Shown here one piece after another: positions 1 through 41,904 of a DNA stretch of 41,904 nucleotides (position 1 is its first letter; each line of letters opens with the position of its first letter). The notes under the pieces are model-generated. The model had not been told where the DNA came from, searched no databases, and saw only the letters and a list, made by a program, of their open reading frames with translations. The DNA comes from Pseudomonadota bacterium (GTDB lineage: Bacteria > Bdellovibrionota_B > Oligoflexia > Oligoflexales > CAIYRB01): positions 1 through 41,904 of the forward strand of contig JAPLFY010000106.1 in the NCBI GenBank assembly GCA_026390435.1. Direction: 5' to 3'. A program made the translations under genes and the position numbers.

Positions 1-59
1 CAAACTGAGAACCTAAAGGACCGTCATCTAACCCAAGTGAAAATTGCTTTATTCAAATC

Positions 60-180
60 GGAAATGCTACGCAAGCCCAGGCAGCAATACGAATCACAAT
101 CGGCTCTGACATTGTCATAGAATACCCGGTCACTGCTGATCCAGGCCAGCTTGCCAAACTGATTCGGAGTTTAAAATGCA
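60..180 (+). pseudogene. IS66-family TnpA (OrfA) C-terminal relic
   Basis: A plus-strand frame reads an Ile-rich segment, then SDIVIEYPVTADPGQLAKLI, then RSLK. This fits the C-terminal end of IS66 TnpA proteins, which typically close with a short beta segment, 'DP..LA.LI' and 'RALR'. A TGA lies upstream in the same frame (6-8) and no start codon or helix-turn-helix region is visible, so only the tail survives. The frame stays open to a TAA at 276-278, but similarity ends near 180. The call rests on remembered family pattern and the adjacent tnpC relic. Confidence 0.4.
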
Positions 181-186
181 ATCTTC

Positions 187-590
187 CTAATGCGCCTGGC
201 GGAGTACCTCGAACTCGCTGGCGACCTTTAAATCCGCCTGATTTGGAAGATCCACTGCATATTGATAAGGAGTCATAAGCTCCTCAGCACGCGCAGATCT
301 AATTTCCACCTGGAGCATGTATGTACGAGGCTCGACTTTTACTGCCTTGCAACTCGCGATGATGCTATAAAACTTCATCGCCACATCAGCGCCGTCGATC
401 GACCTGAAACCCTGAAAATTATTGCGTCCCATCACAGGAGCGCGAAGTGCACAGCTCCGCTGTATTATTATCTAAGGGCACGACGCTGTGATTCAGGAAT
501 TGATGAAGGACATACTGTTGCTCCCTAGCGACGTGCCTACTGTCAGTAGCGATACGGCCGATCTCATTGATTGAGATCGCCATTCCATCA
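187..590 (-). pseudogene. IS66-family transposase TnpC C-terminal relic, frameshifted
   Basis: Reading the minus strand gives INEIGRI, then VLHQFLNHSVVPLDNNTAE, and after a one-base frame change near 450, ALRAPVMGRNNF, FYSIIASCKAVKVEP and EELMTPYQYA. This is the order at the end of IS66 DDE transposases: a 'PLDNNAAERALRP' block holding the catalytic Glu, 'GRKNW', 'YSLIETAKANGLEPYAYL' and 'LLPW.YA'. The frameshift falls inside the catalytic block, and the segment between INEIGRI and the NN block is shorter than in intact enzymes, so the gene is dead. The 82-residue open frame at 187-435 is its last part. It faces the tnpA relic tail to tail, unlike the co-directional tnpA-tnpB-tnpC of intact elements. 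Confidence 0.7.
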
Positions 591-704
591 AAGAAGCGCG
601 AGGATCAGTTTGACCAGCTGGACGATCGTGTGAAGCAGCCTGACCACTGCATTAGCGCCCTGGAGGTTTCGGTCAAGAATCATCTGGCGGAGCATGATGG
701 CTAG
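551..704 (+). pseudogene. Coiled-coil protein fragment, unrecognised
   Basis: A plus-strand frame without a start codon reads SKKREDQFDQLDDRVKQ, a short break, then ISALEVSVKNHLAEHDG and TAG at 702-704. The heptad-like spacing of Leu/Val/Ile suggests the C-terminal end of a coiled coil. It lies among IS66 relics and overlaps the tnpC relic antisense. It could be debris of any coiled-coil gene or a chance frame. Confidence 0.2.
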
Positions 705-718
705 CAGGGGTGTTAGTT

Positions 719-781
719 TCGGATGCGTATGAGGGTGTTTACCTGTACCTAAACAAGCGGCGATATCTTCACATAATCAGC
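719..781 (+). pseudogene. Possible IS66 TnpB (Orf2) relic
   Basis: The plus strand reads SDAYEGVYLYLNKRRYLHI. IS66 TnpB proteins contain a 'DP..G.LFLF.NRRRDRIK' segment, and the acidic residue, Gly, aromatic/hydrophobic run, Asn and RR are in matching order. Only about 20 residues match and nothing before or after continues the family, so this is a weak call that leans on the other IS66 debris nearby. Confidence 0.25.
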
Positions 782-862
782 CACTTAGTCCCGCCGACTT
801 TCGCATCATCTCAAGACTTTACTGCCCAGCACCGACACCCATAAAGGGGGGTGGAGGTAGGT

Positions 863-1246
863 ATGGACTCACAGCAAAAAAAGTTTAGAGATACGACTAG
901 GGAACTAGGTCAATTCTTCAAACGGGTTGGTCAAATCTGGATTTACGAAGAGCTTATGTTTCTTGGGATAGAGCCTGAGACACTCGCTGGGAGGTTCAGA
1001 TCCGAAAGCCTACATCTATTGCAAGAATTATGTGCGAAGGAACCTACGTTCCATATCATTAGCTGCGAAGATTATAAGATTTACAATAAGTACATTCCGA
1101 ATGCTAATGGCTATTATCTTGCCGATGGCGATAAGGATCCAAGCCTAATGGTCGACCTGCTATCACGGCTAACTGCCGATGAGTTCCTGCAGGTCGGGCA
1201 CACAATGCTTCCGCCCATAGTTGGAGAGATCAAACGCAGTGGCTAG
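863..1246 (+). CDS. Unrecognised protein A, copy 1 of a duplicated convergent pair
   Basis: I do not recognise this 127-residue protein. It has no signal peptide or membrane segment and looks soluble and cytoplasmic. Its paralogue at 2561-2950 is about 53% identical by eye. The conserved core is near residues 65-90: HIISC, one residue, D, then KIYNKYIPNAN and YYLADGD. The C-terminus shares a DE-x-LQ-x-GH-x4-PI-x-G-x-IK pattern. I chose ATG 863 because GGAGG ends five bases upstream and the paralogue starts at the matching MDS; GTG 851 would add four residues. The last 78 nt overlap antisense the end of protein B copy 1. A relic third copy lies at 2063-2200. Conservation of the full frame between diverged copies argues it is translated. 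Confidence 0.7.
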   Translation: MDSQQKKFRDTTRELGQFFKRVGQIWIYEELMFLGIEPETLAGRFRSESLHLLQELCAKEPTFHIISCEDYKIYNKYIPNANGYYLADGDKDPSLMVDLLSRLTADEFLQVGHTMLPPIVGEIKRSG

Positions 1247-1519
1247 GCCGAGTTCCAATTTACGTTTCTTAATATATTCATAAGATATTCGGGCCTCGTA
1301 AAATTCGAGCATAACTCGGCCACTGTTGTACTCCTCAGAATTTTCTCCGTACCAGCGCCAATAAAAAAGCTGAAGGTAGGAGAATAAAGCCCTTGCGTCA
1401 AAATTATCCTCATTGCTGAAGTCAAATACAAATTTAGTTACGAGCTCAATTTCCTTGCTGTCAAATTGGTAAACAGGCTTGTTTGAAGATGTGTATCCGA
1501 CAAGAGATGGCGCTTTCAT
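1169..1519 (-). CDS. Unrecognised protein B, copy 1, convergent with A
   Basis: A 116-residue protein of unknown function with no signal peptide or membrane helix. The paralogue at 2858-3217 shares about half its residues: PSLVGYTS at the N-terminus, a central ED-x-FDA with FSYLQ and YWR-x-YGE, and a C-terminal YGRK-x-CVP-x-LQELI. The start ATG has GGAG eight bases upstream on the minus strand. The last 78 nt (26 codons) are antisense to the end of protein A, and the C-terminal YGRK/LQELI block is encoded inside that overlap. The same neighbour in the same convergent arrangement occurs in both copies, which suggests the two products work together or are co-regulated. Aromatic-rich and mildly acidic; an immunity or antitoxin-like role is conceivable but nothing in the sequence proves it. 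Confidence 0.65.
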   Translation of the reverse strand: MKAPSLVGYTSSNKPVYQFDSKEIELVTKFVFDFSNEDNFDARALFSYLQLFYWRWYGENSEEYNSGRVMLEFYEARISYEYIKKRKLELGLATAFDLSNYGRKHCVPDLQELIGS

Positions 1520-1546
1520 GACTAAGGCTCCAGGGTTTTATTAGCT

Positions 1547-1575
1547 AGTCGCTGGCGCGAAAAGCGCCAGCGACT
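1547..1575. repeat. Perfect 12-bp inverted repeat (hairpin)
   Basis: The arms AGTCGCTGGCGC and GCGCCAGCGACT are exact reverse complements separated by five bases (GAAAA). The hairpin sits just upstream of the protein B copy 1 start and has no T-run on either side, so a classical intrinsic terminator is unlikely. It could be a regulatory hairpin or the remains of a mobile-element end. Confidence 0.6.
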
Positions 1576-1605
1576 ATCCTGAGCGATAGCGAAGGATCGC
1601 GACGA

Positions 1606-1773
1606 TTACACATCGGACGGCCGACCGGGAATCTCATCGGATAGGTCGCGGAGTTCGGGATTGACTGCGTAGACAAGCGCGTCCTTTTTAGCACGATTCA
1701 GACCTTTCAGCCTGCGCTCTCGCTCCCGATTGCGCCATAGTATCGCCTTCCCATTTGCCAAAGGCTTACCGTT
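1606..1773 (-). pseudogene. Unrecognised basic protein fragment
   Basis: A minus-strand frame of about 55 codons reads KPLANGKAILWRNRERERR, then GLNRAKKDALVYAVN, then PGRPSDV and TAA at 1606-1608. An in-frame stop lies just before KPLANG and the only candidate start is a TTG without a ribosome binding site, so it looks like the 3' remnant of a gene. The Arg/Lys-rich helix followed by an acidic tail suggests a small nucleic-acid-binding or antitoxin-like protein, but I cannot assign a family. Confidence 0.25.
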
Positions 1774-1884
1774 TCAACAGTAGCTCACAATGTCCAACGA
1801 CATCCACGCAGAGTTGGCCTATCATCCTGCAAAAACCAAAGGAATTTGACGCGTTGCAGCGAGGGCACAACAGACATGGGGTAA

Positions 1885-1930
1885 ATGGGGTCAGTCACTG
1901 GCTCTAACCTACTGTAAACTCGATTTCGCC
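1885..1930 (+). repeat. ATGGGGTCAG-type dispersed repeat, copy 1
   Basis: ATGGGGTCAGTCACTGGCT followed by CTAAC recurs with one mismatch at 2206-2229. Weaker similarity (a shared AACTCGAT block) runs on for about 20 bases. Related cores, ATGGGGTC followed by A or G and then GGCACT, occur near 23.32-23.45 kb. Short repeats of this kind are often REP-like sequences moved by IS200-like (RAYT) transposases; no such gene is in the window. Confidence 0.6.
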
Positions 1931-1993
1931 TAAATTGTGAATAGTTACATTTCTTATCTATAGCGACATCTTAGATATAGTGCTCGCCACGTT

Positions 1994-2024
1994 ACCTCAA
2001 CACCTCAACACCTCAACACCTCAC
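1994..2024 (+). repeat. Short tandem repeat (ACCTCAAC, about 4 units)
   Basis: The octamer ACCTCAAC is repeated three times exactly, followed by a partial fourth unit ACCTCAC. It lies about 40 bases upstream of the truncated third A copy, in a stretch that otherwise resembles the leader regions of the two full A copies (shared CTCGCCAC and CTCAAC words). It probably arose by slippage. Confidence 0.7.
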
Positions 2025-2062
2025 CGCCAAGCGCCGATACATCTCCTATGGTGGAGGTGGGT

Positions 2063-2200
2063 ATGGATCCCCGGCGCAAAATCTTCGATGAGACTTCCAG
2101 AGAAATTCATGCTTTTTTCAAGCGAGTCGGTAAAATATGGATTTACGAAGAACTTAAGTTTTTTGACCTTGAGCCTCAGATGATGACCGGCGAATTTTGA
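2063..2200 (+). pseudogene. Truncated third copy of protein A
   Basis: The frame opens with MDPRRKIFDETSRE and continues with FFKRVGKIWIYEELKFF before stopping after GEF. About 25 of 45 residues match the start of A copy 1, and the leader GTGGAGGTGGGT-ATG is nearly the same as in copy 1. Compared with copy 2, one extra base in the GAATTTTGA stretch shifts the frame and creates the TGA. Six bases later an ATGGGGTCAG-type repeat begins and all similarity to A ends. The central HIISC/KIYNKY core and any B partner are missing. Confidence 0.75.
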
Positions 2201-2205
2201 GGTCG

Positions 2206-2251
2206 ATGGGGTCAGTCACTGGCTATAACATCCCGATAACTCGATCTCTCA
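2206..2251 (+). repeat. ATGGGGTCAG-type dispersed repeat, copy 2
   Basis: It matches 23 of 24 bases of the repeat starting at 1885 and then shows patchy similarity through AACTCGAT. It lies exactly where the truncated A copy loses similarity to its paralogues, so insertion or recombination at this repeat may have removed the rest of that gene. Confidence 0.6.
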
Positions 2252-2560
2252 GAGATCAGCCCGAGCCTGCGAAATTTCACGCTGAGTATTTTGACCGCAG
2301 CGATCTTGAGAGAGATGAGAATCAGATTCCCGAGCTAGAAAAGACAGTCAGCCATCCGCAGCAATCATGCTTGCGTTTGTCTGCGATCGATTGGTTGTCG
2401 CAAAGTTGCCGTAATCATGTCATGTCCTGAGATTCCTTCGCATTCGTCCAATGATTAATGCCTACCGGCGTGGTGCTGCCAAGATTCATTTAACCAACAC
2501 TCGCCACTGAAAACTCAACGTCTCGACCCCAAATGCCGACCACTCCATAGTGGGGGAGCT
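2252..2560. other. Intergenic stretch with no recognised gene
   Basis: A 77-codon plus-strand frame crosses this stretch but starts inside the dispersed repeat and resembles nothing I know. The last about 60 bases are the leader of A copy 2, sharing CTCGCCAC and CTCAAC words with the leader of the truncated copy. I see no clear promoter hexamers. Confidence 0.4.
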
Positions 2561-2950
2561 ATGGATTCACGCCGGAAAAAATTCGATGACACTGCCAATG
2601 AGCATAACCGATTTTGCAAACAGGTAGGGCGCGTCTGGCTATACCACATCCTGAGTTTTCTTGATTTAGAGCCCGACGCACTCTCCGGGCATTTTGAGCC
2701 ACGGAAGGTACAGACTCTCATCGACTTCTGCGCGGAAAATCCCGAATACCACATCATTAGCTGCAACGATCACAAGATATACAACAAGTATATCCCCAAC
2801 GCTAACTGCTACTACTTGGCAGACGGTGACCAAGATCCGGATCTTTTGTTTGATTTTTCAATGAGATTGAGCGTCGATGAGCTCTTGCAAATAGGGCACG
2901 CAAAGTTTTCGCCCATACTTGGACAGATTAAACACGGTCGCGATTCTTAA
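2561..2950 (+). CDS. Unrecognised protein A, copy 2 of a duplicated convergent pair
   Basis: A 129-residue soluble protein, paralogue of the gene at 863-1246. It keeps the MDS start, the KVG-like and W-x-Y motifs, the HIISC..D..KIYNKYIPNAN core, YYLADGD-x-DP and the C-terminal DELLQIGH and PI-x-G-x-IK patterns. A purine-rich GGGGGAG immediately precedes the ATG. Differences from copy 1 are spread along the protein, so the duplication is not recent. The final 93 nt overlap antisense the end of protein B copy 2. No known domain recognised. The conserved Cys, His and Asp residues of the core could be functional, but no catalytic pattern is evident. Confidence 0.7.
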   Translation: MDSRRKKFDDTANEHNRFCKQVGRVWLYHILSFLDLEPDALSGHFEPRKVQTLIDFCAENPEYHIISCNDHKIYNKYIPNANCYYLADGDQDPDLLFDFSMRLSVDELLQIGHAKFSPILGQIKHGRDS

Positions 2951-3217
2951 TACTTTGCTCTGTTGGTTCCGGAAATCCGTCGTCACTTTGTGGCTATGTA
3001 AGCCCAGCATCACTGTACTTTGCATATAGTCGTTCGAATCTTCTCCATATCTTCGCCAGTAAACGACTTGCAAATAAGAGAATACTGCAAAGGCATCGAA
3101 GTGATCCTCAGGTGTGAAGTCAGACACCAAATCCACCAGAGTATGCATATCTAACGTGTCAAACTGATGAATAGGCCTCCTCAACGAAGTATATCCAACC
3201 AGGGAAGGGATAATCAT
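2858..3217 (-). CDS. Unrecognised protein B, copy 2, convergent with A
   Basis: A 119-residue protein, paralogue of the one at 1169-1519. The shared blocks are PSLVGYTS, HQFD-like QFD, ED-x-FDA, FSYLQ, YWR-x-YGE, VML, LS-x-YGRK and LQELI. It ends three residues later than copy 1, which lengthens the antisense overlap with A to 93 nt. No ribosome binding site as clear as that of copy 1 is seen. No signal peptide or membrane segment. Function unknown; the constant pairing with A is the main clue. Confidence 0.65.
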   Translation of the reverse strand: MIIPSLVGYTSLRRPIHQFDTLDMHTLVDLVSDFTPEDHFDAFAVFSYLQVVYWRRYGEDSNDYMQSTVMLGLHSHKVTTDFRNQQSKVLRIATVFNLSKYGRKLCVPYLQELIDAQSH

Positions 3218-3601
3218 GGCTGTCGTAGTCCGTTGTAATTTTAATTAAGTCGCAGCACGCACAGTTGCTACCACCCGCGCGTGAGCACTGCGAGCGACAT
3301 GGCATCACTGGTCCGCCCTAGCCGACCAACAGTGACATCTCTTCCAACCCCGCCCACCCAGGTCATTGCCCCCCCTCGTCCCCTCCCAAACTGACCATTC
3401 AACCCGCCCCGCGCCCCCTGGAGGCCAGTTTTAGCCTTGGCATACCCTGATCAGACGGATTTAATTTCAATTATATCTGCTGCTTAAGTAATTTTTGCAT
3501 ATGTCAAACTTGTCCTCAAGATTTCCTCCGTTTATGCCGAGGTATGACCTGAGAACACGGGTCTAGTTCGACTGACTGGCATTTTCCGAGGGCGTGGAAA
3601 G
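3218..3601. other. Intergenic region upstream of the fibre operon
   Basis: No gene is supported here. The first half is pyrimidine-rich, with runs of C on the plus strand (about 3340-3410). The second half (about 3445-3500) is A/T-rich, with ATTATAT and TTGCATATG words that could hold the promoter of the lipoprotein-fibre operon. I cannot pick a convincing -35/-10 pair. Confidence 0.3.
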
Positions 3602-4348
3602 ATGACCTTTGGCTTCAACAAATTTACACCGACTTCGCTGCATGCAGCGACTGAGGTGTCCTATTGTCGCCAACTGCTCTCCATAGCCGCAGTCTGCGTT
3701 GTAGCTGTTTGTCACGTCTCGTGTCGTAAACAGACTGTTTCTATAAACGGTCAAAGTGTGAGTTCTACGATCAGTAAGATCAAAGCAAAAACTGCTAAAA
3801 ATCTGCCAGATGGTCCAAAGGGAGCTCCGATTGAATTGCCGAATGCTTTGATTGCGAACCGGACGCACTATCAAACACGAAGCGTGGTGACGTTAAAAAT
3901 CGAGAGCAGCGAAGTATCAGCGGGTGCACCGATTCGGCTTATCTCGGAGACCACACTTAAGGATCTACTCAGTGGTATCGCCGGATCTTTGGGACTTCAG
4001 GAGGCTTCCGGTGACTCGGTAGGGCAGGGTTGGGACACGCAGTTCTTATCTGATGACAGCGGTTTCATTCTGAGGCTGTATCCTACAGATCCCGCGATTG
4101 CTGGTGCGCTTTCCTACGGCGAAAACAAATTGAAACTGCTTGTCGACGAAACAACCGTGCCGAAGATGGCAGTCAATCAAATTTATCTGCAAGATTTTCC
4201 TTACGTGACGATGAGTTTCTCCGCATTCGATACACCAATGCAACAGCAAGGGGGTTTTCAAGCACAGGTTGATTACATTACTGGGTCTACTATCACCAAC
4301 GGCACCTATCAGCTAACCACTGGTAGTGTCGGTCTCCCGAATTGGTAG
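3602..4348 (+). CDS. Predicted lipoprotein paired with the giant fibre protein
   Basis: A 248-residue exported protein of unknown function. A hydrophobic stretch [17 protein letters not shown] ends in a Cys with Ser and Val before it, an imperfect lipobox (His at -3). From ATG 3602 this leaves an unusually long N-region. A GTG at 3656 would give a normal 22-residue lipoprotein signal, but neither start has a well-spaced ribosome binding site, since the GGAAAG touches ATG 3602. The mature part is Ser/Thr/Gly-rich with predicted beta character and ends in GSVGLPNW. Its stop lies inside the next gene (overlap 4342-4348), so translation of the two is probably coupled. A role in anchoring or secreting the fibre is inferred from position only. 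Confidence 0.65.
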
Positions 4349-7300
4349 GGGGGTTGAACATGCGCCACATCGCTTGCATTCTTGGCCTGCTCTACGCGAC
4401 GGTTTTAACCGCCAGCGTAGCGTTGGGGCAGTCGTCGTTCGATTTCGTGGTGAGTGGTCGGATGACAGAGGCAAACGGTAAGCCAGTGGTAGGCCCTGTG
4501 GCGCTTGAAATTTCCTTTTTCCATGACAATCCTGGCACTACTCCCATACTAGCTGTGACGCAGGGTTTTGAAGCTGTGTCCCTGCAGGAGGGCGTCTTTC
4601 AGGTTCGTGTTACCTTGAGTGGCGAAGACTATGGAAAAGTGTTTCCCGACGTAACACAGCCAGTATGGTTTCAAGTAAGTGACTTAACGCACGGCGGAAC
4701 TCCTTATCCACAGCAACAGGTGGTAACGGTACCGTACGCAGCAAGAGTGCCTGTGGACGGTAAAAGCGTCAGCTTCGGCAGCGACGGAAAGCTGATGGTA
4801 GGCCCGAGCACAGGGCCATCAGTGAATCAGTTCTTAACTAAGGACCCTAGCGGCAAAATCGTTTGGGGTACACCCAGTCCTAACTCATCTGCTATTCAAG
4901 GGACAAGCGTACGCTCGGTGTCGCCAGCTCTGGGCCAGGTGCTCAGTTACGACGGCACTATGTGGACGCCGGCCTCTACTACCGTGACTGCAGTGCCCCC
5001 ATTGGCAGTGTCAATGGACGGGTCCACTCCCGTGGTGGCGATGACTCAGGCCACTGGTATTAGCGATGGCTACATTAGCTCCATAGATTGGATGACATTT
5101 TGGTATAAGCAAAATGCGATCAGTTCAGCCTCGAACATCAACATGGGGACCTTGTACACCTATAAACAAAACGGTGTTGAGGTTAAAGCATACGGTAGCG
5201 ATCCTGGTCAAACTGGTGAAGTTCGGTTCAACAGCTTGTCGCCAGGCAATTATGTAGGTTTCAAGGCACCAGATTACGCGATAGGACCGAGGATTTGGAC
5301 CCTACCAGAGACGGATGGTTCGACTGGTCAGCTTTTACGTACAGACGGTGACGGTAAATTGGGGTGGGTGTCTTTACCCATAGTGCCAGTGACCTCGGTT
5401 GCGGGGAAAACGGGAACAATTTCTCTGAACACCAGCGATGTTTCCGAGGGTGCTAACCTATACTTCACCGAGTTTAGGGCTCAATCGACAGCGAGATCTT
5501 CGGTGTCGGCCTATGCTCCTTTAGTTTACTCGCCGACAACGGGATCGATGTCGATTTCGCAGGCATCCGCGGTATCGTCCGGTTATCTATCCGTTCTAGA
5601 CTGGCTTAATTTCAACAGCAAAGTGGGCGCGGTGTTGGCTGGGCCAGGTGTGTTGGTGAGTACTGTCGGCAACAACTCCACCATAGCCTTGCCAAATGTT
5701 GGATCGCCCGGTGTGTATACGAAAGTGACCACGGATCTGCAGGGACGGATTATCGCCGGCACAACCTTAGTACCAGGAGACATCCCCAGTCTATCTGGCG
5801 CTGTGATCACCAGTGGCACCGTGTCTAGAACTTACGGTGGTACAGGTGTGAACTCCGCAGCCACATTCCCAACATCGGGCGTCGTGGTGACTGAAGATGC
5901 AGTAGAAACTTTGACTCGCAAGACTCTGAACAGTCCGGTGATTGCCGCGGGCACTATGAATGGCGCGTCGTTGATTGGTGGCGCCACGACTATTGACACC
6001 ACTGGCACCGTTGCCTCGGGCGCTACAACGGTGCACGGGCCAGTGACTATCCAAAGCACTAGCGACCTACCCAATACTCTTTCATTTAACGATAGCACCA
6101 ATACCAAATCGCTTTCGTTCAAAGCACCAGCCACATTAGCTGCGTCGCTCTCTTGGACATTGCCACCGGTGGAAGGTGGCGTCGGGCAATTACTTGGTAC
6201 CAACGGCTCGGGGACTCTGGGTTGGTACTCGGGTGCTAGGCCTTCTGGTGTAGCTGGCGGAGATTTAGACGGTCAATATCCGAATCCAAGTTTAGCTAAC
6301 TCGGGCGTCGTCCCTGGTGCCTACGCCAAAGTTACGGTTGATGCCAAAGGGCGTGTCGTAACTGGCGGTTCGCTTGAAGCAGCCGACATACCTGGGATCC
6401 CAACGTCTTTGATTCAAACTGGGATGCTTGGTGTCGCCAACGGTGGTACCGGCGTTTCAACTTTTACGGCGAACGGCATACTTTACGGTGGTGGCTCGGG
6501 CAACTTAACATCGACAGCTGCTGGCAGCCCTTATCAGAGTCTTGTTGTTCCATCTGGCGGTGGGGCACCAATTTTTGGTCCGCTGAATCTCGCCCAGCCA
6601 GCTGCCGTCACTGGTTTATTGCCTAGGTCATTGGGTGGTACCGGTGTGCTATCAACGGCAACCTTTCCTGCGTCCGGTGTCGTAGTGACCGAGGGTGCGG
6701 CTCAGACCTTAAGGCTAAAAACTCTGGACAGTCCGCTTATCAGTTCAGCTACCATCGACGGTGCTTCAGTCATCAACACATCTGGTAACATTAGTACCTC
6801 CGGAACCCTGTATTCAGGTGCTCAAACTGTTGCAGGAGATATCACCATTCAAGGCAACGGATACTCGTCCAGTCGCCTTAAAATCAACGATCAGACTAAT
6901 TCGAATTCCCTGTCATTTAAGGCTCCAAATAACTTGGTAGGATCTGTCGAATGGACATTACCCGGTGTGGACGGAGTGGCTAATCAGCTACTAACCACAA
7001 ATGGTGGCGGAGAGCTTAGGTGGGTATCTGGTGCGGCGCCTACTGGGGCCGCTGCTGGTGATTTGACCGGCGCATATCCAAATCCTACTTTAGCCCCAAG
7101 CGGAGTAGTCCCCGGAACTTATCCAAGAGTGGTGGTAGATTCAAAAGGGCGCGTCACTACGGGTACTACGCTAGCAGTGAGTGATATTCCAAGTTTGCCA
7201 GCATCCATTATCACGAGCGGTATCGTACCGGTGACAAACGGTGGTACCGGCGCTAGTAGTCTGCAAGCGAATGGCGTTGTACTCGGAAATAATACGGGTG

Positions 7301-10300
7301 CTTTAACAGCAACACCGGCAGGATCGGCATACCAAATTTTAGCTGTGCCAAGTAGCGGTGGGACGCCTTATTTTACTGCCCTAAACTTATCCCAGGGAGC
7401 TGCAGTTACTGGCGTACTGCCGACATCTTTGGGCGGTACCGGCGTAATATCAACGGCGACTTTTCCAGTAAGTGGCACCGTCGTCACTGAGGCCGGCGCA
7501 GCTACACTGACCAATAAGACGCTGAATAGTGCGGTTCTAAACTCTCCGATGATTGATAGTGCAACGCTCACTGGATTCACCAACGTGAATACTACCGGTA
7601 CGATTGTATCGGGCGCCCAAACAGTGAACGGCAATATTAAAATTCAGGGTAACGGGCTTACCGCCAATCAACTGATTTTAAATGACCTGGGTGCGACTCG
7701 TTCACTAGCATTTAAAGCCCCAGACGTACTCTCGGGCTCAGTAGTGTGGACCCTGCCGGCAACGGACGGTACCGATGGGCAATTACTTATTACCAATGGA
7801 TCAGGAACTTTGGGTTGGGTGTCAGGAACTCGGCCTTCGGGTAACGCCGGTGGTGACTTGACGGGCATATATCCAAATCCAACTCTAAAGGACACCGGTG
7901 TCTCTGCCGGTATTTATACAAAATTGACAGTGGATGCTAAAGGTCGCACTCTGGCAGCTACGACTCTTTCCGTGAGCGATCTACCGAAGATTCCTGCCGG
8001 TCAAATTGATAACGGCATAGTTGCTGTCGACTTTGGTGGTACGGGAGCAAGCCGCTTTACCAAGGACGGAGTGCTGCTGGGTAACGAGGCCGGTAACATT
8101 TTGTCGACTGCGGCTGGGTCGCCTTATCAGAGTCTGATCATTCCAGCGGGAAGTACGACTCCTACATTTGGTGCGGTGAATTTGGCTCAATCCGCTGCAG
8201 TAGTCGGAATCCTGCCAAAAACACTCGGTGGTACCGGCATCAGCTCGGGCGCTGTGTTCCCAACAACTGGCACTGTGGTGACCCGTGAAGCTGCTGAACT
8301 TTTACAGAATAAGACCATTTCTAGTCCCCTGATCACTAATGCCACTATTAACGCAGCATCTGTAATTGGTGGGTCTAGCGTAATCAACACCACTGGAACC
8401 ATCACTTCAAGTAGTCAGGTGGTCAACGGTGATGTGTCCATCCGTGGCAACGGTGCAACTGCAAATAGATTATTCCTTAATGATTTAGGATCAGAGCGAT
8501 CAGTGGCATTGAAGGCTCCTGACACTCTCTCTAACTCGGTAACTTACACCCTGCCAGGCGCCGATGGGTCGGGTGGGCAACTGCTGATGACTAATGGTTC
8601 AGGCACTCTAAGTTGGATTTCTGGCGCTGCTCCAACCGGCACTGCTTCGGGTGATTTGACCGGTTTATATCCTAGTCCCGAACTGACAAACACCGGAGTA
8701 AATGCTGGAACCTTTACCAAAGTAAAAGTGGATTTAAAAGGTCGTGTGTCTCTCGGTACCACTCTTGATGTAGCCGACATCCCAAGTCTACCTGCTTCGC
8801 AGATTTCTACCGGGATCCTTGGTGTCACTCGTGGTGGTACCGGTGCGGGTAGTTTTAATGCAAACGGCGTCGTCGTCGGAGGCAATTCCGGGACATTAAC
8901 TAGTACGACGAGTGGGACAGCATTCCAAAGTTTAACTGTTCCAAGCGGCGGCGGAGCTCCAGTCTTTTCGGCGGTAAATTTATCTCAGTCCGCAGCTGTC
9001 ACCGGCGTTTTGCCTCAGTCCCTGGGTGGTACCGGGGTTATTTCGACTGCGACATATCCGAGCTCAGGCACTGTGGTTACGGAAGCTGCGGCGCAAAACT
9101 TAACTAACAAAACTCTCACCAGTCCAGTCATTAACGCTGGCTCAATAGCTGGTGCGTCAGTGATCGGCGGCTCGACCGTAATCAGTACTTCAGGAACCAT
9201 CACGTCTAGCACGGTTTCCGTGAATGGAGATGTCGTTATCCGCGGTAACGGTGTTACGGCTAAGGCGCTGATGCTCAATGATCTTGGGAACAGCAAGTCC
9301 ATCTCGTTGAAATCGCCAGATGCATTGGTCAACTCAGTGGTCTGGACTCTACCAGGTGCAGACGGTAGCGTTGGTCAGCTTTTGACCACCAGTGGTAGTG
9401 GGATATTAAGCTGGGTCTCAGGAGCGAAGCCGACCGGACTAGCGGGTGGTGATTTGACTGGTGCGTACCCAAATCCAACGTTGCCTGCGACCGGTGTGGG
9501 TGCAGGTCAATATCAGAAAGTTACGGTTGATGAGAAAGGGCGAGTGATCGCAGGTACCTCGCTTGACGTGGCAGACATTCCGGCACTGCCAATTAGTAAA
9601 CTTGGGTCTGGCAGACTAGACGTGTCGTTGGGTGGTACTGGTACTAATAGTTTTACCGAAAACGGTGTTTTGCTAGGCAATAATTCTAGCAATATTTTCT
9701 CAACTGCCGCGGGCTCAGCCGATCAGATTTTGCGCGTCCCATCGGCAGGCGGGATGCCTTCGTTCGGGGCTATGGATTTGTCGAAGGGCGCGGCAGTTAC
9801 CGGAGTCTTGCCGACGGGCCTCGGTGGCACCGGAGTGGTTTCGACCGCCACCTATCCGACCACTGGGGTAGTTTCTACTCGCGCTGGTGTGGAAACCTTC
9901 ACCAATAAGACTTTGACCAATCCGCTTATAAACGGCGGCACCATAGCCGGATCTGCGTTGATAACCGGTGATACCGCCATTGATACCGCTGGTACCATCA
10001 GCGCCGCGGCTACAACTATCGCTGGTGATATAACCATTCGCGGCAATAGCGTCACACCTAATAAACTTGTGTTTAACGATAAAGGTAGCGTCAATTCTGT
10101 ATTCTTAAGAGCTCCGGCCGATGTGACCGGCACTTCCATAGGATGGACGCTGCCCAATTCGCTCGGTGCTAATGCTCAGCTCTTAACGACGGATGGAACT
10201 GGTGCTTTGAGCTGGGTTTCCGGTGCCGCGCCTACAGGAGCAGCAGGTGGCGATCTAACGGGCAATTATCCCAACCCGACCCTGGGGATTACAGGCGTCG

Positions 10301-13300
10301 GTGCTGGAACTTATACAAAGGTTCGGGTCGATCTGAAGGGACGAGTGCTTGAGGGGACTTCCCTTGCAGTAGCTGACATCCCAAGTCTGCCTGCTTCGAT
10401 CATCAACACGGGCCTACTTGGGGTGAACCGTGGTGGTACAGGAGCGGCAGCCTTCAATAGTCTAGGTGTTGTCTTTGGCAACAGCGGCGGAAGCTTGTCG
10501 AGCACGTCTGCGGGTGGGGCTTACCAAAGTTTAACGGTGCCAGCGGGTGGTGGCGCACCGGTATTTAGTGCCGTCAACTTATCGCAAAGTGCTGCCGTCA
10601 CTGGTGTGCTGCCGCAAGGTGTAGGTGGTACGGGTGTCAGTGGCAACGCTACATTTCCGACTAGCGGTGTGGTCGTAACGGAATCTGCAACAGAGACTTT
10701 AACTAATAAAACGCTGACGGCTCCGGTGATTGCTTCCGGTCTCATCAACGGGAATTCTGTCATCGGTGGTAACTCAACGATCAATACCACCGGCACTATT
10801 AACGCTGCAGCCACCACAATCAACGGTAACCTAACGGTACAGGGCAGCGGCACTTATGCGAACAAGTTGGTACTGAACGACAAAGGCTCTAGCAACTTTG
10901 TAGCTTTAAAAGCCGCTGAAAACATGTCTGGTCAGGTCACCTTTACCCTCCCGAGTGCTGACGGCAGTTCTGGTCAGTTGTTAGTGACAAGTGGCACTGG
11001 AGCTTTGTCTTGGGTTTCCGGTGCGTCGCCTAGTGGAAACGCTGGCGGTGATTTAACTGGTGCCTATCCTAGCCCAACTCTCACCGCTACGGGTGTTTTG
11101 GCTGGTACCTACCAGAAGGTCGTTGTCGATCTCAAAGGACGGGTATTAACCGGATCAAATTTGGCGGTCGCTGATATTCCGACCCTTCCAGCTTCCATCA
11201 TCGGATCCGGTGCAGTAGCCGTTGCTAACGGTGGTACAGGCTTCAATAGCTTCACCAGCAATGGTGTCATCATCGGTAACGGGCCGAGTAATTTGTTAAG
11301 TACCGCGGCAGGTGCCGCGTTCCAAAGTTTGCGAGTCCCAAGCACTGGTGGCGTCCCATCGTTCGGGTCCATTGATTTATCGCAGACTGCTGCAGTTACC
11401 GGTATTTTGATGCCTATCCTTGGTGGTACCGGTGTCAGTTCTTTTGCCACCTTCCCAACCTCGGGTGTGATTGTTACGCAAAATGCTACCGAAACTCTGT
11501 TCAACAAAACCCTGTCTAGTCCGATTATCTCGGCTGGTACCATCTCGGGAGCCTCGCTCATAGGCGGGACCACGAACATTGCAACGTCAGGGACAATCAG
11601 CGCAGGTGCTACCTCAATTGTAGGAACGCTAAATATCAAAGGCACCGGCTCAAGCACTAATATATTAGCATTTAGTGATAGCACTAATTCTAAGTACGTG
11701 GGTTTCAAAGCTCCCGACGTGGTCCCAGACCACATCATTTGGACGCTTCCGGCAACCGACGGCGGTGTGGGTCAAATGTTGACGACTAACGGGTCCGGAG
11801 GGCTTAACTGGGTATCGGTGGCGCAAAATATGGGTGCTGCTGGTGGAGACCTGTTTGGTGCATATCCAAATCCAACATTGATAGCCACCGGAGTTACCGC
11901 CGGCACCTACCAAAAGGTTTCTGTCGATAGTAAGGGCCGCGTTTTGTACGGGTACTCTTTATCGGTACTCGATATTCCTAGTCTACCTGCTTCGATTATC
12001 GGATCCGGGGTGATACCGGTAGCTAATGGTGGTACCGGCGGAGCTTCTTTCCCAAGTAACGGTGTGGTGATAGGTAACGGCTCAGGTAGTCTAACTGGTA
12101 GTGCTGCCGGTGCAGTCTATCAAAGCCTGACAGTTGGAGCTGCCGGGGCACCTTCGTTTAGCGCGGTCAATTTGTCTCAGTCCGCAGCGGTGACTGGAAT
12201 CTTGCCAGCGACTGCAGGCGGTACTGGGACCATGTCAAACGCCGTCTTCCCAACTACTGGCACTATCGTTACAGATGCCGGCACTGCGACTTTGACAAAT
12301 AAGACCTTAAACTCAGTCGTAATCGCGTCCAGTACCGTGAACGGTAATTCTCAGATCGGCGGAGCGACAGTTATCAATACCTCCGGCACTATCACCTCCG
12401 GGTCGACCACGGTCAATGGTAGCGCGACTATCCGTGGTGATGGTACTTTGGCAAACAGATTAGTGTTTGGTGATAAGGGGACCGGCTTTTCCGTATCTTT
12501 AAAAGCTGCAGACACATTGGCAAGCTCAACGGTATTCACGTTGCCAGTAGCCGACGGCACTTCCGGCCAGATACTCTCCACCAATGGCTCCGGTGCTCTT
12601 GGCTGGGCGTCGTCAGCACCGCCGTCTGGTGCAGCTGGCGGTGATTTGACGGGAGCTTATCCAAACCCGAGTTTAACGCCATCTGGCGTAACTCCTGGGA
12701 CTTATCTGAAAGTCATGGTTGATGCCAAAGGGCGGGTCACTGATGGGACTAATTTGTCGGTATCAGATATTCCAAGTCTGCCCGCATCGATCATTGCGTC
12801 TGGGATCATTCCAGTTGGGAACGGCGGTACGGGGGCTTCGACATTCACTCAATACGGTGTCCTTTTTGGGAACAATATTGGCAGCATCAATTCCACAGCT
12901 GCTGGTTCGGCATTCCAAAGTTTGACAGTACCGGCCGATGGCACCGCGCCTTATTTCAGCGCGGTAAACTTAGCGCAGCCAGCAGCAACCACAGGAATAC
13001 TGCCTAGTACATCGGGTGGTACTGGGATCAGTTCTGTGGCCACTTATCCAAGCTCTGGCATCATTGCGACCAGGGCTGCCACCGAAACGCTGACTAATAA
13101 GACCTTAACCTCTCCGCTGATTAACAGTGGTACTATTGCTAGCGCGTCTTTGATTACTGGTTCGACAGTCATAAACACCACCGGAAGCATAACCTCTGGT
13201 GGGGTGACATCTAATGGTAACGTTCAATTAAAGAGCTCCAACGGTAGTACGGCTAGCCGCCTCGTATTTAGCGATAGTTCGGCGACGTTCTCACTATCAT

Positions 13301-16300
13301 TTAAGTCTCCTGATACACTCTCTACGTCGGTAAATTGGACTTTACCTGGTACCGATGGTGCTACTGGGCAACTACTCACTACCAATGGTTTGGGTACTCT
13401 ACAGTGGGTGACGGGAGCAGCGCCGAACGGCACCGCTGGCGGTGATCTCATTGGTAGCTATCCAAATCCAACGCTGGCAACGGTCGTGACGGCCGGCACC
13501 TACCAAAAAGTCCGCGTTGATCAAAAGGGTCGCGTGACTGCCGGCATGAGTCTACTCGTCGCCGATATCCCAAGTTTACCAATTTCTATCATCGGATCGG
13601 GAGTGCTTAGCGTCGGCAATGGTGGTACCGGAGCTGATAACTTCGCCAACAACGGTGTCATGCTTGGCAACGGCACCGGTAACCTACTATCGACCGGCGC
13701 CGGTACTGCCTATCAAGTGCTGACGGTGCCGAGTAATGGTTTAGTGCCATCATTCGGAGCGCTAAATTTAAGCCAGTCAGCTGCAGTGACAGGTATTCTC
13801 CCGACATCTGTGGGTGGTACCGGAGTTACCTCCTCAGCGGTATTCCCAAGTAGCGGTACTATTGTGACCCAGTCCGCAACAGAGACTTTGCTGAATAAGA
13901 CTTTAAGTAGTTCCGTATTCAATGCTGGCTCGGTCATAGGGGCGTCGGTGATTGGTGGTTCGACGACCATTAACACGACGGGTACAATAACTGCTGGCTC
14001 AACGACAGTCGGCGGTAGTTTGACTGTTCAGGGCTCCGGACTGAATTCGAATCGTTTAGTGCTGAACGATAAAGGATCTACTTACGCCGTCTCTTTAAGA
14101 GCTCCAGACACGCTGTCATCTTCGGTAGCCTGGACCTTGCCGGGTAACGACGGCATTAACGGTCAACTTCTAAGCACCAACGGATCGGGGGCTTTAGCCT
14201 GGGTTTCCGGAGCTACTCTGATTGGCAACGCCGGTGGTGATTTGGTGGGCGCTTATCCAAGTCCTACTTTGACGACGACTGGTGTGACAGCGGGCACTTA
14301 TACAAAAGTTACCGTCGATGCAAAAGGCCGCGTGCAGCTCGGTGCTAACTTGAGTGTGTCAGATATCCCAAGTCTACCTGTGTCGATCATCGGTTCAGGA
14401 CAATTGGGTGTTGCGAATGGTGGTACCGGATTTAGCAGCTTTACTCAGAATGGAGTCGTGCTTGGTAACGGTGTCAGTAATTTGTTTACGACAGCGGCTG
14501 GTACTGCTTACCAAAGTCTGGTGATACCAAGCAATGGTGGAGCACCATCATTTAGCGCTGTAAATCTTGCTCGCTCGGAAGCGGTCACAGGCATCCTTGC
14601 GACAGCCAACGGTGGTACCGGTGTTGCTTCGTCAGCAACGTTCCCGTCAACAGGCGCAATTGTGACGGATATCAGTACGCAAAATCTGACCAATAAAACC
14701 CTGACTGGTGCAATAATATCAGCAAGTACAGTGAATGGAGCGTCCTTAATTGGCGGCTCCACCGTCATCAACACGTCAGGCTCGATCACAGCCGGTGCGG
14801 CCAACTTAACTGGTGACGTCGGGATCCGCGGTACAGGTTTGGCATCGAACAGGTTGATGTTTAATGATCGTGGTAGCACGAATTTTGTCGCCTTTAAGGC
14901 CCCAGATGTCTTGGCATCTTCCGTTGTGTGGACGTGGCCAGGTAGCGAGGGAAGTAGCGGTCAACTGCTCACCACTAACGGATCCGGAGTTTTGGGTTGG
15001 GTTTCTGGTGCGGCTCCGAGCGGTGCAGCAACCGGCGATTTGACGGGTAATTATCCGAGCCCAACTCTAACCACAACTGGAGTTGCGGTTGGTACTTACC
15101 AAAAAGTAGCAGTCGATCTCAAAGGTCGAGTATATTTCGGAAGCAGCTTAACTGTAAGCGATATTCCAAGTCTGCCTATGTCCATAATTGGGTCAGGGGT
15201 CCTGCCACTAGCCAATGGCGGTACCGGTTCTACTAGTTTCACGGCCAATGGAGTGGTCGTTGGCAATGGCAGCGGAAGTCTCTTCACGACAGGAACTGGT
15301 CAACCATATCAGAGTTTAATGGTTCCTTCTGGTGGCGGTACGCCAGCATTTGGGGCAGTGAATTTAGCGCAGCCTTTGGCGATCACTGGCGTCTTGCCCG
15401 TAAGCGCCGGCGGTACAGGTATAGCTTCCGGGGCAACCTTCCCAAGTTCGGGCGTGATCGTGACACAATCGGCAACGGAAACTTTGATCAACAAAACGCT
15501 AACCAGTCCAGTGATCAGCGCGGGCACGATAAACGGTGCCTCTCTGATCACAGGTACCACTTCGATAACTACATCGGGCGCGATTAGTTCTGGAGCGATC
15601 AGTGCCCTTGGAAGTGTCACTATCCGCGGCGACGGCACCCTAGCAAACAAACTAATTTTGCGGGATAAGGGCACAACGAACTTCCTCGCTCTCAAGGCAC
15701 CAGATTCGCTGGTCAGCTCCACCACTTGGCAGTTGCCTGACACCGATGGTGCCGATGGTCAAATGCTTAAGACCAATGGTCAAGGAATTTTAAGCTGGGT
15801 CACCGGATCCGCACCAAGTGGCAGCGCTGGTGGCGACTTGACCGGAAATTATCCAAGCCCAACGCTCACTACGACCGGAGTGTCGGCTGGTATTTATTCT
15901 AAAGTGACAGTAGATACCAAGGGTCGAGTGAGTGCAGGTACTAGTTTGAGTATTTCTGATATTCCTAATCTGCCGGCTTCGATTATTGTTTCGGGCTCAG
16001 TTGGGGTTGCCAACGGTGGTACGGGCACGGCGTCCTTTAGCACCAACGGTGTCATACTTGGTAACGGGATAGGCAACCTATTCTCCACTTCGGCTGGTAG
16101 TGCATACCAAAGCTTAAGCATCCCCTCGGGTGGTGGAGTACCGACCTTTGGTGCGATTAATTTGGCTCAATCTGCTGCAGTAACTGGTCTACTACCAACG
16201 ACCTCTGGTGGTACTGGTATGGCGTCGAATGCTATCTTCCCGACTGTCGGTACCATTGTTACGCGGGACGCCAGCGAAACTTTATCGAATAAGACTTTAC

Positions 16301-18408
16301 TCAGCCCACAAATTTCGGCTGCGACTATCGACGGTGCTTCGACTATCGGTGGCTCTACCGCCATCAATACAACGGGCACCGCGGCGATGGGGGCTACGAC
16401 TATCGCCGGCAATTTGACGATTTCCGGCACTAACACTGCAGCCAATCGCCTGATTCTGAAAGACAAAGGTCCTACCAACTCACTGTCACTGAAAGCTCCT
16501 GATACGCTGACTACATCGGTGGTGTGGACTCTGCCTGGAAGCGACGGATCGAGCGGCCAACTGTTGCAAACCAATGGCTCGGGTGCTCTGAGCTGGGTGG
16601 CTGGTGCAGCTCCAACTGGTGCCGCTGGTGGTGATTTATACGGCGTTTATCCAAATCCGACTCTGACAACTACGGGCGTTGTGGCTGGTACTTATCCTAA
16701 AGTGGTAGTTGACGCTAAAGGTCGCGTGTCGAGTGGCTTGGCCCTTGCGGTGTCAGACATTCCAAGTCTACCGATGTCTCAGATCGGTTCGGGCACACTA
16801 GCCGTAGGCAATGGTGGTACAGGGAACACTAACTTCAGCTCAAACGGGGTTTTGCTCGGTAATAGTAGCAGCAATATTTTCTCAACCTCAGCCGGCAGCG
16901 CCTATCAGGCTCTAACCGTACCATCCGGCGGTGGCACGCCTTCTTTCGGTGCTTTAAATCTTGGTCAGTCTGCTGCTGTGACAGGAACATTGGCCGTAGG
17001 TAACGGTGGTACCGGCATAGCAACGGCACCAGGTAACGGTAATATTTTGATCGGCAACGGTGTTAATTATACTCTGACTACTTTGACTGCAGGGACTGGT
17101 GTTTCCATCACCAACAGTTCTGGCGCAATCACCGTGGCGGCAACTGCGGACGCCTCTACCAAAGTTAGTAAAGCTGGCGACACGATGACCGGCGCATTAA
17201 CTCTGCCTAGCAACGGTCTGACGGCCGGTACTAACCAATTAGTAGTATCCGGTGGTAACGTCGGTATCGGTACCGCTTCGCCCGCTGCGACCATGCAACT
17301 TTATAAAACTACCAACGATAGTTCAATTTACGAAATATCTAGATTCACTGCATTTAATTCCAGTGCCACTAGCCTTCGAATCCAAGGTGGTAGCTCTGAT
17401 ACTAACTTAGCCTTGCGTCAAGTGAGTTTAGACTCCTACCGTACCGATACAAATGCGGCGCCAATTCTCTTTACGCAAACTGTAAGCGGTGGAACCACTG
17501 AGCGGATGCGGATCGCGGCATCCGGTAATGTGGGCATCGGCGCATCAGCGCCAAATAACAAACTCGATGTGGCAGGATCTCTAGCCATCGGTGCTACCTA
17601 CGGCGGTGGAACCTCGACAAGTGGCAGTATAGCACCGACCAACGGGTTGATCGTACAAGGCAACGTTGGCATCGGGACGACGGCGCCAGTATCGCAGTTG
17701 GATGTCGGCGGTAGTAAATCAGCTGCTCCCAGCCTAACTGGTGCCTATCTAGGATTCTCTAGCCCAACCTTCACCGACAATGCCACTGGGTCAAATTCGA
17801 CCACTGGGAACATGGCATTCAATGCAATAGGCGCCCCGGTCTTGGCTTCGACAAGTGCTGCAGTGATCACGACGAATGCCTACACGGCTTACGTCGCCGG
17901 CGCACCGAGAAAGGGCAGCAACAACACTGTGACCAACGCAGTGGCTTTGGGCATTGGCGCTACAGCCGTCGGTGCCCAGACTAATAGCTACGGTCTTTAT
18001 GTGAACGCACAGACTGGTGCGAACTCTAATTATGCGGCGGTCTTCCAGGGCGGTTATGTGGGTATCGGTACGACTGCTCCAGCAGCGGCCTTGGACGTCA
18101 ATGGCCACGTCGGCAACTCAAGCACAGCGGTGCCAACTCTAAGCAATTGTGGAGCAAGTCCTGTGATTGTTGGTAACGACACTCGGGGCACTGTGACCTT
18201 CGGCACGAGCGCCCCAACTGACTGTACCATCAACTTTGCTACCGCGTACGCCAACACCCCAGTTTGCGTGGTCACGTTCACTGGTGATACTAACATCAAC
18301 ACAGGCAGCTTGAATGTTCGGATTAGTGCAGCCACTTCGCTTGCATTCACGATCAGTCTAGCGTCTGGCCAAAGCTCGATTTCCTTTAACTACATCTGTA
18401 TGCAGTAA
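4342..18408 (+). CDS. Giant repetitive tail-fibre-like surface protein (4688 residues)
   Basis: A secreted fibre. Residues 1-30 form a signal peptide (hydrophobic run ending ALGQSS). Residues about 31-140 form a head domain starting [17 protein letters not shown], like the N-termini of other fibre-like proteins in predatory and soil bacteria. From about residue 495 to 4220 there are 14 tandem units of about 266 residues, each with two GGTG motifs, a NKTL-x-SP segment, a V-x-WTLP segment, one GGDLTG-x-YPNPTL motif, a KVTVD-x-KGRV turn and SDIPSLP. After the array come [15 protein letters not shown], several VGIGTTAP-x4-LDV-x-G stalk turns and a knob with three Cys ([22 protein letters not shown]) ending YICMQ. 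GGDLTG and VGIGT motifs are known from phage tail fibres and large bacterial adhesins. No LPXTG, autotransporter barrel or type I secretion signal is visible, so the export route is unclear. It is translationally coupled to the upstream lipoprotein. Adhesion or prey/host contact is inferred. Confidence 0.85.
5830..17010 (+). repeat. Tandem array of 14 coding repeats, period about 798 nt
   Basis: Anchoring on the GGDLTG-YPNPTL motif gives 14 hits near 6256, 7051, 7849, 8647, 9445, 10246, 11044, 11842, 12637, 13438, 14233, 15031, 15829 and 16627. The separate TFPTSG-VVT motif gives 14 hits from 5862 to 16234 with the same spacing. The period is 798 nt with changes of a codon or two. No two units look identical in DNA: synonymous positions vary widely while the protein motifs hold, and GGTGGTACCGG recurs at most GGTG motifs. 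Confidence 0.9.
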
Positions 18409-18423
18409 TCTGGTCCGGGGTGC

Positions 18424-19974
18424 TTAGGTTCCTGTTTCCAAGATGTCGTGCTCCCGTCTTTCTAGTTCAAGTAGCTCGGACGGTGACTTCAAATTAAAGC
18501 CAAAACGACTTAATTTCGCTGAGTACACGCCGTGACGCTCGCGAAGCTGACGCAGCGTTTGACGGTAGGCCGCGGTGACAATTTCCGTACGAATTTTGTA
18601 ACGCATCGGCATGCCGGCCATGAGCTGGGCACACTCTTCATCCGGCTGAAACACTAAAAAATCGACGTCAGGATAGCGTTCAGTAAGGTGCGTAAGAGTT
18701 TGGTGGAAGCGTGTGTGCACCAGAGCCTTGATAGTCTGTAGCACGGCAAATACGCCGCCTTTCTTATCAACGGAACCTGGAATCATGGTCGCCAGTGGTT
18801 TCATGGGGTCGATAATGATGATGAGCCGACATTGGCGCTGCACTAGGAGTTCTAGATTGCAGGTCTTAGTTACCTGCCCATCTATAAACCACCTGCCGTT
18901 TATTTGCGCAGGTGTAAAGAAGGGGGGGAGGGCACAGGATGCGCGCATAGCATCAGATACGGTGATGTTTCTCCACGGGGTCTTGCCAAAGGTGACATGT
19001 TCAAACGTATCCTGGTCGGTTGCGCCTATGTAAAGCTCTGAGCTCAAATTTTCAAAAGAATCTTCATGGCCGTAGGTTAGGATCGCCTCTCGCATATAAG
19101 CCTTGAGAGTCTCACCCTTGAATATTCCTGTGGGGATCGCTCGCATCATCTTGCGCACCCACCGGGTTGGATCAATGCCGGTGGCAGTGAGCGCCGTTTT
19201 AACCAGTCTTTTACCGATATTAGTGGCGGCAAAGTCAAACATGATGCTGCCGTGCAAAGGTGGGAGCACGTCGGACTTGCCGTGCATTGCTCTGATCACC
19301 TCGGCAGTTGGTACGTTGCCCGCCATCAGCGAGGCGCAGATAGCACCGCTGCTGATTCCGGAATAAGCATCGACACTGCGAAGTGGCCTACCGAGAGTAC
19401 TCTTGTCCAAGGCGTGAAGAACGCCGACCTGATACAAAAACCCCTCGAGACCGCCACCGCTAAGAGCCATGCCTACTCGGTCACTGCGGACTAAGCTTTG
19501 GGTCAGGACGCGTTTCAGCCAGCGTAGAATATTAGCTGTATTTTGCGGTGCCACATAAACGTCGCGCACCTGCACGCGACCTAGTTCGAAAGCGCGCTGA
19601 GCTTCATTGCGGTCGTCGCCAAGGATGGCGACCACTCGACTCATCGGGAAGATGAAGTCAGGTCCCCATAGCTCACCAAAGGCCATCGTATCGGTTTGAA
19701 TTTTGTGTAGAGCCGCCCGCGCCTCGATGCCTCCTTGGCGCTCATCATAAATCAGGAGGTCCACTGGATTGCGGCGTAGATGCGGTGTGATGGCATCTAG
19801 GTTTGAAATCAAATGGACGTTGAGTGTGATGTGCTCAAGATAGACATTTTGTAAATGGAAAGCCTCGGACAGATTATTGGGTGTGCCAATAGGTACGGCA
19901 TGAACCCGCGCCAAAGCTATTTTTGTTAAGCGGATTTGCTCTGGTGAGGCGACGAACAAAACGTGATGTAACAC
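18424..19974 (-). CDS. Patatin-like phospholipase with N-terminal receiver-like domain
   Basis: A predicted lipid acyl hydrolase of 516 residues. The patatin domain starts near residue 168 with ALSGGGLEGFLYQVG (oxyanion-hole glycines), carries the nucleophile Ser in GISSGA (about 205) and the catalytic Asp in FIDGQ (about 363), completing the Ser-Asp dyad. The basic residue usual after the glycines (GGGxKG or GGGxRG) is Glu here. Residues 1-165 alternate beta and alpha like a response-regulator receiver (HHVLFVAS, VDLLIYDERQGG, RVVAILGDD, VRDVYVAP), probably a pseudo-receiver. No signal peptide, so cytoplasmic unless secreted by another route. It lies 12 nt after dsbD on the same strand, so the two may be co-transcribed. 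It converges on the fibre gene with a 15-nt gap and no obvious terminator. Confidence 0.85.
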   Translation of the reverse strand: MLHHVLFVASPEQIRLTKIALARVHAVPIGTPNNLSEAFHLQNVYLEHITLNVHLISNLDAITPHLRRNPVDLLIYDERQGGIEARAALHKIQTDTMAFGELWGPDFIFPMSRVVAILGDDRNEAQRAFELGRVQVRDVYVAPQNTANILRWLKRVLTQSLVRSDRVGMALSGGGLEGFLYQVGVLHALDKSTLGRPLRSVDAYSGISSGAICASLMAGNVPTAEVIRAMHGKSDVLPPLHGSIMFDFAATNIGKRLVKTALTATGIDPTRWVRKMMRAIPTGIFKGETLKAYMREAILTYGHEDSFENLSSELYIGATDQDTFEHVTFGKTPWRNITVSDAMRASCALPPFFTPAQINGRWFIDGQVTKTCNLELLVQRQCRLIIIIDPMKPLATMIPGSVDKKGGVFAVLQTIKALVHTRFHQTLTHLTERYPDVDFLVFQPDEECAQLMAGMPMRYKIRTEIVTAAYRQTLRQLRERHGVYSAKLSRFGFNLKSPSELLELERREHDILETGT

Positions 19975-19986
19975 CGATCACCTCAC

Positions 19987-21825
19987 CTAATGCTTGATAA
20001 ACTTAAGTAACTCACTCATCAAGGTCGCCTCATTGACGTACCCGGTAATAGCGACTTTATGGCCTAGGTCTGCATTATTTGGTAGCAATACAAACGTCGG
20101 TAGGCTCTGCACGGCATATTTCTGTTGTAAATCATCAGATGCAGCAGAAGTTTCCGTAAAATCTAGCTTGAGCAAAATCCATCGCTCACGAAGCGCAGCG
20201 ACCACTTTTGGATCAGCGAGAGTCGTGACGTCCATCTTCTTGCACGCTTCGCACCACTCGGCCCACATATCCACGAAAATCGGTTTGCCACTGCGAGTAG
20301 CGGCGGCGTAAGCGCTGGCCTCGTCGTGATACCAGTCCAGATCGGGGGCGGCACTAGCCTGATCCGACTTTGAAGTGGCCCACTGCGACAGAGCAAATAG
20401 GCCAAATCCCAGGATCATCGTGGGGACAATGAGGGCGCTTTTAGCCTGATGCAGTCGCGGCATGGCAAGGATGGCCGCTGACAGTGTCAAACCAACGGCT
20501 ATGCCTCCGGTAGCGAGATTGACCCAGTAAGGTCGCATGCTTTGTGCGAGCTCGTAGAAGGGGACCCGCAGGTAGTAAAAGCTCAGTCCAAACATGGTGC
20601 CGGCAAATAGTAATTTTACCGCCAATTGTGCGAGAGGAGGGACTCGCCATTTACTCACCTTGCTGGCAGCTGCGCCAAGGGCGATGTAGGGTAGGGAAAA
20701 GCCGATGCTGTATGTGGCTAGCAAGGCTGTCGACACGCCAATGCTTGTCGCATTACGTGCGGTATATGCTAGCAGAGCTGCGAGAATCGGACCGGTGCAT
20801 GGAGCTGCCACTAGTCCGGCTCCGACGCCCATGAGGATGGTATTTCGCGGCGATGGTTTGCCGCTGCCTAGCTGGTTACCAAGTCGTTGCAGCACAGACA
20901 GATCGCCAAAACCAAGCATGCTGACGCCTAAGATCACCATGACCAGGGCGAAGCTGATGTTAAAGCCTTTGCTTGCCAGTAAGCTGCCAAATAATCCCCC
21001 GCTAAGCGCCGCGACTAAACCTAAAGAAGAGTAGCTGAAGATAATTCCGAGCGCATAATAACAGGCGTTCAAGTAATGATTGTGTCCCTGCCTTGCCAGC
21101 AGACGCACGGTGATTGGCACCATTGGTGCCACGCACGGAGTTAGATTTGAGAGTAGTCCCCCGAGAAAAACGATCGCAAACAGAGTGACCAGCGAAGTTG
21201 CGCCGTTGCTTAGCGATGCCGCTAGAGTCACTTGCAGATCCTCATCGGGCAAGGCTGGTGGCTCGCCGTCCGGTGGTGTGACGGCATTCTGCACGGCCAA
21301 GTTAGGCGGCGGCACCATAGCCACATCGACCGTCTGGCTGTAGGGGAACAGGCATATGACATTAGTGCAGCCCACATACGTGATCGTGATCGGGAAAGTG
21401 CTTTGTCGCCATGCCGGCGCGCCTTGCAGATTGATGGTGAACTCGCCGCCGTCGTAGATCTCGGTTTCATGATTCTCGATGGGATCCATGATGGTGCGAG
21501 TCGGTGGAGCGCTGATCTTACTAACGACGTATCCGCTAGGACCGCTGAACTTCAGGTTCTTGACGTAGACCTTCCAGCCCTGAGTCGAGGTCATTCGCAG
21601 TGCTGCGTCAATGCTGCCATCGGCCGCAGTGACGGCTTGGAATGCCTCCCACGTGATCACGTCCTGGGGGCGGATGTCCTGCGCCTTGACCGGAGCTGGG
21701 TCGCCAAAATCAGCCGCAAGTACCGAATCTTCATAGGGTATTAGAACCGAGAGGCTGGCGAGCCCCAAGACTACAGCCAAGTGGCAGTGACGTAGGCTAC
21801 TTAGGAACATAAGGATAACCCTCAT
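19987..21825 (-). CDS. dsbD: Thiol:disulfide interchange protein DsbD
   Basis: It carries reducing power across the inner membrane, from cytoplasmic thioredoxin to periplasmic partners. The 612 residues show the three expected parts. A signal peptide and periplasmic alpha domain have a Cys pair in GCTNVICLFP (about 152-157). Then comes an eight-helix-like membrane region with the redox Cys in TPCVAPMVP (about 228) and AAPCTGPI (about 340). The C-terminal thioredoxin-like gamma domain has WAEWCEACKK (about 521). All redox cysteines are present. ATG at 21825 and a second ATG five codons later are both possible starts; the second has GAGGG upstream. With the TlpA-like protein and SCO encoded 6-12 kb away, it likely supports cytochrome c and oxidase copper-site maturation. 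Confidence 0.92.
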   Translation of the reverse strand: MRVILMFLSSLRHCHLAVVLGLASLSVLIPYEDSVLAADFGDPAPVKAQDIRPQDVITWEAFQAVTAADGSIDAALRMTSTQGWKVYVKNLKFSGPSGYVVSKISAPPTRTIMDPIENHETEIYDGGEFTINLQGAPAWRQSTFPITITYVGCTNVICLFPYSQTVDVAMVPPPNLAVQNAVTPPDGEPPALPDEDLQVTLAASLSNGATSLVTLFAIVFLGGLLSNLTPCVAPMVPITVRLLARQGHNHYLNACYYALGIIFSYSSLGLVAALSGGLFGSLLASKGFNISFALVMVILGVSMLGFGDLSVLQRLGNQLGSGKPSPRNTILMGVGAGLVAAPCTGPILAALLAYTARNATSIGVSTALLATYSIGFSLPYIALGAAASKVSKWRVPPLAQLAVKLLFAGTMFGLSFYYLRVPFYELAQSMRPYWVNLATGGIAVGLTLSAAILAMPRLHQAKSALIVPTMILGFGLFALSQWATSKSDQASAAPDLDWYHDEASAYAAATRSGKPIFVDMWAEWCEACKKMDVTTLADPKVVAALRERWILLKLDFTETSAASDDLQQKYAVQSLPTFVLLPNNADLGHKVAITGYVNEATLMSELLKFIKH

Positions 21826-22003
21826 ATTTTTTTATGCAAGTCATTGATATCATAAAGGAAGCTTAGTGGCTATAGGCAAGGCCAGCACCGCGAGAGAAAA
21901 AATTGCTCGATAGTGAGCTGCGACCTTGACCGCTGCCGCAACTTCCTCTAGAAGGGAGGCTTCGCGTCCAGGACTAAAGTAATGATTAGGTGGGTTCTTC
22001 GCA

Positions 22004-22360
22004 ATGCAGACCAAGAAATTCAAACAACACGATCCTAAGTTCGAGTTCAAGAGCAAGCTGCGCAAAGGCGATGAGGTCGTCGTTCTGGCTGGCAAGTCCA
22101 AAGGCGAGACTGCTAAGATCGAGACCCTAGATAAGAAGCGCAACCGCGTGTTTCTGGCCGGCAAAAATACTAATAAAAAACACCAGAAGCCAGATATGAA
22201 CAACCAAGACGGCGGCATTGTCGACGTTCCTATGGGCATTCATATCAGCAAAGTGGCTTTGCTCGACAGCAAGACCAAAAAAGCAACCCGTTTGGGCTAC
22301 AAAGTAGAGGGCGGCCGCAAAGTCCGCTTCGCTAAGAGCTCGGGCACAATTGTAGAGTAA
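22004..22360 (+). CDS. rplX: 50S ribosomal protein L24 (uL24), solitary gene
   Basis: An assembly-initiating protein of the large ribosomal subunit that binds 23S rRNA. The KOW motif region LRKGDEVVVLAGKSKGE is followed by NTNKKHQKP, DGGIVDVPMGIHISKVAL, TKKATRLGYKVEGGRKVRF and a SGT-like end, all in the order of bacterial L24. At 118 residues it is slightly longer than usual because of a basic N-terminal extension of about 20 residues. AGGTGGG lies ten bases before the ATG. L24 genes normally sit in the spc operon after rplN; here no other ribosomal gene is adjacent, with dsbD diverging upstream and a relic region downstream. It is either the only copy, relocated, or a second copy. Confidence 0.92.
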   Translation: MQTKKFKQHDPKFEFKSKLRKGDEVVVLAGKSKGETAKIETLDKKRNRVFLAGKNTNKKHQKPDMNNQDGGIVDVPMGIHISKVALLDSKTKKATRLGYKVEGGRKVRFAKSSGTIVE

Positions 22361-22383
22361 CGAACTGTACCGACTGATCCTGC

Positions 22384-22401
22384 GGCTCTTTCACGAGAGC
22401 C
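22384..22401 (+). terminator. Weak hairpin after rplX
   Basis: GGCTCT and AGAGCC form a perfect six-base stem around TTCACG, 24 nt after the rplX stop. There is no T-run after it, so it is at best a weak or factor-dependent terminator. Confidence 0.3.
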
Positions 22402-22497
22402 TACGGTCTATTCGGAGTTTCGTACTTCAAGGGGCGAGTTACCCAATCCTCCACACCTGAGGACGGTTCCCGCCCCGTGACTATTTCTTCAAATTCA

Positions 22498-22674
22498 TCA
22501 TTCAAAACTACATCCGCGGCATTCCTCTTCTGCAAATAAGTTTAAGCCCTCGGCCTCAGCCTGGGCGCCAAACTCATTTTGCCAATCTCGCTGTAGATTT
22601 GATCCGATGTCTGCAGCTTCAAGAGCATGTGACGGTGCAGTCGTTCCGATACCGACGTTGCCGATTGAGCAACG
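22498..22674 (-). pseudogene. Relic of a tail-fibre-like stalk end
   Basis: A minus-strand frame with no start codon reads [20 protein letters not shown], then a Trp/Glu-rich stretch with FGAQAEAEGLNLF and EEECRGCSF, stopping at TGA 22498-22500. The [10 protein letters not shown] turn is the same stalk motif that occurs near the C-terminus of the giant fibre protein. It therefore appears to be the remains of a second fibre gene, possibly joined to the end of another gene. This fills the otherwise empty stretch between rplX and the toxin-antitoxin pair. Confidence 0.5.
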
Positions 22675-22728
22675 TTGCGGATGGGAATGAAATCGATATA
22701 TTATCAGATATGCTTGGAGGTATATTTA

Positions 22729-22965
22729 ATGGGTAAGCCAATGACAATTCAGGAAGAAGACGATAGACAAATTGAGGAATTAAAAAGGAAGACCGGCGCC
22801 ACTACAAAAATTGCCGTACTAAGAATGGCTTTGGCTTTACTTGAGCAGGAAGTTGCGAGGCAAAGCCGGGCGAAACGGTGGCAGAAAGCTGTAAAGCTCG
22901 CTGCGCATGAAAGCGCTGAAATTAACGCTGAGTTTAGGCGTCACAGCCGAATCAAAGGGACTTAA
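22729..22965 (+). CDS. Antitoxin of a MazEF-type pair (ribbon-helix-helix-like)
   Basis: A predicted 78-residue antitoxin that would bind and neutralise the MazF-like toxin encoded 2 nt downstream and repress their shared promoter. The N-terminal half (MTIQEEDDRQIEELKRKTG then a stretch with VLRMALALLEQEV) fits a short beta strand plus two helices of ribbon-helix-helix proteins. The C-terminal half (RWQKAVKLAAHESAEIN then FRRHSRIKGT) is basic and probably wraps the toxin. ATG 22729 has GGAGG ending eight bases upstream. An upstream in-frame extension from 22675 lacks such a site and overlaps the fibre relic. Confidence 0.75.
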   Translation: MGKPMTIQEEDDRQIEELKRKTGATTKIAVLRMALALLEQEVARQSRAKRWQKAVKLAAHESAEINAEFRRHSRIKGT

Positions 22966-22967
22966 AA

Positions 22968-23315
22968 TTGACTCCGTTACAATGGCATTTGTATGTAGTT
23001 GACCTCGAGCCCCGAGTGGGAACAAAGCCAGGTAAACAACGACCGGCATTAGCAATCCAGCCATCGGAATTTGGTGAGGCAGGATTAGGCAGTACTGTAA
23101 TTATACCGGTTACCACAAAAACGCTGGACGACGATGCTTTTCCACTTCGCGTGCGGATCCCTAAGGGTATGACTGCTCTTACACAGCAAAGTGACCTTTT
23201 GATTGATCAAATACTCGCTTGGGATAACACATTATTTCGACGCGACTTGGGGATCATTCCCGATGAAATTCGTAAGAGAGTCACAAATGCACTGCGTGAG
23301 TTTCTCGATTTATGA
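22968..23315 (+). CDS. MazF/PemK-family endoribonuclease toxin
   Basis: A predicted sequence-specific mRNA interferase of 115 residues, the normal size. PRVGTKPGKQRPALAIQ matches the family N-terminal loop with its conserved Arg-Pro, STVIIPVTTK is the central strand with the conserved Thr, and SDLLIDQILAWDNTLFRRDLG fits the C-terminal dimer and active-site region. It starts at TTG 22968 two bases after the antitoxin stop, with AAAGGGA about nine bases upstream inside the antitoxin gene, so the two are co-translated. A REPIN-like inverted repeat begins four bases after its stop. Confidence 0.88.
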   Translation: MTPLQWHLYVVDLEPRVGTKPGKQRPALAIQPSEFGEAGLGSTVIIPVTTKTLDDDAFPLRVRIPKGMTALTQQSDLLIDQILAWDNTLFRRDLGIIPDEIRKRVTNALREFLDL

Positions 23316-23318
23316 AAG

Positions 23319-23450
23319 CATGGGGTCGGGCACTGGCGCTAAGCTAATGAAAGCCATAGATCTTTTGTAGCCATGTTTTGTGGTGTTCTAATGGTGTCGA
23401 TGAGTTGCTGGAAGTGCCCGACCCCATGTCTGCTAGTGCCTGACCCCATT
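23319..23450. repeat. REPIN-like element: three ATGGGGTC-type units, two inverted
   Basis: CATGGGGTCGGGCACT (23319-23334) has an exact 16-base inverted copy at 23413-23428, and a third unit (23435-23450, AGTGCCTGACCCCATT) follows in the inverted orientation with two differences. The outer pair could fold into a long hairpin with a 78-base loop. The 5' arm begins just after the mazF stop, and the third unit encodes the last residues and stop of the cytochrome peroxidase gene. This matches the doublet layout of REPINs; the IS200-like transposase that would move it is not in the window. Confidence 0.7.
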
Positions 23451-24899
23451 AAGGTCCCGGACGGACGAAGACAACGAGTTTAGAAATGCCGCCAAGGCCT
23501 CGAGTTCTTCACCGGTGAATCCGAGTGGGTGCAGCGCGGGATCGCGTTGTCCAATCGCTGCCCGATCGGTTAGCTCGTTATAATAGGCTAGCGTCGTCTC
23601 TAGAGTGGTGAAGCGTTGGTCATGCATAAATCTTTGGCGGTGCGCGAGATTGCGTAGACTTGGGGTTTTAAATGCGCCCAGATTGCGTATGTCCTCGGTA
23701 TTCAGGGTTGTGATGTCGGCGCAGTCGCTTGCTTCGCGGCGTAGTTTTTGTCCAAACGGCCCGATGCAGTTGAATGGATTGGTGAGGGCGCGGACACTGC
23801 CAACGGCGCGTCCGCCCATGATGGTCTCACCAAGCTGGGAAAGGCCGCTATTATGGAACTTCTGATCGGTGAGCGTCGCACCGCTGTGGCAACTGAGGCA
23901 CTTTCCGGGGCCGACAAATAATTTTAAGCCAATGAGTTCGTGATCGGTGAAGCCATCGCCGAGAGCCGCTGCCGCAGGAATATTCTCACGCCAACGATCG
24001 GCAAATCGATCAAATGCAGAGTCGAATGCTACTAACCCTCGCAGGTAGCTGCCGATAGCGACACCGACATTAGCGTACACTTGATTCACTGCGGCTATGT
24101 GAGCCGGCGACATTTTTTCATAGGCTGCGACCCATCCTGGCGGTGGGGGCGCCCGATCAAATGCGCGCCTTGAGAGTTCTAGGGCAGGTGCAAGATGCTC
24201 ACCGATCGCCTTGCTGATAATGCTATCTAGCAAATGAGAATCGCCCATAGAAGCGAGTCCGGCCGCAGCTACATTGACCTCCCACTGCAGCGGTGGCGGC
24301 GCAGGTAGGCCCGCCGAGGGTAGCGCGTCGGGATCGAGTAACTCGCCGGGTAGATTGCCAAATACAGCTTCATAATCACGGCGCCAGGGACCGAGCATTT
24401 GTTTAACTATGAAAAGTCGTGAACTAGCCATGTGCGTGGGGTCTTCCAGCGCAGCGAGTGTTGCGGCTCCGACACTGTCGGTATCGCCGCTACTGCCGAA
24501 CCAGTGAGCAAAGCGCAGGTTAACTAGCTGCGGCAAGGTGGGCCTTGCAACTGTCAAAGGTGTCGGACTAGCGTGACAGCTGGCGCAGCTCATGTCGCCG
24601 TTGGGTGTTAGGTCACTCGAATGAAAAAGCTTACGTCCCAGTTGTGCCGCGCGGCCATCCGAGCTGGAACTGCTGGCCCCCGGAACCAATGGGATGCTAA
24701 ATCCCGGTGCGCGCAAGCTGCCAACGATGGGGTAGAGCTCGGTATCCAATATGGGGAGGTCGCGAATGCGGGGGCCGGGATCAGGTAGGAGCAGGTAAAG
24801 CAAAGCGATGCCTAGAACTGGCAGCAGAGCGATAGCGATGGGTCGCCAGCGTCTCTTGCCAATCTGCACGTTTTGTCGGCGAACTGTGCGTTGCAGCAA
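23433..24899 (-). CDS. Di-haem cytochrome c peroxidase / MauG-like protein
   Basis: A predicted periplasmic, membrane-anchored electron-transfer enzyme that may reduce hydrogen peroxide using cytochrome c electrons. An N-terminal anchor (RRWRPIAIALLPVLGIALLY) is followed by two c-type haem sites, CASCH (about residue 103) and CLSCH (about 332). The region between carries FAHWFGSSGD and a GPWRRDYEAVFG segment, and the C-terminus has TPSLRNLAHRQRFMHD, a pattern common in this superfamily. I chose the TTG at 24899 because GGAGGA lies nine bases upstream; the first possible GTG at 24923 has that site inside its own coding region. The last codons (LNGVRH) and the TAG come from a dispersed repeat unit. 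Whether it is a true peroxidase or a MauG-like oxidase cannot be told here. Confidence 0.85.
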   Translation of the reverse strand: MLQRTVRRQNVQIGKRRWRPIAIALLPVLGIALLYLLLPDPGPRIRDLPILDTELYPIVGSLRAPGFSIPLVPGASSSSSDGRAAQLGRKLFHSSDLTPNGDMSCASCHASPTPLTVARPTLPQLVNLRFAHWFGSSGDTDSVGAATLAALEDPTHMASSRLFIVKQMLGPWRRDYEAVFGNLPGELLDPDALPSAGLPAPPPLQWEVNVAAAGLASMGDSHLLDSIISKAIGEHLAPALELSRRAFDRAPPPPGWVAAYEKMSPAHIAAVNQVYANVGVAIGSYLRGLVAFDSAFDRFADRWRENIPAAAALGDGFTDHELIGLKLFVGPGKCLSCHSGATLTDQKFHNSGLSQLGETIMGGRAVGSVRALTNPFNCIGPFGQKLRREASDCADITTLNTEDIRNLGAFKTPSLRNLAHRQRFMHDQRFTTLETTLAYYNELTDRAAIGQRDPALHPLGFTGEELEALAAFLNSLSSSVRDLNGVRH

Positions 24900-25077
24900 C
24901 TCCTGATCTCCTCCAAGCAGCACCCGTCTCTTTAGCTTAACGGTCTAACCCACCCGAAAGCCAGGTAAATTCAATGTTTGATTCAACCGCGACGGCTTAG
25001 GGTTGCTCCGGCCCCACTTCGCGACTATAACTCGGCCTTTGCTAAGCAGATTCGGTTGCGCGAAACGAGATCGAAAT

Positions 25078-25380
25078 ATGGCGACGAGCGGAGACAGCAA
25101 TAGTGCGGTAGACAGGTGGCCATTTCGGCTTATCTGCTCGCTCTTAATTGCCGTAACCTGCATCGAGTGGCTGCTTTTTGGCCTAAGACAGGCGTTAGGC
25201 TTAGCTTCGTCAGCGCTGGTGGCTTTGATGCTTGGCCTAGCGCTCGCTAAGTTCATGGCGGTGGTCGCTTGGTTACTTGGGCGGGTGGTGACTACCACCC
25301 TCCCTCAGAAGTCATTCTTATTCATGGTGGTGTTGAGTGGCGGTGCCACCATCGCTATGCTGGTGCTGGCCGGCATCTAA
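25078..25380 (+). CDS. Small three-helix membrane protein, possibly oxidase subunit IV-like
   Basis: A protein of 100 residues with about three hydrophobic helices: FRLICSLLIAVTCIEWLLFG, SALVALMLGLALAKFMAVVA and FLFMVVLSGGATIAMLVLAG. The Lys-containing middle helix and its place beside the cox genes recall prokaryotic cytochrome oxidase subunit IV-like proteins, but the usual FMHL-type motif is absent, so this is tentative. ATG 25078 gives a sensible N-terminus; the frame is open back to 25003. The last 63 nt overlap antisense the end of the PCu(A)C gene. Confidence 0.55.
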   Translation: MATSGDSNSAVDRWPFRLICSLLIAVTCIEWLLFGLRQALGLASSALVALMLGLALAKFMAVVAWLLGRVVTTTLPQKSFLFMVVLSGGATIAMLVLAGI

Positions 25381-25815
25381 CTCGCCGGGTCCGCGAGCGA
25401 CCGCTTCGGTTTGGATAGAAGCACCGCCCTCCAGATGCACAGTCACCTTAATCTTGGCTCCTGTTTTTAATGCGGGTAGAGCGCCAAAGACCATGGCGTG
25501 ATTGCCGCCTGGGGCTAAAGTTACCGTGGTCTTCGGGTCGAGTTTCAGCTGCGGCAAGGGCTCCATACTCATCATGCCCTTGGCATCGGTCGTGCTCTGA
25601 TGCATTTCGGTGCGATTGGCGCCTTCCACGCTGATCTTGGTAATGGTTTGTGCGGTTGTGCTAGTGTTTTCCGCAGTGAGATACAGCGCTGTCACCTTTG
25701 CACCTGGGGGAGGCACGCGTATCCAGGCCGAGCTTATTTTCAGGCCTTGGCCGGCGAACAATGCGGGCGTGTGCAGTGCGGCGGTGATTAGTAAAGCTAG
25801 CTTTGTGATGTTCAT
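25318..25815 (-). CDS. pccA: Periplasmic copper chaperone PCu(A)C
   Basis: It binds Cu(I) in the periplasm and passes it to SCO and the CuA site of subunit II. A signal peptide (cleavage after ALFAG) precedes a 140-residue domain with the family ligands: Met71, His72, Met81/82/84 and His106-x-Met108 in GGNHAMVFG. The C-terminus is a His-rich tail (GQHQHSDGG, TQHHHE) likely to hold extra metal. GGAG lies six bases before the ATG, inside the end of the SCO gene only one base upstream, so the two chaperones are co-translated. The tail is encoded antisense to the last membrane helix of the convergent small gene. Confidence 0.9.
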   Translation of the reverse strand: MNITKLALLITAALHTPALFAGQGLKISSAWIRVPPPGAKVTALYLTAENTSTTAQTITKISVEGANRTEMHQSTTDAKGMMSMEPLPQLKLDPKTTVTLAPGGNHAMVFGALPALKTGAKIKVTVHLEGGASIQTEAVARGPGELDAGQHQHSDGGTATQHHHE

Positions 25816-25816
25816 G

Positions 25817-26449
25817 TCAGACTCCGGTACTTAAAATATCGCGCAGGGCGTCGCTAAGGTCGCCTGGTGCTTGTGGTGGAGATAGCGTCTTTGCCACGGT
25901 ACCGTCAGGTTTTAGTATGAAAAAAGCCCCGCTATGGACGATGGTGTAGTTTGGGAATTCACCTGGAGTTGTCCCTGGCTTTGCTGAATCAGGCTGCACC
26001 TCGTAGAAGACGCCAAGCTTTTTTGCCAGTTCACTTAAGTTGTCGGCTGTGCTTGTCGCTCCGATGATTTGCTTATCAAAAGCTGCGACGTATTGTTTGA
26101 GTACTTCCGGGCGGTCTCGTTGTGGGTCGACGGAAATAAAAACCGGCTGTACACGATGTGCGAGGTCGCCGAGGGAGCGTAGCTCTTTTGATAAGTAAGC
26201 CAGTGACATCGGGCAAACATCGGGACACGATGCGTAGCCAAAGAACAGCACGGTCCATTGCTGGGGCCATGCCGCCAATGTGAACGATCGCCCGTCTCCG
26301 TCCGTCAATGGAATGTCAATGACACGACTATGGCTGGTGCCCGTGGCCTGGCCATTTGTGTCAGCCAGTTTGTTCACGAGCAAGAAGCCGCCAATCGCTA
26401 CAGCAACTATAATTGGGAACATAACTAGATTTTTCCGACCCATATTCAA
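25817..26449 (-). CDS. SCO1/SenC-family copper chaperone for cytochrome oxidase
   Basis: A membrane-anchored thioredoxin-fold protein that delivers copper to CuA of subunit II and/or reduces its cysteines. An N-terminal anchor (FPIIVAVAIGGFLLVN) is followed by FFGYASCPDVCPMSLAYL with the copper-binding CPDVC, VSVDPQRD-like SVDPQRDRPE, and the third ligand His in TIVHSGAFF. The frame begins at TTG 26449; ATG 26443 is the likelier start (AAAGGG ten bases upstream, against four for the TTG). It is divergent from the cytochrome-oxidase operon and coupled to pccA. Confidence 0.92.
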   Translation of the reverse strand: MNMGRKNLVMFPIIVAVAIGGFLLVNKLADTNGQATGTSHSRVIDIPLTDGDGRSFTLAAWPQQWTVLFFGYASCPDVCPMSLAYLSKELRSLGDLAHRVQPVFISVDPQRDRPEVLKQYVAAFDKQIIGATSTADNLSELAKKLGVFYEVQPDSAKPGTTPGEFPNYTIVHSGAFFILKPDGTVAKTLSPPQAPGDLSDALRDILSTGV

Positions 26450-26667
26450 ACGACCCTTTCACTATGATCCTAGCGTCATACCGCGATGGAGCTATCGCTG
26501 TCCAGTCATGCCAAGGTACTCTGCGGCGCCTGGGTACTGCCTGCAAATTACGCAGCTCATAAAAAAAGTTTGTCATCACGCAAGGTCTTTGTTGTTTGTC
26601 GCCTCATGTGAGATTATCTTACTTGGCATCGTGGATTACCTTTTTGACCTTGGTCATTGGTGCATAG
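26450..26667 (+). promoter_or_regulatory. Divergent intergenic region driving sco-pccA and the cox operon
   Basis: No gene is supported in these 218 bases. For the plus direction a weak sigma70-like pair, TTGTTG, 17 bases, GATTAT (about 26591-26619), precedes the cytochrome gene by about 50 bases. I see no clear operator. Hexamer assignment is by eye and tentative. Confidence 0.3.
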
Positions 26668-27312
26668 ATGATCAAATCTGCCTTTCGTATCGTAACTTTC
26701 ACCGCTCTCTTCGTCGGTTTCATGCCGCGCGCCTTTGCGTGGGATAATGACCGGCCTGCTGAGCTTTACAAGCTTTGTACCTCGTGCCACGGCATCGATG
26801 GTGCGGGCAATCAACCGGTCGGGGCTCCGTCTATCGCGGGGCTGCCGGAGTGGTACTTGGAGGCGCAGCTGACCAAGTTCCACACCAGCGTTCGCGGTGG
26901 TCACGTCAAGGATATCAATGGCATGCGCATGCGGCCGATTGGTTTGACCTTGAATGAGGAGAATCGCAAGACGGTGGCAAAGTTTGTGTCGGCCATGCCG
27001 CGCCCGAGTACGCCAGACACCGTCAAGGGCAAGCTCGCCAAAGGCGAGGGCACGTACCAGGTGTGTCAGGCTTGTCACGGGCCACAGGCTGCGGGCAATC
27101 AAGCGCTGAATGCGCCGCCACTCGTTGGCGCCAATGATTGGTACTTGCTCACGCAGTTGAAGAATTTCAAAAACAAGATCCGTGGATACGATCCCGCCAA
27201 AGACCCTAACGGGTACGCGATGGCAGGTATTGCCGCGACTTTGGATGATGACGCGATGCTAAATGTGGTGTCGTATATCAACTCATTCAAGCCGGAACCA
27301 GTAGCTAAGTAA
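26668..27312 (+). CDS. Periplasmic di-haem cytochrome c (c4-like)
   Basis: A 214-residue exported cytochrome with a signal peptide ending PRAFA and two class I haem sites, CTSCHG (Cys37, His41) and CQACHG (about 132). Each half carries a Met sixth-ligand candidate (GMRMRPIGLTL and GYAMAGIAATL) and a W-Y-L-x-x-QL-x-x-F pattern, so it is an internal duplication as in cytochrome c4. It opens the cox operon, 23 nt ahead of the next small gene. Subunit II here lacks a fused haem c domain, so this protein is the probable electron donor to CuA. Confidence 0.88.
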   Translation: MIKSAFRIVTFTALFVGFMPRAFAWDNDRPAELYKLCTSCHGIDGAGNQPVGAPSIAGLPEWYLEAQLTKFHTSVRGGHVKDINGMRMRPIGLTLNEENRKTVAKFVSAMPRPSTPDTVKGKLAKGEGTYQVCQACHGPQAAGNQALNAPPLVGANDWYLLTQLKNFKNKIRGYDPAKDPNGYAMAGIAATLDDDAMLNVVSYINSFKPEPVAK

Positions 27313-27335
27313 CGCGCTTTGAGGGGGATTCAGAC

Positions 27336-27437
27336 GTGGTTGCACAAGACCCAGATGTCACGGCAAAAAAGTTATTTTTTACTATCGTTGGTTTAGTCGT
27401 GGCTTTCGCGGCAGCAGTTATCATATTCGTTCTGTAA
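27336..27437 (+). CDS. 33-residue single-helix membrane peptide in the cox operon
   Basis: GTG 27336 is preceded by AGGGGG with an eight-base spacer, and the frame reads MVAQDPDVTAKKLFF, then one membrane helix VGLVVAFAAAVIIF, then VL and TAA. It fits exactly between the cytochrome c gene and coxB. Tiny one-helix subunits or assembly factors are common in haem-copper oxidase operons (for example CcoQ- or CtaH-like peptides), but I cannot name this one. The Lys-Lys before the helix suggests an N-out or N-in orientation set by the positive-inside rule. Confidence 0.6.
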   Translation: MVAQDPDVTAKKLFFTIVGLVVAFAAAVIIFVL

Positions 27438-27471
27438 GGCCCGTTTCAGCGGAGGCAGCAGGTAAGTCACT

Positions 27472-28197
27472 ATGATGGAATCACTCATCGCAGCAGCGTC
27501 GTCTTATGCTGGGCAGATCGATCAGGTCACCCATGTCGTGGCAATACTGGGTGGCTTTTGGCTGCTTTTGGCAGAAGCTGCTCTGTTCTACTTCGTATTC
27601 AGGTATCGCCGCTCGCGCAGTCCCAAGGCCCAGTACATTACTGGCGAGACCAAGCAACAGATGAAATGGATCCACTGGCCACACAATCTTGTGTTGCTGT
27701 GTGACATTGTCATTTTAGTTTTCGCGGTACGCGCTTGGTATCACGTCAAGCAAGAGATGCCTCCGACCGACGATGAAGTACGCGTCGTCGGCCACCAGTG
27801 GGCTTGGGAGTTTGTCCACTCCGGTCCGGACGGTAAGCTTGGCACCGACGACGATGTGTCGGTGGTCGACGAGCTTCACCTGATCGTGAACAAGACTTAT
27901 AAATTCAAGCTCGAAGCGGCGGACGTGCTGCACAGCTTCTCTATTCCGGTATTCCGCTTCAAGCAGGACGCGGTTCCTGGGCGGCAAATTTCCGGTTGGT
28001 TCAAACCCACAAAGACGGGACAGTACGACGTGCCGTGCTCGCAGATGTGCGGTATCGGACACGGCATCATGGGCGGTCAGGTGTATGTACACACTCCTGA
28101 AGAATACCGTCAGTGGTTAGACTCAAAAGCACCGAAATCTGCGGCCTTGCCGGTTGAAGGTTTGGATCGCATCGCAATGAATCAGGGTGGGATGTAA
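27472..28197 (+). CDS. coxB: Cytochrome c oxidase subunit II (CuA)
   Basis: It accepts electrons from cytochrome c at the binuclear CuA centre. Two N-terminal membrane helices (about 20-50 and 70-95) precede a periplasmic cupredoxin domain carrying ADVLHSFSIPVF (His ligand), QDAVPGR and CSQMCGIGHGIM (both Cys, His and Met ligands). The motif has Gln where the more common CSE has Glu; that ligand acts through its backbone. An insertion SGPDGKLGTDDDV sits before the conserved VDELHL segment. At 241 residues it ends after the cupredoxin domain, with no fused cytochrome c. A two-base gap separates it from coxA. Confidence 0.95.
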   Translation: MMESLIAAASSYAGQIDQVTHVVAILGGFWLLLAEAALFYFVFRYRRSRSPKAQYITGETKQQMKWIHWPHNLVLLCDIVILVFAVRAWYHVKQEMPPTDDEVRVVGHQWAWEFVHSGPDGKLGTDDDVSVVDELHLIVNKTYKFKLEAADVLHSFSIPVFRFKQDAVPGRQISGWFKPTKTGQYDVPCSQMCGIGHGIMGGQVYVHTPEEYRQWLDSKAPKSAALPVEGLDRIAMNQGGM

Positions 28198-28199
28198 AG

Positions 28200-29921
28200 A
28201 TGGCGACGCAAGGACATGCTGCTGCAGCTAACGGTCACGATGCCCATGGGCACGGTGACCATCACGAGTTGAGTTTCCTTCAAAAATACATCTTTCCGTT
28301 AGATCACAAGATCATCGGTATGCAGTACCTGTTCACAGGCATTTTCATGGGCGTAATTGGCGCCTTGATGTCTTATGCATTCCGGATGCAGATGGCCTTT
28401 CCAGGCAAGGCAGTGCCATTATTTGGTTTGATCACCCCAGAGTTTTATAATTCAATGGTGACCAATCACGGCTCGATCATGATCTTCTGGTTTGCCATGC
28501 CAGTGCTCATTGCGGCCTTCGGTAACTTCCTGATTCCATTGATGATTGGCTGTGACGACATGGTGTTCCCACGTGTCAACCGCCTGTCCTACCAGATATT
28601 CCTACTTAGCGCCGTCATCCTAATCGCCTCGATGTTTGTACCAGGTGGTGGCTTTGGTGGCGCTTGGACGTCCTATCCTCCACTGTCAGCATCAGCGGTG
28701 TATAACCAGACTCCTTACGGTGCGCCTATGTGGCTGCTCGCCGTGGCACTCGAGTTTGTGGCCTTCCTTCTCGGTGGTATCAACTTCATCACTACCCTGA
28801 TGAACGCAAGAGCGCCCGGGATGAAGATGTACGACATCCCAATCGTGGTCTGGATGATCATCATCGCCAGTATTTTGTTCATGGCCTCGGTCGGTCCGCT
28901 AATTGCCGGCGCTGTGATGTTACTTTTTGATCAGACGATCGGGACTGGCTTTTTCGATCCAGTGCGCGGCGGTGACCCAGTCCTTTGGCAGCACTTGTTC
29001 TGGTTCTTTGGCCACCCTGAGGTGTACGTAGTACTGCTCCCGGCATTGGGAATCGTGGCAGAAATTTTGCCTGTATTTGCCCGCAAGAAACTGTTCGCCT
29101 ACAAAACCATACTGTGGACGGCTATTGCCACGGGCGTCTTGAGCTTTGTAGTGTGGGCCCATCACCAGTTCGTCGCTGGCATCGACCCACGCATGGCTAA
29201 CATCTTCACTGTGACCACACTGCTGATTTCCGTGCCGATTACTGAGATGCTGTTTGTGTATATCGGCACGCTTTACGGTGGATCAATTTTGTTGACCACT
29301 CCGATGCTGTTTGCGATCGCTTTCATTGCCGAGTTCTTGATCGGTGGCGTCACAGGTATCTTCCTTGGTGCCAGCGGTAGTGACATTTACTTCCACGACA
29401 CCTATTTCGTCTTGGCCCACTTCCATTACACTTTCGTTCCGATCGCTGTAATTGCCGTGTTTGCCGGGATTTATTACTGGTTCCCCAAAATGTTCGGCCG
29501 CTTTATGAACGACTTCTGGGGTAAAGTGCACTTCTGGGGTACGGCAATTCCGTTCAACGGTATCTTCTTGCCACTGTTTTACACCGGTGCCGCGGGTGAT
29601 CACCGTCGTAGCTTTGACTTGCTGAACTTCCCTGAGCTGAACCAGCCAAATCTGATCTTTGCGCGCCAGTTCGCGACGATCTCATTGTTGGTGATGCTAG
29701 CCTTCCAGGTGATCTTCTTCATCAATTTCTTCTACTGCATGTTCCGTGGACGTAAGGCCGGCGCTAACCCATGGAATGCAAATACTTTGGAATGGGTGGC
29801 GCCATCGCCACCGCCGCACGGCAATTTTGCTGAACTGCCAAATTGTCACCGTGGACCTTATGAGTACAGCGTGCCCGGCCGTGATTCGGACTACTGGCCG
29901 CAGAACGAACCCGCTACTTGA
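28200..29921 (+). CDS. coxA: Cytochrome c oxidase subunit I (haem-copper catalytic subunit)
   Basis: It reduces O2 to water at haem a3-CuB and pumps protons. The 573 residues show about 12 helices and every metal ligand: His in TNHGSIMIF (haem a), FGHPEVYVVL (CuB His and cross-linked Tyr), WAHHQFV (CuB His pair) and HDTYFVLAHFHY (haem a3 and haem a). The Glu in GHPEV and Asp in IGCDDM mark the D channel of A1-type oxidases. At the place of the K-channel motif VPTGIKIF it reads VPITEMLF (about 345-352), so the Lys is Met with a Glu one residue before. The N-terminus is His-rich (HDAHGHGDHH). It lies tightly between coxB and coxC. Confidence 0.96.
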   Translation: MATQGHAAAANGHDAHGHGDHHELSFLQKYIFPLDHKIIGMQYLFTGIFMGVIGALMSYAFRMQMAFPGKAVPLFGLITPEFYNSMVTNHGSIMIFWFAMPVLIAAFGNFLIPLMIGCDDMVFPRVNRLSYQIFLLSAVILIASMFVPGGGFGGAWTSYPPLSASAVYNQTPYGAPMWLLAVALEFVAFLLGGINFITTLMNARAPGMKMYDIPIVVWMIIIASILFMASVGPLIAGAVMLLFDQTIGTGFFDPVRGGDPVLWQHLFWFFGHPEVYVVLLPALGIVAEILPVFARKKLFAYKTILWTAIATGVLSFVVWAHHQFVAGIDPRMANIFTVTTLLISVPITEMLFVYIGTLYGGSILLTTPMLFAIAFIAEFLIGGVTGIFLGASGSDIYFHDTYFVLAHFHYTFVPIAVIAVFAGIYYWFPKMFGRFMNDFWGKVHFWGTAIPFNGIFLPLFYTGAAGDHRRSFDLLNFPELNQPNLIFARQFATISLLVMLAFQVIFFINFFYCMFRGRKAGANPWNANTLEWVAPSPPPHGNFAELPNCHRGPYEYSVPGRDSDYWPQNEPAT

Positions 29922-29939
29922 ACTTGAGGTGAGGCAGAC

Positions 29940-30518
29940 GTGGCGACCGCGATACCAATAGCGACTGGACGAAGTGCAACCGGAATCCCCACAGGCAAAC
30001 TGGCTTTGTGGTGGGTCATCGGATCTGAAATCGTTATTTTTGGCGGCTTGCTCGCAAGCTACCTGATGATGCGGCTTATGTACGACTCCTGGTCGGATGC
30101 TGCGTCTCATACGAACACGGTTGCCGGTGCCATCAACACCTTCATTCTTCTGACCTCTAGCTTGTTTGCTGTGCTGGCTCACAACGCCGCAGAGCGGGGT
30201 AAAGGGCCACTGGCTGCTGGCTATTTGGTTCTCACCATTGGCGGTGGTCTCAGCTTCCTCGTGGTCAAAGCCATTGAGTGGACCGGTGAGATCAGTCATG
30301 GATTTACCATAACCACCAACACCTTCTGGTCGTTCTACTATACGGCTTGCGGTTTGCACGGCCTGCACGTGATTGGTGGCATGACCTGCATGGGAATCAT
30401 CGCATACGATGCGGTACGGGGGAAGAATCTTCAGCGCGTTGAGTACATCGGCTTGTACTGGCACTTTGTCGACATCGTGTGGATCTTCCTGTTCCCTCTG
30501 ATCTACATCGCGAAGTAA
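29940..30518 (+). CDS. coxC: Cytochrome c oxidase subunit III
   Basis: A 192-residue membrane protein with five helices of the CoxC family. Markers are WWVIGSEIVIFGGLLASYL, the central SLFAVLAHNAA and KAIEW-x-GEI segments, FYYTACGLHGLHVIGG (conserved HGxHV) and the end LYWHFVDIVWIFLFPLIYI. It starts at GTG 29940 with GAGGTGAGG upstream, 18 nt after coxA. Subunit III stabilises the catalytic site and lines the entry of the D channel. A second family member follows at 31009. Confidence 0.93.
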   Translation: MATAIPIATGRSATGIPTGKLALWWVIGSEIVIFGGLLASYLMMRLMYDSWSDAASHTNTVAGAINTFILLTSSLFAVLAHNAAERGKGPLAAGYLVLTIGGGLSFLVVKAIEWTGEISHGFTITTNTFWSFYYTACGLHGLHVIGGMTCMGIIAYDAVRGKNLQRVEYIGLYWHFVDIVWIFLFPLIYIAK

Positions 30519-30530
30519 GGAGAGACTGAG

Positions 30531-30989
30531 ATGAGCGAAGGCAACGCCGCGCATAATCATAACGGACCCGGTCATCACCATCACGAGCCGCACGCGCCCA
30601 TCTATTATGTGAAGATCTGGGCACTGCTGCTGGTTTTATTGATCGTTAGTATTACCGGTCCGATGTTAGGCAACAAGGTCCTTACCCTAATCACCGCGTT
30701 CGGGATTGCTGTAGTTAAGGCACTGATCGTGGCTGCCTTCTTCATGCACCTTAACGTTGAGAAGAAGTACATCTGGTATGTTTTGATGACGATGCTGACT
30801 GCCGTGACGATCTTCTACTTTGGTGTCGCTGCTGACGTGCAGAAGTACCATGGGTCTAACTGGACAAAGCCGGCCTCTTACAAGTATGACGAAGATATGA
30901 AAAAAGCGCACGAAGCTGGCGGACATGGCGGTGAGCATGGCGCGAAGCACGGAGCCGAGGCCGGCGCCACTCATGGTGCCGCTCAATAA
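30531..30989 (+). CDS. coxD: Cytochrome c oxidase subunit IV-like protein
   Basis: A 152-residue membrane protein with three helices: WALLLVLLIVSITGPMLG, FGIAVVKALIVAAFFMHL and YVLMTMLTAVTIFYFGVAA. The K-A-L-I-V-A-x-F-F-M-H-L pattern is typical of prokaryotic subunit IV. Both ends are His-rich (GPGHHHHEPHAP at the start, HGGEHGAKHGAEAGATHG at the end), which could bind metal or act as a flexible linker. AAGGAG lies upstream of the ATG and the gene follows coxC by 12 nt. It is an accessory subunit, not needed for catalysis in related enzymes. Confidence 0.87.
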   Translation: MSEGNAAHNHNGPGHHHHEPHAPIYYVKIWALLLVLLIVSITGPMLGNKVLTLITAFGIAVVKALIVAAFFMHLNVEKKYIWYVLMTMLTAVTIFYFGVAADVQKYHGSNWTKPASYKYDEDMKKAHEAGGHGGEHGAKHGAEAGATHGAAQ

Positions 30990-31008
30990 GTGAGAGTGAG
31001 GGTTTGAT

Positions 31009-31605
31009 ATGGCGACGGCGATCAATGTGCCTGGGGCATTACCTAGGGGCCGGCAGCCGGTGGTGCCGAGTGCAGTGATAGCGACCTTGGTGCTTATTTT
31101 GACTGAGGTTATGTATTTCTGTGCGTTGATCAGTGCTTTTAACGTCATCAGAGCTCAGCTCTTTGGCAACTGGGCCCCTCCGGGCGATGTCCGCCTGCCT
31201 GTAGCTGCGACGGCTTTCAATACCGCCTTGCTACTCGCTAGTGGTGTGACCGTCTGGCTTTCTGCGCGCGCCTATAAGTCACCCGAAGGACGCAGCAAGG
31301 CGCAGTTACTACTTCTAGTTACTATGACCTTGGGAGCTTGCTTTGTTGGCTTTCAAGGTTACGAGTGGGTGAAGTTGGTACAGTACGGTATGACGATGCG
31401 CTCTGGAATTTTCGGGGCGACTTTCTTTATGATTATCGGCTCGCACGGCATTCATGTGATTGCCGCACTTTTAGTGATGGCGTTCCTATACATGCGAATG
31501 CTGCAAGGCCGGCTGAGCCTCGGGGCACTGCAGGCTATGCAGGTATTCTGGCTGTTCGTCGTTGGCGTATGGCCGGTCCTTTATCGTTTAGTGTATTTCG
31601 CTTAA
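31009..31605 (+). CDS. Second cytochrome c oxidase subunit III family protein
   Basis: A 198-residue paralogue of subunit III with five helices. The family marks are LILTEVMYFCALISAF, TALLLASGVTVWLSARA, FQGYEWVKLV (conserved Glu and Trp), FFMIIGSHGIHVIAALLVM with SHGIHV, and a C-terminal FWLFVVGVWPVLYRLVYF. It differs clearly from the first CoxC, so it is not a recent duplicate. Two small subunit III-like proteins in one operon occur in some deltaproteobacterial and Bdellovibrio-like aa3 or caa3 loci. They could supply a seven-helix equivalent or be alternative subunits. Confidence 0.85.
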   Translation: MATAINVPGALPRGRQPVVPSAVIATLVLILTEVMYFCALISAFNVIRAQLFGNWAPPGDVRLPVAATAFNTALLLASGVTVWLSARAYKSPEGRSKAQLLLLVTMTLGACFVGFQGYEWVKLVQYGMTMRSGIFGATFFMIIGSHGIHVIAALLVMAFLYMRMLQGRLSLGALQAMQVFWLFVVGVWPVLYRLVYFA

Positions 31606-31657
31606 GCCCGCGGTGGTCGGTCGGGTTTCATAGATTGCAATCTCGTGGGAGGCCTCG

Positions 31658-31903
31658 ATGCTGACCTCACTTTTTTATACGATCTTTGGTGCCACTCATG
31701 CCTCGGCATGCGCGGTATGTGGTATCGGCGAAGATCCGGCAGCCGGTGCCATATTAGCTGGTACGGGTTTATTGTCGGCCGCTCCCATCATCATGATTGG
31801 CAGCGGTGTGTATTATCTTTATCGGCAGAGCAAGAAACATAGGCCTGACGATCTTCACGCGAGTGCGCCGTCACTGACTGCGGAATCGAGTCCCCATAAG
31901 TGA
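31658..31903 (+). CDS. Small membrane protein with a CAVCG motif
   Basis: An 81-residue protein with GGGAGG five bases before its ATG. It reads a hydrophobic start ending ATHASA, then CAVCGIGEDPAAG, then one clear helix (GLLSAAPIIMIGSGVYYLY) and a basic, Ser-rich tail. The CxxC just after a possible signal sequence suggests a metal or redox role, perhaps copper handling for the oxidase. The first segment may be a signal peptide or a first helix. Its stop overlaps the GTG of the next gene by four bases, so the TlpA-like protein depends on its translation. Confidence 0.6.
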   Translation: MLTSLFYTIFGATHASACAVCGIGEDPAAGAILAGTGLLSAAPIIMIGSGVYYLYRQSKKHRPDDLHASAPSLTAESSPHK

Positions 31904-32496
31904 GCAAAGCCTCAAGAATCACCTTGATCGTGGTTGGCAATCTGGCTTTGGTCGGACTGCTGGCAGCAGGTTTCTTTTGGTTTGAGAGGCGCGAGATTGT
32001 CCCAGGGGCCGGAGATTCAGCCTTGAGTGACGACTCAGCAGGCGTTGACGAGTCAGATGACAGCGATGAACCGGCAAAGGTCAAAACTATAGGGCAATGG
32101 TCTCCTTTACCGGCACCAAAGCCGAGCGATCCCAATGTCGATCTTGAGCATTGGCATGGGCAGGTTTATTTCGTCAATTTTTGGGCTAGTTGGTGCACGG
32201 CATGCAGCGAGGAACGTCCGCAGTTGGATCAATTGGCGGCAGAGTTTCCTAAGTCGATGGTGGGGATTGCCACCATGGACTCCGTGGCTCAAGTTGGTGA
32301 GTCAGAGGCCGAGCATCCGCACAAGTATCCCATCGGTGTCGACGAGGATGGGACCATCTCTCAGACTCTGGGCATCGAAGTGTTACCGCAGAGTCTGGTA
32401 GTGGATGGTCGCGGCCGGATTTTACGGCGCTTTATGGGCGCCCTGACTGGCGTGCAGGTTGAAGCTATCCGGACCTTGCTGCGAGGCAAGCAGTAG
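31900..32496 (+). CDS. TlpA/ResA-like membrane-anchored thioredoxin
   Basis: A periplasmic thiol reductase of 198 residues. An N-terminal anchor (ITLIVVGNLALVGLLAAGFF) and an Asp/Ser-rich linker precede a thioredoxin fold with VNFWASWCTACSEERPQL (active site WCTAC), GIATMDS and the cis-Pro strand VLPQSLVVDG. It starts at GTG 31900, overlapping the previous stop. In this family the enzyme reduces apocytochrome c or the CuA cysteines of subunit II and is recharged by DsbD or CcdA; DsbD is encoded 10 kb away. It closes the cox operon and converges with the MscS gene after 7 nt. Confidence 0.85.
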   Translation: MSKASRITLIVVGNLALVGLLAAGFFWFERREIVPGAGDSALSDDSAGVDESDDSDEPAKVKTIGQWSPLPAPKPSDPNVDLEHWHGQVYFVNFWASWCTACSEERPQLDQLAAEFPKSMVGIATMDSVAQVGESEAEHPHKYPIGVDEDGTISQTLGIEVLPQSLVVDGRGRILRRFMGALTGVQVEAIRTLLRGKQ

Positions 32497-32503
32497 GACT
32501 GAC

Positions 32504-34381
32504 TTAATCGGCTGGAGTTGTCTCCGTAGGATTTGGATATTCTGCTAAGCCATGCGGTCCAAAAGGCAGGATGTCGGTGCGCGGCTCTTCCCAAGTCTGC
32601 GGATAGAATGGCTGCGGCATGGCCTTGGTGGCTAAAAGCTCTCGAGCTTGTTTAATGGCGCTATTTTGTAGCGACGTGTCGAGGCCACCGCTTTGTTCGA
32701 CGTAAACAGTCGTTGAGGGGAAGGCAAAGCCAGTGCCGCACTCCTCTACTATGGTCATAAGTTTTAGATTTAGGTCTTCCACTACGGCCCAATACTGATG
32801 CAGATCCTGTGCCTTTATGAAGCTTAAGATCTCAACGTCTAGGCTGGATGGTCCGAAGCCAACGAAGCGTACCCGCGCTGGATCGTTCAGTACCATCGGA
32901 TGACCAATCAGCAGCTCTTTGATCCGTAGGAGTAATAGGCGCATTTGCTCTGGTTTGGTCTCGTAGCGCAGCCCTAGCTTTGGTGCCCAACGTATTTTAC
33001 TTCGGCGTTCAAAGTTCTCTAGCTTCATCATGGAGAATTCAGCATTGGGAATAGTCACCAGTGTTTGATCCATGGTTCGGAGACGGGTCGATCTCAGGCC
33101 AATCTCTTCCACTGTTCCGGAAATTTCCCCCGAACGGACAAAATCTCCAACGCGCACCGGTTGATCTAGAATTATGGAGACTCCACCAAATAAATTCTCG
33201 ATCGTTTTCTGGCCCGCCAGTGCAATGGCCAAACCACCGACTCCAAGGCCAGCCAGAACAGCGGTGACGTTAAAACCAAAGGTGCTGAGAATAGCCAGGA
33301 TTGAGACGACGATAACTAGCGCCTTTACGCCCTTTTCAATCGGTTGCAGCATGCCAGCTGCCGCGCGGCGTCCTTGGCTATCAAAAGCGCCTTGGTAATA
33401 GGTGATCACGATATGCAGAAGGTGCATGGCCAAAATCACGAACGCGATAATGAGCACCACTTTTTCACTTGTGGTCAGATACTGCCGGGTTTCTAAATTT
33501 AATTCGAGTGTGGCCCTTAGCATCCTAAAGGTAAGTACGCCGGCTATCCACCGCATGGATGGAAGGGCTTCGCGCTGGCTGTCTGTGGTCATGGTGATGG
33601 AAAAGCGACTGACTATCATCCGGCCAAGATGCAGAAGTAGGAAGGCAACCAGCCCCGATAGGCCGATAGCTAGAATTAACGCCAGGGAAAGTCCCAGCCA
33701 CTGCCAAGCCTTGATGTTGAGGAATGTGGGTTCGACCAGCCAGGATGGGAGGCTGTTGAGTAACTCGTTGTGGGATAGGCGTTCGATTAGCTCTGGAACG
33801 CTTTGGACAAACTCACTTGAGAACTGCCATAACTTCCGATTGTCGGCGCCACTGTCGGAGCGATTATCTCCAGCCAAGGCGATGCGCTCGAGCTCTATGG
33901 GTATACTTTGATTGGACACCTGAACTTGTCCAACCACCTCAATCTGGGGTGGGAGTCCGTCATAGAGTCGCCCATCAGCTTCGTCCGAAATTCGCGCAAG
34001 GTCGATTTGACCGCGGGTATTTAAAAGTTTTAACAGCATAGCGGCTGTCTTCTGCCGCTTTTCAGAGTTCATGCCGCGGGGAAAGTGGATGTAGCGCAAG
34101 CTTGCATCGACATCTTCACGGCGCAAGATCGGCAAAAATTGGCGCATCATGTGCCGCGGTGAATCCAGACTTTCGGTCATGCCGTTGGGGGCAGAGTTTG
34201 CAGAGGTCTCGGCAGGACCTGCGCTTAAGCTCATGGTTGGCGTGACGCATAATAGAAGTAGCAGCAAGAACTGGCCACCCCTGCGCATGATTGTGCGTGG
34301 GTTAATCAGCGAGAAACATACTAGCCTAAGGGAGCTGCTCATCATCAGGGATAGACCTCGTAAAAAAACTGCCGCAACCAA
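32504..34381 (-). CDS. MscS-family mechanosensitive channel with N-terminal extension
   Basis: A tension-gated inner-membrane channel of 625 residues. After a signal-like segment (QFLLLLLLCVTPTMSLSAG) there is a periplasmic region of about 180 residues, then helices near 225-260, 270-300 and 310-340. The pore helix TM3 region reads VTAVLAGLGVGGLAIALAGQ followed by KTIENLFGG, with the Gly/Ala packing of MscS. Then comes the beta domain (VRVGDFVRSGEISGTVEEIG, the RSTRLRTMDQTLVTIPNA strand and NFERRSKI) and an alpha/beta cytoplasmic cage. The start is uncertain: ATG at 34381, 34345 (GAGG upstream) or 34288. No neighbour suggests a specific partner. Confidence 0.88.
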   Translation of the reverse strand: MVAAVFLRGLSLMMSSSLRLVCFSLINPRTIMRRGGQFLLLLLLCVTPTMSLSAGPAETSANSAPNGMTESLDSPRHMMRQFLPILRREDVDASLRYIHFPRGMNSEKRQKTAAMLLKLLNTRGQIDLARISDEADGRLYDGLPPQIEVVGQVQVSNQSIPIELERIALAGDNRSDSGADNRKLWQFSSEFVQSVPELIERLSHNELLNSLPSWLVEPTFLNIKAWQWLGLSLALILAIGLSGLVAFLLLHLGRMIVSRFSITMTTDSQREALPSMRWIAGVLTFRMLRATLELNLETRQYLTTSEKVVLIIAFVILAMHLLHIVITYYQGAFDSQGRRAAAGMLQPIEKGVKALVIVVSILAILSTFGFNVTAVLAGLGVGGLAIALAGQKTIENLFGGVSIILDQPVRVGDFVRSGEISGTVEEIGLRSTRLRTMDQTLVTIPNAEFSMMKLENFERRSKIRWAPKLGLRYETKPEQMRLLLLRIKELLIGHPMVLNDPARVRFVGFGPSSLDVEILSFIKAQDLHQYWAVVEDLNLKLMTIVEECGTGFAFPSTTVYVEQSGGLDTSLQNSAIKQARELLATKAMPQPFYPQTWEEPRTDILPFGPHGLAEYPNPTETTPAD

Positions 34382-34513
34382 CGCGTAGAAACCTTAACTC
34401 TAGAATCTGAACACTCTGCGAATCATCACACAAGTGTCAGTTTTGTCCTCGGCTTTGTTAGTGGCGGTGCCGTTGACTGCCAGAGAGTCACAATTCGCAG
34501 CGGGATAAGCAAA

Positions 34514-34543
34514 TGCTCGCTAATCATCCATGACTAGCGAGCA
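34514..34543 (-). terminator. Hairpin downstream of the DUF3465-like gene
   Basis: TGCTCGCTA and TAGCGAGCA are perfect nine-base arms around a 12-base loop, 30 bases past the stop of the minus-strand gene. On the minus strand the stem is followed by TTTGCTT, a short interrupted T-run, so an intrinsic terminator is plausible. The rest of the 190-base gap to the MscS gene shows nothing else. Confidence 0.5.
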
Positions 34544-34573
34544 CGTATTCTGATTAATATGACTAGCGAAGTA

Positions 34574-35272
34574 TCAGTTGTGGCGGCGGTGCTTGCCCTG
34601 ATGCTTGGGATAGTGTTTACCCTGGTGCTGATTTTGACCCTGGTTCTTGTTGTTGCCGTGGTCGTTGTTCTGGTTTTGATCTTGGCCGTGGTCACCCTGG
34701 CCGTTGTTTTGGCCCTGATTGTTGCCGTGACCGCCGCCGTGGTGTGGCCCACGATCGTTGGGCTGCTCGTCGCCGTAAAGCATGCCATTGATTCTCAGGT
34801 AGCCATGAGGGTGGCCACCAGAGCTGTTAGCCATGTGCACCCAGTGCAAAATGGCTCCGTCTGGGGACGCTGGATAGGGGCCAGAAGGTGCATTAGAGGT
34901 GATGTAGTCACCGCAGGCTTCGACTTGGTCGCCGACTTTGACGTCATCTTCCACATCGCCAAAGGCCTCGTTGTAGATGACTTCGATCACTTCGGTGACT
35001 TGGTCGCCAATCTGCACTGAGATGTGGATGTGAGGACCTTGATTGCCGTAGTTGCGAACCACGGCACCTGAAATGTGGCCGCGGGATTTGAACTGATTGG
35101 ATGTGTGCGTTACCCAGTCAAGCACGATTTCATTATTGAAATCGGTGGGTTGACTGTGGTCATCCAAACAAGTTGGGGGCGCATCGGAATGCCCCCCCAT
35201 CGCAGCTGACGGCACTAAGGCCAGCCAAATCAACGTACTAAACGATAATAGAGTCTTTGGCCCTGTCAACAT
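34574..35272 (-). CDS. Secreted DUF3465-like protein with Asn/Gln/His-rich tail
   Basis: A predicted exported protein of unknown function, 232 residues from the second ATG of an ATG-ATG pair, chosen because GAGGAG lies six bases before it. A signal peptide (LLSFSTLIWLALVPSAAMG) is followed by a domain with VGDQVEACGDYI, AILHWVHMANSSGGHPHGYL and a final GMLYG. This matches the DUF3465 pattern of a 'GD.V.F.GEY' strand and an 'IHWTHHDP.G.H..GW' block, here as HWVH. The last about 55 residues are low complexity (GHGNNQGQNNGQGDHGQ and similar), ending in His/Lys/Arg. The tail may be disordered and metal- or surface-binding. Two Cys in the domain could pair. Confidence 0.7.
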   Translation of the reverse strand: MLTGPKTLLSFSTLIWLALVPSAAMGGHSDAPPTCLDDHSQPTDFNNEIVLDWVTHTSNQFKSRGHISGAVVRNYGNQGPHIHISVQIGDQVTEVIEVIYNEAFGDVEDDVKVGDQVEACGDYITSNAPSGPYPASPDGAILHWVHMANSSGGHPHGYLRINGMLYGDEQPNDRGPHHGGGHGNNQGQNNGQGDHGQDQNQNNDHGNNKNQGQNQHQGKHYPKHQGKHRRHN

Positions 35273-35509
35273 CATCTGCTCCTCATAGTCCGGCATGTTG
35301 GTGCCTGGTAGAAACGCTGGACCATATTTCCAGCTTATACGGGTGTGCTCTGACGCCCGTGGTTGTAACGGGTCTGGCCCGGACTCCGCAACCGCTATTT
35401 TTAAGACCGGCCTCGTACGGGCCTAGATAGTTGCTGCATCAGCGACTAAACCCCCTTATATTAATAGCTAAATTTAGTCTCAAAATTAAACAAACGTGGT
35501 TTATATATT

Positions 35510-37459
35510 TTGTATAAAGCATTTCGGCCCGTGCGTTTTCTGATCCGTCATCAGCACACATTGGTGTGGCTGACTTGGCTCGTGATCTTGGTGGCAGCTT
35601 TTTATGCGCGCACCGTAAGCTTCGAATTTGCTTGTATTGATGACGATGCAAACCTTCGCGATAATCCCTTTGTTAACGGCACTCAGCTTTCTTGGACGAG
35701 CTGGTTAAGGCCTTATTTTAATTTGTACATTCCGGTTAGCTATTCATTCTGGCGGGCGTTGGTAGTGCTTGCAGGCGGGCTGGAACCGTGGATTTTTCAT
35801 GCTGCTAACGCGCTGTTGCATGGACTCAACGTCGGCCTCGTGTTTTTGCTATTTAGGCAGTGGCGCTCTGGATTATCGCGCGCTGCCTGTGCAGCCGGGG
35901 CATTAGTCTTTGCTTTGCACCCACTACAGGTCGAGACAGTGGCATGGGTGTCGGGAGCAAGAGATCTTTTGGCAACGCTAGGTACTTTGCTGGCGTTGTT
36001 ACTTCTTCTTCGCAGTGATGGTTCACGTCGCTATGTGTTGCTCGGACTAGCGACGCTAACTTTCACTTTGGCTTTACTGTCAAAGCCTGTGGCCTGCATC
36101 GCACCGATCATTGCAGTGTGCCTTGCTCCGCAGAGATTGCGGCAGAGATCATACCTAATAACGATCGGAATATGGTTAGTATTCGGCTTTGCCGCGGCAT
36201 ACGGCAATTCATTGTTTCAGCCGGCGACAGAAAACCCATTTGTCGTCATCTGGAGTAAAAGACCTTTGGTCGCTCTGGGAGCGCTTGGTTTTTATACTCA
36301 AAAACTCCTTTGGCCCATCGGTCTAGCAGCCGATTATGGATTAACTCCGGTGCGTCTTATGCGGTCGACAGGCTTAGTTATCACGGGATCAGTGGTAGCT
36401 GTTTGGGCGCTGCGCAGCCGCGGTGTTTTGATGTTTGTGGTGGGACTTCTTCCTACACTTGGGTTTGTGCCGTTTTTCTATCAAGCTATTTCTGCAACTG
36501 CAGATCGCTACGTCTATCTTGCGATGCTTGGGCCAGCTCTAATCATTGCCACGTGGTGGGACCGGGGCTTTCCGGTGCGCTGGTTCAGCGCCGTCCTTTT
36601 GTCTTCCTTGGCAGCTTGCACTTGGTTACAAATGCAACACTGGTCGTCGCGCGTTGACATCGCTAGACGTATGGTGGCGGTGAATGCCGATAGCTGGTTT
36701 GGCTACTTTAATTGGGGGACATCACTGCTGCAGCGAGGCGATGCTGAAGCGGCGCGCCATTATCTCGAGGCATCGGTGCGCCGCCGCCCGTGGTTCCCTG
36801 ATTCACACTACAATCTGGCGATTGCTGCGGTGGAGACTAAAGACTACGTCGCTGCTGAACAGCACTTGCGCACCAATCTTTACTTCGGTGGAGATAATGC
36901 ACCAGCTTTGATTTGGCTCGGTCATGTCTTAGCGCTTCAGGGCAAATTCGACGAGGCCGGTGCTTACTTTCGTCGTGGCCTAAAGATGGCGCCAAATCAT
37001 CCCGGTGGTCGCCTGCATTATGCGCAGTTGCTCCGCGCTCAAGGTAAGAACAACGAGGCCTTTGCCGAACTTGAATTGGCACAAGAGTCGTCGATTAATG
37101 ACACGAAATTCCATGCGCTTAAAGGCGAGCTCCTACTCACTCGTGGCGAAAACTTGAAGGCGATTGAGTCGTATGAAAAGGCGTTAGCACTCGGTTCACG
37201 TGGAGTTGATACCTACGCTAATCTAGGTGTGGCTTACTTGCGAGAGAAGGACTACGAGCGTGCCGAAGAGGTACTAAGCAAAGCTATAGCTATCGATCCA
37301 TATATGCCGGAAGCTTTACATGGCATCGGCTTAGTTTACCAGGCCACTAGTCGCCGACAGCAAGCCATTGATGCTTGGACCACAGCGAGTGCACAGGGGT
37401 TTAAGCCGGCGATCGAGGCACTAAGGCGAGTGCGTAAGACTGATGGGACTAAGCAATAA
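35510..37459 (+). CDS. TMTC-like polytopic membrane protein with C-terminal TPR repeats
   Basis: A 649-residue protein. Residues about 20-390 hold roughly ten helices with an early luminal/periplasmic acidic motif CIDDDANLRDNPFV and FHAANALLHGLNV, as in TMTC/PMT-like glycosyltransferases, where such acidic residues bind metal or substrate. Residues about 395-640 are six or seven TPR units (for example AWFGYFNWGTSLLQRGD-like, YDYERAEEVLSKAIAIDP-like turns). Bacterial members are usually annotated only as TPR proteins, so O-glycosyl transfer is inference. The start is unsure: TTG 35510 or a GTG seven codons later, neither with a good binding site. TATATT-rich DNA just upstream may be its -10 region. 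The following lipoprotein gene probably shares its transcript. Confidence 0.7.
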   Translation: MYKAFRPVRFLIRHQHTLVWLTWLVILVAAFYARTVSFEFACIDDDANLRDNPFVNGTQLSWTSWLRPYFNLYIPVSYSFWRALVVLAGGLEPWIFHAANALLHGLNVGLVFLLFRQWRSGLSRAACAAGALVFALHPLQVETVAWVSGARDLLATLGTLLALLLLLRSDGSRRYVLLGLATLTFTLALLSKPVACIAPIIAVCLAPQRLRQRSYLITIGIWLVFGFAAAYGNSLFQPATENPFVVIWSKRPLVALGALGFYTQKLLWPIGLAADYGLTPVRLMRSTGLVITGSVVAVWALRSRGVLMFVVGLLPTLGFVPFFYQAISATADRYVYLAMLGPALIIATWWDRGFPVRWFSAVLLSSLAACTWLQMQHWSSRVDIARRMVAVNADSWFGYFNWGTSLLQRGDAEAARHYLEASVRRRPWFPDSHYNLAIAAVETKDYVAAEQHLRTNLYFGGDNAPALIWLGHVLALQGKFDEAGAYFRRGLKMAPNHPGGRLHYAQLLRAQGKNNEAFAELELAQESSINDTKFHALKGELLLTRGENLKAIESYEKALALGSRGVDTYANLGVAYLREKDYERAEEVLSKAIAIDPYMPEALHGIGLVYQATSRRQQAIDAWTTASAQGFKPAIEALRRVRKTDGTKQ

Positions 37460-37502
37460 GCGTCTAACCAATAAGCATCTAACATTTGGCGCGGGAATCT
37501 TG

Positions 37503-38816
37503 ATGCTAAAGCGCATACGCAAACCAAGAATACTTTCATCGGCACTCACGGCGTCACTATGCACAGCTTTTATTTGGGGATTGGGCTGCGCTAAGCGGAA
37601 GAAAGACATTCCTGTTGGCCCTGATCGTTACGCAAATACCTATGTAACCATGCAGGCTAAAAGCTCGGCCCAGATTGCCGACGCGGAGCCTCAGAGCTGT
37701 CATTTGCAAGATACGCCCGATGGCCCGGCTGCTGATGGACTCTGTTTAACACCCACCAATTTAGAGATTTGGGCCAGTGAGTTAACCCTTTTGGGAAACA
37801 ATCGCTTGGCTGCTGTTTCGCGCTTGCTTGGTAATGGCACTGGTCTTAGCAATACCGGCTATCTCGACGGGGCCGCATTCGATCTTGCAATGGCTGCGAC
37901 ACTTAAAGGTCAAGACAATCTTTACAGTGTGTATTCTTTGAAGCCAGATTGGGAAACTCTAAAGATCGACATCGTCTACCTGCGCCTGTCATTTTCCGTC
38001 AAAGGCGAATCTTGGGAGATGCTGATCCCTTACGGCAATCAGCCTTTAGAAAAAGAAGCTTGGGTCGAATCTTGCTTTACGCCAGCCACACGTGAACTCA
38101 TCCATATTCGCGCAAATCCGCTGAGTGGGCTGAAACTTCAGCGAGGCGATTATCTCTTTTGTAAGCCAGCTGCTGGTGCTACCTGCGCATTTTCTGAGTT
38201 CCAATGGTTTGATAAAGCCACGAAAACTCTTAGCAGCAAGAGACCTGAAAATCCGCGAACTTTTGATTATCTGCGGGCTAACTCAAACGCTTCTTGCCTC
38301 AGCCCAGAGTCAGATTCCGCTGCAGCGTCTGTAAGCATGGGCAGCGTGCCCTTGTTTGTAGCTATTAATAAGCCGCTGCCAAAATTTTATGCGGATCTGT
38401 CTCACGGCGATGCGAGTCAAGCAAATCAGGGTGGTAAAATCCCTGCGGGAATTAGCCGCGACGACTGGCAAGCCCACCTCGATGCAAAGAGACCTAACGA
38501 TCCTCATCTAATTTATTTTATCAATAAGGGTGAGAGCGTGGAGTCCGGCAGGCAACTCAATTTGAAGTTGGCCTTTGAACTGACTAACTATCTTTACTTG
38601 GACAAAGTCAGCAGCCTCGACAGCACTAGTATTGAAGATATTTTGGCAGGCATCACCACCAAAGATATTTTCTTTCGTGAGTTGACGCCTGTAGGGCGAG
38701 ACTTTCTGCCGTTCCTGCGCGTTGATGTGATCCCGAGCGTCTCTACGGCGCCTCTGTCTGAGGTCTATCGAAGGCCGGAGGCAGGAACGAAGGCAACTCC
38801 CGCACCGAAAAGTTAA
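37503..38816 (+). CDS. Predicted outer-membrane or periplasmic lipoprotein, unrecognised
   Basis: A lipoprotein of 437 residues with no domain I recognise. From ATG 37503 the N-terminus is MLKRIRKPRILSSALTASL, then a hydrophobic stretch ending in the lipobox WGLG-Cys, with KRKKD after the Cys. GCGGGAA lies upstream. The open frame runs back to an ATG at 37443 that overlaps the previous gene, but that start would bury the signal peptide. The mature part has several Cys (CHLQ, LCLTP, ESCF, LFCKP, TCAF, SCLS), probably disulfides, and ends in a Pro/Ala/Lys-rich tail. It follows the TMTC-like gene by 43 nt, so it could be a glycosylated client or partner. Confidence 0.65.
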   Translation: MLKRIRKPRILSSALTASLCTAFIWGLGCAKRKKDIPVGPDRYANTYVTMQAKSSAQIADAEPQSCHLQDTPDGPAADGLCLTPTNLEIWASELTLLGNNRLAAVSRLLGNGTGLSNTGYLDGAAFDLAMAATLKGQDNLYSVYSLKPDWETLKIDIVYLRLSFSVKGESWEMLIPYGNQPLEKEAWVESCFTPATRELIHIRANPLSGLKLQRGDYLFCKPAAGATCAFSEFQWFDKATKTLSSKRPENPRTFDYLRANSNASCLSPESDSAAASVSMGSVPLFVAINKPLPKFYADLSHGDASQANQGGKIPAGISRDDWQAHLDAKRPNDPHLIYFINKGESVESGRQLNLKLAFELTNYLYLDKVSSLDSTSIEDILAGITTKDIFFRELTPVGRDFLPFLRVDVIPSVSTAPLSEVYRRPEAGTKATPAPKS

Positions 38817-38989
38817 TGTGGGGCATTCTGAGTCCAATTCACAGGTGCATCTTCCCGATGGTTGAAACTCAGCTTTGTTCGAGACGGAGTGCCATCTGTA
38901 TTCGTAGTAAGATCTCAGGTGCACTAGAGGAGCAGAGCCGCAGGCCAAAGCCGAGCCCAAAGAAGTTACAAATCCCGACGTAGCCGCCG

Positions 38990-40321
38990 TCATACCAAAT
39001 GCCTGAGAGTTGTGCCTGCCAGGTAAATTGGATAATGCTTCACCGATGTTGATATGTCGCCTTGTCGATTCGAGAATTTGATTGCATATGCGGGGTTAAA
39101 CTCGTTGATAAAAGAGTCCAAACTTTTTGCCTTGGTGTAATTATTCTTCACCTCGATCGGAATGAACCCAGCATCTCTCTGCACAATGAATTCTATCTCC
39201 GCGGTCGAATTGGCCTTGGCGTAGCAGAACAGCGGAACGCCTTGCCGCACCAATTCACAGGCCAGGAAGTTTTCTCCAATGGGCCCCTTGTAGGGAACAT
39301 CCTGATCGCCAGCAAGTGCTGCATAGGAAAAATCAACCTCGGCAAGTAGCAGGCCGGTGTCAAAGTAGTAACATTTGAAAAAAGACTCTCGCTTATGCGC
39401 TTTAAGCGGATGCTTTGGATGTTCAATGATAAATGACCGATAGATCAGTCCGCATGCCTCGAGGCAGGCAAAATAATTAGCGAAGCTTTTGAAATCACGT
39501 TTGCCTGAAATCTGACTCTTAAATGTAAAACGGTTGACCATGGTCATGGATTTTGTGAGCTGCTCTGCAACCAGCTCCCAAGTGCGGCCAATATTGAAGG
39601 CATCACGAGGGTAATATTTTGCAAAATCTGCTTTATATCTAACCAATAGGTCTTTCTGCATAGCGCGTACTTCGCTTATTGCCGTCAGCACCGAACCGCC
39701 AGCTGTGCGAAGCTTAAACCAAAGGTTTACAACCGCAGGCATTCCACCAACAAAAAGATAGTCGCGGTAAAGCTCGAGTAGCGCACTATGAGCTGAGGGA
39801 GAAGGTAGTTCGCCTGCGGTAATGAGTTCTAGGAGTGCCGGGTGTGCATTGGCAGCTCGCGCAAATTCATCGAAGGCCATTGGGTACATAGTGAGTTCAT
39901 CGACATATCCGATCGGTTGGCTTGCACCTTCACCTTTACCTTCGACTAAACCGAGGTAGGATCCCGCTGCGACGACTCGCAGTGGCATGCGTGCTTCCGT
40001 AAAATGTTTAAGCGCCGTCAATGCGCGTGGGCAGTCTTGGATCTCGTCTAAAAAAAGTAGCGTGCTCTGACGGTTGATCACCGTGTTTAAGGTTATTTCA
40101 AGGTTCTTCAGCACGACCTCTGGGTCCAGATCGCCATCAAAAGCTTGGCGCGCGGAGACCTGGCGTTCAAAGTTTACTTCCACCAGAGTCAATCCGAGCC
40201 GCCTGGCCAACTCTCGAATCGTCCATGTCTTTCCCACTTGCCTAGCACCTCTGAGAACGAGAGAGCGCCGGGTTGGCGAGGAAGACCATTTCTCTAGTGA
40301 TAAAAGTATGTTGCGTAACAT
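38990..40321 (-). CDS. AAA+ family ATPase with DUF4143 domain
   Basis: A predicted P-loop ATPase of 443 residues. The N-terminal half has Walker A in LRGARQVGKTW, Walker B in TLLFLDEIQDCP and a sensor-like VVAAGSYLG. The C-terminal half (from about 190) has the DUF4143-type YLFVGGMPAVVNLW, YRSFIIEHPKHPLKAH, YYFDTGLLLA and the PD-(D/E)xK-like end LVRQGVPLFCYAK, AEIEFIVQRD and PIEVKN. This end resembles a nuclease fold, as often noted for the family. ATG 40321 is chosen because AAAGGG precedes it by four bases and it gives the family's usual start before LEKW; the frame opens upstream at 40396. The biological role of these ATPases is largely unknown. A perfect inverted repeat lies in its leader. 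Confidence 0.85.
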   Translation of the reverse strand: MLRNILLSLEKWSSSPTRRSLVLRGARQVGKTWTIRELARRLGLTLVEVNFERQVSARQAFDGDLDPEVVLKNLEITLNTVINRQSTLLFLDEIQDCPRALTALKHFTEARMPLRVVAAGSYLGLVEGKGEGASQPIGYVDELTMYPMAFDEFARAANAHPALLELITAGELPSPSAHSALLELYRDYLFVGGMPAVVNLWFKLRTAGGSVLTAISEVRAMQKDLLVRYKADFAKYYPRDAFNIGRTWELVAEQLTKSMTMVNRFTFKSQISGKRDFKSFANYFACLEACGLIYRSFIIEHPKHPLKAHKRESFFKCYYFDTGLLLAEVDFSYAALAGDQDVPYKGPIGENFLACELVRQGVPLFCYAKANSTAEIEFIVQRDAGFIPIEVKNNYTKAKSLDSFINEFNPAYAIKFSNRQGDISTSVKHYPIYLAGTTLRHLV

Positions 40322-40337
40322 TTTGCCCTTTGGATCT

Positions 40338-40361
40338 GTATTTTTACCCACGTAAAAATAC
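40338..40361 (-). promoter_or_regulatory. Perfect 10-bp inverted repeat in the ATPase leader, candidate operator
   Basis: GTATTTTTAC and GTAAAAATAC are exact reverse complements separated by CCAC. The centre lies about 28 bases before the chosen ATPase start, and A/T-rich TAATAT/CATAAT words immediately upstream on the minus strand could be a -10 element. A dimeric repressor binding here would block transcription. Alternatively it is a small RNA hairpin in the leader. Confidence 0.45.
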
Positions 40362-40578
40362 ATGATATTATGATTATTAGGGCCTTTAAAATACAAGATG
40401 AACTAACTTTCTTTAGCCAAGAGCGCCTTTGGTCGCTACGTGGTGCTATATCGGAATGCAAATGTGGCCAAAGAGAAACATGCATGCGATGTGGTGCCGT
40501 TTGCCTTGCTGAAAATGTCCCAAGGTTGTTCTCCTCAGACATTCTAATTTTTACCAACGAGGCTGAGCTGATCCGATG

Positions 40579-40613
40579 TGATCTACCTATCCCCTTTCGA
40601 GGTAGGTGGATCA
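40579..40613 (-). terminator. Hairpin after the hipA-like gene
   Basis: TGATCTACCTA and TAGGTGGATCA pair over 11 bases with one G-T wobble around a 13-base loop, starting 13 bases past the minus-strand stop. No T-run follows, so it may only be a transcript-end stabiliser. It lies in the 305-base gap before the ATPase gene, where I see no supported gene. Confidence 0.4.
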
Positions 40614-40626
40614 TTGCCCTAACCAT

Positions 40627-41796
40627 TTAAATATAGGCCCTGGCAGCTTCTCTTTCAGAGTGCTCAAACGCGGCAATGAATTCTTCGAGTTCTTTGTTGC
40701 TCATATCGGCCTCTTTGCGCCCGACATCCCGCCAGCGACTGACAGCCGCTTCGACTTCACCAAGAATAGTCTTGGCGCGAACGCGAGAAATATTAAAATA
40801 CTTTAGAACAGACCAAAGGGATTCTATACGCGAATCGGGACCGGTCTCTTCTGAAATCCATGTTTTCAGATCGCGCTGGCGATCAGGAAAAGGGTTGATG
40901 TCGAATGCAGGAGCAAGGCGCCAGAGTTCACCGGAGGAGTGAAGGAAGCCATGATTATGCAGATGGTCATCGACGTTGGTGATGAGGATCGAGAAAGCTA
41001 TCCTTCTCCAGAGTTCTTCAATATCGTCCTTCGCCGCCGCGCCATGGATCCTCAGCGCATCGACGATCTCTGTGTAGGTATGAACATCGCCATCTGCGTC
41101 CCTTCCTAGCATTGTTGCGGCGGAAACATAGGGAATTCGCTCTCCGGATTCTGTGCGATCGAATCTTTGGATCACAGCCACAGACACTCCGTCGCTGTCG
41201 ATCAGTTTAGAGCTGGCTGCGCTTATTCCTGCTGCAGTCGCGAGGCGCAAGGCCAAAACCTCCCCTTTGGTTACTGCCCGCGTGTCTTGCACACTGGGAA
41301 ACTTACCTATGGCGAGACGTCCCTCATTATCTAGAAGTGTGCATTTGGGTCTGAGTCCTCCAAGTGAGGTGCCCCTTCCCCGCAGGTAAGCAAGATCCGC
41401 CTCGGTTTCTGTCTGGTTCTCCACTGCCCGAGTCGCAGCAAAAAGCATGGGTAGCTCAAGGATGGGTGGCGTTGTTCTTTGGCCTGACTCAGGTGCAGCG
41501 CGTTGCCATTGGTTGTCGTCCCGCAGTCGCAGGGCACCCATGCGACTCCTATCATCGACTGCAAGCAAAAAATCGAGCGCGTTGGGCGGCGGCAAATCCT
41601 TTCCTCCCTGCGCCCTGATCTGCTCGCGGCGCTTGGCGTGATCGCGCAGGATGACCCGGCGCCCCCAACCATCTGGTTCCGTATCAGCTATGGCGCCGTT
41701 AAACTTGGAGCCATCTTTTGAGGCTTTAAAAAATTGGGGGCCGCGAATCAGCCTAAGCGCCGGTTCTATCGGAAAGTCGGCCAGTACTCCAACCAT
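40627..41796 (-). CDS. HipA-family serine/threonine kinase toxin, N-terminus incomplete
   Basis: Type II toxin kinases of this family phosphorylate glutamyl-tRNA synthetase or other targets and cause dormancy; the partner HipB would normally be encoded just upstream. Seen here in 389 residues: GAIADTEPDGWGRRVI (end of the N-terminal domain), the Gly-rich ATP/autophosphorylation loop GRGTSLGGLRPKCTL, the ATP Lys in AIGKFPS, VIQRFDR, the catalytic NVDDHLHNHGFL and the metal-binding APAFDINPFP. All core residues appear intact. The first ATG at 41796 starts late: upstream codons in the same frame (HGESAFTTNQASGAY) look like more HipA N-terminus but reach a TGA near 41880 with no start codon. The 5' end may be truncated or frameshifted, or an unusual start is used. 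Confidence 0.8.
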   Translation of the reverse strand: MVGVLADFPIEPALRLIRGPQFFKASKDGSKFNGAIADTEPDGWGRRVILRDHAKRREQIRAQGGKDLPPPNALDFLLAVDDRSRMGALRLRDDNQWQRAAPESGQRTTPPILELPMLFAATRAVENQTETEADLAYLRGRGTSLGGLRPKCTLLDNEGRLAIGKFPSVQDTRAVTKGEVLALRLATAAGISAASSKLIDSDGVSVAVIQRFDRTESGERIPYVSAATMLGRDADGDVHTYTEIVDALRIHGAAAKDDIEELWRRIAFSILITNVDDHLHNHGFLHSSGELWRLAPAFDINPFPDRQRDLKTWISEETGPDSRIESLWSVLKYFNISRVRAKTILGEVEAAVSRWRDVGRKEADMSNKELEEFIAAFEHSEREAARAYI

Positions 41797-41904
41797 ACCG
41801 TAGGGCGCGTATGCGCCTGAGGCTTGGTTGGTGGTGAAGGCCGACTCACCGTGAGCTTCGCGGAGCGAAGTGAACGGTCATTTATTCGACCTCGGCTTGA
41901 TTCT

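Follow-up and report, generated by a model that had tools for sequence, protein, structure and literature searches.

Why should two small genes be held in convergent orientation, their coding ends written into opposite strands of the same DNA, and why should this arrangement be there twice? This is the question raised by the start of our window, by which we mean the whole 41,904-nucleotide stretch of contig JAPLFY010000106.1 that was analysed, from a lake-dwelling genus of the order Oligoflexales. The first pair consists of open frame A1 on the forward strand (863..1246, 127 aa, matching the A family profile at E 5e-44) and open frame B1 on the reverse strand (1169..1519, 116 aa), which overlap antisense over 78 nt (1169..1246, both strands), codon facing codon. 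The second consists of the open frames A2 (2561..2950, forward, 129 aa) and B2 (2858..3217, reverse, 119 aa), which share 93 nt in the same way (2858..2950, both strands). Both overlaps, defined by coordinates, phase and constraint, have exactly the lengths given in a preliminary description of this DNA, and the identities that it had estimated by eye, about 53% for A and about 47% for B, become 54% (E 4e-55) and 48% (E 3e-42) on pairwise comparison; its proposal that the pair was duplicated long ago is likewise supported.

A few details of the locus deserve mention. The in-frame GTG 851 lies upstream of ATG 863, and we regard the latter as the better start of A1 because GGAGGTAGGT precedes it and because family members begin there. 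Since the window begins only 850 bases before GTG 851, at the end of the contig, the array may extend beyond it. A third, truncated A copy (2063..2200, forward), picked up by similarity search and profile, preserves the first ~46 codons before a TGA and has no B; it is 53% identical over 43 residues, and its upstream region is of the A1/A2 kind. An Rfam search of window positions 1-4400 gave no match. Downstream of the array come a lipoprotein-like gene (3602) and then a 4688-residue fibre-like protein (4342-18408), and there is no transposase among the 10 larger downstream frames that we scanned. These are patatin, DsbD-like, peroxidase, oxidase, mechanosensitive channel, TPR, AAA and HipA genes, which does not bear out the earlier picture of an IS-littered region.

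A family found in one order

The pair is anything but a peculiarity of this contig. Single queries found 48 A and 33 B matches in the window genome (4.28 Mb, 153 contigs) and profile searches 48 and 43; 41 of the A genes are near-complete and nearly all of these have a convergent B or B remnant, so the arrangement is not due to chance. In each of five further genomes of the genus there are 4-31 A matches, and the six congeneric metagenome-assembled genomes (MAGs) together hold 138 A/B units, 78 of them intact. Outside the genus, among 58 genomes of the phylum, matches came only from the genomes G014, G010, G040 and G042, which represent three other families of the same order (G040 and G042 belonging to one). 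A B-profile scan of one genome per species across 84,980 bacterial and archaeal species, which depends on one conserved stretch and could therefore let distant relatives escape, returned 14 loci, in three lake MAGs and the Oligoflexales MAG G014 only, and scanning GTDB genomes for an A1 pattern gave no match.

Some copies stand in tandem arrays, one of which, on G004:C34, has at least 11 units, and others are lone pairs amid unrelated genes. The preliminary description had proposed checking whether homologues are always adjacent and convergent: every near-complete A gene of the genus that has an adjacent B (105 of 105) is convergent with it, with overlaps of 66-111 nt that are always multiples of three, and the distances of A and B between units correlate at 0.79. 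The two are inherited as a unit, in keeping with its account of a duplicated pair. Overlaps outside the genus, again all multiples of three, measure 6 nt in G014, 30-33 nt in G040, 30 nt in G042 and 48 nt in G010, the last two being derived from the coordinates of B remnants. At three loci (G003:C99, G003:C166 and G004:C76) an intact A and an intact B, without overlap partners, stand divergently, so the overlap is not indispensable. As to other neighbours, an IS110-type transposase (L089 77-1195) borders a six-unit cluster, and genes of ordinary toxin-antitoxin type lie near some pairs, namely a Gp49-like gene with an HTH partner, an HTH antitoxin-like gene and a HipA_C gene (L096 1314-1905, L102 3412-3726 and window 40630-41796).

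Both genes were initially described as unrecognised, and so they remain: neither had a significant match in Pfam, NCBIfam, PHROGs, PADLOC or PDB profiles. The A protein (127-131 aa within the genus) has an alpha/beta fold in its model (mean pLDDT 86.6; below 50 in the last ten residues of A1), and B, of 112-119 aa, is predicted to form a compact beta hairpin with six helices (AlphaFold2 model of B1, mean pLDDT 93.7). Foldseek comparison of both models with the PDB, and of the B model with viral models, gave nothing below E 0.001. A described anti-phage defence family was considered and rejected, given the empty PADLOC result and the lack of relatives in the phage, plasmid and viral collections searched (phages and viral contigs for A, plasmids and viral contigs for B).

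Upstream elements of the two genes

The two genes appear to be controlled separately. Upstream of A we find a motif resembling the sigma28 (FliA) consensus of Bdellovibrio attack-phase genes, TTAAG-N16-CCGATA (PMC3627812): CCGAWA precedes 83 of 110 A copies (6.4 expected from shuffles), and the full promoter-like YHAAG-N14-19-CCGAWA precedes 51 of the 110 (0.15 expected), as against 0 of 79 B copies. In the window, sequence and motif statistics point to candidate promoters at 811..837 for A1 (TCAAG-N16-CCGACA), 2013..2039 for the truncated copy (TCAAC-N16-CCGATA) and 2515..2541 for A2 (TCAAC-N16-CCGACC), all on the forward strand, those of A1 and A2 both being degenerate. The window genome does encode FliA (285 bits), and assignment of the A promoters to this factor is likely, with the attribution resting on motif likeness since eight flagellin-family genes, taken as a positive control, have no FliA-type motif just upstream. 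Many genes behind TAAAGTTT-N-GCCGATA sites (L243-L262) resemble secreted lipoproteins by eye, a possible FliA surface regulon. A hairpin over the A ribosome-binding site, seen by eye in the subfamily of the window, appears not to be general.

B has an element of its own. GACAT-N13-20-ATGTC lies upstream of 31 of 82 B copies (0.2 expected in shuffles), with a spacing that is always 16 or 17, and upstream of 1 of 109 A copies; the right half, ATGTC, is found in 56 of the 82. Motif comparison places this right half at B2 (ATGTCGCTCGCA, 3289..3300, reverse strand), and B1 has no such element. Genome-wide, the strict GACAT-N16/17-ATGTC has 19 matches (3 for a reversed control), 11 of them at B genes and most of the others inside other genes. 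Two readings of the ATGTC element remain, a bipartite site of this form or a mini-ORF (ATG TCN YTN, encoding MSL or MSF), and it may serve as a leader peptide, a promoter or an operator. Read as mini-ORFs, examples such as those at L110 and L107 would encode MS(L/F)(A/D) and mostly run for 7-26 codons, with variation resembling that of synonymous codons (TCN, YTN). One further element of the B type (L271 1420-1449) sits ~95 nt before a DUF4258 gene, which is followed by a second small gene.

Lopsided decay and the shared coding ends

Among the 138 units, 78 have both genes, 27 have an intact A with B broken or missing, 5 have an intact B with A broken or missing, 18 have neither and 10 are cut by contig ends. 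The 27 against 5 is a marked asymmetry (binomial p 1e-4) that survives removal of near-identical copies (25 against 5, p 3e-4), and in 3 of the 5 exceptions, the divergent loci mentioned above, an intact A stands right beside the B. Thus B is seldom kept without an intact A, and A is often kept without B. The preliminary description had named as damaging to its case a wide occurrence of A without B, or B frames with stops in close relatives, and B is indeed broken or lost, with A surviving, in about a quarter of units; its remnants there, however, are mostly still convergent. CCGAWA is kept at 16 of 27 A genes without B versus 63 of 78 with it (p 0.04).

The pattern of decay suggests that B cannot be kept without A, much like a harmful gene and its antidote, and the earlier guess of toxin and immunity fits it to that extent. 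Our preferred reading, to which we give a probability of about 0.4, is that of a two-gene module, specific to this Oligoflexales lineage and present in many copies, in which B would be costly or harmful and A its antidote, under opposed control. The same asymmetry would also be expected if B simply needs A to work. On that account the two proteins would share a single activity, as two subunits or with B modifying or loading A, such that A is useful alone, B is useless without it and nothing is toxic; B also evolves faster than A and is more easily lost, and the A genes left alone are intact and full-length. We nevertheless consider it rather unlikely, as some 40 divergent paralogous pairs in one genome exceed what a housekeeping complex would need, and the opposed control elements argue against co-production.

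The overlap itself can be examined by asking where substitutions fall. Outside it, A and B are both under purifying selection (median dN/dS 0.19 for A and 0.30 for B, in a set where B was mis-called in a few units). We compared intact units that are 60-97% identical in their DNA (57 comparisons). Differences in A, given by codon position (1/2/3), amount to 0.21/0.15/0.44 outside the overlap and 0.27/0.08/0.20 inside, and those of B to 0.29/0.24/0.46 outside and 0.20/0.08/0.27 inside. Bootstrap intervals of the inside/outside ratios, which are rough because the units share ancestry, lie below 1 for positions 2 and 3 of A and for all positions of B. If a single frame were constrained, its inside values would resemble those outside; the third positions of each frame are instead about halved, so both frames are constrained, as the preliminary description had maintained, and the overlap is constrained beyond either frame alone.

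The direction in which the overlap arose can also be proposed, on the strength of a few outgroup genes. The length of B is about equal everywhere, in the genus and the outgroup alike, overlaps are shorter in relatives, and the A genes of G014 stop where the overlap begins (6 nt) and have no tail; we therefore infer that A gained its last 22-28 residues by reading the 3' end of B antisense, its tail being overprinted onto B codon facing codon. Where B has decayed the remnant is often the overlap alone, which outlasts the rest since the same DNA encodes the end of A. Might the overlap then be a mere by-product, an early loss of A's stop codon having let it run on into the 3' end of B through a frame that chanced to be open, to give a tail that does little? 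The tailless A genes of G014 and the low-confidence last ten residues of the A1 model are what one would expect of this, but A keeps a tail of the same length in copies with decayed B, and the double constraint is more than either frame would impose, so that we regard the by-product explanation as improbable.

Known gene pairs and the possible function of A and B

The setting of the arrays raises one more idea. Those in G002:C3 and G004:C34 lie upstream of orthologues of the lipoprotein and giant fibre genes of the window, and several lone pairs follow or precede fibre genes, an apparent association. In the window the fibre-like protein is a repeat protein that sits behind a 248-residue lipoprotein-like gene, and the window genome has ~24 homologous fibre-protein N-termini, one in a 9481-aa open frame (C24). 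A regulatory toggle, in which one protein or the overlapping transcripts would switch adjacent fibre and lipoprotein genes between life phases, draws on these three arrays just upstream of the same genes, on the several other pairs that directly follow fibre genes and on the many other FliA-type promoters that precede lipoproteins in the genome, but most pairs do not adjoin fibre genes, and no DNA-binding domain or fold could be recognised in A or B. We consider this explanation, too, improbable.

The pair, then, is genuine and ancient, is widespread in its lineage and codes on both strands where the genes overlap. The preliminary description had overlooked the third A copy, the spread to six genomes (138 units), the candidate FliA-type promoter of A, the separate B element and the probably overprinted A tail. 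Under the antidote reading, B would be costly or harmful and A would neutralise it, probably as a protein. During a motile, attack-like phase FliA would make A, whose transcript would also run antisense into B and interfere with its expression, so that the pair would act as an antidote and a mutual-exclusion switch at once.

How does this compare with systems already described? Excludon-type overlapping antisense gene pairs (reviewed in PMC7154746) are similar in that A and B are neighbours whose transcripts should overlap antisense, with one probably under an alternative sigma factor; they differ in that the coding regions of A and B themselves overlap, in fixed codon phase, and in that the family is peculiar to its lineage and present in dozens of copies. 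A coding overlap would of necessity give overlapping mRNAs if both genes are expressed, and our evidence here consists of gene sequences and different promoter-like elements. Type I toxin-antitoxin pairs such as yonT/SR6, where a toxin gene and an antisense RNA overlap at their 3' ends (PMC5848175), share the opposite strands, the 3' overlap and a partner proposed as antidote. Both strands of A/B, however, encode conserved proteins of 112-131 aa under purifying selection, where a type I locus would have a non-coding antisense RNA as antitoxin, and B is a compact helical protein in its model rather than a small hydrophobic peptide. With type II systems the pair has in common that the two genes are small and linked, that a genome has many paralogues and that the presumed antidote outlives its partner, but A and B match no known toxin-antitoxin family and have no shared operon or promoter, being convergent in 105 of 105 cases, each with its own upstream element. 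These two separate promoters, unlike the one common promoter of ordinary antidote modules, are a counterpoint to our preferred reading, and because the layout differs from that which defines the known types we do not file A/B as a toxin-antitoxin system. The bolder notion of a new class of antagonist module, in which the antidote overprints its partner's 3' end so that the two are hard to separate, with opposing phase-specific promoters and ~40 copies in motile, possibly predatory hosts, is one we entertain only tentatively.

Overprinting offers a last comparison. Antisense overlapping genes such as laoB were born in this way (PMC5810103; reviewed in PMC7457138), and A too would have gained coding sequence by reading a gene already present on the other strand, the difference being that A is an existing gene extended by ~22-28 residues, kept across >100 copies, and with relatives known in the shorter state.

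Long stretches of antisense coding overlap are a contested subject in bacteria, as the known cases are mostly isolated and of recent origin. The A/B overlap recurs in >100 divergent copies; relatives show a shorter version, copies with a decayed partner serve as natural controls and the double constraint can be measured. The origin and persistence of overlapping genes are therefore directly testable here. If B is truly a harmful gene and A its antidote, this would be an unusually expanded system of its kind, and one linked to the motile phase in an order that has received little study.

Follow-up and report, generated by a model that had tools for sequence, protein, structure and literature searches.

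What does a bacterium of a lake make when one gene encodes a whole giant fibre, and what could hold such a fibre at one length? The question is raised by a window of 41,904 nucleotides (the whole stretch of DNA analysed here), in which the frame 4342–18408 on the plus strand is both open and closed. We label the window's own genome G000 and the related genomes G001 to G005. The initial annotation gave a single-gene fibre of 4688 residues, and the frame is indeed real, but that length is counted from a TTG. ATG 4360 is the likeliest start because it has a G-rich ribosome-binding site just 5' and its position is conserved in two congeners, and the predicted fibre is then 4,682 aa. There are no in-frame stops across these 4,682 codons. 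The parts of the gene, and the gene just upstream of it, are listed in Table 1.

The same annotation gave the fibre its own signal peptide, and we agree. By eye, the leader has a basic n-region, a hydrophobic stretch and an AxG/AxA site, and its position is conserved in two orthologues, where cleavage falls between AQA and QSS and between AMA and QSS.

Table 1. Features of the fibre locus, with positions in the window.
Feature	Position	Strand	Remarks
Putative lipoprotein gene, 248 aa	3602..4348	+	Ends about 12 bp before the fibre ATG; operon partner
Giant fibre gene	4360..18408	+	4,682 aa, about 457 kDa
Fibre signal peptide	4360..4428	+	Recognised by eye; predicted cleavage between ALG and QSS
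Conserved N-terminal beta-rich domain	4435..4776	+	Candidate cell-proximal anchor; 24 genome copies, alignment, AlphaFold2 pLDDT 81.6
Head region with partial units	4777..6255	+	Contains the second half of a unit (5812-6255), directly before unit 1
13 complete units, 265-267 residues each	6256..16626	+	From motif spacing
14th unit, diverged and truncated	16627..17265	+	From the consensus match
C-terminal region	17152..18171	+	Four VGIGTxxPxxxLDV-like motifs (17254, 17524, 17659, 18052), as in MAT beta-helices
C-terminal tip, about 78 aa	18172..18405	+	Holds three of the four C-terminal Cys

The 266-residue unit array

The motif GDLxGxYPxP occurs 14 times in the fibre, at spacings of 266, 265, 266, 266, 267, 266, 266, 265, 267, 265, 266, 266 and 266 residues. 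The count of 14 near-regular units thus holds for the motifs, but only 13 of the units are complete and the 14th is truncated. Residues 1–218 of that last unit matched a constructed consensus query at 55% identity; it is 71% identical to its own orthologue in G001 and 36–44% to the other G001 units. The paired GGTG motifs had also been described as nearly constant in spacing, which is what we find: there are 29, and the distances between them alternate between 63–64 and 201–203 residues.

Self-identity at a lag of 266 is 44.2%, and the maximum over 100 shuffles at all lags from 20 to 799 was 11.9%, so the period is far beyond chance. Among themselves, the window units share 50–64% identity in protein and 55–63% in DNA, and 61 of 268 columns are invariant in an alignment of the 13 window units. 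The longest exact DNA repeat in the array is 18 bp. With units this divergent and exact repeats this short, collapse or expansion during short-read assembly is unlikely, and we conclude from the sequence that the array is ancient, neither a recent duplication nor a collapsed assembly. An AlphaFold2 model of two adjacent units, run as one chain with 17 sequences, reached a pLDDT of 49 and a pTM of 0.21, values too low to speak for or against independent globular domains.

Phage-like modules and kinship with MAT fibres

The unit matches PHROG 7389, a tail-fibre family, at E 3e-72, and 49 of the 50 units scanned match it. A profile of the unit matches the fibre gp28 of cyanophage P-SCSP1u (E 2e-8) and, weakly, the tail-fibre chains 6cl5 and 6cl6. 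Shared with PHROG 7389 and gp28 are the modules GGDLxGxYPxP...VDxKGR, DIPxLxAS..SGxLxVxxGGTG, NKTL and KAPDxL..TLP..DG..GQLLxTNGxGxLxW. Going by these matches, the unit is composed of phage tail-fibre modules. Together with the motif spacing, the PHROG and gp28 matches bear out the description of the fibre as unusually long, regular and secreted, and built of such modules. Unlike phage tail fibres, it has a signal-like leader and a chromosomal setting, and the modules are locked into a 266-residue unit that occurs from 14 to over 30 times in a row.

We looked for the intact unit elsewhere. Five phage records match it and none of the five covers 80% of its length; among plasmids there is one match, spanning 18%. 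IMG/VR holds 198 loci that encode relatives, and we took the best 80. Among the matches listed from these, the longest query span is 117 of 266 residues (141–257), and most are far below that. The GDL motif is found in 49 of the best 80 loci and occurs more than once in 13 frames, where the spacing is mostly 50–60 residues, with others at 126 and 353, and never 266. At E <= 1e-40, the intact unit is found in 6 of the 58 phylum genomes searched, all in one genus of 30, and the sequence searches show the intact unit to be restricted to one genus among those 58. No published description of a 266-residue fibre array was found within the single literature library that we searched.

The N-terminal domain is much more widespread than the unit. 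There are 24 copies in the window's own genome, after signal-like leaders, and six of the seven family genomes have it (24, 46, 11, 19, 35, 6 and 0 copies, with 46 in G001). By profile, it is present in 11 of the 58 phylum genomes. The AlphaFold2 model of this domain consists mostly of strands. Foldseek gave no match to the model at E <= 0.001, and the best VIA-align result, Z 7.7 (4yok, rmsd 3.4 A, 85 residues), is in the range of a common arrangement only.

Among known systems, the mosaic adhesive trimer (MAT) superfamily of Bdellovibrio bacteriovorus is one of the closest to the window fibre. In the published account, all 21 MAT fibres have a domain after the signal peptide, tips are variable and 13 of the 21 carry S74; the N-terminal domain is suggested to keep the fibre attached to the surface of the predator, the fibres tested are located on the cell surface, and one member has been demonstrated to bind prey glycan (PMC10769870). 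The window fibre has the same order of a signal peptide and a beta-rich N-terminal domain (about 130 aa in MAT and about 114 aa here), a likeness that we judge by place and size. It is likewise one of about 20–25 genes per genome that have a fibre body and swapped tips with and without S74.

In the window's own genome, we found 21 frames with fibre motifs, of 453–1,947 codons, in twenty regions; 8 of the 21 are cut 3' by the end of the stretch. Seven of these frames were searched against Pfam: the C74 frame matched S74, the C105 frame matched Lcl_C, the C25 frame had a sub-threshold match to FGE-sulfatase, one had a sub-threshold DUF only, and three had no match. The N-terminal domain is not visible in the C74 or C105 frames. 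The genome has nine S74 matches, one of them within a gene that holds the 266 unit, namely the C74 frame with its S74 C-terminus. By sequence, then, we find a multigene family with diversified C-terminal tips, including S74 and non-S74.

For the last 447 residues of the window fibre there were only three PDB matches, the chains 8oml (5.6e-6), 8on4 (5.6e-5) and 8ond (“bd2133”, 1e-3). All three are Bdellovibrio MAT-type structures, so the C-terminal region matches solved MAT tips by sequence and appears to have beta-helical segments of MAT type, although the matches are motif-driven with modest E-values. VGIGTxxP and GGTG motifs are frequent across bacterial and phage fibres, and matches based on them are therefore weak evidence for one family. 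The Bdellovibrio MAT N-termini had no match in the PDB. For the tip (18172..18405), there was no sequence match in the PDB; with its Cys, it is a probable adhesive or capping element. When the entire fibre was queried in one piece, nothing in the PDB matched at E up to 1.

Searches of the fibre protein against Pfam (E up to 1) and NCBIfam (E up to 0.1) found no YadA-type barrel, RTX repeats or T9SS C-terminal domain, and the predicted product does not show these features of trimeric autotransporters, RTX/type I adhesins or type IX adhesins. We dismissed whole-fibre Pfam matches to Glutaminase (9e-4) and MraZ (0.11), both under the curated cut-offs, as composition noise. We identified no outer-membrane export system for the fibre.

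The window fibre is probably a MAT relative. It differs from the known MAT fibres in being several times their typical length of about 1,000 aa, in belonging to another lineage, and in having a regular 266-residue array of conserved number and a paired lipoprotein gene.

Neighbours, orthologues and larger paralogues

The 248-aa product encoded directly upstream looks like a lipoprotein from its sequence, but it had no confident match in Pfam. In three congeners, its leader diverges and the sequence after the Cys (SC-RKQ) is conserved. In G001 (73%) and G004 (92%), an orthologue immediately precedes the fibre gene. A search for the family gave 13 matches in six of the seven genomes, which we split into eight close and five distant ones by the post-Cys sequence, a division drawn after viewing the matches. 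A fibre N-terminus is directly downstream in six of the eight close loci (the window, G004 C3, G001 C34, G002 C15, G005 C144 and G005 C101), with the limits that the lipoprotein frame of G005 C144 contains a stop and the fibre of G005 C101 is a fragment near a contig end. The fibre is not downstream in the other two, G002 C119 and C218, nor in any of the five distant loci. One distant homologue (28%) is at G000:C152 20000-28945 (L174), on a contig that also has S74 chaperone matches. We believe that the lipoprotein may be an anchor or an assembly factor for the fibre. The suggestion that the fibre lacks an anchoring domain is not borne out in that form, as the family-wide N-terminal domain, a candidate anchor, is present and the conserved lipoprotein gene is adjacent.

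The other neighbours of the fibre are genes for patatin, DsbD, MauG, PCuAC, SCO1, a cytochrome and cytochrome oxidase, and the patatin, DsbD, MauG, SCO1 and cytochrome flanks are conserved in G001. A copper/haem redox cluster (MauG, PCuAC, SCO1 and the cytochrome oxidase genes) adjoins the fibre at 23433-32496, and the stretch from MauG to the cytochrome gene is also downstream of the G001 orthologue.

There are some further observations on the region. The window has two copies (851-1519 and 2561-3217) of a convergent, tail-overlapping pair of ORFs, of about 130 aa on the plus strand and about 117 aa on the minus strand, which had no Pfam or PADLOC match; several more, at 47–60% identity, precede the fibre orthologues of G001 and G004. 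At 38990-41796, a DUF4143 AAA ATPase matches the PADLOC candidate defence family PDC-S01 (E 5e-114), and a HipA-like kinase gene adjoins it. Stretches from two genomes of the same class have a low G+C of 26–34% and gave no useful matches to plasmids; an Oligoflexia-type placement is no more than a guess. No 16S gene was detected in the window's own genome.

Contig C34 of G001 carries the fibre orthologue, whose open frame runs to 4,701 codons. The window and G001 proteins are 4,682 and 4,688 aa long and share 68% identity across 4,678 aligned residues, with gaps that total 14 residues, 10 and 4 in the two rows. Synonymous differences are saturated (pS 0.78). The orthologue carries 14 units, all in register with those of the window. 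When the units are compared pairwise, identity averages 67% along the diagonal of the matrix and 53% off it; the same-numbered unit is the best match in 14 of 14 columns (the G001 units) and in 13 of 14 rows, the exception being row 8. With units in register, nearly equal lengths and saturated synonymous sites, it follows that the number of units and the length were held while the sequence drifted. Against the closer congener G004, where a contig end cuts the orthologue and the comparison covers 1,574 aa, the dN/dS of the fibre is 0.083, and that of the upstream lipoprotein gene is 0.084. These sequence comparisons show the window fibre gene to be under purifying selection.

There are also far longer genes made of the same unit type. 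In G001, contig C20 (L096-L098) has a closed single frame of 12,490 codons, and a frame on C18 (L093-L095) is at least 15,097 codons long and runs off its contig. A paralogue of 9,481 codons on contig C24 of the window's own genome also runs off. Its units 5–28 are in register with those of G001 C20 in 22 of 24 rows, and the other 8 of 32 rows are off that diagonal. The corresponding 3' end, followed by the same neighbours, is on contig C106 of that genome, and the two contigs therefore probably carry opposite ends of a single gene. The giants on C24, G001 C20 and G001 C18 are not among the lipoprotein–fibre pairs. Nine stretches that we inspected, which cover G002, G003, G005 and one more gene of G004, all run off their contigs.

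In the 14 longer paralogue units that we examined, length grows by steps of about 37 residues (to 303, 340 or 341), and each step is one extra NKTL cassette. Stepped lengths of 266, 303 and 340 were seen in first units only, in G000:C24, G001:C20, G001:C18 and G004:C240. Motif spacings in the giants are sometimes irregular, at 606, 607 and 535 and also at 256, 263, 269 and 273; the first three are probably about two units with one motif missed. A gene of almost identical length in a sister species, and related genes of three times that size, suggest a giant contact filament whose length is fixed.

Readings of the fibre

We consider it probable, with some room for doubt, that the gene encodes a secreted adhesive filament of the cell surface, of the “mosaic fibre” kind and MAT-like. 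The signal peptide would take the fibre to the periplasm. The conserved N-terminal beta domain would then remain cell-bound, with the lipoprotein from the adjacent gene as a possible tether, and the 13–14 phage-fibre-like units would build an extended shaft in which three chains probably intertwine. The small Cys-containing tip would make the contact, and the unit count would set how far the filament reaches.

The most serious competitor, which we think has a real if lesser chance, is a genuine filament with no role in prey recognition, either a non-adhesive structural or coat protein or an adhesin for particles or biofilm in a non-predator. A scan of contigs placed 43 loci that have the N-terminal domain in four unclassified assemblies, and giant surface proteins are known from a bee symbiont that is not a predator (PMC12863079). 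Against this, the constant N-terminus, the fibre body, the swapped tips and the many paralogues are the build of MAT fibres, which include the member that binds prey glycan (PMC10769870).

A role inside the envelope is quite unlikely. A ruler or scaffold that crosses the envelope, or runs along the cell instead of pointing outward, would fit a fixed unit number and length and a lipoprotein gene upstream, but a filament of 180–330 nm (estimated below) far exceeds the width of the periplasm, and the related MAT fibres that were tested are at the cell surface (PMC10769870).

We give still less credence to a tail fibre of a prophage or of a phage-derived particle. The PHROG tail-fibre matches, and sub-modules common to phage records and viral contigs, are what it would predict. 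The signal-like leader is conserved in the fibre orthologues, though, and the gene lies beside respiratory and redox genes whose order is partly shared with G001, with no phage structural genes among its neighbours; nor does any of the five matching phage records, or any of the 13 multi-motif frames from the best 80 of 198 viral loci, have the unit at 80% coverage or the GDL motif at 266 residues, respectively.

An artefact of assembly or gene calling (a repeat wrongly collapsed or expanded, or a pseudogene in decay) can be set aside as extremely improbable: the genome is a draft of 153 contigs and several paralogues break at contig ends, but the exact repeats are short, the frame is free of stops, and a separate genome has a 4,688-codon orthologue with its units in register, in a gene with a dN/dS of 0.083.

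Two other groups of large proteins are worth comparing with the adhesive surface filament that we favor. Giant1–5 of Apilactobacillus kunkeei are extracellular proteins of 3,000–8,000 residues (PMC12863079), and the window fibre is likewise an extracellular bacterial protein in that range, by prediction; Giant1–4 differ in having a beta-solenoid N-terminal domain, a comparison made by description only (PMC12863079). The larger paralogues fall in the class of huge proteins of more than 5,000 aa, such as those of Omnitrophota, and differ from the latter as described in that their length is built from one tail-fibre-like unit (PMC11573180).

Reach and meaning

In published MAT fibres, 370 residues span 142 A and about 781 residues span about 550 A, or 0.38–0.70 A per residue (PMC10769870), and we estimated the length of the filament from these figures. 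If the window fibre is of that kind, it would be 179–328 nm long, and the 12,490-codon paralogue would be 475–872 nm. The earlier proposal of hundreds of nanometres is thus plausible by residue count, provided that the fibre is a trimer. Our verdict, drawn from sequence, is that this is a real, conserved, giant and genus-specific fibre that appears to work like a MAT fibre or a tail fibre and stands out by its size and its conserved number of units, and its length may be a selected ruler.

A broader idea, which we offer tentatively and regard as rather unlikely in its entirety, is that the genus has a class of single-gene filaments of fixed length, made of the 266-residue block repeated from 14 to more than 30 times, with the unit number kept constant from species to species as a ruler, a reach for each rank and a lipoprotein anchor for the shortest. 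If this is true, the reach would be 0.2–0.3 um for the window gene, 0.5–0.9 um for the 12,490-codon paralogue and possibly 1 um for the paralogue with at least 15,097, and these would rank with the longest protein filaments that a bacterial cell builds from one gene. The fibre of the window would by itself carry the MAT idea, of phage-like fibres with which bacteria make contact with one another, beyond a length of about 55 nm to one of hundreds of nanometres. The paired lipoprotein would be a concrete candidate for the anchoring partner in a fibre class whose attachment to the cell surface the authors of the MAT account leave open (PMC10769870). And the window gene and its G001 orthologue, with an unchanged unit number at saturated synonymous sites, offer a natural experiment on whether an array of repeats can act as a ruler of fixed length.
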